Program-made: the position numbers and the translations under genes | Shown: piece after piece, positions 1-64,000 of the stretch | Numbering within the stretch: the first letter of the stretch is position 1 | How the letters are laid out: each line of letters starts with the position of its first letter | The notes under the pieces: model-generated | What the model saw: the letters and a program-made list of their open reading frames with translations, nothing else | Told to the model about the DNA's origin: nothing | Databases searched by the model: none | Assembly: GCA_963682055.1 (NCBI GenBank) | Contig: OY821740.1 | Span: 11,432,814-11,496,813, forward strand | Direction: 5' to 3' | DNA: 64,000 nucleotides | From: Primula veris | Lineage: Eukaryota > Streptophyta > Magnoliopsida > Ericales > Primulaceae

Positions 1-1474
1 TAGATGACTTTTGATAAATCAAAACGACCCCTACATCCATCATTTTCGACATCGACAGGAGCGTTGAAAGTGGAAACCATCACAAACCACTAACATTTTC
101 TAATATAAGTCGACATAAGTTGAATTAAGCTAAATTCCATCACTTTCAAGATTCGCTTTCATCCTCCAAATATGCAATAATTATAGTTGAAATTTTTGAG
201 TTTAGGCGAACACGCTATTGCGTCATATTTGGGTAATGCCTTGTCAAACCAAAAAGGGTGAATTGTGTGAGCTAAATCCCGCAAAACATGGTATAAATAA
301 ACCACAAATGCAGTTGAAATTAAAGCTTAGAAGCAAAAAAGAGAAGCCAGAAGCTCAATACAACAACATAGTGCTACGACTAAACATAAGTTACACCACT
401 AATACTACCATATAAACAACAAAGCTACAGCACCAAAGAGACTAAATTGAAACAAAGAGGCAATAACCTCAGAGGCTTCTATTTAAGCACAGCGAATATT
501 CGATGTTTATAACCGGAAGTCGTTTAACATTTTGGAGATGGGGTACTAATAACTAGAATACAATCCTTAACTTGTGATCAAAAGAATAAAATTGGACAGC
601 AATACAAAACTTCAAAGTAGAACGATAACCCATTATCATATGCGATTAAACTATTTGGTAGCTTTCATTTCCCCGATTAGAGTGTATAAACGCTAATTCT
701 CACCCTTTTTGAAGGTCAAAAGCAACTCTTAAGTTGGTTTGACAATTGAATCAAATAGTTTCTTCAATAAACAAGCAAAAGATGTTTCTGCTATCCAAAA
801 ATAAATTAACTACGAGCCATTTACTGGAACATACTTATTAATTAGCTTTCAGTTTCAACTAGTGCAAATTGAGGAATATAAAATGATCATTTGTTACTCC
901 CCACCTCATAATCTAGATCACTACATGTGCAAATGGAGATTAAAAAAAATCATAAAAAGTCATTTTTCCAGACTATAATCGTTGAATGCTTTTCTTTTAG
1001 CTCATATATGTGAACTGTTTGTCTGTCGGTTTTTTCTTTTGCTAATTGTTTCTGCTTTCCTTCATTGGAATCTCTTGCATAACGACTGGATGAAAACATA
1101 AACAATTGGCGAAAGAAGAAAGGTATAGACGATGCATAACCAGTGGAGTTGTTTTTAAATTTGTCACAATTGCAAGAACAAGAATTTTATACTAAATATC
1201 AAAGCAACATCTTTTTTTTTAATTCTCTCTGGACAGTGTAAACAACCTTCGGATTGATTGTTATCTTACCAATTTCAATCTTGGCTGATACAACTTGACT
1301 TTAACCGAGAAGAAGCCACCATCTCGGCATGAACATGTGTCTTTAATCTTTATCATTAACAGCGAACACAGATACTTTGAGTTGGTAACCATCATTTACT
1401 CCCGAAAGTTCTTCGCAATTAATATCGACCATTTTAGTGGATTTACGAATGCCACAAGTCTCTTCAAGACAGGC
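1..1474. other. Intergenic, no gene seen
   Basis: AT-rich sequence with only short open frames that match no family I recognise. One minus-strand stretch near 1345-1470 reads through about 40 codons, but it has no recognisable domain or clear splice context, so it is not called. Confidence 0.5.
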
Positions 1475-1548
1475 TAAATAGTAAATAGTAAATACTCCTT
1501 CTATATAATCATAAATAGTAAATAGTAAATACTCCTTCTATATAATCA
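1475..1548. repeat. Tandem repeat, 2 x 37 bp
   Basis: Two adjacent copies of a 37-bp unit (built on TAAATAGTAAATAG followed by ACTCCTTCTATATAATCA) start at 1475 and 1512. They are essentially identical, so the duplication is recent. Confidence 0.85.
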
Positions 1549-2010
1549 TACTTTACAGGACATGTCTTATTAAGATACCAAAACTGACCGGCTGCAGCAC
1601 TACTCGTGCACGCATATAGCAAAAATATTTTAACTCACAAGAAGCTACGAAATAAACAAAATCGAAGATAACTGTTAACAGCAATCTTTTTAAGCACGCA
1701 CAATCACAAAGGTAAAACTATTTTTAGAAATGGCAAATAACTAAAGTACCACATGTTAGAGATTTAGGGTATGATAATCCTGGATAAATTCGAAGAATCG
1801 TGTTCGTACACTTTCCGAACAAAGTATTTCGACCCTATTATTGCCTGGGTTCACGAAATCTTTGTGGGGATAATTCTTGAAGAACAATCTGTTTCTGCCA
1901 AGGAGAATAGATTAGAAATGTAGAGAGAATTTTCTTATATGTTTCTGTAACCAAAACCGAGGCCAAATGACTTCTTATATAGGAGATCAATAACCGAAAC
2001 TGAAAGCAAG

Positions 2011-2157
2011 CAACTGTTCCGGAAAGGAAGCAACTGTTGGGAAAGGATCCAACTATTCAAAATTTTCCGGAAAGGAAGCAATTGTTCCGGAAAGGAAGCA
2101 ACTGTTGGGAAAGGGTCCAACTATTCAAAATTTTCCGGAAAGGAAGCAACTGTTCGG
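2011..2157. repeat. Tandem repeat, about 2.1 x 68 bp
   Basis: A 68-bp unit repeats from 2016 and again from 2084, then begins a third partial copy. Each unit itself contains two copies of GGAAAGGAAGCAACTGTT-like sequence. Open frames crossing this array on both strands are products of the repeat, not genes. Confidence 0.85.
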
Positions 2158-2159
2158 AA

Positions 2160-2300
2160 AATTTTCGCTCGGGGCGCTGCCCCGCACCCCGCCCGCTGTC
2201 CTGGCAGCGGGACCTCAGCCAGGGGCTCTCGCCCCTTGGACCCCGCCAGGGGCTCTGTCCCTAGGACCCCGCCAGGGGCACTGCCCCTTGGAACCCCGTT
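2160..2300. repeat. GC-rich island of short hairpin-forming repeats
   Basis: About 140 bp of very GC-rich sequence in AT-rich surroundings. It is built of a roughly 27-bp degenerate unit that runs GACCCCGCCAGGGGCTCTG then CCCCTTG. Each unit folds on itself (AGGGGC with GCCCCT around a short loop). Similar GC-rich blocks occur in some plant LTR retrotransposons, so this may be a fragment of one, but no LTR ends were found. Confidence 0.6.
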
Positions 2301-2517
2301 TCAATTATTCATATTCAATTATACGTTGGCTCGACGAGCGTGCACTCCGCACTTCCCTAACTCGTTTCCGAGTTTAACGTATTATTGTATCGGCCTATAA
2401 TAAATCACATTACTACTAAAATACATTGATGATACTAAAATCACCAACACCACAGGTCTTCTATTATTTGTTCCACTGAGGAAATAAAGTCGGTATCTGT
2501 ATCATCTGATGTAATAC
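2301..2517. other. Downstream region of the PP2-A-like gene
   Basis: No gene is seen. For the minus-strand PP2-A-like gene this is the 3' flank and probably holds its 3' UTR. Confidence 0.4.
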
Positions 2518-4106
2518 TTAAATCTTAGGCCTGATAATTACACATCTAATTAGAAGTCCTGTTTTCCAGTGCCCTCCATGTTCTAAAAGATGAAATTCCA
2601 CTTCTGCATCCCCATTGGATTGATCTGTTTTGAACTCGCCAACATGGAGTCGTATCCACTCTCCTCGAGGCTTTCCGAAGAGGATGATTTGGCGGTTTTT
2701 TACCGTGCCATCTGGTACCAGTAACCTAATTGTAATCGGGAGTTCCCATCCAGAGGCCTTATTGGTTAGCTTAACTTCATATAAAATTTCGTACACAGTT
2801 TCTGGTGACAAATCAGAAATCTTGAGCCTCCCCCTCACATCTAGCCAGCACACGTGTGATAGTTTCACTACCTCAATATTATCATCGCTGAAATTATAAT
2901 AAACAGAACTTGTTTTTTGTAAAATTCGTAGGATTCTGATGAGACTGTACAACTGATGTTATCTCAAAATAATAAAATATGATAAAATGTACAATGGATG
3001 TTATCTCAAACTATGTTAAAGCCATATTCAAGTGCTCGTAATGTAATTGAACTCTATTGAACTATGTTGCTCGTCATGTAATATTTGAACTCTATCGGAC
3101 TATGTCTTAAAAGTTCAAATGTTTGGTCATAATAGATCAGAAAAGTAAATTTTGTTACACCATGTGCAAGATACAGCGTTTTAAAGTGATTTAAGACATC
3201 AACCGAGGTGATTTCTTCTTATAAAAAGAGTATCGATAGTACTCTAGATTTTTTTGTTTTCATCCGATTTCTAAAAATTGTTCATTGACGATATGTTTGA
3301 ATAGTTTGGCCTCAAGTTAGTTGGGTTCCCCAAATCCATGGGTTTGGTTTAAAATGTACAGATTCAGTCCTTAGTTGAATAATTCAAGAAAATGTGTACC
3401 TTCATATTTGATTCTCCTATATACACAACTTCAATGTTCAAAATGCATCGCAAATGAAATAAACAAACCGTCGACTAAACTTGGTCCTTAATTTACGTCC
3501 TTGGATGTGGATCTCAGAAAAAAAAAAAACCAAAGTGATACTATATTTTAAGCCAGAGAGACTAGAATGCAATCAGGTTGAAGGGACACCAAACTACAAT
3601 ATGATAAAACAAAATAATAATATTAACTAAAATACGATAACAAAATGAACAAAGAGTGGACCTTGTTTCTTTATAACAATCCCATTTCCAGTTTCCTTGA
3701 TCTCCCCAGGACCAAGTGATATAAAGTGATCTTGGGTATAGCATAAAGCAAGTTTTTCCAGACTTCTCATCAACCCACTTTTTCTACATCAAGAAGAGCG
3801 AAATCGTGTTAAGGGACAGTCGGCGACAACTTGTCCGAAAAATAAGTGGCTTGATTTTGGATACTCTTTTATAAATTACTTCGTATTTAATAAAACAACC
3901 TTTTAGAAGTTGAAATAATGGGGTAACCAGACTACTTGAACTTTGGGTAATAAACATCTAAAAAAAAAGGTAAATTTAATAACCAAGTTACTACTAAACT
4001 TTGAGTAAAAAAAATATAGAATGGAAAGTGTGAGAACCTTTGTTTTGTTATCGAGGTAGGCTACTTTATCATCGTTTATGTCCTCTTTTGCCTTCTTGTT
4101 TTTCAT
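2518..4106 (-). CDS. PP2-A-like phloem lectin, three exons
   Basis: Phloem protein 2 type lectin; family members bind chitin-type or N-glycan sugars and occur in phloem sap or the cytosol. Proposed exons on the minus strand are 4038-4106, 3662-3783 and 2518-2887, which join in frame to 186 residues. Exon 2 carries the family stretch CFMLYPRSLYITW (about residues 34-46). Exon 3 carries VCWLDVRGRL, a GWELP segment, PRGEWIRL, VGEF, GGHWKTGLLI and the terminal IRPK, in the family's usual order. Acceptors are tag/AAAAAG and cag/CGATG. The exon 2 donor GTCCAC is weak but is the one that keeps frame. Exon 1 (MKNKKAKED start) is the least certain: it rests only on a phase-0 donor (AAG/GTTCTC) and a basic N-terminus. 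An F-box is absent, which points to the A rather than the B subgroup. Confidence 0.75.
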
Positions 4107-5118
4107 TCTTGAGGGGGAATGAATAATGAAGTGAAATATTACTGGAGGGACAAAAGTACATGTATTGTGTATGTTAACTGTTATGTTGCTTATCAAAAAT
4201 ATGTATGTTAAGTTAGTGACTTATTACTATATATGCAACTTTTATAAGACACATGTGGCTAGAGATTAAGACACGTAAATATGATATTGTAAAATAATAT
4301 ATCAAATACAAAAATAGAAAAAAAGGAAGATGATCAGAAACATCAAGGTTTGATTAAAAGCCATCAAGAAGTTCTTTTTGACCATTTCCTCTTTGAAAAA
4401 TACAATTTGATAAGAAATAAATTATTTATTTTATGCAAACTTGTTAAGTGGACTAACATTATTTTTATAAAAACAGTTAAGAGTATTAAAATTAAGTAGA
4501 AGCCAAAAATAATTTAATGGTATAAACTACCCAAGTTGAATTTTCATTAGAAGGCCCAACTTTAACTTGTAATTTTACGTGTATTCTAGAAATAAAATTA
4601 GATTTTGAGGGAAAAAATGATTCTTTTCAACTAAATCAATAAATATTGAAACCTTAAGAGTGGCGGAGCTAAGATGGCAAAATGGTGTGGGGCTGAATTT
4701 CAAGAATAAGAGCTAAGATGGACACACCACAAACAAATGAAAATGAACATTTTTAGTTCCCAAGCTTTTTAGTCAATTGTATAAAAACCGATCTACAATC
4801 TACACACAATTGTGACGTCGTGGGCAATGGAGTTAATAAATTGAAGATAAATTTTATGTGTAATAATCATTTATCAATAAATTAAGCCTCGTATTTAACA
4901 TTCTTATGTTTTTTTTTTTCCTAGTTAATACTATTAGTTATTTAAACATCTTTTCGGTAAAAGTTTTTGGAGAATGATAACGGGGTTCCCATCCCAGTGG
5001 CACTATATAAAAATAATAACAAATATAGCTTAGTTCATGCATGATAACCACTAGCACCTACCGAACAAGGATCGTAAAATGCGCTGACTTTATCTAAAAT
5101 AAAATTATATTTTATATA
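4107..5118. other. Intergenic, upstream of the PP2-A-like gene
   Basis: AT-rich sequence with homopolymer runs. No gene or repeat was recognised. It should hold the promoter of the minus-strand PP2-A-like gene, but I cannot point to defined elements. Confidence 0.4.
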
Positions 5119-5331
5119 TGTTGTAGGTTATTATTGGACTATTGGGCCTTACTCATAGTGGGCTTAAGTTGGTCTTTCTAGCTTGTATAATCTTAACCTC
5201 TAGTATATTAAGAAGGTTAGGGTCCCCTTGTATTGATACATTCTGATTAATAAAGACCATTTTGTTGTCTCTCTCATACTTCTCTCTATATCTATACATA
5301 TCTCTATAACGAGCTAATATTTCACACAACA
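5119..5331 (+). repeat. 5' LTR of Copia copy 1
   Basis: 213 bp, TGTTGTAGG...CACACAACA. It differs from its 3' partner by about five substitutions and one 10-bp indel in a TCTATATA-rich stretch, indicating a fairly young insertion. It contains the CTCTCTATATCTATACATA stretch near its 3' end. Confidence 0.93.
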
Positions 5332-5353
5332 CGTTATCGGCACTTTGCTCGCG
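5332..5353 (+). other. Putative primer-binding site region of Copia copy 1
   Basis: The leader starts immediately after the LTR with CGTTATCGGCACTTTGCTCG; copy 2 has CGTTATCAGCACTTTGCTCG at the same place. The position fits a primer-binding site and the core TTATCAGCAC resembles, without matching, the TGGTATCAGAGC site used with initiator methionine tRNA. The priming tRNA is not established. Confidence 0.45.
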
Positions 5354-5566
5354 GAGAATAATATATACGCTCACGGATATTAGATTTTGGCCGGTGGTCT
5401 TCACCAAAATACTAGAATCACGGTAAACCCAGTTTATTTTAATAAACTATTAATGTTAGAAAATTGCATGCGTACTTATTTTGTTACTGCATAAATTGAA
5501 AAGGCATGTACAGTTGTGTACTATTTGTGTTTATATGTAGTTTAACAAACTATTATAATACGGTAC

Positions 5567-6725
5567 TGTTGGCCCGTGTGCGGCTAAACCTTAGAGGGGG
5601 ATAAATAAGGTTTATGGCGATTTTCGCCAAATTAAAACTTAAGTGCAACTAACACCCCAACTTACGCAATTCTAAACTTACGCGTTAATAATCGTTAATA
5701 AATTCAAACGCAAGCAAGCAAGAATAAATATTTGCGGAAAATAAAAGTTTAAGTGAACAAGATGACACCGTGATTTATAGAGGTTCGGCAAAACGCGCCT
5801 ACGTCCTCTCCTCGGTACTACCGAGTATTTCACTAAAAATTCTTTTCCCGGATATTACAATCCTAATGAGCTAATCGACCGATTAAGCTCCCCCTCACTT
5901 TATGAGTGTCCCGAAATGAAAGATCTAGAGCTTTTAAGCTTCACTTGCTTACAAAGCCTCTACCCGATCGCTCACAAAAATGAGTTTATAAAATACTCGT
6001 TACAATTTTGTTATAAAAATGTAACTACACTCACTATTCTATTTGCTTCTAAATAAGCTAATTGATGAGTTTTTGTTGTTGTTCGAGCTTGAATCGCTTT
6101 CTTCTTTATTTCCTCTTTTTCGAATATTTTCACCAAAATGGTGATAATTTGGGTTTTGATTAAGAGAGGTTTTTAGGATAATGGATTGTTGTATTGATTG
6201 GTGGTTTGGAAGAGAGATTGAGCTTGTATATGTAGACCAAAGGTCTGTTTTTCTGGGTTATGACCGTTAGAAGTGGTTGAGGCTGTTTTAAGCTATTTTC
6301 CAGAAAAAGCTGAAAAGCTGTTTTCGAATTCTGTAGAAAACGATCGGTCGTTTTCTACAGTCGATCGGTCGTTTTCCAGAAAACGATCGGTCGTTTCTGA
6401 AAAACGATCGGTCGTTTTTTCGATGCCCTCACTGGAAGAAATTGGGACAAAAACGATCGGTCGTTTTTGTCCAGTCGATCGGTCGTCTGTTCTTCTAGCA
6501 GTTTTTCGGTCTTCTTCGAAAGCCCATAACTCCTTCGTTTTAGCTTCGATTTTGGTTCCGCTTGAATCTGTGGCTTCGTTTTTCTGAGCTCTATCTTTCT
6601 GGCTTCTGAAATTTACAAATTCTCTTTTTTGGAAAAGACAAGCATTATATCATCGAAAAGTAAAATCATTAAAAACATAATCAAAGTTATAATCAAAATC
6701 AATTATTGAACCCCATGGTTCAACA
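5567..6725 (+). mobile_element. Solo LTR nested in Copia copy 1
   Basis: A 1159-bp insertion begins TGTTGG and ends TTCAACA, and is flanked by the perfect 5-bp duplication GGTAC (5562-5566 and 6726-6730). It has no internal region, so it is a solo LTR left by LTR-LTR recombination, of a different family from its host. It contains the ATTTATAGAGGTTCGGCAAA type stretch common in long plant LTRs and a hairpin minisatellite at 6331-6490. A truncated relative lies at 60733-61118. Copy 2 lacks this insertion. The orientation is inferred from resemblance only. Confidence 0.88.
6331..6490 (+). repeat. CGATCGGTCG minisatellite forming TCGG-loop hairpins
   Basis: Six copies of CGATCGGTCGT at uneven spacing within the solo LTR. 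Several sit in the centre of longer perfect inverted repeats. Arms 6331-6343 and 6348-6360 pair over 13 bp around TCGG. Arms 6445-6456 and 6461-6472 pair over 12 bp around TCGG. A third near 6377-6399 pairs with one bulged A. Confidence 0.9.
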
Positions 6726-7005
6726 GGTACAAAATAAAATAACCCTCTTGATAGTTGTATATGGATTACCACTTGATGAACATATTATCACATGAGTTCA
6801 CTGGAAAAAGAATTGTATGTATATGTTGCATGATTCATAAGACTAAACCACCAATACGTTATTTTAATAACTATTAGAAACTGTCATGTGTATATGTACT
6901 AATCCTATGCATGTATGGATGTGCCCATCTATATATATTACTGTCATATGAGGAATCCAGTAAACCGCATGCTAGAAACAAACTTGGATGATATCACCAT
7001 GTAAT

Positions 7006-7329
7006 AATCTTAAATTGATTTGATTTGATATGTTAGAATATTCATGGATTGATTGATAACCTTAAATTGATTTGATTTGATATGTTAGAATCTTCATGGA
7101 TTGATTGATAATATTAAATTGATTTGATATGATAGAATCTTCATGGATTGATTGATAACCTTAAATTGATTTGATTTGATATGTTAGAATATTTATGAAT
7201 TAATTGATAATCTTAAATTGATTTGATTTGATATATTAGAATATTCATGGATTGATTGATAATCTTAAATTGATTTGATTTGATATGTTAGAATCTTCAT
7301 GGATTGATTGATAATCTTAAATTGATTTG
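7006..7329 (+). repeat. 52-bp minisatellite, about 6.2 copies
   Basis: The unit contains AATCTTAAATTGATTTGA, GATATGTTAGAAT and CATGGATTGATTGAT. Six units plus a 17-bp partial fit the length of 324 bp, the third unit being 5 bp short. The same position in Copia copy 2 (25490-25610) has only two units plus the same partial, so array length varies between copies. Confidence 0.92.
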
Positions 7330-8091
7330 TTTATAACACCAAATCTACTGCATGATTAGATAGATTCTAAAATATATTTACTGCCTGTTTATATATGTGT
7401 GGTTAATCTAGATAGATATTCTCTATGTTGTTTAATATTATTGCCACATATAATTTGCGAAATCATATATTTTCACATTTAAGTTGGAAAAATTATGCAA
7501 CCTTCCCTAAATAGGCTCACCTATTTGGATACGATGTCTAGGAAAGATATAGGCGGAAGTCGATATCCTAATGAGGTCGGGTTTTAAGTGGCATTCGTGC
7601 CCTCCACCCTCACCGTCTTTCTTGGTCGTTTTTCAAGTAGAGCTACCGAAAGGGGTCGACTAAATAATAATTTCCCCGAGTGTGTTTATATAGTGATGTA
7701 TGTTTCGCCGAATTGGTGTCTCTGTATCGACCTGTCGTTCGATCAATGAGAACCTATTCACATTAAAAGCAAAACTATTTTTTGAACCTGTCGTTTCGAA
7801 ATAAAGTTTATGCTTGTGCAAACCATAAACATATAAACCAGTCGTTTTATATGATAAATAATCCAGAACTCCCAACACATGTTGGATGCCATCTATGATG
7901 AGAAAAATCGTAAAAACATACTTGCGAAATGACTGTTTAAACGTTGATTTTAATCCGTCACCACATGTTACTCACCCTGATGTGTGAAAATGTGATGCCC
8001 AAAATTTTTTTTGGATGCCATCTTTGATGAGTAAAACACGAGTTTGTTGTTACCATCAGGATAAATGCTAAGGCGTTGATTTTATTCCGCC

Positions 8092-8510
8092 GCCACATTT
8101 GAGACGTGATGACGTCTATGGTGAACAAATGTCTGAAATTGACATATTGGAGCAATCCTTCACCAAAATACTAGCTTGGAAATTGCATTCTATAAGCAGT
8201 ATCGTGAATTTATATTCACCATGTTCCTTTATCGCCCATCTGTTATTGGATAAGAAAATTATCCCGGTGAGTAGTTTTAATCTTATTGGGTCAATGGCGA
8301 ATTGTTTGTCTGATATTAATGCTTTTCGTGTACATTTTTTTCCACGAATTGAGAACTGATACAAGTGTTATTTGTCTCGAACTGTCGCGATCCCGATGAA
8401 TCGCCTTAGCCAAGAAAGATTTTAGACAAACGTCAAAATCGAAAACCTGTGGCTCCAAGATAGTAATTGAAAGGAACAATATGATCCGTTGTCACAAAGC
8501 AAGAGATAAT
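8092..8510 (+). pseudogene. Copia gag remnant (copy 1)
   Basis: The frame beginning near 8099 reads QMSEIDILEQSFTKI, which resembles the conserved part of plant Copia capsid proteins; in another frame CAGTATCGTGAATTT keeps the QYRE block. Frames switch between blocks, showing indels. Near 8445-8500 a CGSK...RCHKA pattern looks like a broken zinc knuckle. No intact gag can be read. The same breaks appear in copy 2 at 26373-26800. Confidence 0.65.
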
Positions 8511-10929
8511 GCTCAAGGAGCCAACTCTATGCTATAAAGACAAAGGTCAAGCACGGTTACTCCTTAAATAGTTCAAAACTATTATAAAGGTGAAAAAACC
8601 GATGCTAATGTGGTTAAAGCTAATTGAAAGGAAACTCTTGAGACCCCCGATTTTGTGGCTCAAATGAGTTCGATACCTTTCTTTATTGATTTTGATAAAA
8701 CATTGAGCCATTTTTTCGCTCATCTGGATTATGTTTTTCCATTTGGATTATGATTTTTCCATTTGGCAATACTTTTGGATTATGGTTTGCCTGTTTACGA
8801 AATTCCTCGAAATAATTTAAAGTGTTTTGAGCAAATTACTTTGACAAATGTGACCAAACTTTAAATTATGAAATTTTAGGCAATACTTGTGGGGTAGTTG
8901 ATTTTTTAAAAAATAGTGGGTAACAGTGTACCACATAATTTCACCAACTACTTGCCTAAAAGAGTACTCAGTGACAACGATTCTGGACCTGTCGTTCCAA
9001 ATCGAAATCTTTGGTAAAGCCAAATTGATTTGTCAAATATGAGGCGTTATACTCCTATAGGTCCTGTCGTACCTTGTTGAGTTATAAAATATTCGAGAAA
9101 ACCAGTGTTATCTGGTAATAGCTCATAAAAGAATTGAAATTTCTATACATAACCTCCATTCAATATGACTAAAAGCGTATTTTAGAGGAGTTGAAATGTC
9201 TTTCAAGTGGTTGCTACCACATTCTTTAAAGTATTTAAAGTTACCTTATCATTTCACCTGTCGTCGAAATGATAAATGATTTAGATGCTAAGACATGATT
9301 GTCTATACTATCATTCGCCTGTCGCCGATTGATAAGAGCATTTTGATATTGTGGCATTGACCGGATGAGATATTCCCGGGTCAAAAGAAGATGCTTGATT
9401 TATAATCGCATCGTATTTGGATTCTCTTTGAGAATATATTTCGTGATTAATCCGAAATTCATGCCACTAATGCTCACTTTGAAAGACTAATATGTGTAAA
9501 GATCATGAAATGAACTCGTAGAATTCTTGTAAAGAATTGAAGGAGTTATTGTGGACTTATCCAACCATAAGACGGACCATAAATATAAATGGTTATGGTT
9601 GATGCATCGACAATATAGTCACATTTTAATGTTGTCCACATAAATGCAGCACTTTCCAAACTTTTAGCCCTATCATTAAGTTGATGGCTCATGATCCGGA
9701 TTATCCTGAAAAGTCTAGTCGACTTGATAATTATGAAGAGTAAGAATCGAAAATTCGATTTGAATTACTTGAGTTTGGAAATTGAAATTGAACATCCTGT
9801 CGATTATGTTCAGACCCAAATGGACTCACGAAAAGTTTGATGATGCGACTGTAAATGGTTGCACGCACTTCTTGGTCTTGCGCACCAAGATTTATATTTC
9901 CGTGTGGGTTCATGCTATTTTGCTGCATTGGTCCGTCTGAGGCCATAGTCACTCAAAACACTAAATGCGTACCAGTTGGTTACTGGTTATGAGCCAGACG
10001 CCTCATATGAACGCGTGTTTGAGTGCTTAATTTTTTGATTGAGCCGCTAAAGCGTTCAAAATATGGACCTCTGAAGGGGACATAAGTCGATTACGAATCC
10101 CCTACCTATCATTTGATAGAGTAACATTGGCAAGCGATCTCTTTACCGCATGATATGAGAAAGTGACATCGCTAAGGCTATTCTCCCCGTCGTTAGGGGG
10201 AGATTTGCATGTTACCGTTGATAAGGAACGACGTGAAGTAACGTGGCATAACCCACTCAGTCTTAGCTTGATCCCCAAAACTGCACTTAGTGATAAGTAA
10301 GTGCATAGACTCCCTCAAGTCTAACTAAATGCCAGACGCATTTAATGACTTTATGAGATGTCACGAGATCATTTATACCTGCTGCAAAATGCTTGCAAGG
10401 ATAGACGTCCCTGTCGGACGCCGTGTTCCTGTCGTAACACGTTGCTTTGGCCGAACCCGCCAAACAAAGGACGCTGCCGTTGGCCGTCAGTCTGTCATCC
10501 TTCCTAAGATATGAGGAAGTTGACCGGTTCTTAATTCGTTCAGCCCCAAAGGTGGTGAACTAAAACTCTTTTGTCGCACGATATTATAAAGGAGCAGGGA
10601 GATGTATGATTTCCTCCTCATCCTAAGAATCTCGAAATATCTGTCGATCATGATATCTTAGACGATATTGAAGCGAAACGAGACTATCATTGATTACTTG
10701 TTCATATATTCGGTGACGACTGATAATATGAGCAAATTATGACAGGGAACCATGTACTGTTGCCTGAAGTCAACGTAGAATAGACTGGCCTAATGGAAAC
10801 TTGCAATCCAAGTAGACTCCTTAGCGAAAGTGTGTTCCGACCTGTAGCTCCAACACCACCAATGTTAAACGAGTTCGTTTATTTGGTTATTCGTAAGGAA
10901 AAATGATGAGAATAATGAGATTGTAGAAT

Positions 10930-11160
10930 GCTCGCCTAGTAGCGCAAGGCTTCTCTCACACCTTGGAATTGATTACGAAATGGTTGATTTTCTCGTATTG
11001 GACATTATAACAGTCCCCTACTTTACCAGTTTAGTAGTTTCCCAAAAACTGATTGTGCAGCATGTGATTGTGGTCACTGTTTTATCTCTATGAGAATTTA
11101 GACAAAGAGATATAGATGAAGGTCCCTGTGTGACTTCATATGCTTTAATCAAATAGTTCC
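10930..11160 (+). pseudogene. Copia reverse transcriptase remnant (copy 1)
   Basis: Translation from about 10932 gives ARLVAQGFSHTLGIDYE, the conserved Copia RT entry block, followed by recognisable but altered sequence (PYFTSLVVSQKL) where the family has its YLISLAV-type stretch. The catalytic region is not conserved. The stretch coincides with several inverted repeats, such as the TATCTCT/AGAGATA arms around 11083-11113. Confidence 0.75.
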
Positions 11161-12099
11161 TGACCACGGAACACGATCTCAATTAAATGAGACGTTCACT
11201 ATATGGATTAATATAATCCAAGCGGATGTGGTATACCCGCCTAAGTGAGTACTTGATTAGCTTGAGATACTTGAACAAGTATTATGCCCTTGCGTGTTTT
11301 ATTACGCGATCCATTTTTGGATTTGCCTTCGAGATGAAGGATCTTGGGAAGAAACGGTAGTGACTCGACCTGATGATCGAGTCCCGTAAAGATTGAATTT
11401 AAGTAGGTGTTATGACGTTTTAGTCATTATGACGCTAAGTCGTCAGATTCTCCCATGATCGTTCGATCACTATACATTGATATAGACCCGGTCCGTCCCT
11501 GATGAGACGACAAAGAGATATTGAACCATAATGTTCATATCTAAGTACAATAAGCACATCATTGTATTTGGTCTAATGTACTAGGACGAACATCTTGTCT
11601 GCTGTGAATGGTATAGCTCGACACAGCATCGCGCTAACACGCTGCCATCGAAATGGCACTAAAGACACATTCCCTTACCTTATGGTAATTTTGGAAGTGG
11701 GCTAGTTTATCCCATTTGCGTCATCGAGTGTACCTACCCCCTTCGGTACTCGAATTAACGCAACCCTTTTCGGTTATACCGATGCCGGTTACTTATCAGA
11801 CCCGCATAAGGGATATTCCTAACATGGTCTGTCTTTACCATTAGGAATAAGGCAATATCTTAGAGGTCTTGGAATAACTCCAAACGAATCACTCTGATTT
11901 ACTCGTGCTCTATGAGACGACTAGAGGGTGTATATGGCTTCGAGCTCGTATTAGCCATATTTGAATTACATATGCTCTGTCTCACGATCCAAATAAAACA
12001 CTTGTCGTATTTAAGGACAACTTGTTGTTATCGATCAAGAGAGACATGACTAGATTACGCTATTTAGCATTTCTTGCCGAAATAAATCTTCACATATGA

Positions 12100-12360
12100 A
12101 GTTTAAAAGCATCCAGTTGAATGCTCGTTCTATTCCACGTTAGATTTTCTTGCATCCAGTCGTGTGCAAGTAAATGAAGCATCCAGTCGAATGTTTGTAC
12201 TCTTTATTCGAATATAAAATCATTGCACCCAGTCGTGTGCAAGTGAGGGGGAGCATCCAAGTGAATGCTTATTGCACTTATTACTACTTAGTCGAAATCC
12301 TCGCACCCTGTCGTGTGCAAGTGAGGGGGAGCATCCAGTCGCATGCTCGTGTACTCTTTT
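12100..12360 (+). repeat. 75-78-bp degenerate repeats with CC(A/T)GTCG hairpins and PPT-like tracts
   Basis: Units carrying GCA(C/T)CC(A/T)GTCGTGTGCAAG start near 12152, 12225 and 12303. Two are followed by AAGTGAGGGGGAGCATCC, a polypurine-tract-like sequence that also resembles the true tract before the 3' LTR. Each unit holds two hairpins, for example TTGCAC/GTGCAA around CCAGTCGT and GAGCAT/ATGCTC around CCAGTCGC. Confidence 0.8.
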
Positions 12361-12845
12361 TGTCCTTAGACCAAAGTTTTTTTTTTCCCATTGGGTTTTC
12401 CTTGGCAAGGTTTTTAGCGAGACACGTTCCCATCATATCTCACTTTAGATTGCCGAAATTAGGGGGAGTATCCTGTTGTATAGTTCTTACCACTGTGTAC
12501 TCTTTTGTCCTTCGACTAGAGGTTTTTCCCACTGGGTTTACTCTAGCAAGGTTTTGATGAGGCGCCTGTTTTGTGGTTGATTTCCTACTACTACCACTGT
12601 TGCACTCTTTTTCCTTCGATCAGAGATTTTCCCATTGGGTTTGCTCCGGCATGGTTTTGATGAGGCACACTGTTTTGTGGTTAGTTAATTACATAGAATT
12701 TCAGCCTATATCATTCGGCTACACAGTCTCCTAGGTACCGATTTTGTCCCACACTGGGTTTTCCGTCCCTAAGGTTTTTATGTGTTTAGCACTGCGAATG
12801 AACTCGACTCAGATCGACTGCATGAAGACGAAGAATTCAAGACGT

Positions 12846-12857
12846 CCAAAGGGGAAG
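12846..12857 (+). other. Polypurine tract of Copia copy 1
   Basis: CAAAGGGGAAG lies directly before the 3' LTR start, where the plus-strand primer is expected. Copy 2 has AAAGGGGGAG at the same position (31149-31158). Confidence 0.8.
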
Positions 12858-13080
12858 TGTTGTAGGTTATTATTGGACTATTGGGCCTTACTCATAGTGG
12901 GCCTAAGTTGGGCTTTCTAGCTTGTATAATCCTAACCTCTATTATATTAAGAAGGTTAGGGTCCCCTTGTATTGATACATTCTGATTAATAAAGACCATT
13001 TTGTTGTCTCTCTCATACTTCTCTCTATATCTATACATATTTCTATATATCTCTATAACGAGCTAATATGTCACACAACA
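12858..13080 (+). repeat. 3' LTR of Copia copy 1
   Basis: 223 bp, same ends as the 5' LTR, with about five substitutions and a 10-bp longer TCTATATA-rich stretch. Followed by the target duplicate ATATA. Confidence 0.93.
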
Positions 13081-16000
13081 ATATAAAATTATTTTATAAA
13101 ATCGTTGTGGCTAAAACACTAAAATTTAAATGTTTGGATCAAAATGCATATAAAAAATCTATTCTTTTATCATATTTTTTCAAAATAAGAGGTTGCAGCT
13201 CCCGACTATCCAGTTGCTTCAGTCACAACTAGTACCTTAATTCAATTCTTTTCTCGTTTTTTTTTTAGAACACTATTTGAGAATACAAAACGTCATTCAA
13301 GTCATTTTATGGACGGAAAAAATTGTGAATCTTTTTCTATATGAACTTATAAGCCAAAAATATATCCTTTATACCAGGACTCATACATCCATCAGGGAAA
13401 GGATTACTATTTATTCATCCATTACGTAAAAGATATATAATCTTTTGAGGTTTGAATTTTATCTTTCGTCAATAGAGTTTAGACATTAGATGCAAGGTAC
13501 TTTATGGTTGCAAGTTGCACACATGTTCTATAGATATTAAGTTGTGTGAATTATATTTAATACATGTAAAAGCATTCAAAATAGGTATGTTTTTATTTAT
13601 TCTTATTCATAACTATGCAATTTTGATGCATGGTCATGACATTTATTGCAAACTTGAATGGGCGTTACCTACATTAAATATTTACCCATTGAGAATAAGA
13701 AGGCCAGCTAATGTGAGAAAATAGGACCCTATTTTTAAGAGTCATTAAATATGTCTAATAAAAGGAGCGATTACATTATTAAAAGAGAAAATTAATTCAA
13801 ACACGTGCATGTTAAAATCATATAGGATAACATAATACGAAATATAATTTTTGGACAACCAAAAATATTGTTTTGTCAAATGAAAATTTGTGAAGAAATC
13901 TACAGAATAAGTATCAGATTAGAAATATGCAAAAACGGAAGCTCCAATCTATGATTACAATAACTGTTAATAAAAAAAAAAAAGTTTGAAAGTTGTAACC
14001 AATTGTTGTGCACTTCATAATAGTTGATATGTTGTGTTGTTTGTCAAACACATTGTAATCACTCAAATAGTATTTCCATCATAAATCACATCACCAAACA
14101 ACAAGCTCAAATTTTGTTTTGTTGATAAAAGACGTATTAGTATTAGTAAAAAAAAAAAAATTGAAAAAACCCTTCTATGCTAAAATTAATCGATAATACC
14201 CCAAATTTCTGTGAAAATGTGAAGCTACTAACGATTTATTAAAAAGTGATTTTCAATATTTTTGGGGAAAATATTTTCTTAGTGAAAAGGAGACTTCACT
14301 TTCTATAAGAATTATGCGGACGAATATGGTGTTTTCATCCGAAAAGTCCGTTTCATAAAATATACAGAAGAAATCGAAAGACAGGAGTTTTTTTGCCATA
14401 ATGCAGACTAGGCTTGAAAATTGTAGATCCGCACAACTCAACAAGGTGTCGGTGAAATGTGGATGCAAAGCACATACGCGCATTAGATTACCAATCATTT
14501 ATAGTTCATCATATATAATCATGAGTTGTTGTCCCCTTTCGCAAACCCAATTTTTATAGTCATATCAAACAATAACACAAGAGGATATAGAAAACGTGTC
14601 CTCCAACTTAAAGAAGGAGGCCTTTCAATTAGGCAAATAATGTGGGTTATGAAGCTTGATCAGAAACAAATCCACATGATTATCTTTCCTTTCTGTAAAG
14701 TGATATATGCGACTATGCGTAACTTGTTTTCACAGACTAGATAAAAGCACGAAGGCTGTGATGCGATGAATCTTTTACAATATTGCAAAATTGCAAAAGA
14801 AGATAATAAGTTAATAATAACTGTTTCCATTATACTTTTACAATGGATGAATATCGACAGTTAGAAGATATATTTAGGGTTGCGCCACTTGGTATTGATT
14901 AGTATCAAAAGTATTGGGATCTCGTCCTTTTCGATACAACTTAATTATAAGATTAATGAGTACCAAATGCCTTTTGAAATTTTTGTGTGAATAATCATGG
15001 ACATACCATTTATTAGGATGTACCTTGCTTCGAAATCAAAAACATGTACTTTCCGCTGGTTAATGAAGGTAACTTGAAATCGGGTTTTAAAGGTCCCATA
15101 ATGGTTTTCTTAATTTCATTTTGGTATGTAACTCATCAGTTTGGCTTTGAATTGCAGACTTTTTTTTTGACTGTGAGGAAAAATCCCCTAAAAGTAAAAC
15201 CATCATAACAACCAAGACGGCAAGACCCATGGATCAAAGGAAACATTTTTTGCAGAATTAGCATCTACAAAGCATAGTTTTTCCATATGGCATATTACTT
15301 CTAAGTTTAGTAGTTGGTTTACAGCCATTCTTCGAAACAAATATTAAGACGGGTTTTTCTTTTGTGCAGTCAATCAATTAAACGGCACAAAGTCCTGCTT
15401 TCAAAAATAAATATTCAATTGTTATTTTTTAAAAAAATTTGATTAATAATTAAATTTAGGATAGTATCCACTAGGGTTTTATATTTTTATTTGAGTTTTT
15501 ATTTTGTTGTAAAATTTGTTTTTAATTTATTAAATCCTAATTTGTCTAATATATAATCAAAATTGAAAAATTAAATTAGTTATTGAAAAGTTATTTTTTA
15601 ATCTAATGGTTGTAAATGTGACCGGACATTGTATAAAATTACTGTACAAAATGGGAACTCTATTAAGACTGGTATGGAGATTTTTACACTTTATATAAAA
15701 ATTGGATGCACGAGAAGATTTTGGAAATAGTGGGTGAAGTCGGTTGCAATATATAGGTTGGAAAGGAACAAACATATCGTTGGGTTATACAAGATTAAAC
15801 ATTTTTGGGCGCCCGCATTTCTCCTCGGATATTTTTTTTAGTCATGAGAACAACGGGAAAATCGGAAAGCATAAACACATTTATTAAACTATTTATTGGC
15901 TCTCATACTGATGTTCAATGATTCGATAAACAGGTTAGTAAGCATGCTTTTACTAATTTTCAGTTTTATGCATAATTATTTGTTCTAAAATCAGTAGCAA

Positions 16001-16752
16001 TTTTAGCCCGAACTTGCAATTCACGTTTAAAATGAGACATTAGATTTAAGAGTCCTTCACTACCTCCTGCAAATATAAACCGCCGCCATACACCTCCTAA
16101 CACCCACATCTACCAATTTCTCTCCGGACCCTTGCCGGTACTAAAACTCCTGCCAAACAACCTTCTACTAGTAAAAAAATTTCGTACGAATGGTGTCGAC
16201 CCCCTTGCAAACCTCTGAGTGGTGAGTAGTAAGAAGACTGATAGCACTTGCGCTTATGCTAGAAATTGAGTCTCGTCCCATGGCAGAGATGAGTTAGATA
16301 GCTGCCCCGAAAACTAAATTCATTACCCGATACCACACTTCTTTGCCAATTCAATTAGTGCTTTTTCATCCAGGTATTCAACGCAAGGTACAAAATTGAC
16401 AAATAAGTGTAATATTTGTGCTCAACTTAAGAGGGGTCTAACAATAAGTATGGAGTCGATATGTTGCAATCCATGTGCAGCTTTCCGTCCAATTATTTAA
16501 CGACATAGAACTGATTTGAGAAATTATTGTCATAGAGCATAGTAAATTATACATTCACTAGAACAAAACTATTTCGAAACTCACCAATAGTAGAGGGTGA
16601 AAAGGCTTCATAAATCCAACATTACATAAAAACTCAACACATACATACCACGAAACTATAAACATATTCAGTAACACAAAACTAACTTGAAATTCACTAA
16701 TAGTAGAGGATGAAAAGGCTTTCATAAAAACAATACTGTATTACATAGAAAC
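13081..16752. other. Intergenic, includes one arm of a segmental duplication
   Basis: AT-rich with several poly-A/T runs. The only structure recognised is the duplicated block at 13545-14208, listed separately. Short open frames here have no domain features. Confidence 0.45.
13545..14208 (+). repeat. Segmental duplication, copy 1
   Basis: Matches 22886-23345 and then 31393-31626 almost base for base, for example the stretch ATTTACCCATTGAGAATAAG. In the second copy the block is interrupted by about 850 bp of extra sequence and by Copia copy 2. This uninterrupted copy therefore represents the empty site. Confidence 0.88.
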
Positions 16753-17064
16753 TCAACTCATTACATACCACAAAACCATAAACAGTGAAACGAAAAGGAA
16801 AGCTCCAAGTCCATACCCTTCACTATCGTTTAAATAAACAGAGTTGTTATGTTTTGGCTGGTTATAATAAGGGCGCGAAAACAATTTCGGACTTGAAGAA
16901 TACGGATTGATAAAAGGCACCAGCATCAGCATCAAAATCGCAATTAGAACGATTACAGGCTGAAATGATTCGACCAACCATGCGAGAAAAGGGGGGAAAG
17001 CATATAAACTAAGAAAACCGACCAGTATAAGGGGAACCACAGGTGAAGGCCCTCTACTTGACAT
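16753..17064 (-). CDS. Small predicted membrane protein, 103 aa
   Basis: I do not recognise a named family. The proposed start is the internal ATG reading MSSRGPSPVV, because the 20 residues before it look like translated 5' UTR. The protein has a hydrophobic segment at about residues 8-30 (LILVGFLSLYAFPPFLAWLV), a second at about 34-50 (VIVLIAILMLMLVPFI), a hydrophilic middle with SSSPKLFSRPYYNQPKHNN, and a C-terminal hydrophobic segment (LGAFLFVSLFMVLWYV). A single-exon membrane protein of this size with conserved-looking helices is plausible in plants. It stands alone between intergenic stretches. It could instead be a chance frame; codon statistics or transcripts would settle it. Confidence 0.5.
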   Translation of the reverse strand: MSSRGPSPVVPLILVGFLSLYAFPPFLAWLVESFQPVIVLIAILMLMLVPFINPYSSSPKLFSRPYYNQPKHNNSVYLNDSEGYGLGAFLFVSLFMVLWYVMS

Positions 17065-18620
17065 TTTGTTTGAGAGTAGTAATATATTTTTGAGTAAAAA
17101 TAGGGAAGGCAAATATAGAACCATGGGGGCTGCCTATTCGTTAAATGTAACAACAACTTGGAAGAAGGTGATGATATCGATCAGGACATAAATATGTATT
17201 TATTGGTGATTCGCTGAACCATTCCAAGAAGTAAAATGTCAACCAAAACTATCTGAAATACAAAAAGCGTTTTTATTTTGATTTCTAAACATTCAAGAGT
17301 TATAAAGTACTTAAAGATAAGTACTAGATGAAAGACAGGTCGGATGATGTGCATTTTCATCGTCATGATCAAATTAATGTGAAATAAAAATTGAGATGAA
17401 ATTTTCATCTTGAGTTCAGCTTCAAGTATTTTCAAAAAGACGACTTTAAACTCTTTCTTAAAAAATCATTTTTCATGACTTTAGGTGGGAGTATTTTTAA
17501 TGGAAACTATGACGTAAAAGAAAAGGAGGTATTCTTACCCCCATCAACTTTTTAAAGGCGAAATTTCTTTCCGTTGCAATCAACAAAATTGAACGTTAAA
17601 TTAAAATTAACATGTATTTCAAAATATAAAAAAAAAAACATGGAGCATAAATAACGATAACCAAAACAATATTCATACAAACACTCAAGACAATACTTAA
17701 ATGACACGAATCGGTTTGTGAGAAAAAAGGGTAAAACCCTTTGGTTATAAACCCGATGCAAGTTGGTTGCAGATGCACTATATATGGCACATCAGATTTT
17801 TGATAATCTTTTTACGACTGTCCATTTATCTAACATTGCTCAGAAAGCAAACTATTTAAACTAAGTTAATCAACAAATAAACAACAACAAAGTTAAATCA
17901 AACAACCATTCTGGCAGTTTCGAGAACCGACTTTTATTATTAAAAAAAAATAATCAAACAACCAACAAGGAGAAGCGGTCTTGGGAAAATAACTTGCCAT
18001 AGAGGTAGACAAGGTATAGCCTTTTCAACTTCCAACTAAACAAAAAACACAAACCTACCGTATAGAGAAAAACAAAATAGAAATACACAGCATATAATTA
18101 TGACTGCATTACATAACAATTTGACAAAGTCCAGAACAATTTGACGGAAACTGTTTTTTATCTAAATAAAGCCTTTTTTTGCTTTAAATGATCGTTCTGT
18201 TGTTTTATCATTTGGAAAAAAGTGACACGAAGACAGTGCAGAGTGAATATAAAGCATCAAATCACATAAGGGTGATTTGCAAAACGGCTATGAGACAATT
18301 AAATGAAGGTTATTGGTATTTTACCCTTCAAAAGATGGAATAAACAAATAGAAGCAAAGTACAATTGTAATAAGCTGATCTAGTATATGTTTTGAGACAT
18401 TTGTTGTTACCGCAGGGTGTACAAGACAAAATAAAATCTAGATCATTTATCAGACAAACTACAAGTTTTACCAAGCATTTAAAAGGGGCGACAAGGAGCA
18501 AATACATATCACCTGACAACAACTCAGATCATAGTAAACGTCTACTGAATATATCAACTAGCACAGTACCCACAGCATCATCTAGCTACAAAATTACAAC
18601 CCTCGAGATTATGATTTAAA
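17065..18620. other. Intergenic between two minus-strand genes
   Basis: AT-rich. The right end just below 18621 should be the 3' UTR of the LHP1-like gene. No repeats or further genes were recognised. Confidence 0.45.
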
Positions 18621-21600
18621 TCAAGCATCCTTAAACTGGTCATCACGTGTCGGATGGTAGCAGAGGTGCTTCTCGTAATAGTTGATCAACTGCCATAGTA
18701 GATGTAAATAAAAAAAGGAAAAAACAAGTCTGGTAAATTTTGAGTAAAAAAGCTGGACTCATAAAATTTAAAATGCCTGGTAGGTAACCTTGCATGTATA
18801 TATAAAAAAAGACTGTTTCATCGTAACTCAAAAGTTAAAGAAAGTACCAGGAGTGGATTGTTAGCCTTCAAGAATTTGTTGTCAACAATGACCTCTTTCC
18901 CATCAGCCCTGTCAGGAAAAGAACTATATTACCAGTATAATCATTGGGTTATCTCCCTCAAAATTCTCAATAGAAAAGATTTGTAGCGACAGGTTCTACA
19001 GAAGGTGGATATTATAGAACACCGTCGAGACAAATGGAATTTATTCACAAACCTCACGGCCATGAAGGATACAGAAATTTCACGAGCATTGTTAAATATG
19101 TAAATTACAATACAGCTAGATCATTGAATTATCTCCGTACAGTAACTCAATTATGACAAATTATACCAAAGAACCTCCTGCATTCCCGTAATGTAGATAA
19201 AGAAACACTATATCTGGATTAGATCATATAAAAATTGTATATACGAAGTTAGAATTTAGTTAGGAACCTCGTGGCCGTGAAGGATACAGAAATATCACGA
19301 GCGTTATCTACAATTGACTCCAAATAGGTGATAGGTTTCCCAATCGCAGTAATAGCAGGCATAGTCTTTGAATTTTCCATCTTATTCTCATGATTCAAAT
19401 CATTCCCCTTACTAAGACTCTCAAATCCAACATGACCACCATTCATGTGAAGTGCTGTTTCATTTCTTTCAACAATAGATTCATTCTGTACAGGACCAAC
19501 AGTAAACTTCTTCACAGAACCAGACTTTCTTCTTCTCGATCCAATGGGGCGTCCAGGATGCTCTTGTGCAACGTCATCAACCTTCGGAATTTCCTCGGGA
19601 AAGCTAATACTAATCTTCCCCTCTTGGCTACCAGTAGTTCCATTAGTTTCACTAACCTTGACATCTACGTCCATAGTTGGAACATTTTCAATTGTGCTAG
19701 TTTCACCCACCTCAAATTCTTCGTCCCTAGTTGGAACAACCTCGATTGCGATAGTTTCACCTAGCTTTGAATCCTTGTCCTTAATAGGAACCACGTCAGA
19801 CCCATTATCCATAGCTTGTATTGACACTTCGACACTTTTAGTGGGTCCCACGTCTACATCCCCTCCGCCAGGTGTCACGTTATCAGTAGCTTCAGAGGGA
19901 AGAACAATAGCTTCAGAGGGAGAAACAGTAGCTTCAGAAGGAGAAGACTGTTGCTGCTGCTTCTTACGCTTGCCTTTTCTCCCAGAGCTATGCTTTCCAG
20001 GGATTAAGCTAGGATCAGAGGAAAGTTTGGTTTAATGTTTCCAGATATAAGAAGTTTGAGTGAATAGATTCACAAACAGTTCATTTTTCCAGGCGTAAAC
20101 AAAATGAAAAGAAAAGATACTATATGTGGAGAGAAGAAGAAAACCTCTCTTCAAAGACGTCGATATAATCTGAACATAATTTAAGATTCTCCTTGGGCTC
20201 CCAGGTGTTCTCCGTCTCTGGCCAGCCTCGCCTTCAATTATTATTTCTAATTGTTAGATTCCACATGAAACAAAAACTAACTATGTCCATTTAGTAGTGT
20301 GAAGGGAAATGTCAGGTGTCCTGCAAAGGGGTAATTTTCGGAATCCTTTTTTTCCTAGAATCATAACAACATTCTTTAACACATGAACTTGCATATATAT
20401 GTATATATCTGTGTGTGTGTTTGTATATACGTTGTAGGTTAGGGTACATACCATTTGACGAGATATTGAGTTTTTCCCTTCATTAGCAGCAAAACAAGGA
20501 TCAAATTGTTCACGGGGTTTAGAGAAGGACAAGAACCAAAACCATAAAGAAATTAGCATATAGTTCAAACAAATATGAGAAAACTAAAATTTGATTCAAA
20601 CACATAGTAATTACATAATCTGCCAACGAAATGAACATTTGCTGGTTCACCACAAGAGCTGTTGCGAAAATGAGTATAAAGCCACACCAAAAAGTCTTCG
20701 GTTTCACTTTTAGTATCAAAAAGAAAAACTTCCAAAGAAAATATTGACATTTGTAAAATCCATGCAATACAATAAATAGAGAATTTACAGATCAAAAACT
20801 AGGTTCCTCTAGGAACAGATATGAGAGAACTCGGTTCTAAACAAATAGATACATACTTACATACATACATACAGCTAACTTATTTACCCCTCCCAGTCAT
20901 ACTAAACAAATACTATCCTTACAAATAAAACAACAAAAAGAAAAGTACAAATAATAATCTGAGAAATAAAAGCAGCCAACCAAACAAAACATACAAAGTA
21001 CATAGAACAAATACATACATACATACATACATACATACATACATACAGCTAACTTATTTATACGTAACTGGGTTAGGTCCCGTTTATGTTTAATTAAGTG
21101 TTTGTGTTTAATTAAAAAAACTAACAAACATACAGCTAACTTATTTATACGTAACTGGGTTAGGTCCCATTTATGTTTAATTAAGTGTTTGTGTTTAATT
21201 AAAAAAACTAACTCATTTATACCTCCCAGTAATACTAAACAAATACTATCCTTACAAATAAAATAACAGAAAGAAAACTACAAATAATAATCTGAGAATT
21301 AAAAGCAGCCAACCAAACAAACAGGGGCAGCCCTGGTGCAAGTCGACCAAAGCTCGAGCCTAGGGCAAAGCATGTCGACAAGTTTTTTTTAGGGCAATGT
21401 CAGCCACTCATACAGTTTTTAGTATTAATAATTTTTATTAAGTAATAAATCACAAGTACTAGTTATGCAGTTCAATGGTTAGTTGTAATTAGGTCTTTTC
21501 TCTATTTGTCCTGGTTCGAATCCCACTTTCTACGTTGTTTTTTTCTATGCATTCATTAATATTAAGGGCAACAAAAAAGTTAAAGTCGTGGAAAAACCAC

Positions 21601-22009
21601 AATGGCGGGCCGCCCGTGCAAACAAAACATACAAAGTACATAAAACAAATAGATACATACAGCTAACTTATATTACCTCCGATTAATATTAAACAAATAT
21701 CATCCTTACAAACAGAATAACAAAAAGAAAACTACAAATAATAATCTGAGAATTAAAAGAAACCAACCAATTAAACAAAGCATACAAATACATAGAATGA
21801 TAGATACTTACTTAAATACATACATCTAACTTATTTATACCTCCCAGTAATACTCTAATCAAGTACTATCCTCACAATTAATTAATAACAAAAATAAAAT
21901 AACAAAAAGCAAACTACAAATGATAGTCTGGGAATAAAAAGCAGCCAACGAAACAAAACACAAATTACATATAACAAACAGATACATACATGTATATAGA
22001 TATAGATAC

Positions 22010-22042
<33 letters not shown>

Positions 22043-22221
22043 AATAACCTTGAGGCGTCTTTTTTTACGGATAGTTTCGATGACATAATATCCCTCTTCG
22101 AGATTCGGACGATCGGTCTCCTCTCTCTCTCCTTCTTCTTTCTCTCTCTCCTCCTTTTCCGGTGAGATCTCCGGTGCCACGTCATCACCCTCTCCCGCGC
22201 TTTTCCTCTTCTCTCCCCCTT

Positions 22222-22225
<4 letters not shown>
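18621..22225 (-). CDS. LHP1: LHP1/TFL2-like chromodomain protein, six exons
   Basis: Plant heterochromatin-protein-1 homologue; in Arabidopsis the family binds H3K27me3 and works with Polycomb repression of flowering and developmental genes in the nucleus. Exons on the minus strand: 22049-22225, 20452-20477, 20145-20231, 19268-20008, 18848-18908, 18621-18689. Together they make 1161 nt in one frame, 386 residues (the Arabidopsis protein is about 445). The acidic N-terminus is followed by a chromodomain at about residues 45-98 ([31 protein letters not shown]) with the aromatic cage positions Y, W and W present. A basic linker ([12 protein letters not shown]) and the family hinge motif [11 protein letters not shown] follow. 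The C-terminal chromo shadow domain runs from about 325 ([36 protein letters not shown]). All introns are GT-AG. Exon 4 contains lineage-looking acidic repeats. Confidence 0.9.
19051..19095 (-). pseudogene. Duplicated fragment of LHP1 exon 4 within intron 4
   Basis: About 45 bp repeat the 3' end of exon 4 (19262-19306) with a few changes. The copy keeps the reading [13 protein letters not shown] and a usable donor, GTGAG/GTTTGT, where exon 4 has ACGAG/GTTCCT. No acceptor was identified for it. It is probably a partial tandem duplicate, but it could serve as a cryptic alternative 5' splice site. Confidence 0.7.
20893..21960. repeat. Patchwork of duplicated blocks in LHP1 intron 1
   Basis: A block with AAACAAATACTATCCTTACA and ATAATAATCTGAG followed by GCAGCCAACCAAACAAAAC recurs at about 20905, 21237, 21690 and 21865. 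An 86-bp unit (GTAACTGGGTTAGGTCCC to TTTAATTAAAAAAACTAAC) is tandemly repeated at about 21046-21206. TACA/CATA microsatellites lie at 20850-20870 and 21009-21047. Confidence 0.8.
21321..21618. mobile_element. Possible non-autonomous TIR element in LHP1 intron 1
   Basis: About 300 bp interrupt one copy of the intron's CCAACCAAACAAAACATAC block, with CAAAC on both sides as a possible target duplication. The left end (GGGGCAGCCCTGG) and the reverse of the right end (CGGGCGGCCCGCC) are imperfect inverted repeats. Inside, GGTTCGAATCCC near 21513 matches a tRNA B box, so it may include a decayed tRNA-derived SINE. Confidence 0.5.

Positions 22226-22261
<36 letters not shown>
22226..22261 (-). repeat. 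(GA)n tract directly upstream of the LHP1 start codon
   Basis: An uninterrupted CT repeat on the plus strand (GA on the gene's strand) lies just before the ATG, presumably in the 5' UTR. Such tracts are binding sites of plant BPC/GAGA proteins and also mutate quickly in length. A second GA/AT microsatellite lies at about 22012-22042 in the start of intron 1. Confidence 0.7.
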
Positions 22262-22262
<1 letters not shown>

Positions 22263-24195
22263 GTTATTATTGCAGCTGGATAAGTACTGGAAAGAGTATT
22301 ATTATTAGTACTATTTATTAGGGTTTTTAGTTATTCTCTTTTAAATGGAATTAATAATCTAATAATTTTATTGGAGAAAATGAAAGTTCATTGAACCGAA
22401 TTAAGCCAAGGGGGAAGCGAGGCTTTTTTGTTTATTTATTATTTTTTAAAATATTTTATCAATTTAATATTACCAAGCTTGTACAATCTATCCTTTGATA
22501 TTAAAGTGAGGCTTTTTTGTTTACTATTGTTTTTTTAAAGTATTTGTTTAATATTAACAACCTTGTTACTTAAATTTGGCTTTTAATAATAAATAATGAT
22601 GAATCGCAAGCCAAAATCTTGTCATATTCTAGCTCTCGATTATAAGGATAAATTACAGTTTAGTGTCATGTGTTTACATCTTTAATTTTGATTTAGGGTA
22701 TAATGGTTTTGCACCAATACATACCATACATGCAAAAGCATTTGAAAAAAAATAGATAGATCTAAAACATTCTTCGCACCATTTGACACGTTTAACTTTT
22801 TACAATGGAATAATAATCAAAGAATTTAATGGGATGAAATGAAAGTTCGTTGAACCGAATATAAGATTTTAAAGCGAGGTTTGAATTACATTTAATACAT
22901 GTAAAAGCATTCAAAATAGGTATGTTTGTATCATTTTATGTATACACCATTAGGTAAAAAACTTTATTTGTTCCTATTTATAACTATGCAATTTTGATGC
23001 ATGATCATGACATTTATTGCAAACGTGAATGGGCGTTACCTACATTAAATATTTACCCATTGAGAATAAGAAGGCCAGCTAATGTGAGAAAATAGGACCC
23101 TATTTTTAAGAGTCATTAAATATGTCTAATAAAAGGAACGATTACATTATTAAAAGAGAAAATTAATTCAAACACGTGCATGTTAAAATCATACAGGGTA
23201 ACATAATAGGAAACAATATTTTTGGACAGCCAAAAATATTGTATTTGTCAAATACAAAATTCTGAAGAAAGCTACAGAATAAGTATCAGATTAGAAATAT
23301 GCAAAAATGGAAGCTCCAATGTATGATTACAACAACTGTTAATCTAAAAAAATATGATAACAAACTCATTTTCATTTACATGCTCATCTCTTATTTACAT
23401 ACTAATTAACATTTACATACATGTATTTATCCTCTCTAGCCACAGTTTTTTCATGTTATCTGTCAACCGCGTGTACAGTTTTTCCATGTTATTAACGACG
23501 TGTACAATACACGGTGAAACGTTAGATTTTCAATTTTTAGTACAATACTCGGTTAGTCAATTAATAAATTAAAAATATATTACTTATATATATTTAGTTT
23601 ATCAAAGTAAGAAAAATTATAAATATAAATACTCTGCAACCGACAAATTTTATTAATATTTATTGTTATTGACGGAATGTTTTGTTAATTTTGAAATAGC
23701 TTCTCGTGTTCTTAAAATGTTCACAATTTTAAAAGTGTTCAAGATGTGTCTGTATGATCAACGGGTCAATAAGTCAACAATACAGGAATTTAAGTGTATG
23801 ACACGTAAAACGAAATGCCCGACTATTGTCGCTGCATCATAGGGTGCACACCATGGATACTAGTTGATAGGTCATGTTTGTTTGCATAATAGTACAAGAG
23901 TATATAGTTTATAACTAGCTACTATTAATGGAATAGATAATGTCACCATATATTAGGTGGTACATAAATGGTATTAGTTATACCGCTTATTAACATAAAT
24001 TGTAGTATAATTAATACTATCACTTATATAATAGCAAATGCAATTTGTGTAAACAAATTAGTTATAACGTGAATCACACTGTACTAATAGTCTTATACAT
24101 CTCTTATAACTTTTTTTTAGATCACCAAACGAAAAAAACATAACTTTAAACTCTTTATCTATAAGTCGTTTTTAAAAAGTAAAAAAAAAAGTTTG
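22262..24195. other. Intergenic upstream of LHP1-like gene
   Basis: It contains the segmental duplicate 22886-23345. The stretch 23346-24190 is absent from the other copy of that duplication; short poly-A-rich direct repeats (CTAAAAAAA and GTAAAAAAAAAA) flank it, so it is either an insertion here or a deletion there. No gene was seen. Confidence 0.5.
22886..23345 (+). repeat. Segmental duplication, copy 2, left part
   Basis: Matches 13545-13975 with a local insertion of about 35 bp near 22928. The match resumes at 31393 beyond Copia copy 2. Confidence 0.88.
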
Positions 24196-24429
24196 TGTTG
24201 TAGGATATTATTGGCCATCTTGGGTCTTACCCTATTGAGCCTATCTTGGGCTTTCCTAGCATATGTAACCCTACCCTCTATTATATAAAGAGGGTCAGGT
24301 GTCTATTGATGTATCTCTCTGTACAATCATATTAATGAATAAACACTTCGTCTGTTGTTTCTCATATCTCTCTCTATATCTATACATATCTCTATATATA
24401 TCTATAACGAGCTAATATGTCGCACAACA
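24196..24429 (+). repeat. 5' LTR of Copia copy 2
   Basis: 234 bp, TGTTGTAGG...GCACAACA, followed by CGTTATCAGCACTTTGCTCG as the putative primer site. Confidence 0.94.
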
Positions 24430-25489
24430 CGTTATCAGCACTTTGCTCGCAGAAATAAAATATACGCTCGCAAATATTGGAGATTTTGGGTAAACGCACG
24501 TATATTGTGTATATATAAACCTTGAGTTTTATCCGGTTTTTATTGGGTTCGTTTCGACCTTCTACAACATACCAGGAGTACGGTATATTTTTTTATATAC
24601 TTACACCTATCAAACACATGTTTAAAAGAAAAAAAAAAGAATGTAAAATTGCATGTGTACCTAATTTGCTACTGCATAAAAAAAAAAACCAAATAACATG
24701 AGTTATATATATAAAATATGGATATGGTGATGCTATGGTAGTATACTGGTTTTTTTTAGATTATCATCTAATAATGTACATATGATTACAAGTTTTTCTT
24801 TAACGAAAAAGAAAGAAAAAGAAATTCATGGTGTGAATTGTGATAGTATACAAACATGTCATGTGATAATTTATATATCTCATATTGTATGACCACTGTG
24901 TAAGTTAAATTCTATTTTTTTTAGAACAACCTTGTAGTTCACACTATTATTGTTAAACTAGATCAGATTACTAACATGTTTTCAATCTATGATTGCATGA
25001 TGATTTACTATGCCGTATGAACAACATCAGAAATTACATGTTCTAGCATAAAATTCATAACATAGCTTATGTATAATGTATGTATGCACGTTAGTAATTA
25101 TATCTTCTAGTATATTGATGTTGAACCCAGTGTAATACATGTTTATACTACCCTGCATATTGAATTCGGGTGAATTAGAGTACCCAAATAGGCAGTAAAT
25201 ATTGGCGTGTCTGCTTGATTGTAGTGTATCTGGTATGTTACCATGTATAAAACTTACACATAAAAGCAATAGATTTGTATAATATTAATTTATATCTTGC
25301 TAGTGTAAAATTGGTAATTAAAAATATATTGTTTGCTTGCATGTTAAAACTAGCATGTATAGAATTATTATTAATATGGCGATAAACATAGATAATTGAT
25401 TGATATCTTGTTAGCATAATCATATCTTTTTGATATTATCATATATATAAATATCACGCCAGTAAATTATTGGATTAGATCTAATTGAT

Positions 25490-25610
25490 AATCTTAAATT
25501 GATTTGATTTGATATGTTAGAATTTTTATGAATTGATTGATAATGTTAAATTGATTTGATTTGATATGTTAGAATCTTTATGCATTGATTGATAATCTTA
25601 AATTGATTTG
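25490..25610 (+). repeat. 52-bp minisatellite, 2.3 copies
   Basis: Two full units and a 17-bp partial (121 bp) of the same minisatellite that has six units in copy 1. Confidence 0.92.
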
Positions 25611-25999
25611 TTTAAAACAGCAAATCTACTGCATGATTAGATAGATCTTAAAATATATTTACTGTCTGTTTATATATATGTGGTTAATCTAGATAGATAT
25701 TGTCTATATTGTTAATATTATTGCCATATATAAAAAGCGAAAATCGTATATATTCACATTTAAGTTGGAAAAATTATGAATCTTCCCCAAATAGGCTCAC
25801 CTATTTGGATACGATGTCTAGGAAAGATAAAGGCGGAAGTCGTTCTCCTAATGAGGTCGGTTTTTAAGAGGCATTCGTGCCCACCCCCCTCACCGTCTTT
25901 CCTGGTCATGTTCAAATAGAGCTACCGAAAGGGGTTGACTAAATAATAATTTCCCCGAGTGTGTTTATATAGTGATGTATGTTTCGCTGAATTGGTGTT

Positions 26000-28900
26000 T
26001 CAGTATCGACCCGTCGTTCGATCAATGAGAACCGATTCACATGAGAAGCAAAACTAATGTTTTCGAACCTGTCGTTTCGAAATAAACTTTGTGCTTGTGC
26101 AAACCATAAACATATAAACCAGTCGTTTTATATGATAAATAATTCAGAACTCCCAACACATGTTGGATGCCATCTATGATGAGAAAAAATCGTAAAACAT
26201 ACTTGCGAAATGACTGTTTAAACGTTGATTTTAATCCGTCACCACATGTTACTCATCCTGATGCGTGAAAATGTGATGCCCAAATTTTTTTTTGGATGCC
26301 ATCTTTGATGAGTAAAACACGAGTTTGTTGTTACCATCAGGATAAATGCTAAGGCGTTGATTTTATTCCGCCGCCACATTTGAGACGTGATGACGTCTAT
26401 GGTGAACAAATGTCTGAAATTGACATATTGGAGCAATCCTTCACCAAAATACTAGCTTGGAAATTGTATTCCATAAGCAGTATCGTGAATTTATATTCAC
26501 CATGTTCCTTTATCACCCATCTGTTATTGGATAAGAAAATTACTCCGGTGAGTAGTTTTAATCCTATTGGGTCAATGGCGAATTTTTTGTCTGATATTAA
26601 TGCTCTTCGTGTATATTTTTTTCCACGAATCGAGAACCGAGACAAGTGTTATTTGTCTCGAACTGTCACGATCCCGATGAATCGCCTAGCCAAGCGAGAT
26701 TTTAGACAATCGTCAAAATCGAAAACATGTGGCTCCAAGATAGTAATTGAAAGGAACAATATGGCCCGTTGTCACAAAGCAAGAGATAATGCTCAATGAG
26801 GCAACTCTATGCTATAAATACAAAGGTCATGCACGGTTACTCCTTAAATAGTTCAAAACTATTACAAAGGTGCAAAAACCGATGCTAATGTGGTTAAAGC
26901 TAATTGAAAGAAAACTCTTGAGACCCCCGGTATTGTGGCTCAAATGAGTTTGGGACCTTTCTTTATTGATTTTGATAAATCATTGAGCCATTTTTTCGCT
27001 CATCTGGATTATGTTTTTCCATTTGGATTATGATTTTTCTATTTGGACATACTTTTGGATTATGGTTTGCCTGTTTACGAAATTTCTCGAAATAATTTAA
27101 AGTGTTTTGAGCAAATTACTTTGACAAATGTGACAAAACTTTAAATTATGAAATTTTAGGCAATACTTATGAGATAGTTGATTTTTCTGGAAATAGTGGG
27201 TAACACGATACCACATAATTTCACCAACTACTTGCCTAAAAGAGTACTCAGTGACAATGATTTTGGACCTGTCGTTCCAAAATCGAAATCTTTGGTAAAA
27301 CCAAATTGATTTGTCAAATATGAGTTCTTATACTCATGTAGGTCCTGCCGTACCTTGTTGAGTTATAAAATATTCGAGAAAATCGGTGTTATCTGGTAAT
27401 AGCTCATGAAAGAATTTGAAATTTCTTTACATATCCTCTATTCAATACGACCAAAAGCGTATTTTAGAGGAGTTGAAATGTCTTTCAAGTGGTTGCTACC
27501 ATATTCTTTAAAGCATTTAAAGTTAACTTATCATTTCGTCTGTTGTCGAATGATAAATGATTTAGATGCTAAGACATGATTGTCTATACTATCATACGCC
27601 CGTCGTCGATTGATAAGAGCATTTTGATATTGTGGCATTGACCGGATGAGATATTCTCGTGTCAAAAGACGATGGTTGATTTATAATCGCATCGCATTTG
27701 GATTCTTTTTGAGGATATATTTCGTGATTAATCCGAAATGAATGCCACTAATGCTCACTTTGAAAGACTAGTATGTGTAAAGATCACGAAATGAACTCGT
27801 AGAATTCTTGTAAAGAATTGAAGGAGTTATTGTGGACTTATCCAACCATAAGACGGACCATAAATATAAATGGTTATGATTGATGCATCGACAATATGGT
27901 CACATTTTACTGTTGTCCACATAAATGCAGCACTTCCCAAACTCTTAGCCTTATCATTAAGTTGAGGGCTCATGATCCGGATTATCCTGAAAAGTCTAGT
28001 CAACTTGATAATACCGAAGAGTAAGAATCGAAATTTCGATTTGAATTACTTGAGTTTGGAAATTGAACATCCTGTCGATTATGTTCAGACCCAAATGGAC
28101 TCACAGAAAGTTTGATGATGCGACTGAAAATGGTTGCACGCACTTCTTGGTCTTGCGCACTAAGATTTATATTTCCGTGTGGGGTCATGCTATTTTGCTT
28201 CATTGGTCCGTCTGAGGCCTATAGTCACTCAAAACACTAAATACGTACCAGTTGGTTACTGGTTATGAGCCAGACGCCTCATATGAACGCGTGTTTGAGT
28301 GCTTAATATTTTGATTGAGCCGCTATAATGTTCAAAATATGGACCTCTGAAGGGGACATAAGTCGATTATGAATCCCCTGCCTATCATTTGATAGAGTAA
28401 CCTTAGCAAGCGATCTCTTTACCGCATGATATGCGAAAAAGTGACATCGCTAAGACTGTTCTCCCCGTCGTTAGGGGGAGATTTGCACGTTACCGTTGAT
28501 AAGGAATGACGTGAAGTAACGTGGCATAACCCACTCAGTATTAGCTTGATCCCTAAAACTGCACTTAGTGATAAGTAAGTGCATAGACTCCCTCAAGTCT
28601 AACTAAATGCCATACGCATTTAATGACTTTATGAGATGTCACGAGATCATTTATACCTGCTGCAAAATGCTTGCAAGGATAGACGTCCCTGTCAGACGCC
28701 GTGTTCCTGTCGTAACACGTTGCTTTGGCCAAACCCGCCAAGCAAAGGACGCTGTCGTCGGCCGTCAGTCTGTCATCCTTCCTAAGATATGAGAAAGTTG
28801 ACCGGTTCCAAATTCATTCAGCCCCAGAGGTGGTGAACTGAAACTCGTTTGTCGCACGAGATTATAAAGGATCAAGGAGATGTGTGATTTCCTCCTCATC

Positions 28901-30660
28901 CTAAGAATCTCGAAATATCTGTCGATCATGATATCTTAGACGATATAGAAGCAAAACGAGACTGTCATTGATTACTTGTTCATATATTCGGTGACGACCG
29001 ATAATATGAGCAAATTATGACAGGGAACGATGTACCGTTGCCTGAAATCAACGTATAATAGACTGGACTAATGGAAACTTGCAATCCAAGTAGACTCCTT
29101 AGCGAAAGTGTGTTCGGACCTGTAGCTCCAACACAACCAATATTAAACGAGTTCGTTTATTTGGTTATTCGTAAGGAAAATTGATGAGAATAATGAGATT
29201 ATAGAATGCTCGTCTAGTAGCGCAAGGCTTCTCTCTTACCTTGGAATTGATTACGAGATGGTTGATTTCCTCGTAATGGACAATATAACAGTCCCCTACT
29301 TTATCAGTTTAGTAGTTTCCGAAAAACTGATTATGCAGCATGCGATTGTGGTCATGGTTTTATCTCTATGGGGATTTCGACAAAGAGATATAGATGAAGG
29401 TCCCTGTGTGACTTCATGTGCTTGAATCAAGTAGTTCCTGACCACGAAACACGATCTCAATTGACTGAGACGTTCACTATATGGATTAATATAATCCGAG
29501 CGGATGTGGTATACCCGCCTAAGTGAGTACTTGATTAGCTTGGGATACTTGAACAAGTATTATGCCCTTGCGTGTTTTATTACGCGATCCATTTTTGGAT
29601 TTGCCTTCGAGATGAAAGATCTTGGGAAGACACGGTAGTGACTCGGCCTGATGATCGAGTCCCGTAAAGATTGAATCTAAGTCCATGATTCAGACTACAC
29701 CCAGAAGGTGTTATGACGTTTTAGTCATTATGACGCTAAGTCGTCAGATTCTCCCATGATCGTTCGATCACTAGACATTGATATAGACACGGTCCATCCC
29801 TGATGAGACGACAAATAGATATTGAACCATGATGTTCATATCTAAGTACAATAAGCGCATCATTGTACTTGGTCTAATGTACTATGATGAACATCTTGTC
29901 TGCTGTGAATGGTATAGCTCGACACAGCATCGCGCTAACACGCTGCCATCGAAATGTCACTAAAGACACATTCCCTTACCCTATGGTAATTTTGGAAGTG
30001 GGCTAGTTTATCCCATTTGCGTCATCGAGTGTACCTACCCCCTTCGGTACTCGAATTAACGCAACCCTTTTTCGGTTATACCGATGCCGGTTACTTATCA
30101 GACCCGCATAAGGGATATTTCTAACATGGTCTGTCTTTACCATTAGGAATAAGGCAATATCTTGGAGATCTTGAAATGACTACAAATGAATCACTCCGAT
30201 CTACCCATGCTCTATGAGACAACTAGAGAGTGTATATGGCTTCGAGCTCGTATTAGTCATATTTGAATTACGTATGCTCTGTCTCACGATCTAGATAAAA
30301 CACTTGTCTTATTTGAGGACAACTTGTTGTTATCGATCAAGAGAGACATGACTAGATTATGCTATTTAGCATTTCTTGCCGAAATAAATCTTCACAAATG
30401 AAGTTTAAGAGCATTCTGTCGAATGCTCGTTTTATTCCACGTTATATTTTCTTGCATACAGTCGTGTGCAAGTAAAAGAGGCATCCAGTCGAATGCTCGT
30501 ACTCTTTTTTGGAATATAAAATCTTTGCACCCAGTCGTGTGCAAGTGAGGGGGAGCATCCAAGTGAATGCTTATTACACTAATTACTACTTAGTCGAAAT
30601 TTTCGCACCCTGTCGTGTGCAAGTGAGGGGGAGCATCCAGTCGCATGCTCGTGTACTCTT
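26000..30660 (+). repeat. Dense array of short inverted repeats in Copia copy 2
   Basis: The same hairpins as in copy 1, some more perfect. Arms 27259-27267/27276-27284 pair over 9 bp around CCTGTCGT. Arms 26061-26067/26076-26082 pair over 7 bp around CCTGTCGT. Arms 26110-26117/26126-26133 pair over 8 bp around CCAGTCGT. Arms 29250-29257/29270-29277 pair over 8 bp around a 12-nt loop. CACGTTAC/GTAACGTG arms pair over 8 bp near 28487-28524. Confidence 0.8.
26373..26800 (+). pseudogene. Copia gag remnant (copy 2)
   Basis: The frame from about 26380 reads 139 codons and includes MSEIDILEQSFT and a zinc-knuckle-like KTCGSK...ARCHKA, longer than in copy 1 but still out of frame with the rest of gag. 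It is not a functional protein by inspection. Confidence 0.6.
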
Positions 30661-31158
30661 TTTATCCTTAGACCAAGGTTTTTTTTTTCACTGTGTTTTC
30701 CTTGGCAAGGTTTTTAGCGAGACACGTTCCCATTATATCTCACTTAAGATTGCCGAAATTAGGGAGAGTATCCTGTTGTATACTTCTTACCACCGTGTAC
30801 TCTTTTGTCCTTCGACTAGAGGTTTTTCCCACTGGGTTTACTCTAGCAAGGTTTTGATGAGACACCTGTTTTGTGGTTGATCCCCTACTACTACCACTGT
30901 TGCACTTTTTTTCCTTCGATCAGGGATTTTTCCATTGGGTTTGCTCTGCTAAGATTTTGATGAGACACACTGTTTTGTGTTTAGTTAATTATATAGAATT
31001 TCGACCTATATCATTCGGCTACACAGTTTCTCCTAGGTACCGATTTTGTTCCACACTGGGTTTTCCGTTCCTAAGGTTTTTATGTGTTTAGCACTGCGAA
31101 TGAACTCGACTCACATCGACAGCATGAATACGAAGAAATCAAGCGTCCAAAGGGGGAG

Positions 31159-31392
31159 TGTTGTAGGATATTATTGGCCATCTTGGGTCTTACCCTATTG
31201 GGCCTATATTGGGCTTTTCTAGCATATGTAACCCTACCCTCTATTATATAAAGAGGGTCAGGTGTCTATTGATGTATCTCTCTGTACAATCATATTAATG
31301 AATAAACACTTCGTCTGTTGTTTCTCATATCTCTCTCTATATCTATACATATCTCTATATATATCTATAACGAGATAATATGTCACACAACA
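31159..31392 (+). repeat. 3' LTR of Copia copy 2
   Basis: 234 bp, same length as its 5' partner, followed by the target duplicate GTTTG. Confidence 0.94.
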
Positions 31393-31626
31393 GTTTGAAA
31401 ATTGTAACCAATTGTTGTGAACTTCATAAGATGATGATATGTTGTGTTGTTTATTTAACACATTTTGTCAAACAAATTGTAATCACTCGTATTTCCATCA
31501 TAGATCACATCACCAAACAACAAGCTCAAATTTTGTTTTGTTGATAAAAGACGTATTAGCATTAGTAAAAAAAACTAATTGAAAAAACACTTCCACGCTA
31601 AAATTAATCGATAATGCCCAAAATCC
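31393..31626 (+). repeat. Segmental duplication, copy 2, right part
   Basis: Continues the match to 13980-14208 on the far side of Copia copy 2, through the stretch ACAACAAGCTCAAATTTTG. Confidence 0.88.
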
Positions 31627-32431
31627 AAAATTGATTTTCCAAAACTTTAAAACAACCGAAATTCCGATTTGGTGAGATTCCAACACCCAATAAGCCAAAC
31701 GACCTAGCAATCAACTTAAATACCCAAACAAACCCACTTTGATATATAATACGACAAAACTGGACAATGTTTAAAAAAAACGCATTTGTAAAAACAAGTA
31801 AGGATATTTTCGAATTAAAAAGATGTACCTCATCCATACACCTCTATATGTAGAGAAGAGCAGATCGTCGCAGAGAAAGTAGATCGTATGTATATGTGTG
31901 TGTGTGAGAGAGAGAGAGAGAGTTGATGGGGAGAAACACAAGAAAAAATAGTGAGTTGTGCAGCTCGGATTTAATTTTTTAAGATTGTACTTTTCTGAAA
32001 AAGTAATCTTATTTTTTGGTAATAAGATGTCTAAAAGTTGTATCTTTGATGATTTTTTCCATTTATATTAGGGATATCCCACAGGTGAAATTAAATACCT
32101 GGTCAAATCAAGATTTGATACAATAAAGGTCATTTTTTTTTTACACAATTTTCGGAAGAAATACATGAACTGATGATGATAGTCTTGAAGATAAAAAGCT
32201 TATGGGCACGGCCCTCTTGATGGATAAAGTAAACTCTTTGGTTGAAACAATGGGCGAAAGCAAAATTTCTGCACAAATTGATTATACATTTAGTCTATTA
32301 AAAACACATTACATATTTCCAGAACCGGACGTGAGATAATGTATTGCAATATAGCGGTAGCTCCTCTAAGCCTCGAGTCCAAAAGTAGGAAATAAATCTA
32401 ACATATTCCTGGATTTAAAATTTCCCAAGGC
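31627..32431. other. Intergenic, downstream of SIG2-like gene
   Basis: A (TG)n(AG)n microsatellite lies at about 31893-31922. The part next to 32431 should be the 3' UTR of the sigma factor gene. No further gene was seen. Confidence 0.5.
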
Positions 32432-35400
32432 TTAACCAACCAAATACTGTTGCAAATGCTTTGTTCTTTTCTTGTTTTTCAGTTTTCGAAAAGCACACGA
32501 TTCAATCTGTCTGACTCTCTCTCTACTCACTCCCATTAACTCACCGATCTCTTGCAACGTTTTCATTCTCCCATCATCGAGCCCAAATCTCCATCGGATG
32601 ACTTGTTGCTCTCTCGGGTTTAGTGTGTCTAAAACCTTCTCTAAATCCTTTTTCATGAACTGTTTAATCAGTATCTCTTCAGAAGTCTCCGCCTCAGGGT
32701 CTGCAATCACTTCCTGAAATAAAAGTCATGATATGGATGAGTAAACAGAAAAGTTGCAAAAAGAAAGAAATGAAATATGGGATCTGAAGAAAAAGTAGTG
32801 CTGTAGATTTTATATATTTGTACATGGCTAGTTTGTAGGAGACTAGTTTCTTGCTTCTGTCAAAAATAAAGGTTTGTTACTTTTTTCTTGTAAGTACACT
32901 TTTCATATTTACACTATTATCAACAAGTGAAACGTCACAAAAATGTAAAAAAAATCTAAAATTTACACATGAAATAATAGAAAGCGGGAAACTAGAAGCT
33001 GGAAGCGGATTTTTTGAAAGGGAAAACAAGTTTCATGGTAACTATGTTTTTCACTATTCTCAATATAATAAAATTACAGCAAATGCCAAATATTACCAAA
33101 CGCACTTATACATACATAGTATACTCCTTTTCAACAGCTACCGAAAACTACACTTTCGTACTTCTAAGATAAACAACCGAATGAGACCAAAAATGTAACG
33201 GAAACGATTACATACCGAGAGTTTAAGATCTTGGTTGAATCCAACTTTTTGGTCAAGAGATCTTGGAGCTTTAGGGATTAGTAGAACCGACTGGAGTCTC
33301 TTCATCGAAAGCCCAGTTGCCTCTGCAACTTCTTCATTATTGGGTTGCCTACCATTTTCGCTAAATAATTGTTTTTTCGCTTCTTTTACTCTATATGTCG
33401 CTTCGACCATATGAAACTGTAAAAGATATGCCCTTTTAGTAATTCATCCTGTGTTTGAAACCAATTTGCCAAACAGTAATACAGCAATATTTCCTGTCTC
33501 AATTATGGATTATTTTCCGCCCTAAATTGTTCATTATAAACAAATAAATACTTACTGGCAAACGGATTGTTCGGGACTGATCAGAAAGAGACTTCCGAAC
33601 TGCCTGCTTTATCCACCAATGAGCATAAGTTGAGAACTTAAAACCCTTTGAAGCATCAAATTTTTCTGCGCCTCTTACAAGCCCACGACACCCTTCCTGA
33701 TAATTAAAATTGAAAAGAAGTTATTAACAACATTAAAAAAAATGAGGTGGTTTTGATAGTCTTGAGGGACAGGCGGAGCATCCGTGGATTGTGGTTTCCC
33801 GATAAATATTAAAAAAGTAGAAGACTACTGATGTGTAAGTGCAGAGATTCATATATTGGCCTGATGAACAGGCGTGTCTCGAGATATAAGGCTTCGTTAC
33901 TAATTCAAAAGCTAAACATCCAGAGGAGCAAATCCGTATCACTGGACAGTAAATTAGCAAGAAGTCTTTTTTTTTAAGACCTATTCAGGAAAAATTCCAT
34001 GTCAATATTTATTTATCAAAAAGTCCCTTTCTTGACTTAATATTAATAGAAAGTCCTTTCTGGAGATTCTAAACACACAAAAAAAACTTTTTGGGCATAC
34101 TTAGCAGAAAGTCTCTCATATATTGTTTTTGAACAGTGTAATCGTTTTTTAACCTAAAATTGGTTACCATAAATTTGAATATTGTAAAAGCGCAAAAAAA
34201 TATAAGCTGATATACTTTTGTACATTCAAATTTGCATATTTTGAAACTGTAAGCTCCATATACTTCTGTAAACTAACATGATTAACATGAATTTGCGTAT
34301 TTGGAACCAATAAAGTCAAAAAGGAACTCTTCGCTAACAAGTCTAGAAAAGGGGACTTTTGTCAAATAAATCCATGAAAAAGAACCGGCCCAAAATTTAT
34401 CCTTTCGAAATTTATATTGGAATGCTGAGCACTTTTATAACAAAATTGACATACCAAATGAAAGTCGAGTTCAAGAGCATATTGGCTTAGTTAGTTAGTA
34501 CCTGAACAAGATCCTGGAGATTCATTCCAGCTCCTTGATAATTTTTAGCAATTGATATAACAAGTCGTATGTTGCTTTTGATCATCTTGTCCTTGCAAAG
34601 GCTCCCATAACTTAATCTCTTTCTTAAGGCTTTTTGGTCAACACCAACTGCAGCTGCCCACTGAGCAAAGGTAGGTTCACAACCACAACGATCGGCAAGT
34701 TCTTTTAGCAGTCTTTCTAACTTCAATAAGTCCTGCACCCAATTTTATGCTAAGAAAATATAAACTGACAATTTTTTTTACAGAAAACTATGAGAATTCG
34801 AAGCCTCGCATGAACTTAACCTTTTGTATTGCCACTTAGTCATAGAACCCAGAAGTACAAATCAAAAATAAAAGATCCTCTAAAAGAGCAAGATTTACAT
34901 CTATTAATTACTCATAAATGAAAAAAGGGTTTTGTGACTTTGTCCTTTAGAACAAGCTTTACATGCTCGCTAAGTCTACTATTAGCAGGACACATTCTGA
35001 AGAATCTGACATCGAACAGTTCTTCTTACCATCATATGTGCTTTGTTGTTAAATAATCTAGAATATCATATGCAGGACATTTTGCAGAGTTAACACATAA
35101 CATCTCCGAATGTAACATCTTGAAAATATATCCAGTAGGCAGTAATTGTATTCCAAACCCATCCGAGTGATTCTAACTGCCTTCTTATCAGTAAACTTAT
35201 AGGATGAAGCAAAATGGATATTGTGATAGTCAATTCCTGCTCTTCGGTATACGTGACAAGCCTAGAAGCCTTTTTTTAAAAAAGATTCTAAACCCAACCA
35301 AATGCAAAGTATAATCGTCATTTATTCAAACAAACAAGTCAGGAAAAAGAAAAAACACGTCCACTCCCATGTTGTTTGAAAACATACTGATATAATTATA

Positions 35401-38226
35401 GATTACATGCATCGGTTAAATTTATATCACAGCGAGAAAATACCTGAATTCCTCCAGACAACACCTGTTCTTCGGCATAAGTGAGAAGCCTAGAAGAAGA
35501 AGTAGTTGCCCTCAAATAGCGTAAAGGATCAGAGTGATCTATCTCTTGAGAAGCCGTACGTTTCTTTCGGCTATTTGACCCAGATTTCACCGATACTACA
35601 TTAGCAGCAGCTCTTTCTGCCGCTCTCGTTCTTTTAACTTTTCGCTCTGTCTGACGATCGGATTTAACAGCTGTGCTACTCGATAATTCTGCCTCGAGAA
35701 GTTCAAGTTCTTCGCTTGTAGGGTCCACATCATCAGTTTCTTTGAAAGGTTGTTGTAAGGGCAATGTTTCACTACAACTAACCTGTCTTTTTTCTTCTTC
35801 TTCCATACTAATGTCTTGATTAGTTGAAATACTAATTTGTTTTTCGTGTAAATTTGTTGAGCCCGTCATTTTTGCTGCATCTTTAGCAAATTTCAGAGCC
35901 GCTTTAGCTAGAGCAATAGCTTCGGCAGCTGCAGCAGCTATAGTAGCCTCATCGCTTGCAATAAGAGTCTCTGTAGGCAAATTTGCTGCTAGTTTAGCCT
36001 GTAATTTTCAACAAACTGAATGTAAACTTAAGCAACACTCTAAGACCAAGGATGTGTATACATGACAGGAAAATGAAAATAAAATAAGGTAATGTTTGGT
36101 GGAAGGGATTTGCCAAAGAAAATGAAAAAGAAACGAAAAATAATTACTTTTGTCTGTTTGGATTGCCAGAAAATCACAAGCAAATAAAGAAATTTTGAAG
36201 GCAATTGATTATTCTGAACATTAAGGCTCAGTTTGGAGCAAGGAATCTTCGTAAGAAAATTTGGCGGAAAAGAATTATTGTTATTAGGTCCAAGATAAAA
36301 AATCGATCATTTCGTTATTTACTCACAATAGATCCTTGCACCCAACGAAATTGGTGCAAGGAATCCTCACTAGAATATGTAACTGCAAAGAAAATCTCCT
36401 CACAAATAAACATGGACTTGTAACAATATCTTCTTTTCTCAAACATTTTCCAGTCACATTCTTGCACCAAACGGAGCCTACATAGTCACAGACCACAAGC
36501 TTAATTTCTAAGTTTTCCGAAGAACAGAGTTAAGAATATGTATCAGCATGTGCCCTTCAAGAAGAAGAAATAATGGCACGAGTATGAAAACAAGTTCTAA
36601 CAACATTTTCACCTCTGTGGGAGAACCAAAGGCCCCTTTGTACGGCCATAGTCTTTCTGTAGAAGTGGACTTTGCGCGAGCTTCTAAAGATAGTAAGCGT
36701 AACTTTTCTAAATCAAGCAATGTGGTTGTTGAAGTCGATGCTGGTGGTGATACCGTAGATAAAGAACAATGCGTCCGATAACAGATAAATTCTCTACCTT
36801 TTGCTGCAAAATTTGAGAAAATGACACACATGACTTTTATGTGCATTGAAACAACCACTATAAGTCTATAACTTAATTGAAAGTCTACACAAACAACAAG
36901 GGCAATGTGAATTGAGTTTTCTCGATCAATGCAAAGTCTGATACATCATCTGTGGAAGCTAATTCTCCAAGAAAATCAAATTACTGTACCCTGGCAGGCA
37001 GTAGAGCCAGCTTGAAACAAGCAACTAGTAAGTGCCTCTACTCAACCAAACATATGTTACTAACCAGCTTCAGTGTGACAATTTTGTGGAAAAAAACACT
37101 AGAATTCAAAAAGGAAACACCAAAATTATTTTCCCTAACTACAAAAGTTATTTTGGACAACAACAAATGGATTAATTGAGTATGTCTGACACAGACATGA
37201 TATTGACTTGATTGTCTTTGTTCAAAAACCAAAAGAACAAATATAAGGGGGTCATGAAGCGGAAAGGATATCCAAATATGTGCTCAAATCAACTTAACCA
37301 TGTATGTTTCAGAACTAAAGGAGGGCTTAGTACATTTGCTCCTTTTTGGTAATTGAGCATCTGTCCATTTCATAAATAGCATTGCAAAATTACCCAAAAA
37401 GATTAATTAGGCAATTATCTAACTTATCAAGGGGAACTTGAAACACAAATATATCACGTAAAATATTAAGATAACAATATATAAGCATCATGATACACAA
37501 ATAACGCATGGGTTGTCTGTCTGGGTGGTGCAAAGAAGTTTATATCTTTTGTAAATGTATAAGCTGGTTTGGTTGTAATTTTAAGCAGTTGTAAGATTGA
37601 GTGCATTCGGGTGGATCACTCAACATCTGACCTCTTTTAGCTTCCTGCTTTAGAAGTTTAAAGAAAGCTATGTGAACCCAACTTTCTCAGTTCCAGAAAT
37701 AAGACAGCTAGTTTTCGAAAGAGATACAGACAAACAAGCCCTAAGCTTGCTTTGGAGACCTGGAAAAAGCTACTAACAATATCAAGACACCTCGTTTACA
37801 AACATATCAATTCATAAATTTCCAAAATAGCATACTTCGATGTCACTTTACCCCACTATCAAGTATCAAACCTAATTAATATAAAGACTTTAGCTAATAT
37901 GGCAGAACTCTCCCTTTGTTTACAAGAGGTGTTGTGTTCGAATCCCTATATTTAATTTCTTCTATTAATCTTCAAAAATAAAAATATATTCTACAAACCC
38001 ATAAAAAAAAAAGACAACTACAATAGAATTAAGATGAAAAAACAACAAGTATAAGTATAAAGAAAAACACACAAGCAAGACAACAAATGAAAATAAATGA
38101 AAACATATAATAAAGACAAATAAAAATGGAAAACATACAGAGTTGGGAAGTATTTAGGAGGTGAGATTTGCAATGGAAGGAGAAAAGATCAGGCGCACAC
38201 TTGAACTGCGGCACCAAACAAGACAT
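32432..38226 (-). CDS. SIG2: Plastid RNA polymerase sigma factor SIG2, seven exons
   Basis: Nuclear-encoded sigma-70 factor that directs the bacterial-type plastid RNA polymerase to its promoters; in Arabidopsis SIG2 serves several plastid tRNA genes. Exons on the minus strand: 38139-38226, 36613-36803, 35444-35998, 34502-34732, 33556-33696, 33216-33416, 32432-32713. They join in one frame to 562 residues (Arabidopsis SIG2 is about 572). The N-terminus [10 protein letters not shown] and the Ser/Thr-rich, basic first 90 residues fit a chloroplast transit peptide. An Ala-rich segment ([16 protein letters not shown]) follows near residue 107. Exon 4 holds region 2.1-2.2 ([20 protein letters not shown]). 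Exon 5 holds the region 2.3-2.4 block ([18 protein letters not shown]). Exon 6 holds region 3. Exon 7 holds region 4 with the helix-turn-helix ([20 protein letters not shown]) and ends HLQQYLVG. All splice sites are GT-AG and no stop interrupts it. Confidence 0.95.
37891..38015 (+). mobile_element. Possible tRNA-derived SINE in SIG2 intron 1
   Basis: TAGCTAATATGG (37891-37902) fits a Pol III A box, TGTTCGAATCC (37935-37945) fits a B box, the spacing is right, and an A-rich tail ends near 38015. No clear target duplication was found. It could be a decayed tRNA pseudogene. Confidence 0.45.
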
Positions 38227-38261
38227 TCTTTTTTCTATCCTTTCCTATACATTTATTCTAT

Positions 38262-38460
38262 TCACATATATATATATATATACAATATGTATGTATGTAC
38301 TAACAATGTGCAATAATGGGTTTGTGGGTTTATCTGATTATTTCTTTTATTAAAATTGAGAAAATATGGGAAATAATCAAATGAGAGAGAGAGGGAGATG
38401 TTGCTGGAATGTGATAAACAAATGGATAAGGAGAGAGAGAGAGAGAGACAGGGAAACAAG
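38262..38460. repeat. AT and GA microsatellites upstream of SIG2
   Basis: (TA)n at about 38265-38283 and GA-rich tracts at about 38383-38397 and 38431-38449 lie within 250 bp of the start codon, in the likely promoter or 5' UTR. Confidence 0.7.
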
Positions 38461-39140
38461 TTAGTTTCGGGTCGGGTTTATGTTGTGATCAGCCCATTTT
38501 AGCTTGCTGGATTAGTAGTCTAAACATTAGTCATGCGTCACTTTTTACAATATTTTTACAATATTTTTTTTAAATACGTGGATCGAAACTTTTTTAAATT
38601 TTAAGTCACTCACCTCAATAAAAAAAGAGGTTAAAAACTGTTTTTAAACTTAAAAAATAACTTATAGTGTATACAGGAATGATATTAAAATATAAAAAAT
38701 AAGTCAAAACTTGTTTTTAAGATTAAAAAAAATATTATAATCTACACGATAAACATTTAAAGTGTAAAAAAATAATTTAAAAACTGTTTTTTTAGCTATT
38801 TTTTTAGTATTTGTTTGAATTATTAAGTAAAAAAATATATACCAAAAAATTACAAAAATAATATTTTTTTTATCACTTGTAAGGTGACATATGCTTAAAA
38901 ATCTTATAAGAGTAGTGATCTATGAACAAAAATATTATTAAAATGTGACCTACTATCAATGAGCCACTTGGTAGTTTTGGGACTGTTAATTCGATACGGG
39001 TTATGAGTGGAACTTAAAACAAAGGTCGAGCGAGCAGTCCGGACAAGATTGGACTAATATGATACCACAGTTACTATGCTATTGCAGATACTCTAAAAAT
39101 ACATCATTTATAGTCTGCTCCGTAGTAATATTTTGGTTGC
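38461..39140. other. Intergenic, AT-rich
   Basis: Low-complexity AT sequence with repeated TTTAAA(C/A)TTAAAAA-like stretches. No gene was seen. Confidence 0.45.
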
Positions 39141-39948
39141 ACTTTACTCAATTAAACACATTATTTGTGAGCCCGCTAGTACTTTTAGTTCAATATTTGT
39201 CTCACAACAGTGGAATCAACACAAGGCCTTAAAGTTGATTGAAAAATAAATCGTAAAACTGTCAAGACGGGTGGTAAGTTGTAATGATAAATTAGTTGTC
39301 GAGTGTCCAGTCTCATTATCAAATCTCACTTAATCATGGTCTAATTGACCGATTTTGCTCATTATCGACTAGTTTGTTTAATACCGTCTAATGATATGAA
39401 CGTATAGAAACTGCATATCGTATAATTTTCTGTCTAAAATCGCTTTTAAGAACACAGTTCAAAAGTAAGAGGAGTTCCGTTTTGTTGAATGATGATTTAT
39501 TTCAAAACATTGGCTAATATTCAGAGACGTCGCAAGAAATGAATGTTTTACTCAATTAAACACATTATTTGTGGACCCGTTAGTACTTTTAGTTCAATAT
39601 TAGTCTCACAACAGTGGAACCAAATAAGACCTTAAAGTTGCTTAAAAAATAAATCGTAAAAGTGTCAAGACGGTGGTAAGTTGTAACGATAAATTAGTTG
39701 TCGAGTGTCTAGACTCATTATCAAATCCCACTTAATCATAGTTTAATTGACTGATTTTGCTCATTATCGACTAGTTTGTTTAATACTGTCTAATGATATG
39801 GACTTATAGAAATTGCATACCGTATAATTTTTTGTCTAAAATCGCTTTTAAGAAAACGGTTCAAAAGTAAGAGTGATTCCGTTTTGTTGAATGGTGATTT
39901 ATCTCAAAACATTGACTAATACTCAGAGACGTCACAAGAAATGAATGC
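39141..39948. repeat. Tandem duplication, 2 x 404 bp
   Basis: 39141-39544 and 39545-39948 are direct copies (both start near ACTCAATTAAACACATTATT and end at AAGAAATGAATG). They differ at a modest number of positions. No coding potential was recognised in the unit. Confidence 0.9.
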
Positions 39949-40586
39949 TAAATTGCCAGCCATGAGGCCTGCGGCTTGGATCCGAATTGCTTCCAAAAAT
40001 GTTTAAGTAAATTGTGCTACTAATTGAGAAAGAACATGGCGTCATTGGCGTGGTCTCGAAAGAAAAACATCACAACGTGTTACACTAGCCTTTTTCTTCT
40101 TAATTATTTTAGCAAGTGATCCTTAGTAGACTTTTTACTTCTTTTTTTTTAAATAGTAGACTTTCTATTTAATTATACTGCTTTCTTCCATGCAAAATAA
40201 AGAATCCGAAATAACTTATCTCGTAAAATACGGCTATTGACATGAAGAAAATTAGTTATTGAGAATTTTGGATCAAAGAAGATGCTACAAGGTTTTTGAT
40301 TTATCTTTTTTTCAATTTCGGCATCTTACTTTGTCATGGAATGACGCAAGGAAATTCATGACATGACATCATAATACACTGGGAATAGCTGGCTCTTCAT
40401 AATCCAAGACTATAAATTCAATATACTTTTTTTAAGATTAAACTAACTGTCTGATAAGTAAAGATTTACGATCCTCTAACAAAACGATTACAATAAATTA
40501 CATTACATGAGCATGTAAATATTAAGGCACAAAAACCGTCTACAAATTCATTTCTTGTGAACATGTAAATATTAAGGCACAAGTAG
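39949..40586. other. Upstream region of the small secreted peptide gene
   Basis: AT-rich with no gene. A short direct repeat, GTAAATATTAAGGCACAA, occurs at about 40515 and 40565, the second just before the peptide's start codon. Confidence 0.5.
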
Positions 40587-40778
40587 ATGGCGGCATCCTT
40601 CAAGGGTGTGTTTGTTGCAGTTTTTCTTGTTTTAATTTTCACTACGACGGTGGCGATTGATCCGCGGGTTTGTAGCTATAACACTTGCAATGCAGAATAC
40701 AACAGCGACAAAAGGGTTCCGGTACAGATCCCACTCAATCATTGCATCGAAGAATGCATGAATTTCAATTGCATCTAG
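40587..40778 (+). CDS. Small secreted Cys-containing peptide, 63 aa
   Basis: I do not recognise the family. The frame starts MAASFKGVFVAVFLVLIFTT, a classic signal peptide with a likely cleavage after about residue 23 (TVA/ID). The mature part is about 40 residues with five cysteines in the pattern C-x4-C-x19-C-x3-C-x4-C (SYNTC, NHCIEECMNFNC). An odd number of cysteines suggests a missing residue, a free thiol or dimerisation. It has no intron, and a short direct repeat immediately upstream. Plants carry many such secreted peptides with roles in defence, reproduction or signalling; which applies here cannot be said from sequence. It may also be a degraded copy of a longer cysteine-rich peptide. 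Confidence 0.6.
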   Translation: MAASFKGVFVAVFLVLIFTTTVAIDPRVCSYNTCNAEYNSDKRVPVQIPLNHCIEECMNFNCI

Positions 40779-42193
40779 AACAAAGAAAAACAGGAACAGT
40801 TTTTGTACTATGCTTATTCTATCCAAGAGGAAAAAAGGAAAAGGACGGTGTTAACGTTTTTCTTTTCTGTTTAATTTTCATACATTGAACTCGTTTTCTC
40901 ACAAGCACCCACAAATTATGAACAATTGATGCTTAAGTTGGAAACTATCATCAAACTAATAAGTGTGTTCTTGCTTGTCAATTGTAGACATGGTGAATTG
41001 CATGTGTAATTTCAAATGATGTACTTTTTTTTCTGATCATGTTATATGTTTATAATTACAAGATAAACCGTCATACCATTTGACCAAATATGAATTTGCC
41101 AGCATATAGATCGACATCTACATTTTCAGAAAAAAAATATATAGAACCAATCACAATTGAGTAAAAAAAATTGTTTTCTTGGATTGCTTCTTACACTCGA
41201 CTTCTTAACCATTTGTATAAGACGTTCAGCTCCTTTCTCGTTAAGGACATTAAAGTCTTAAATGGTTATTTACTTAATTACCTCTTTAGCGGACCGACAA
41301 ATCACATTGGTACAAATTATGCCAACTATCATTGTTATCAAATGCGCGATTATAAAAGAATCAAATGCTAAGGCCTTTTTTCACAGTACGGGTTCAGAAT
41401 TCAAATGATATATAGGAGGACTGAAAAAAAGAATGATATCTGTTCCGTCCGTTCTTCAATAAGTATGCATTATGAAAATAGGTGTGACTTTTACCATTAG
41501 TTTTTTCACTTGTTTGTCGGAAAAAATTCTTTCAAAAATCAATCATATAGTTCATGGTTAGAATTATATGACGAAAATTTTAAATTTCTTATTTCGACAA
41601 TTTAAATATGAAAAAATCGATAATAAAATTTGTATCTATTTTCTTAATGCAGACTTATTTAACTTGTATGAGATTATGTAATCCCCTAGCGGTTAATGTT
41701 AAAAGAATTGATCCTACACTTTACTTGCATATCCGCCCCTATTCATTCATGGTCGCCACAAATTACATTATCATAATGTAGAGAAATGATTTCCTCGCAA
41801 TAAAACTATAAGACCAAATCGATTTCATATACAAAATCAATCAAATATTCAATGCATTTTTTTTTGAAATCAATGCATTGATTTAAAAAAAAAGTAAATA
41901 CGATAAATGTTTTACACTGTACACCATACTAATAAATGATACTACGTTTTATTAATCTTTATCGACATTGTAGTATTAAGTTGTTTTCTGCAAGATTTGG
42001 TTTAACAACAAACTAAATGACCCAGTTTCAACTACCGTAACAAATTAAGTAGATATAAAATCAAAATTCATTCACATTTCCCCATTATTTGATTTACTTA
42101 TATATACACATTACAGTGTAACACACATACAACTCTGTTCAATCAAATCTCGATACAATTATTATACAAGTTACTTAGTCAAAAATCCAAATA
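40779..42193. other. Intergenic
   Basis: AT-rich sequence with no gene called. The stretch near 41430-41650 has some resemblance to the MITE at 45155, but too weak to call. The right end should be the 3' UTR of the minus-strand FAS1 gene. Confidence 0.45.
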
Positions 42194-43309
42194 TCAAGTA
42201 TAGTAAAAAAGATCATCAGCGAGTTGAAACTGAGCAATCTTCTGAGCTTCCCTGTTCCTGCCCACACCAGATAAAAACTCCCTCAACTTTCTCCTCACCG
42301 TCGATTCTTTCAACAATCTCCCATCCAACGGCTCACAATTCACTTCATGCGACGGCGCAGATTCCACCACCACCTTCTCACTAACAAACGCCACGTCATC
42401 ACTCCCTTTCTCCATAACCGTATCCACCATGTCATCACCACCTCTCTCTATACCCGTATCCTCCTCCCCGTAAACCCCATCGCGAAACTCTGCCACGTCA
42501 TCACTCCACCTCTCTGTAACTGTATCATTCTCTCTGCGAAACTTCACTACATCATCACTCCCTCTCTCTATAACTGCCACGTCATCGAATCTAAGCGGTT
42601 GGGATACTCCGATCACGACGATCCAGCGGTTGTGATAAATCTCAGAAAAACCGTCTTTTAAACCCAATTTTATCTTTATCGTCTTCTTCGACAGCGTCTC
42701 GATCGTTTCCTGCCTCCTGATCTCGTTGAGTCGATACCGTCTCGGTGCCACGTGGCAGAGAAAATCGTAGGTAAAAACTTTGTCTCCGGAGAATATTGCC
42801 TTATCCGACGTGGCAAAAACAGTGACGTCATCGAGGGTAAGAAGGTCGGGTTTCTTGACTGATAATCCGATCGAGACGACTCCAAAACCTTTTCTGCGTA
42901 AAACCCTAGCAGTTCGATCGAGAAGCCGGGACTTGGCTTTTAGAGAAAGGGATGAGGTGAGGAGGCGATCGATTCCGTGTACGGTGAGATTCTCGTCTGT
43001 GTAGATGTTCGGGTGGACGATCTTGGTGGAGGAAAGGGGGGAGAGGTTTCGGAAGGTGTGTGAGAGGAGGAGAGAGAGGGGGGTGGGGCGGTGACGGAGG
43101 AGGAGGGAGGAGAAGGCAGAGTCGGGTGGGGCTAAGAGGGTTCCCGTGGCGTTGTAGAGGGAGGTGGAGGAGAGAGAGGAGGCTGTGATGGAGTAGCCTC
43201 CGTGGAGGTTGAGGGTTTGGGAGGCGGAGATGGCGGAGGATGAGGATGAGAGGAGAGAGGGGAAGAGGGAGAAGGTGATGATCAAGAAGATGATGATTGT
43301 TGTTGTCAT
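42194..43309 (-). CDS. Fasciclin-like (FAS1 domain) protein, single exon, 371 aa
   Basis: Secreted or wall-associated protein with one FAS1 domain, most like the atypical plant fasciclin-like arabinogalactan proteins of the FLA19-21 group. A signal peptide covers about residues 1-27 (TTTIIIFLIITFSLFPSLL). FAS1 spans roughly 30-205, with the H1-type motif LLAPPDSAFSSL, the internal LSLLLSHTF and the H2-like DDVTVFATSDKAIF. There is no Pro/Ala-rich AGP region and no obvious C-terminal GPI signal. The tail (about 235-330) is instead an acidic degenerate repeat based on ERGSDDV (ERGSDDVVKFRREND, ERWSDDVAEF, ERGGDDMVDTVMEKGSDDV). The end is basic, then amphipathic. It stands alone and is uninterrupted. 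Confidence 0.82.
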   Translation of the reverse strand: MTTTIIIFLIITFSLFPSLLSSSSSAISASQTLNLHGGYSITASSLSSTSLYNATGTLLAPPDSAFSSLLLRHRPTPLSLLLSHTFRNLSPLSSTKIVHPNIYTDENLTVHGIDRLLTSSLSLKAKSRLLDRTARVLRRKGFGVVSIGLSVKKPDLLTLDDVTVFATSDKAIFSGDKVFTYDFLCHVAPRRYRLNEIRRQETIETLSKKTIKIKLGLKDGFSEIYHNRWIVVIGVSQPLRFDDVAVIERGSDDVVKFRRENDTVTERWSDDVAEFRDGVYGEEDTGIERGGDDMVDTVMEKGSDDVAFVSEKVVVESAPSHEVNCEPLDGRLLKESTVRRKLREFLSGVGRNREAQKIAQFQLADDLFYYT

Positions 43310-44359
43310 CTTTTGATCTTTTGTGTGAGAACGGCGGTTATGGATTGGATTATATGGACTTGAGGGGCTACTATTACTATATACAGAAGATTTGTTTTGG
43401 CGGGAAAATCAAGATCTAATTTTTCCAAAACGAGGTAATAACCTAGGCAGTTATTTTCTAAATGCTGAGAAATTATAATCTAATTTTTTCAAGACGAGGT
43501 AACAACCTAGGCGGTTATTTTCTAAATGCACATATTGTGAGAAATTATAAGTGATCCGGGTCTGGAAAGTCTAATTTATATCTAGACTGTGTAAATGACA
43601 TTTATTTATAACTATAGTATAGACATAACGTTTATTTGTATAAATGTTGCGTTATAAACATTCATGCTATTACTCTTTAACTTTTAACAATTAAAAATGT
43701 TGTTAATTATTATATATACAACTTACCATTTATTTTATCAAATAGTAAATTTATCAATTTTTAGTTTTTGATTCAAGATAAATATGACAACTTTACTTAA
43801 TAAAAACGATAAAAAAAAGTATAGTATAGGACAAAGTAGAACCCAAGATAAACAATAAATAGAAACTGATAGATAATTTAAGGGTTTACAAGTAAATTTA
43901 CATATGTTTAGAAATGTTGAATTAATAACATAGATTTAAACAATAAATGGAAATGATGAGACCGTTTGCTTACTGGTTTTAGTGGCCCACATACACCATT
44001 GTGTGAATGACACGTCGAACGTGGCATTCATGAGTCTGGATCACTCATAATTTTTGACAATATGCGCATGTAAAAAATAATTTCCCAACAACCTAACTAG
44101 CTATTTGATTTATTCTATTGTGGAATTGTTTTGAAGGTCTGTTTAAGCATGTGTGGTTGTTAATGACTGCGGTGGGGATTCGGTTATTACTTATTTGGTT
44201 GGCATTGTATGATTTTAAAATGTGTGATTTCGGATATTTTTAAATACTTGTTTAGTTTTGGATGAAAAAAAACGGAGTAACTAAATTTAAGATTCCCAAA
44301 TCCAATATGATTTTTAACGTCTATAGTTGATATGTAGTAGTATTAAGAATGATAAGATG
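43310..44359. other. Intergenic with a 2 x 64 bp tandem repeat
   Basis: A 64-bp unit (ATCTAATTTTT, ACGAGGTAA, CCTAGGCAGTTATTTTCT) repeats at about 43414 and 43478 within the likely promoter of the FAS1 gene. The rest is AT-rich and featureless. Confidence 0.6.
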
Positions 44360-44960
44360 TTAATGTAATTTAGTGAACTTTGGTTATTGGGGAGATACTG
44401 TGCTTAATTTGATAAAAAGGGCAAAGGCATGACCGGGTACAGTTCCAACCTACTCATTGGATTCGAATCTAATTTGGCCGGATGCCTGGATCGGCCATTT
44501 GTTTTGGTTACGATTAATTGATTTTTATCGGAATTGGATAAGATTGGTGTTAAAATTCCAACGGAATGAATACAAATTTCCATTGCAACATGTCTGAATC
44601 GTATACACCCGATATGTTACTATCTTAGGTGTACGAACCGTTGTCATGTTCTGTCAATCGAAAAGAGGTTATATGGCCAGTTGTTTTAACATTTCAACTG
44701 TTTTGCATTTGTACACCCTAATTGAAGTGATTTTTTTATTAATTTTTTACATTAGTACAGTGATGAGATTTACCAATGGGCTAGTTGAATTTATAGTACC
44801 CTTTACCAATGGGCTATTTGAATTTATAGTACCCTGTAAGTAAGGATTGACGGGTTACATTTAAGAGAACGAGAATGCTTCGCTATGTTGGATTGGTTTT
44901 ACCTGTTCAAAACACAAACAGAAGAGTTGTTGTTCTGTATACTTATTTTTATGTGATTAT
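44360..44960 (+). repeat. Orphan copy of the aspartic protease upstream region
   Basis: Matches 53076-53640 and 56740-57310, for example GATTCGAATCTAATTTGGCC and CAGTTGTTTTAA-type stretches, but it is not followed by a protease gene. It is a third member of the local duplication in which the coding part is lost or was never included. Confidence 0.82.
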
Positions 44961-44999
44961 TTGAGATAAAACATATATTAAGATCGTAAAACTAAAAGT

Positions 45000-45620
45000 T
45001 AATTTTTTTTTACCTTTTTTTATTTAAGAGGACAACACCCCCAAGGATTTTATTGTACCAAAATTTAGAACCATACTTAGAATACAACAAATCGTCAACC
45101 ATTAAAATGAAAACATAAGCTCTTATAACTACGCTGCTTACTAAAACATCCTCACTCCGTTCCTATTTAATTATTAATTATAAAACTATGTGTAATTTTT
45201 ACCGGCTAAAAACTTATTTTAAAATTATCGGACTGAAAATTTTCAAAAGTTGATCATATAGTTCAAATGTTAAATTTTATAATTAGATTTAAAAAAAAAT
45301 CATTTCAACAATTTTGATACAAGTTATAAGCCGGTCAAAATTACACGTAGTTTCATAATAAACAATTAAATATAAACGAGAGAATACTACATACAGACCT
45401 AACACTCGGTCTTTACGTTGTACTTAGGCCCTGATACAAAGGATTAACCCGCTTATAAGAATCCTGCTTACAATAGTTACTAGCCAATAGTCCTATAAGT
45501 ATCAAGATCTAATAGAAACTGATTTCCACAATTTGTTGTACCTTCTATACCAAATTTTCAGCAACTAGCTCGAGAGGACACATTAAAAACATACAAAGAA
45601 GCCGATCATAGAGTACATAA
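45000..45620 (-). mobile_element. LINE 3'-end fragment interrupted by a MITE
   Basis: The left end (A/T-rich then AAGAGGACAACACCCCCAAGGATTTTATTGTA on the plus strand) is the reverse complement of a typical plant LINE 3' terminus. The segment after 45383 aligns with 55930-56170, the LINE fragment next to the protease genes. A 228-bp insertion at 45155-45382 is absent from that copy. No coding part is readable. Confidence 0.65.
45155..45382. mobile_element. MITE (Stowaway-like) inserted in the LINE fragment
   Basis: About 228 bp with long imperfect terminal inverted repeats: the left end, from CTCCGTTCCTATTTAATT through TGTAATTTTTACCGGC, matches the reverse complement of the right end over about 50 bp. 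It is absent from the paralogous LINE copy at 55780-56575. Half of a copy, with adjoining LINE sequence, lies inverted at about 61119-61400. Confidence 0.75.
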
Positions 45621-46457
45621 AGTTAGAATAAAATGCACGCAGTTTAAATTATCGTAAAAAAATAAACAAGTGGTTTAAGTCATATAATATTTGAAACTAC
45701 AAAAGATACACTTAGTTTTATTTGGTTGTAAGATTTGAAAATAAGCAAAACTTATTTGTGATCGGTCGCGAAAACTTTCGACTTATTAACCAAATAGTTT
45801 TTATATTGTCAAATAGTCGGTAGAAATACCGCATTAACCAACCAAATATTTAATATATTCTTTTTTATTCTTGTAGCAAATGAGACAAATAGAAAAGTGA
45901 GTAATAAAATATTAAAAATACCGTAACTACAGTAACAACACTAATTATAACTTTACGTAATCATAATTTAAATAGTCAATCCAGAAAAGTTAAGGCTCGT
46001 ACTTCAGAAGTACGACTTTCATTTCAGAACTGCGAGTTTGACTTTAAAACTACGATTTTGTTTTTCAAACTACGAGTTTCAGACTGAGTTCAGATTTTGC
46101 CGACCGGTAAAAAAATCCGGCTAGTAAAAAAAAAAATGTAAAGTACACTGTACAAATTAGTTTTCCCATTTTTCAGACTTCACATCAAAAGGAACTTTTT
46201 TTAATTTATGGAAAAGTGGTTTTTCATATATGAACTAAAAAAGCGAAATTCTCCTCTAAAACAACCAACCCATCATTTACGTACACATCGAAACTATACT
46301 CTAATGTAATCATAACACTATCCCTTTCAAACACTGCAATGCAACACTGTAAAATACACTGTAATCGATAGGTGTACTCAAAGTAGGTTCACCGCCGCCA
46401 TGATAATAAGCGGGTGTGCTCAAAGTAGGTTCACTACAACGGAGTTTGAGTATATCA

Positions 46458-47732
46458 CTACAACGGAAGCTTGGTACGCGTGGGAGAGGGGGCAACTATA
46501 GCAAGGTTTCGATCGCTCGACACAATCTTCTGGCAAGGCTCTAATAGATCAGAAAATTCAGTTATTGGAGAACAAAAATCTTCTGCCCGTGGATGTGTAA
46601 CAAGCATATCAGGCTTTCCAATCGTCAGTGTTGATCGCTGCATTTTAACTTCCCCTCTTGTACAAGTATCTGAATTAGATAAATTTTTGACATGAACTAT
46701 GATAATTGTTATATCATCTGTTCGATTCTCATTCTCCAACCATAGTTTGTATGATTCTTCAGCAATAGCTGTTCAAGCTTCTTTAGGATCTTTATATCTC
46801 GTGACCATGTCAACAACGGTTTGGCTCGGGAGAAACTCGAAGACACCATCACTCGCCATCACAAAAAATAGATTATCTGGTGTGAGCTGGACCATCGTAA
46901 CCTCAGGCTCCGCCACCACGCCTTTAGATTCGGCTGTACTGTCACCCACACTCCTCGTAAACGCAGTCCCTGGGAACATCCCATCTGGGACCCACAACCT
47001 TGGTGGATCCCCACCTTTTGTTTCTTCATCACCCCAATTTTGTATATTTGGATCCTTAATACCCTCAACTTGATCCACGTTCAAAACCCTCGCCCCACAT
47101 AGCTTTACTCTCTCACATTCGTCTTTCTGAAAAGGTGTTTGATCAAGAGACAAATCATCTCAAAAAATTCGATTTTCCTCGTTTACAGCTAAGACAGCCC
47201 TCGAGTCACCCACATTAGCTACGTATATACGATCCCCAATTACAAAGACTGTTATAGCCGTTGTACCACTCATCGAATCGTCGATATCACTCTTGTGAAG
47301 TTCTTCGTTTGTTGTCAAAAAAGCAGAATTATAAGCCTTTACAGGATCATCTAACAAATTGGGGCCGTTTTATAAAACATCAACTAATCTGTTTTTCACG
47401 AAATTGGAACACTCATAACCAAACTGTCCATGCCGATCGAAAACACCAAAGAAGTGAACATTTGGGTTACCTTGAATACGTGTTTTGATACAGAAACTGT
47501 CTTGGTTTTCTTTATCGGGTGTATCAGGATATAACCCTTTTTGTGTAAAGACCGAATACTCCAATCCATAACCATGTGATGGAACAAGAACCGAGTCCGA
47601 TAAACCGATCAAACCAAGATTCCCTTTTTCTCCAGTGTTAGGACCCGATTTTTGAAAATCCCCCTTCTCATCATCGGAAAATTTTGGAAACCGAGCACAA
47701 GAGTTGCAACAATTAGCTTGTACACAACCCAT
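46458..47732 (-). pseudogene. PP2C protein phosphatase pseudogene, intronless
   Basis: Translation starting MGCVQANCCNSC (a myristoylation-type N-terminus) follows a plant PP2C resembling Arabidopsis At2g20050. Recognisable blocks in order are [81 protein letters not shown] and [10 protein letters not shown]. At least three in-frame stops interrupt it: near 47370, near 47157 and near 46771. The metal-binding DGHG motif reads DRHG. The phosphatase region runs without introns over about 1.1 kb, whereas the related gene has several, so a retrocopy is likely (inference). After DDITIII it ends within about 70 residues rather than continuing into the cyclic-nucleotide-binding and kinase parts of the larger relative. 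Confidence 0.85.
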
Positions 47733-48316
47733 GTTCTAACCCAATATGAACTACCCTTTTGATCCAAACAAACAGTGAATTGGATTATCATCCTTGGAAT
47801 TACCAATTGTCATCCATATTATCCATTGTTTATATCTAAGTTTTTAAGTTGCAAATATATCCAACATACCTGATGTAGACCACCATTCATTTGTCAGATA
47901 AGAGTGTTTCGTAACTTTGAAAATAAGGACATAATTTTGTGTTCAGGTTGAGTTCTTTTTCCGAAAATTATGGAAAGTTATTCATTTCAAACTCAGTTAT
48001 AGAAGTGGTTATGGTTTTGGCTATTGCACCATCGTCTTCATTATCATTTTCCGGTGCAGATGAGCTTCTTGCGGATTTTTAAATACATTTCATGTCCTGA
48101 CATTTTTGTTATCAAGGGAAATATACTCGCAATGTATGCAAATAATGACTAAGTCAGTCACATTAAGGACATGTTTGGGTAGCTTAACTTAAATTTGTGT
48201 GCAGAGAAATTGCATGAATGACGAGACCAGCCTAACCTGAAGTGGATTCCATTTGGTGGTTGTTCTTTAAGCATGAATACTTGAGCTAAATCCATCTCGC
48301 TTTTTCTTGGTTTAGG
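47688..48316. repeat. Duplicated block flanking the LTR-like segment, copy 1
   Basis: About 629 bp including the first 15 codons of the PP2C pseudogene and its upstream sequence. It recurs at 49368-49996 with few differences. Confidence 0.9.
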
Positions 48317-48319
48317 AAA

Positions 48320-49367
48320 TGTAACATCCCGTATTTTTATAAATGGTTTTATTTATGATTTAATTTATCCAAAAATGTTTTATACAAATTTTACCAAAAA
48401 CTGGTCATTCGACTTATTTTTAGCCAAAAACCGAAACTATTCCGAAAAACTTTATTTTAAAAACTTGTTACTAATTTTATAAACAAAAATGACCCAATAG
48501 ATTTGTTCTAAAGATTTGTTATTTTTGGGTAGTAAAATAATATTTTTGGATCATGAGTTAACTTTTAAAACTTTGGGGATCAAATAGTTCGCTTTCACAA
48601 ACTTTATGAAAAACAGTTTTTACATCTTCAAATCAGCCCACTTTTTCAAAGCAGTAAATCTAAAACAAGAGAGAAAAAGAGAGAAAAGAGAGAAAAGAAA
48701 GTTTAGGGAGAAGAAAAAGAAATCACGTTAGCAGATTCTTATAGGAAGCATCTCCTCTACGTACTAAGGTAACGGGGGTTATCCATTGCGACTAGACGAG
48801 GGTATATGTTAGGATTATGTTTTGTGTTTATTATAAATTGGGGGTTTTTGTGTTCTTAAATTGTTAATTGAGGTTTATTTGTTGTAATTTTAATTCCACT
48901 ATTTGAATTGTAGAAATTGAGACTTGAGACATATTAATTTCGAATTAATGAGATTATGGATGAGTTTGCATGTTTTATGAATTGATTATGTGATTATATA
49001 GTTGTTGATGAAATTGGGTGAATTTATGTTGAATATGTATGAATTGTAGTTTACGCATACAACCTATTTGTTAAAATGCCTGAATGAGATTTTATGATTG
49101 TTGGAGTTGTTTGTCTAGTTGTGAATTTAGCACCTATGCTTATGGGTTACGTTGAATTACGTTAAACTGACATATGAGAATGTGATAATTGAATGGTTTT
49201 ATATTATTGACCGAGGCCTTGTGATTTAAATTAGTGGCAATGGTCTATGTCTCTCCCTAATTGCGGGGACATAAGACGGCCGAGTGGATATGGAATGACT
49301 CGTCTTACGGACTGGGACGAGTGGCGTGAGAGGTCCTAGTGTACACTATATTTATTTTTTTGGAAAC
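48320..49367 (+). mobile_element. LTR-like segment between the duplicated blocks
   Basis: About 1.05 kb starting TGTAACATCCCGTATTTTTA, a typical start of Gypsy-type plant LTRs, and containing AGCCAAAAACCGAAACTATT, a GAGAAAAGAGAGAAAAG tract and GACTGGGACGAGTGGCGTGAG. No matching CA end or target duplication was found at the right border, where the duplicated block restarts. It is probably a truncated LTR. Confidence 0.55.
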
Positions 49368-49996
49368 CGTGCACAAGAGTTGCAACATTTAGTTTGTACA
49401 CAACCCATGTTCTAACCCAATATGAACTACCCTTTTGATCCAAACAAACAGTGAATTGGATTATCATCCTTGGAATTACCAATTGTCATCCATATTATCC
49501 AATGTTTATATCTAAGTTTTTAAGTTGCAAATATATCCAACATACCTGATGTAGACCACCATTCATTTGTCAGGTAAGAGTTTTTCGTAACATTGAAAAT
49601 AAGGACATAATTTTGTGTTCAGGTTGAGTTCTTTTTCCGAAAATTATGGAAAGTTATGCATTTCAGACTCAGTTATAGAAGTGGTTATGGTTTTGGCTAT
49701 TGCACCATCGTCTTCATTATCATTTTCCGGTGCAGATGAGCTTCTTGCGGATTTTTAAATACATTTCATGTCCTGACATTTGTGTTATCAAGGGAAATAT
49801 ACTCGCAATGTATGCAAATAATGACTAAGTCAGTCACATTAAGGACATGTTTGGGTAGCTTAACTTAAATTTGTGTGCAGAGAAATTGCATGAAAGACGA
49901 GACCAGCCTAACCTGAAGTGGATTCCATTTGGTGGTTGTTTTTTAAGCATGAATACTTGAGCTAAATCCATCTCGCTTTTTCTTGGTTTAGGAAAA
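49368..49996. repeat. Duplicated block flanking the LTR-like segment, copy 2
   Basis: Carries a second copy of the PP2C pseudogene's N-terminal codons (minus strand, MGCVQTKCCNSCARFP) and the same upstream sequence. The protein-coding part is cut at the boundary. Confidence 0.9.
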
Positions 49997-50256
49997 GCTG
50001 GATTTTTTAAACTAAAATATCATAACAAAACAAACCTTCATTGTTCTTCAAATCTCCAAAAACTTGTATTTCTAAAATAGATTTAATACAACAAAATATA
50101 CCAAGTGGATTTTATTCATATGGTTGGATTATAGTGTATTGATTGTACTTAAAGGAATGAACCATACAACCTCCTTCGACTTAATTGAGATGTATCAAAT
50201 ACGATCGATATATGGTAATTGAACTTCTTAGCAGATGACACGTGTCGAAATTTGGT

Positions 50257-51625
50257 TCATTTTGTCAATGATGCAGCAATATAAGTTTCGCGTATGGCTT
50301 GGAACTTTAGGACCATCTTATCACGAGGGGGCCAATTCTCTTTAATCACTTGAAAATTCGAAAAGTTGTTCATCCACCCATGTAGAAGAGGAAATTTCTC
50401 TTGATTTATAAAGTTTAGACCAGTAATTTCTTCTAATATACTCATTAGATTGGCCATCCATCCAAACGCGATATCCACTAGTCCTATTGTGTCTCCACCA
50501 AAGAATTTCTTTCCTGGTAGCTCTTTCTCTAGAAAGCTGAGACTCTCAATGATTGCAGGAATCGTCTCCTCTTGGTCTCTCCCCTGGCTTACGAAAGCAC
50601 GCCCCACTGATTGCACAAGCTACATCAAGGGAAGAAAATTAAGCCTTGTTCGGCTACAGCTTATAATCCGCTAGTATGCTCAAAATACGAACATCATGTT
50701 GTTAACCAGTTTAAGGCCTGAGCTTTTCTGATTTATTGAGGTATAAGCTGGATAAAGTTAGTCTTTTTCTGAATAAAAATTGTAAAACACCCCAGCTTAT
50801 GCAGCATAACAATCCCTCGATATTAAGGCTTCTATTGGAATTTGTGCCTCAAGTCGGTACATTAGTTCATGGGATCGAAAAGACACAGTGACATACATGG
50901 TATTACTTGAATTCAGTACATTAGTTCAGGAGTTTTAGGAATTGTTTGGGATGCAACAACAAGTAAGGTGGATTACTTTAAGGCTGAGAAAAGGTTGAAA
51001 TCATTCAGCTTCAAACTTAAAGCAAAATTCATCCCAGGGAAAAAACCCTCAATCTTATTTAAGTGACCAACCAAATGCAGTAAACTTTTAAAGCCGAGCG
51101 AAATTTGAGCTTAAAAGCTGTAACCAGATAAATCCTTACAGTTGAAACTTAAGATGCCTTTAATTTTTTTTTAACTTTAGTACAGTCATCATTCAATTCC
51201 TCTTATCAATCTTAAACTTCGTTAATTTGTTATTATTATTAGTCTAATTATCATGCTAGCAAGTACTCATCATTTTCAATCTTCAGATAATGTTGTGATA
51301 GTGCTAAACTTACCTTATCGTCCCCAAATTTTGCCAGAAACCGAGCATTTGTTCTCTCGTAAGGATCTTCAGGTAGTAATGGATTGTGCTTCCATGTCTC
51401 GTCGATATACTCAAGTATCACGAGCGATTCAGAAATCGGCTTTCCTTTGTGAACAAGGACAGGGACTTGTTTCTTAACAGGATTGAGCTGAAGGAGAAGA
51501 GGGCTTTTCTTTGAAAGGTCCTCGAATACCGTTTCGTATTCGATTCCCTTTAGTTTCAATGCCCAAACGACTCGCAGAGCATATGGACTTGACCATGTCC
51601 TAAATAGCTTCACCTCTTCTCCCAT
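50257..51625 (-). CDS. Tau-class glutathione S-transferase, two exons
   Basis: Cytosolic detoxification enzyme that conjugates glutathione to electrophiles. Exons on the minus strand are 51314-51625 (104 codons) and 50257-50619, joined in phase 0 to 224 residues, the normal length for a plant GSTU. The single intron lies after the GDDK segment, where tau genes usually have it. The thioredoxin-fold domain covers about 1-80: [21 protein letters not shown] with the catalytic Ser in the WSSPY segment, the cis-Pro motif KKQVPVLVH, and the glutathione-binding [12 protein letters not shown]. The helical C-terminal domain follows ([17 protein letters not shown] and the typical W-rich end). It is intact and has no close paralogue in the window. 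Confidence 0.92.
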
Positions 51626-52124
51626 GGTTTGGATATGAACTGCTTAGATGGTTGAGGAATCTGTACCCACAAGATATAATGTTTTCATTCTCATTTTGCA
51701 AGTTGCAATTTCCTATGTCATTTTCAAAATGAAATTATTGGTTTGAAAAATAAGTGGGAGACTTTGTCACTAAGCTAATGTGTATTCCTTGTTTAGTCAA
51801 AATGGTTAGATCATTATTCTTATTTGTCATTATTGCCACCCAAAAGAAACATTCCACATCGATTATATCAAATCAAACCATTGCTACATTTATTTTCAAA
51901 TTGATATTTAATAGAGTGCATAAACTAATTAAAGGAAATGATAACTAGCTGTTAGAAAGTGAGAACAAACAAATAATATATTAATAAAAACTTTTGTGAA
52001 AAATATTGCACTTAATATGTTTTATTATGTAAGACTGTGGGAACCACTGAATGTGTGGTTATAAGATGGGTCGGAGGACTCTCCAAATAATTTCTCCTTA
52101 TATATATATATGAGTTGTTAAACT
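51626..52124. other. Intergenic upstream of GSTU
   Basis: AT-rich with no gene. It should contain the GSTU promoter, but no element could be assigned with confidence. Confidence 0.4.
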
Positions 52125-52420
52125 GTTTTTTTGTTTTAATTAAAAGAGGACAGTACCTCCATTTTTATTAATCACAAGGGGATTCCAGATTACAGCAAAG
52201 GAATAACAGATAAAATTGCACAAAAACTTACATCAAACAAAATAAGCCAAAAGAAAAATCATTTTCGCCTGAATCTGCCAATGTCGTTCCTTTCCAAGAT
52301 ATATTCTCCATATACTTTTTTTGGTAATTGCAGAGGAGTCATAGCTTTCTGTAATCCCATCTAGCCCACATTTTGCAAGCTTATCAGATACCATGTTCTG
52401 ATTGATGGTCGATGGTTATG
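52125..52420 (-). mobile_element. LINE 3' fragment with RNase H-like tail
   Basis: Minus-strand translation gives SDKLAKCGLDGITESYDSS and then KKSIWRIYLG, the end of the RNase H-like domain of plant LINEs, followed by the characteristic end GGTACTGTCCTCTTTTAATT. It is 5' truncated, as expected of target-primed insertions. Confidence 0.72.
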
Positions 52421-53075
52421 GGTTTTTTTGTTTAAAATTGGAGAAGTTTTTGATATACGAAAATAGAAAATAAAAGAAGAAAACGAAAACAGAAAATAAA
52501 AGAGAAATTTTTTTTTGGCAAAGTTGTCACATGGCATGCCACGTAGACGTGAATTCCCAATCCCACGTCTATAAGAGTAAATACAGTAATGAAAAAAGAA
52601 TCCCCCGAAAGAGAGAGCGAGGAGGAGTGAGAGATCGAAAAAAAAGAGAAACGAGAAAAGATCGGAGAGAAAGAAGAGCGAGAAGAGATAGATTGGATAG
52701 AGAGTGAGACGAAAGAGGAGAGATAGATTGGAGGGAGAGTGAGAGGAGGAAAGAGATGAAATAGATCAAAGTGATAATGACATTTTTTTATTTTTTATTT
52801 TTTATTAATTATTAATGTAATTTATGTTTTTGATAATTTAATTTTTAAAAATATGTTTTTGTTAATATAATATGGATAAGTTATGTATATGTTAATTTTC
52901 CCAATTAAATAGCATAAATAAATATGTTAATTCATCATATCTATACCTGACTAGTCAACAAACACAACCAAATATAAAAGCAAACACAAAACATCAACAA
53001 TTGTCTTAATGTACAAAGTTACGTATTAGCAATATTCTGGGTTGTTATGTATTATGAATGATTAGATGTTAGTGT
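52421..53075. other. Intergenic, purine-rich then AT-rich
   Basis: About 52595-52760 is almost pure A/G on the plus strand (GAGAGAGCGAGGAGGAGTGAG type). The open frame on the opposite strand (Ser/Leu-rich) is a low-complexity artefact. No gene was seen. Confidence 0.5.
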
Positions 53076-54327
53076 AAGTTTTGGTGAACTTTTGTTACCA
53101 TAGAATGGAAGAAACTGAGATTAATTTGACAATAAGAGCCAAAGCATGAACTGGTACAGTTCTAATCTATTCATTGGATTCGAATCTAATTTGGCCTGAT
53201 GCCCGGATCGGACATTTCTTCTGGTTAGGACTAATCGATTTTTACCTGAATTGGATAAGACTGGTGTTAAAATTCCACCGGATTGAATAAAAATTTCCAC
53301 TGCAACCGGTCTGAACAGTATACACCCGATATATTACCATCTTATAAGTGCATGTATGAACCGCTGTCATGTTGTGTCAACCGAGAAGAGGTTATGGTCA
53401 GTTGTTTTAATAACTATTTTGCATTTGTACACTCTAATTGAAGAGATTTTTTATTTATTTTTTACATTAGTACATTGATGAAATTTACGCTAGTTGAATT
53501 TATAGTACCCTGAAGGATTCACGGTATACGTTTAAGAAAGGAAAATAGTTTTGCTATATTTGATCGGTTACCCGTTCAATACAGAAACAGAAGAGTTGTT
53601 ACTCGTATACTTGTTTTTCTGTGAGTACACTTCAGATAAGCGCATATTTAAGGTCTTAAAAGTTAAAACTAAAAGAAACTTAAAATGACTGGAGGCTTGA
53701 AAATTGTTCAGGAAGAACCAGAAGCAGTATATACGCTGGGATTTTATGCTAATTACCTGATTTAGTATGGTTTCTAGGTTGATCTCGCCAAGTGACTGCG
53801 ATTAGATATTGATAAGCATGGAAATATGTAATTTGAGTATATTTGATGTATCAAGAAAAAAATCCGCAACTTCCATTAGTACACGAAACAAGTTTATGAA
53901 TGAAAATATGCCATTTGTAATCCGAACTACGTAAAATATAAGACTGTTTTGTCTTTTCATAGTCCTATAAAAGATTATAGGGATATCTCTCAATGCTGCT
54001 AGCATCAATGAATCTGCTTTTAAGGAAGATATCTCTCAAACAAAGAAATCAATTAATTGTTTCCTTACTCCATTATATCTAGTTTTACTATTTAAAAAAA
54101 TTCCACTTCCTTTTATATTTAATTTCTGGCAGATTATGATGAATGAAATTACTACTCAAGCATTAATGAATTTTATTACTCCTCGTTAACAATTGCCTAT
54201 GTAATACTAGTAATATTCATAGAATCAAATTAAATGCTTTTTGCCTTCTCTACATTCAAACACCATCTTCCTGCCTATATATAATCCCCAACTGATTAAA
54301 CACTTATTTTCATCACCCAAACAAGCC
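53076..54327 (+). repeat. Duplicated upstream region of the aspartic protease gene, copy A
   Basis: Direct duplicate of 56740-58026, with a third partial copy at 44360-44960. It contains the presumed promoter of the intact protease gene; ACTATTTAAAAAAATTCC near 54088 is a possible TATA-like context but is not defined. Confidence 0.82.
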
Positions 54328-55635
54328 ATGTCAACCATATTTTCCGTAGCCCTCCTTTTCCTTACCGTTTTCTCTGTTATGCCTCCCAATAAAGCTGATG
54401 ATTATGGATTTACCATCGACTTAATCCATAGAGACTCACCCGCATCTCCATTGCACAACCCTTCCCTAACTTCTTTCGAACACCTAAGAAATGGCTTTAA
54501 ACGTTCTCATGATCGCGCAAATCATTTTAAATCGATTGCTAAAAAATCACATTCAGTTTATAGCAAGGTAATCCCCTCAAGTGGGGCCTATATGATGAAA
54601 CTAACTCTCGGTACTCCAAAATTCAATACCTTTGCTATCGCTGACACAGGTAGCGATCTTATTTGGACTCAGTGTGAACCTTGTCCTAACTGTTACAAGC
54701 AAAAAGCACCTTTTTTCAATCCAAAAAAATCCTCGACATACAAAGAATTTCATTGTAATTCACACACATGCCATAGTCTAACAAGTCAAAATTGCAGTGT
54801 AACCGGTACATGTCAATACTCCATTTCGTATGGTGATGGATCCTATAGTAAGGGAACTCTTGCATCTGAAAAATTCACTTTCAATTCCATAAAACATGAT
54901 CCTATTTATTTTCCCAAAATCATCTTTGGTTGTGGTTCACAAAGCGGTGGTACATTCAGTGATGATGGATCTGGTATAGTCGGCCTTGGGGGTGGGTCTG
55001 AGTCTCTTATTTCCCAGTTAAATTCTACTATAAACGGAAAATTCTCCTATTGCTTGGTACCTTTGTTTTCTGACAAGAAAAAATCTAGCAAAATCCATTT
55101 CGGAAATCGTGGAATTGTTTCAGGTCCCAAGGTCGTGTCCACTCCCATAATTACTAAAACATCGAAAACATTTTATCGACTTACGTTAGAAGCTCTCTCA
55201 GTTGGAAAAGATAGGGTAAAGGTTGTCAGCTCCCCATCTGATAATGGAAATATTATTATAGACTCGGGGACAACGTTAACTTATCTTCCGCCTAATGCCT
55301 ATACCCAATTTGAGTCGTTAGTAAAGAAAGCTATGGGAAATAAAACAGTCGAGGATCCTATAGAGGCTTTAAGTCTGTGTTATAGAGTTAGTGATAAGCC
55401 TACGTTCCCCACTATTACGGCACATTTTACTGGTGCCGACATTAAATTAAAGCGAATAAATACTTTCGTACAAACGGGTGATGATGTAACTTGCCTTGCT
55501 TTTACACATTCAGGAATAACAGATTTCGGTATTTTCGGAAATATCGCTCAGATAAATTACAAGGTCGGTTATGATCTCATTAAGAAAACTGTGTCGTTCC
55601 AGCCTACTGTATGTGGATCATTGCAACATTCATAA
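54328..55635 (+). CDS. CDR1-like aspartic protease, single exon, 435 aa
   Basis: Secreted nepenthesin-type (A1B) aspartic protease, the group that includes Arabidopsis CDR1, an apoplastic defence protease. I chose the start MSTIFSVALLFLTVF, which gives a signal peptide; upstream in-frame codons lack an ATG. The prosegment contains FTIDLIHRDSPASP. The first catalytic site is ADTGSD (Asp106) followed by LIWTQCEPCPNCYKQ, a Cys-rich nepenthesin insertion. The flap region is ISYGDGSYSKG. The second catalytic site is IIDSGTTLTYLP (Asp312). The C-terminus has FGIFGNIAQINYKVGYD and a final Cys. All key residues are present and there is no intron, as in CDR1. A tandem paralogue lies 2.4 kb downstream as a pseudogene. 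Confidence 0.93.
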   Translation: MSTIFSVALLFLTVFSVMPPNKADDYGFTIDLIHRDSPASPLHNPSLTSFEHLRNGFKRSHDRANHFKSIAKKSHSVYSKVIPSSGAYMMKLTLGTPKFNTFAIADTGSDLIWTQCEPCPNCYKQKAPFFNPKKSSTYKEFHCNSHTCHSLTSQNCSVTGTCQYSISYGDGSYSKGTLASEKFTFNSIKHDPIYFPKIIFGCGSQSGGTFSDDGSGIVGLGGGSESLISQLNSTINGKFSYCLVPLFSDKKKSSKIHFGNRGIVSGPKVVSTPIITKTSKTFYRLTLEALSVGKDRVKVVSSPSDNGNIIIDSGTTLTYLPPNAYTQFESLVKKAMGNKTVEDPIEALSLCYRVSDKPTFPTITAHFTGADIKLKRINTFVQTGDDVTCLAFTHSGITDFGIFGNIAQINYKVGYDLIKKTVSFQPTVCGSLQHS

Positions 55636-55779
55636 GTTTCTTTTTAATTTTTTCCTTTTAAATAAACCTTTGCTGATTATTATCAAGTAATGATTATTGT
55701 TTCATGCATAAAGGCTATAGATTTTGCCATTATCGGACAATATAAATCTTTTGGAGCTGATGCGTTTAATTTATTTAAT

Positions 55780-56575
55780 GTTAATTTTTTTTTATATATT
55801 AAAGAGGGACAGCACCCCCAAGCATTTTATTGCAGCAAAATTTGGGACCATACCCAGAATACAACAAAGCATCAACCATTAAAAGCAAAAGATAAGCCGG
55901 CTTATAAGTACGCTACTTACTATAACATACTACATAGTACATACAAGCCAAACACTCGGTCCTGTACGTACTTAGGCCCTGATACAAAGGATAAGCCAGC
56001 TTATAAGATTGCTGCTTACAATATTTACTAGCCGATAGTCCTATAACTACCAAGGTTTAATAGAAACAAACTTCCACAATTTGTTATAGCTTCTATCTCA
56101 AAATTTTAGCAACTAGCTCAAGGGGGGAAACATTAAAAACATACAAAGAAGCCAATCATCAAGTACTTGAAACTTAAAAGTTAGTACTTGCTTCACCAGG
56201 TTCATTTATCCTTCAACTCGAGCCCTCAACGCCTTCTAAAAATTTACTAGTCCACAATGATCCATGCAGTAAATCAGTAACTTCCATAGATCTTTTTAGG
56301 TAATTCTCTTTCATTGGACATAATATCAGAAATACCAATTAATCCCAATTTGGCTAATAAATCTGCAGCAACATTCTGTTCTCTCCAAATGTGAGTTATT
56401 GAATTACTCACTTGCCCTAATAATTCATTGATATCCTCCCAGGCTTTATTGACATTCTTGTCCACCAAACTTTTACAATCCGTTACTACCAGTACATTTT
56501 CCAAGCTCATAGAATAACACATTTTTAACCCATATAGTAGAGCTTCAGCTTCAGCTTCTACCTGTTGGAATTTTT
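55780..56575 (-). mobile_element. LINE fragment with RNase H-like domain
   Basis: At 56274-56570 the minus strand reads EAEAEALLYGLK, LVVTDCKSLVDK and HIWREQNVAADLLAKLG, an RNase H-like (RVT_3) domain typical of plant LINEs. The 3' end (GCTGTCCCTCTTTAATATA on the minus strand) lies at the left near 55780. It separates the two aspartic protease copies and is homologous to the fragment at 45000-45620. Confidence 0.78.
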
Positions 56576-56739
56576 AATACCATTCTTTTAGTATTAAATT
56601 TCAATTAAAAAAGTTATTTAAACTTGATCTATGATATTTTTATACTGCATAATTGCATAGCAGTATAGCACCATGCAATGCTTCATTTTTGTTCTACTTC
56701 TATGGCACATGGTTTCATAAAACCGCACGATTTTCCCGT

Positions 56740-58026
56740 TTTGGTGAACTTTTGTTACCATAGAATGGAAGAAACTGAGATTAATTTGACAATAAGAGCC
56801 AAGGAATGAACTGGTACAGTTCCAATCTATTCATTGGATTCGAATCTAATTTGGCCAGATGCCCGGATCGGTCATCGCTTTTGGTTAGGATTAATCGAAT
56901 TTTACCTGAATTTGATAAGACTGGTGTTAAAATTCCACTGGGTTGAATAAAAATCTCCACTGCAATCGGTCTGAACAGTATACACCCGATATATTACCAT
57001 CTTAGGTGCATATATGAACCGCGGTCATGTTCTGTCAACCGAAAAGAGGTTATGGTTAGTTGTTTTAATATTTTAACTATTTTGCATTAATTTGTACACT
57101 CTAATTGAAGAGATTTTTTATTTATTTTTTACATTAGTACACTGATGAAATTTACCAATGGCTAGTTGAGTTTATAGTACCCTGAAAGGATTCACGGCAT
57201 ACATTTAAGAAAGGAAAATAGTTTTGCTATATTTGATCGGTTACCTGTTCAATACAGAAACAGAAGAGTTGTTACTCATATACTTGTTTTTCTGTGAGTA
57301 CATTTCAGATAAACATTTATTATGGTCTTAAAACTAAAAGAAACTTAAAATGACTAGGTTTGGAAATTGTCCAGGAAGAACCAGAAGCAGTAGGTAGGCT
57401 GGGATTTTATGCTAATTACCTGCTTTAGTATGGTTTCTGGGTTGATCTTACCAAGTGACTGTGATTAGATATCGAAGCATGGCAATATGTAATTTGAGTA
57501 TGTTTGATATATCAAGAAAAAACCCCGCAAATTGCATTAGTACATGGAACAAGTTTATGAATGATAATATGCCATTTGTAATCCGAGCTACGTAATATTT
57601 CTAAAAAATACGACTGTTTTGTCTTTTCATAGTCCTATAAAAGATTATTGTCTTTTCATAGTCCTATAAAAGATTATAGGGATACCTCTCAATGCTGGTA
57701 GTATCAATAAATCTGCATTCAAAGAAGATATCTCACAAACACAGAAATTGATTATTTGATTTTGCTTACTCTATTACCTATTTTTACTATTCTAAAAAAA
57801 TCCATTTCCTTTTATATTCACTTTCAAGCAAATTATGACGAGAGACATTACTACTCAAGCATTAATGGATATTTATTACTCTTAGTTAACAATTGCCTAT
57901 GTAATACTAGTAATATTCATAGAATCAAATTAAATGCTTTTTGCCTTTTCACATTCAAACACCATCTTGCTGCCTATATGTAATCCCCAACTGATTAAAC
58001 ACTTATTTTCATCACCCAAACAAGAC
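56740..58026 (+). repeat. Duplicated upstream region of the aspartic protease gene, copy B
   Basis: Direct duplicate of 53076-54327, with small indels, including a local repeat of TCTTTTCATAGTCCTATAAA near 57622 and 57651. Confidence 0.85.
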
Positions 58027-59334
58027 ATGTCAACCATATTTTCCGTAGCCCTCCGACTTTTTATTACCGTTCTCTCTGTTCTGTCCCCCTCTTAAGCTGA
58101 TGATTATGGATTTACCGTCGACTTAATCCACAGAGACTTACCCGCATCTCCATTCCACAACCCTTCCCTAACTTCTTTCGAACATCTAAGAAATTGCTTT
58201 AAACGTTCTCATGATCGCGCAAATCATTTTAAATCGATTGCTAAAAAATCAGACTCAGTTTATAGCAAGTTAATCCCCTCAAGTGGAACCTATATGATGG
58301 AAATAACTCTCGGTACTCCAACATTCAATTTCTTTGCTATTGTTGACACGGGTAGCGACCTAACTTGGACTCAGTGTGAACCTTGTCCTCACTGTTATAA
58401 GCAAAAAGCACCTCTTTTCAATCCAAAAAAATCCTCGACATACAAAGAATTTCCTTGTAATTCCCGCACATGCCGCAGTCTAACAAGTCAAAATTGCAGT
58501 GTAGGCGGTACATGTCAATATTCCATTTTTTATGATGATGGATCCTATAGTAAGGGAACTCTTGCTTCTGAAAAACTCACTTTTAGTTCCATAAAGCATC
58601 GCCCCATTTCTTTTCCTAATATTATCTTTGGTTGTGGTTCACAAAGCGGTGGTTTATTCAGTGATGATGGATCTGGTTTAGTCGGCCTTGGAGGTGGGTC
58701 CGAGTCTCTTATTGCCCAATTAAATTCTACTATAAACGGAAGATTCTCCTATTGCTTGGTACCTGTGTTTTCTGATAAGAAAAAATCTAGCAAAATTCAT
58801 TTTGGAAAACGTTCAATTGTTTCAGGTCCTAAGGTTGTGTCCACTCCCATAATTACTAGTAAAACAATGAAAACGTTTTATTACCAGCTCACGTTAGAAG
58901 CTCTGTCTGTTGGAAAAGATAGAATAAAGGTTGTCAACTCCCCATCTGATATTGGGAATATTATTATCGACTCGGGGACAACCTTGACTTATCTTCTGCC
59001 TAGTGCCTATACCGAATTTGAGTCGTGAATAAAGAAAGCTATGGGAAATAAAACGGTCGAAGATCCTATGGAGACTTTAAATCTATGTTATAGAGTTAGC
59101 GATAAGCCTGCGTTCCCCACCATTACAGCACATTTTACTGGTGCCAACATTGAATTAAAGCCAATAAATACTTTCGTAGAAACGGGTGATGATGTAACTT
59201 GCCTTGCTTTTACACATTCAGATTTTGCTATTTTCGGAAATATCGCTCAGATAAATTACAAGGTCGGTTATGATCTCGTTAAGAAAACTGTGTCGTTCCA
59301 GCCTACTGTATGTGGATCATTGCAGCATTCATAA
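58027..59334 (+). pseudogene. CDR1-like aspartic protease pseudogene, tandem copy
   Basis: Tandem duplicate of the gene at 54328-55635, collinear and about 90% similar by eye. Two nonsense codons break it: TAA at 58096-58098, at the end of the signal peptide, and TGA at 59026-59028, after the TEFES segment that follows the second catalytic site. Both catalytic motifs survive (VDTGSD and IIDSGTT). Translation from a downstream ATG such as 58294 would give a 244-residue protein lacking signal peptide and C-terminal lobe, unlikely to be active. Confidence 0.93.
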
Positions 59335-59469
59335 GTTTCTTTTATAATTTTTTTCCTTTTAAGGAAACCTTTTCTGAATGTTAGCAAGTGGCAATTCTTG
59401 TTTCATGGCTTAATGTTACCATTGTTGGACAATATAATTAATCTTTTCGAGCTGATGTGTTTTACTTAT

Positions 59470-60732
59470 TTGTGAGATCGTATCAAGTACATTTTTTCTT
59501 TAATTTTTTTTAGATCTTATCAAGTACACAAGGAGGAAAGATATCGGTAAATTAGTGTGGGAAATTTGAGTTTAATACGATGCTATTATATTATCGGTTG
59601 ATCAGTAATGTTCATTCTTCATTTACATTTGGAAGCCTAACGTATCGATGGATATGTATTGTCTTTATTATAATTATATACTCATTAAGATTGTATAATG
59701 TTTAAAATCATTAGTCAAACAAATTAGTAAAATTAAATCTCAATACAGGCATAGCAAATAACAAACTTTAAGGTTTTTTATACATTTTTCAAGGAAAATA
59801 CATAATTTGTATGGTGTCCTATAGATGTTTAACAATCGGTATCACGTGCTTTGAAAACTTAAAATATTTACTTTGGCAAATTTACGCTTGCAATACATTT
59901 TTCAAGGATTAAATTTTGTTTCTTCTGATCTAAACATTATTATAATATCATCTTTTCGGATTTAGTTTGAGTTTTTTTACCAACGTATTGTTGTTGGAAA
60001 AACTATTTCTCAAACTATGGTCATTTCGAAACTATTTCACAATATATAGTTGTTCTATTTCAACATGATCCCACTCATTTTCAAAATCATTCTAAAAAAT
60101 CCACATACTTCTAACTAATAACCTTAGATTACCTATATAATACTAATGGTTATGGTAATATAATAATTTCGTAATACATGACAAATTGACAATAACTATG
60201 TAGGACAATATTTTTTCATTAAGTCATTGTAACTACTAAAAAAAGTATTTTTTTAATATTAAATAAGATACACCTCTAATCATTTGTAATTTAAAAAAGA
60301 AACATTCCTACCATTCATTAAATTAATTTCTAACACTTTCACTTTTTATATAAATAAAAACCAAAACCGGAAATAAGAAAAAAAATGCAGTAATTTATCA
60401 TATAGATATTAAATATACACTATTTGACTGAAACCGTAAATATGCCCTTTTTGATAAAAATAAGCTTGGGATCTTCATGAATTTTTATAAACTATGTCAT
60501 GAATGACTTTTCATAAGTTTATAATTAATAGATAAGAAAAATGAAACTATATATACATAGGTGATTTATGGATTCCGACTGCCCGAAATTTAAATAGGTT
60601 ATAGAAAAAGCTAAGAAAAAAAAGCTGAACAAACATTTTACTCAATCAAATGTTAGCCAAAATCTAAGCTAATTAAGTCATTGCAGTCATACAATTGTTA
60701 GCGGTTAACAAGCCATACACATACATGTATAT
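59470..60732. other. Intergenic, AT-rich
   Basis: Very AT-rich with no coding potential and no recognised repeats. Confidence 0.5.
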
Positions 60733-61118
60733 TGTTGGCTAGTACGGCTGAATCTTAGAGAGGGCTAAATAATCTTTTAAGCGTTTTTTACGAAAATAAA
60801 ATTGTAACCGCAACTAATAACCCAACTAGCTCAATATATATTTACGACAATAAATATGCGATGATAATGTATGAATAAATTGAAACATGCACACAATCAC
60901 AAATAATATAAGTTGCGAAAACTAAATAGTAAGGGAACAGATTAACACCACGATATATAGAAATTCGGTAAACCCGCATACGTGCTCTCTTCGTTATTCA
61001 CGCTACCGGGTATTTCACTATAATTTTCTTTCCAAGATTACAAGTCCTATCGTGCTAATCAACCGATTTACTCACCCTTTATCCAAGGATACAATCTTGA
61101 TACATCAAGCTAGTTGCT
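60733..61118 (+). mobile_element. Truncated LTR related to the solo LTR at 5567-6725
   Basis: Begins TGTTGGCTAGTACGGCTGAA and follows the first third of the solo LTR, including the ATATATAGAAATTCGGTAAA / GGGTATTTCACTA stretch. It breaks off where the inverted LINE/MITE fragment starts. Confidence 0.68.
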
Positions 61119-61400
61119 GAAATTTTGGTATAGAAGGTACAACAAATTGTGAAAATCAGTTTCTATTAGATCTTGATATTGGCTAGTAACTATTGTAAGC
61201 AGGAATCTTATAAGCCGGTTAATCCTTTGTATCAGGGCCTAAGTACAACGTAAAGACCAAGTGTTAGGCCTGTATATAGTACTCTCATGTTCGTATTTAA
61301 TTGTCAATTATGAAACTACGTGCAATTTTGATCAGCTTATAACTTGTATCAAAATTATTCAAATGATTTTTTTAAAAATCTAATCATAAAATTTAGGGTT
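61119..61400 (-). repeat. Inverted LINE plus MITE fragment
   Basis: The reverse complement of about 45271-45560, spanning the LINE/MITE junction (stretches such as GGCCTAAGTACAACGTAAAG). It therefore derives from a LINE copy that already held the MITE. Confidence 0.72.
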
Positions 61401-61695
61401 AATTCATGTTTTCTGTACCAAACTATCGCTGTTTAACAATTTGCATACTTAACTATTTTTTTTAACAATTTACATACTAAATTAACATAAATCGATCAAT
61501 AAGCATACTATTGGTGACATGTCATCAATTAAACACACAGTTGGCAAAATTTTGCTTACGTGGGCTTTCTGGCCTGTATTTGGCGCCAAAATCACTTACA
61601 CCCCAGAATTCATTACACCCAGCCAATTCTCTCACTAACCCAAAACCCATAACCCTAATTTTCAGACAGCCATTCTCTCACTAACACTCTCTTCA

Positions 61696-62145
61696 ATGGA
61701 CTACCACTGCCATTGTAGGAAAACCACAAAACTAAACACATCATGGACTGCGGAAAACCCAGGTCGCAGGTTTAGAAATTGTAAAACCAACTCTTGTTCA
61801 TTTTTCTTATGGGTTGATCCCCCTATTTGTGATCGTGCCACAAAAATAATACCAGGTTTATTGAAAGGAAAAAACACCTTGGAAGCTGACATGAAAGAAA
61901 TGCAAAGAGAGAATTCAAAAATGAAGAAACAAATTAATGAATTGCAGAATGAAAAAGCTTGTCTAATGCAGCTGGTTGAAGAATATGAAGGTGCGAAGAA
62001 AAAAGATATGGTGAAAAACATGAAGCAAGTGAAGAAGAAAAAGGGAAAAAATAGTAATGGTTGTATACTTGCTGTTTTTGTGATTTTAATTATTGTCCTG
62101 TCAATGATGTACCTGTTTGAGGAAGAAAAAGAATGTTTAATGTAA
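61696..62145 (+). CDS. GRF zinc-finger protein with coiled coil and C-terminal membrane anchor, 149 aa
   Basis: Starts MDYHCHCRKTTKL. The GRF zinc finger covers about residues 5-43, with the CHC...TSWT..NPGRRFRNC....CSFFLWVD pattern typical of this DNA/RNA-binding module. A long charged heptad-like segment at about 60-105 (LEADMKEMQRENSKMKKQIN, ELQNEKACLMQLVEEYE) predicts a coiled coil. A Lys-rich stretch is followed by a hydrophobic C-terminal segment (CILAVFVILIIVLSMMYLF), suggesting a tail-anchored protein. Short plant proteins of this architecture are numerous and often lie in or beside transposons. It converges on the gene at 62967-64000. Confidence 0.82.
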   Translation: MDYHCHCRKTTKLNTSWTAENPGRRFRNCKTNSCSFFLWVDPPICDRATKIIPGLLKGKNTLEADMKEMQRENSKMKKQINELQNEKACLMQLVEEYEGAKKKDMVKNMKQVKKKKGKNSNGCILAVFVILIIVLSMMYLFEEEKECLM

Positions 62146-62149
62146 TGGT

Positions 62150-62528
62150 TTCATGTAATGCTATGTGTATGAATGAATGAAGGGTTAATTCATGTAATGG
62201 TATGAGTATGAATGAATGTGTTGTTTTCTGATATCACAAGTACCCAAATCTCAGTCAAAAAATGAACTATTCCGAGTTCACAAAAGCCCCATTCTGAGAT
62301 GGCTATAAGTGGACAATAATCAGTCCAAAAATTGGTCAATTCTGAGATCATAAATACCCAAATCTCATCATAAAATGGACAATTCAGAGATGTTTTCATA
62401 AGAGCTCAGAAATACCTAAATCTCATCTCATTCTGAGTTCATAAGAGCTCTTTTCTGAGATCAAAAAAGACTGTGTTCTGAGCTGTTTTCATAACATATG
62501 AGGATAAAATTACAGAACAAAACTATAA
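62150..62528. repeat. Degenerate repeats with TCTGAGAT-type motifs
   Basis: ATTCTGAGAT, TTCTGAGATCA, CCAAATCTCA and AAATCTCATC recur on both strands at roughly 30-60-bp spacing, giving many short inverted pairs. The spacing resembles subterminal repeats of DNA transposons (inference). Confidence 0.55.
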
Positions 62529-62683
62529 CATCTCTCAGTACAAAAACATCATTGAGATGTCAACATTTGTAAGATCACAATGGTCATCTCTCAGTACAAA
62601 AACATCATTGAGATACCAACATTTCTAATATCACAATGGTCATCTCTCAGTACAAAAACATCATTGAGATACCAACATTTACT
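62529..62683. repeat. 56-bp tandem repeat, about 2.75 copies
   Basis: Unit CATCTCTCAGTACAAAAACA then TCATTGAGAT, CAACATTT and ATCACAATGGT, starting at 62529, 62585 and 62641. Confidence 0.93.
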
Positions 62684-62966
62684 ATACAAACTACTCAATA
62701 AAAACAGTAAATCAAATTACTATAGAAACAAAATAACACCATTAAATTGCCAAAATAGATACTTCATTCATAGGCCAGTAACAGACACCAAAGTGTTACT
62801 ATTCATACAGTAGCAAAGCTATTATAGGCCACCAAAATAAAAACAAAAGCAATAAGTACATTACAGGTCATTCAATTCATTAGCAGGTCTTCTCAAACCA
62901 ACAAAAGAAAATTAAAAGTACTTTGAAGTCTAATAAATAAAATATTTCTTACATAAATGTAACTTA

Positions 62967-64000
62967 CTACAAATTAGGGCCAGATTGACTCTGTTTTGCT
63001 TTCCATTGTTTCTTAAGCTCCAACTCAAGTTTAAGAGCAGCAGGTGTGAGATACATCTTGCCATCCTTATAAATATGTCCCTTTGTTGACTTTCCACCAC
63101 CTTTTGTTTTGTTTAAGATGCCAGCATGAAGTGTGTCACTGCCACTCTCACCATACTTGGTTAAATCCTCAAAATCCACAACAACAGGCCCTTTTTTTGG
63201 TGAATTTAATATTCTCATGCTTCTTCTCATCTTTAAACAATCAATAAAAATAGCAGTTAGAATATATTAGCACAAAAGCTACTAATAAAAAGCAATAATG
63301 GTTTTAATAAAATAAGAGAATTTACTGGTATTTGAGCTCTCTTTTTTCCAGTAAAGACTCCCAAAGGTTGACTGGACACTACTCTTGATGTTTGACCCAC
63401 TTCATCATGTTTTTCAGCTATATCATTTGCACTAAGGACCACATTATCACAGAAATCACCACTCTTATTCTCTCTCACAGTAGCAGGGCCTTTTTTTGGT
63501 GAATTTATTATTCTCATACTTCTTCTCACCTTTATACAGTCAATAAAAATAGTAATTAGAATATATTTTACAGTACCTAAGAGTAATAAAATAGCAATTA
63601 GACCAAAAACCACTAATAAAAAAAGTAAATGTTTTATGAAATTAAGAGAACTTACTGTCATTTTAGCTCTCTTTTTTCCAGTAAAAGCTCCCAAAGGTTG
63701 ACTGGATACTACTCTTGATGTTTGATCCACTTCATCCTGTTTTTCAGCTATATCATTTGCACTAAGAACCACATTATCACATAAATTATCACTCTCATTT
63801 TCCCTTTCATTACTCACACCATTTCCACCATATCCCACACCATCATTTTCCATCATATCTTCCACCACATTAGTTTCAACACCATCATTTTCTACCATAT
63901 TTTCCACCACAGTTTCAACACCATCATCATCTTCCTCATCCATACCAAAATCATCATTGTCACTGTTACTTTCATCAACTAAATGTGGAATTGCCTTTGG
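62967..64000 (-). CDS. Transposase-associated-like protein, partial, with a duplicated exon
   Basis: I recognise no enzymatic domain. It is open at the window's right edge. Exons on the minus strand: 63656-64000 (continuing), 63326-63529 and 62967-63230, all phase 0 with GT-AG introns. The first part is acidic (NSDNDDFGMDEEDDDG). Exons 1 and 2 end in the same segment (NVVLSANDIAEK, TSRVVSSQPLG, FTGKKRA). Exons 2 and 3 both start RRSMRI-NSPKKGP. A unit of about 330 bp has therefore been duplicated in tandem. The last exon ends with GHIYKDGKMYLTPAALKLEL and a basic tail. Such tails occur in plant MULE-related proteins, and the neighbouring GRF gene fits that context, but the assignment is tentative. 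Confidence 0.6.

What the first reader, a model, noticed from the sequence alone, without database searches (positions are those of the whole stretch)
7720..12360. Retrotransposon interior built almost entirely of short hairpins
From about 7.7 to 12.4 kb, perfect stems of 5-10 bp with loops of 2-16 nt follow each other every few tens of bases. Examples are 9246-9255/9266-9275 (10 bp), 10282-10289/10298-10305 (8 bp) and 11814-11849 (13 bp with one bulge). Arms differ each time, so duplication cannot explain them. Where translation still resembles Copia reverse transcriptase, departures from the family sequence tend to fall in the arms. This suggests that existing quasi-palindromes were corrected into palindromes, perhaps by template switching during reverse transcription, or that the RNA is under selection for structure.
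Basis: partly seen in the sequence, partly recalled or inferred. Interest (0 to 1): 0.87.

Follow-up and report, generated by a model that had tools for sequence, protein, structure and literature searches.

The report
Retrotransposon gene region turned hairpin array
A plant jumping gene that no longer makes proteins carries, where its protein genes used to be, dozens of small hairpins, many with the same short loop on different stems, which suggests that old protein-coding sequence has been reshaped into structured nucleic acid that some protein recognises.

Summary
The hairpin excess is real: 50 non-overlapping stems of 6+ bp in 7720-12360 against 15.6 +/- 3.8 in dinucleotide shuffles, and 50 vs 15.9 in the second copy. 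It lies in the interior of two LTR retrotransposons, 5119-13080 and 24196-31392, and is strongest in the remnant of a Ty1/copia pol gene (9340-12121: 29 vs 8.4). The same stretch of an intact relative, L001, has 8 vs 10.3. A directional octaloop, CCNGNYGN (mostly CCTGTCGT/CCAGTCGT), sits on stems of unrelated sequence. With a stem of 4+ bp element 1 has 14 on + and none on -; shuffles average 0.04, and the 48.8 kb outside the elements has none on either strand. Partner arms match far beyond arm-swap controls. This fits selection on a folded single strand and argues against template switching: stems are more, not less, like L001, and departures are not one-armed. Against it: the two copies show no compensatory changes, and the sense strand folds no better than the antisense, so the acting strand and the partner are open. 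Best guess: dispersed protein-binding, possibly packaging, hairpins in a LARD-like non-autonomous element.

The parts
5119..5331 (+). 5' LTR of element 1 (TGTTG...CAACA)
   Evidence: LTR pair about 97% identical; ends and 5-bp target duplication ATATA at 5114-5118 and 13081-13085
12858..13080 (+). 3' LTR of element 1, preceded by a purine-rich tract (AAAGGGGAAG)
7720..12360 (+). hairpin-rich interior of element 1; 9340-12121 is pol-derived, 7720-9339 occupies the place of gag (position only, apart from a short protease-region match near 9041-9088)
   Evidence: 50 stems >=6 vs 15.6 expected; parts; homology
9340..12121 (+). degenerate Ty1/copia pol, colinear with intact relative L001 1585-4587 at 57-58% nt identity
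10866..11850 (+). reverse transcriptase/RNase H remnant in one frame, 17 in-frame stops; about 28 codons around the catalytic YVDD segment are missing relative to relatives
   Evidence: RVT_2 E 0.011, under its cut-off; best protein E 3.7e-43; alignment
7726..7743 (+). octaloop hairpin ATCGA-cctgtcgt-TCGAT
7780..7801 (+). octaloop hairpin, loop CCTGTCGT at 7787 (3 WC pairs, 7 with GU)
7830..7853 (+). octaloop hairpin CATATAAA-ccagtcgt-TTTATATG
7972..7987 (+). octaloop hairpin, loop CCTGATGT
8255..8278 (+). octaloop hairpin, loop CCCGGTGA, stem needs GU pairs (0 WC, 8 with GU)
8387..8404 (+). octaloop hairpin GCGAT-cccgatga-ATCGC
8984..8999 (+). octaloop hairpin TGGA-cctgtcgt-TCCA
9059..9074 (+). 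octaloop hairpin AGGT-cctgtcgt-ACCT
9246..9275 (+). 10-bp hairpin with loop ACCTGTCGTC (the finder's example)
9315..9328 (+). octaloop hairpin, loop CCTGTCGC
9789..9812 (+). hairpin TGAACAT-cctgtcgatt-ATGTTCA
9988..10007 (+). octaloop hairpin TATGAG-ccagacgc-CTCATA
10326..10344 (+). hairpin TAAATGC-cagac-GCATTTA (same loop without the eighth base)
10406..10420 (+). hairpin CGTCC-ctgtc-GGACG (same loop without the eighth base)
10422..10441 (+). octaloop hairpin CGTGTT-cctgtcgt-AACACG
11362..11383 (+). octaloop hairpin GACTCGA-cctgatga-TCGAGTC
11494..11509 (+). octaloop hairpin, loop CCTGATGA
12105..12350 (+). partly tandem cluster of motif hairpins (loops at 12113, 12156, 12183, 12229, 12307, 12335)
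24196..31392 (+). element 2: LTRs 24196-24429 and 31159-31392, target duplication GTTTG; hairpin interior 26000-30660, 92-98% identical to element 1 in 250-base steps from 7200 to 12700; LTRs of the two elements 74-79% identical

Best explanation
Shown: two LTR elements with a degenerate Ty1/copia interior carry about three times the chance number of short hairpins, most strongly in the former pol gene. Among these is a directional hairpin class with an octaloop CCNGNYGN on stems whose sequence varies freely while pairing is kept. Inferred: after coding was lost, the lineage kept moving with proteins supplied in trans, and its single-stranded nucleic acid (most likely the genomic RNA) was selected to fold into many short hairpins. 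The octaloop hairpins would be dispersed binding sites for a trans-acting protein, most plausibly the Gag of an autonomous copia relative, raising packaging or reverse transcription of this RNA. The variable loop positions (3, 5, 8) argue for recognition by a protein rather than by base pairing to another RNA.
For: Density 3.1-3.2x shuffles in both copies; pol-derived part 29 vs 8.4, same part of L001 8 vs 10.3. CCTGTCG was found by word count alone (10 vs 0.12 expected from base composition); then 15 of 15 CC[TA]GTCG copies had a flanking stem >=3 within 3 nt and 12 of 15 >=4, against 27% and 10.5% of all positions, all on +. CCNGNYGN with abutting stem >=4: 14 on +, 0 on -, shuffles 0.04, 48.8 kb outside the elements 0 on either strand. 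Arm-swap permutation on all 21 CCNGNYGN sites in 7200-12100: 72 of 105 cells Watson-Crick vs 32 +/- 4.8, highest 52 in 20,000. On 17 sites that I chose, 83% of cells pair vs 44.5% shuffled, covariation 0.995 vs 0.238. The covariance model places 39 of its 43 hits with E<=10 in the two elements, all on + (17 of the 39 built it). Local folding gives closing-pair probability >0.5 at 17 of 28 sites in element 1 and 12 of 23 in element 2, vs 5.5% and 8.5% of 200 random sites each. Both elements have target duplications and 97% identical LTRs and share the same broken interior, so I infer that the lineage moved while non-coding.
Against: Between the two copies there is no two-sided Watson-Crick replacement among 36 and 33 changed stem pairs, and motif loops decay at about the neutral rate. 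The sense strand folds no better than the antisense: z -1.16 vs -1.51 and -1.46 vs -1.69; motif hairpins form slightly better on the antisense; A.C mismatches at stem ends outnumber G.T, 32 vs 16 in R1 and 29 vs 21 in R2 (42 vs 34 and 120 or more each in two control regions, where A.C 132 vs G.T 117 in the larger). In one search two of five measures are not exceptional (pairs with a change on both sides 296 of 500 shuffles as high; further pair types 22 of 500). Most of the excess hairpins do not carry the motif: without motif hairpins 34 vs 15.2 remain in copy 1 and 36 vs 15.2 in copy 2. A milder excess also lies in 5332-6320, outside the pol part. No Gag, binding partner or further DNA copy could be examined.
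Confidence: 0.45

Rival explanations
1. Selection acts on the antisense strand: an antisense transcript or the minus-strand cDNA folds into the hairpins (loop NCRNCNGG) and is the functional molecule.
For: Antisense z is slightly lower; motif hairpins form slightly better on the antisense (element 1: 20 vs 17 of 28 above 0.5; element 2: 12 vs 12 of 23); A.C mismatches on + (G.U on -) exceed G.T at stem ends, 32 vs 16 in R1.
Against: Around the motif itself, GU rescues more sites than AC: 18 vs 15 in element 1, 15 vs 14 in element 2. All these differences are small. That the genomic (sense) RNA is what is packaged is established knowledge of LTR elements.
Confidence: 0.2
2. Structure selected for a generic reason (stability, escape from silencing or nuclease, RNA compaction), with the octaloop as a stable loop rather than a protein site.
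For: Most excess hairpins have other loops (34 of 46 with stem >=6 in copy 1).
Against: A near-fixed CC-G-YG pattern of one orientation is more than stability needs, and many loops of other sequence coexist.
Confidence: 0.2
3. Template switching or quasi-palindrome correction during reverse transcription made the palindromes without selection.
For: Folding is strand-symmetric; L001 already pairs at 90 of 183 cells of the copy-1 stems >=6, roughly what its overall similarity would give.
Against: No one-armed pattern of changes; stems more like L001 than the rest; the shared directional loop is unexplained; no excess in 12360-12857 or in the 5' unique part of element 2.
Confidence: 0.08
4. The hairpins were already in the coding ancestor and merely survive.
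For: A few sites resemble ancestral sequence: CCCGTCGTTAGGGGGA is shared with L001; L001 has two weak model hits, E 1.1 and 1.9; the whole L001 contig is mildly enriched (27 vs 22.1, 13 of 60 shuffles as high; 27 vs 20.3, 0 of 30).
Against: The matching pol part of L001 has no excess (8 vs 10.3); 11 of 15 RT stems contain bases that the P0003 protein could not encode, and both RT motif loops tested are incompatible with it. No DNA of a closer coding relative was available.
Confidence: 0.07

Closest known systems
LARD (large retrotransposon derivatives) such as barley Sukkula
   Same: LTR element over 4 kb (passage of PMC6696364) with no coding capacity, assumed to depend on proteins in trans; [quoted passage not shown]
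   Different: LTRs here are only 0.2 kb, the interior is visibly a remodelled copia pol, and the structure is an array of small hairpins with one loop motif. The original LARD paper is not held, so its structure could not be compared
Dispersed RNA packaging signals of viruses (hepatitis B core)
   Same: Many stem-loops along one RNA that carry a recognition motif (RGAG) in the loop; seen as the start of the abstract of PMC7612645 in a search listing
   Different: Different loop; here inferred from sequence in a retrotransposon, with no binding data. Satellite tobacco necrosis virus is a further case by recall; its listing (PMC3593212) showed only sequence-specific RNA-coat protein contacts
Ty1 packaging/dimerisation region (passages of PMC5454406)
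   Same: LTR retrotransposon RNA with stem-loops implicated in packaging
   Different: Ty1 uses one compact 5' region with kissing loops; here the sites are spread over about 5 kb
Plant Ty1/copia elements (P0002-P0121, L001)
   Same: Homologous RT; L001 is colinear over pol
   Different: L001 codes for an open pol frame and has no CCNGNYGN hairpin with stem >=3; the DNA of the other plant relatives was not available

Membership tests
Ty1/copia LTR retrotransposon (by descent) | LTR pair with target-site duplication | tested here: met
   97% LTRs and 5-bp duplications in both elements
Ty1/copia LTR retrotransposon (by descent) | copia-type reverse transcriptase | tested here: met
   element 1: RVT_2 E 0.011, below its curated cut-off; 421 proteins with E<=0.1, best 3.7e-43; both copies align with L001
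Ty1/copia LTR retrotransposon (by descent) | intact proteins (autonomous) | tested here: not met
   17 in-frame stops and loss of the YVDD segment in the RT part of element 1; longest stop-free stretch overlapping element 1 is 127 codons
LARD | large internal region without coding capacity, between LTRs | tested here: met
   for element 1; lengths 7962 and 7197 from the LTR ends
LARD | conserved RNA structure | tested here: inconclusive
   hairpin excess and covarying octaloop hairpins, but no covariation between the two copies
LARD | very long LTRs of the original barley family (recalled) | tested here: not met
   LTRs 213-234 bp
Dispersed packaging signals | many stem-loops with a shared loop motif and variable stems, all in one orientation | tested here: met
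   which strand acts is not settled
Dispersed packaging signals | capsid protein binds the motif | not testable with these tools
   no binding data
Quasi-palindrome correction | one arm overwritten from the other | tested here: not met
   arm asymmetry P 0.43-0.98 in four tests

The most novel reading that the evidence does not exclude
A retrotransposon pol gene was rewritten by natural selection into an array of 20 or more protein-binding hairpins with a CCNGNYG loop, turning a dead coding element into a packaging parasite of its autonomous kin.
Probability: 0.4. Interest if true: 0.88.

Novelty: new variant of a known kind. Interest (0 to 1): 0.78.

Why it matters
How non-autonomous retroelements win packaging against their helpers is, as far as I know, poorly understood. 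A countable hairpin with a defined loop makes it testable, and the element would be a case of protein-coding sequence remade into functional structured nucleic acid, with a coding relative still alignable.

Tried and rejected
Rejected: template switching; known RNA families (0 Rfam matches at gathering threshold in the whole window); hairpins as tandem duplications (self-comparison of element 1 shows tandem copies inside 7720-12360 only at about 12150-12347; outside it at 7004-7335, 6335-6486 and 12488-12682); recognition of the loop by base pairing to another RNA (variable positions 3, 5 and 8; reasoning only). Led nowhere: Pfam on ten separate ORF pieces (only weak unrelated matches); protein search with a 74-aa piece; two protein-guided scans of viral contigs and one DNA pattern there; G.T against A.C inside stems (too few). 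The 127-aa frame at 12174-12554 found one 94-aa relative at 79% identity from an unnamed source, probably a third copy. A mended error: I masked the motif loops with N and took the remaining count (37) as hairpins without the motif; that masking leaves their stems in, so recounted it properly (34 and 36). Against uniqueness of the plain hairpin excess: the 12 fetched relatives have ratios of 0.71 to 2.04 over shuffles for stems >=6, four of them 1.69 or more (L004, L006, L009, L012); none reaches 3. Papers: ten searches, seen as listings of titles and abstract beginnings; among the rows listed none describes a hairpin array of this kind in a retrotransposon; the lists were capped and the library holds open-licence papers only. 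Passages were read in PMC6696364, PMC7215508, PMC5454406 and PMC4974528 (the last gave nothing of use).
Full report
What was checked. The three example hairpins are in the sequence as written. Counting non-overlapping perfect stems of at least 6 bp with loops of 2-16 nt gives 50 in 7720-12360 against 15.6 +/- 3.8 in 20 dinucleotide shuffles, and 50 against 15.9 +/- 3.9 in the second copy at 26000-30660. Six of seven other regions lie near chance; 5119-7000 has 19 against 7.2. Four of those are near-tandem hairpins at 6331-6472, three with TCGG loops, but 5332-6320 is raised as well (9 against 4.4, 2 of 100 shuffles as high). The 5' unique part of element 2 is at chance (5 against 6.5), and so are 12360-12857 (0 against 1.1) and 30660-31157 (1 against 0.9) and the three LTRs tested. 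So the excess is not strictly confined to the finding, but is strongest there: 9340-12121 has 29 against 8.4, 7720-9339 13 against 6.6 and 12122-12360 4 against 0.5. Local RNA folding agrees, with mean z -1.16 and -1.46 on the sense strand of the two copies, but the antisense is as good or better at -1.51 and -1.69. In one search the larger regions outside the elements average between -0.23 and 0.01; single kilobases elsewhere reach -1.48. Stems >=5 with their loops cover 42% of the bases, so 'almost entirely' overstates it.

What carries the hairpins. Two complete LTR elements lie in the window: element 1 at 5119-13080 with target duplication ATATA, element 2 at 24196-31392 with GTTTG. Each has LTRs about 97% identical within the element. 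The LTRs of the two elements are only 74-79% identical in the BLAST pieces, their 5' interiors gave no alignment, and the shared interior is 92-98% identical in 250-base steps from 7200 to 12700, falling towards the LTR. I infer an exchange between two subfamilies. The neighbouring sequence is plant-like: of six ORFs scanned, two are TAXi-type aspartyl proteases and one has a fasciclin domain; three had no match.

What the interior was. The frame from 10866 to 11850, read with X at its 17 stops, matches RVT_2 weakly (E 0.011, below the cut-off) and plant Ty1/copia proteins strongly (best E 3.7e-43; 421 at E<=0.1). About 28 codons around the catalytic YVDD are missing. A contig filed under Solirubrobacter, L001, holds a 1223-codon copia pol frame and aligns with 9340-12121 at 57-58% nucleotide identity. 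Over exactly that stretch L001 has 8 stems >=6 against 10.3 expected and the window 29 against 8.4, so the hairpins are derived in the window's lineage relative to L001. The whole L001 contig is mildly enriched: 27 against 22.1 (13 of 60 shuffles as high) or 27 against 20.3 (0 of 30). Upstream of 9340 homology is thin (one 16-codon match near 9041), so calling 7720-9339 former gag rests on position. Eleven of 15 RT stems contain bases that the nearest protein, P0003, could not encode. The 12 fetched relatives have ratios of 0.71-2.04 for stems >=6; the window's two copies have 3.1-3.2.

The loop motif. Counting words without regard to structure, CCTGTCG occurs 10 times in 7720-12360 where 0.12 is expected, and not on the + strand of the sequence outside the elements; on the - strand there it occurs twice. 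All 15 copies of CC[TA]GTCG in 7200-12360 are on +, none on -. All 15 have a flanking stem of at least 3 bp within 3 nt and 12 have at least 4, against 27% and 10.5% of positions in general; in element 2 it is 9 of 9 with at least 4. Relaxing to CCNGNYGN with an exactly abutting stem >=4 gives 14 on + and 0 on - in element 1 (7200-12360), 12 and 0 in element 2 (25480-30660); shuffles average 0.04 and 0.01, and the 48.8 kb outside the elements has none on either strand. The relaxed pattern was read off these data, so the first, word-based test is the cleaner one. Of 21 eight-base loops on stems >=5 in 7200-12860, 9 are CCNGNYGN; of 92 outside the elements, none is, on either strand. The 12 relatives have one such hairpin with stem >=3 on the strand of the match (L007) and two on the other strand (both L005).

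The motif is not the whole story. Leaving out hairpins whose loop holds the motif, 34 stems >=6 remain in copy 1 and 36 in copy 2, against 15.2 expected in each. Their loops show no consensus that I could see.

Covariation between hairpins. For all 21 motif sites between 7200 and 12100, five flanking positions on each side form 72 of 105 Watson-Crick pairs; swapping 3' arms among sites gives 32 +/- 4.8, highest 52 in 20,000. On 17 sites that I chose, 83% of cells pair against 44.5% shuffled and the covariation score is 0.995 against 0.238, while the number of pairs with a two-sided change (7 against 6.5) and of pair types (23 against 18.6, 22 of 500 shuffles as high) are unremarkable; choosing the sites leans towards pairing, the previous test does not. 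A covariance model from these 17 has 43 hits up to E 10 in the window and 12 loci: 39 in the two elements, all +, 17 of them its own input; two in L001 (E 1.1 and 1.9), one at 23750 on - (E 2.9), one at 53187 (E 6.7). Two hairpins, 10326 and 10406, have the loop without its last base, so the structure may be a C-G pair closing a CNGNY pentaloop with an optional bulge after it; this is inference.

Template switching. If one arm had been copied onto the other, departures from L001 should sit in one arm. They do not (P 0.63, 0.78, 0.43, 0.98 in four tests on two related copies), and stem bases are more like L001 (62-64%) than under circular shifts (57-58%; P 0.003-0.03).

Results against my reading. 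Between the two copies, hairpins of stem >=5 show 36 and 33 changed pairs, none a two-sided Watson-Crick replacement; G.U and A.C outcomes are about equal (13 and 15; 11 and 10). Of 24 motif sites in element 1, by my reading of the table six have lost the CCNGNYG pattern in element 2, about the neutral expectation for five fixed positions at roughly 5.5% divergence. So recent divergence shows no constraint. With LTRs about 2.5% apart I estimate that around half of that divergence followed insertion, which weakens but does not remove the point. At stem ends A.C exceeds G.T (32 vs 16 in R1; 29 vs 21 in R2; control regions 42 vs 34 and 132 vs 117), and motif hairpins form slightly better on the antisense. 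The loop has a direction, but that alone does not say which strand works.

Mechanism. The facts shown are the excess, its limits, the directional loop, the pairing of unrelated arms, and descent from copia pol. That the cause is selection on a folded single strand is inferred, at about 0.85. That the octaloop is a protein site is inferred from loop conservation with variable positions 3, 5 and 8, at about 0.6. That the protein is the Gag of an autonomous partner and the benefit is packaging is the best guess, at about 0.4-0.45.

Comparison. LARDs are the nearest known kind; a passage says they specify well-conserved RNA structures (PMC7215508), but the primary paper is not held. Dispersed packaging signals with a loop motif are described for hepatitis B virus (PMC7612645, start of abstract in a listing). 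Ty1 uses a compact 5' region (PMC5454406, passages). Ten capped literature searches listed nothing like this array in a retrotransposon. The host genome could not be searched, which is the main limit of this report.

Noticed in passing
window 6331-6472: Near-tandem perfect hairpins, three of four with TCGG loops (ACGATCGGTCGT core, stems up to 13 bp), in the 5' unique part of element 1.
   Followed up: partly
window 5332-6320: Milder hairpin excess (9 stems >=6 vs 4.4; 18 stems >=5 vs 11.6) in the 5' unique part of element 1, without the octaloop motif.
   Followed up: partly
window 7000-7330 and 25482-25652: Tandem repeat of about 50 bp at the left edge of the shared interior, where the homology of the two elements begins; element 1 has more copies.
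   Followed up: no
window 5119-13080 and 24196-31392: LTRs of the two elements are only 74-79% identical while interiors are mostly 92-98% identical, suggesting exchange of interiors between subfamilies.
   Followed up: partly
L001 3200-3223 and 4001-4024: In the intact relative, two coding spots give weak octaloop model hits (E 1.1 and 1.9; loops CCTGTAGT and CCTGAAGT); they may be chance or seeds of the motif.
   Followed up: no
L004, L006, L009, L012: Four of the 12 fetched copia relatives show 1.7 to 2 times the shuffled number of stems >=6 over the whole contig.
   Followed up: no
L001, L002: Contigs filed under bacterial genomes (Solirubrobacter, Trichormus) carry plant-like copia elements, probably contamination.
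   Followed up: no
window 54241-55635 and 58294-59028: Neighbouring TAXi-type aspartyl protease genes, apparently a local duplication.
   Followed up: no
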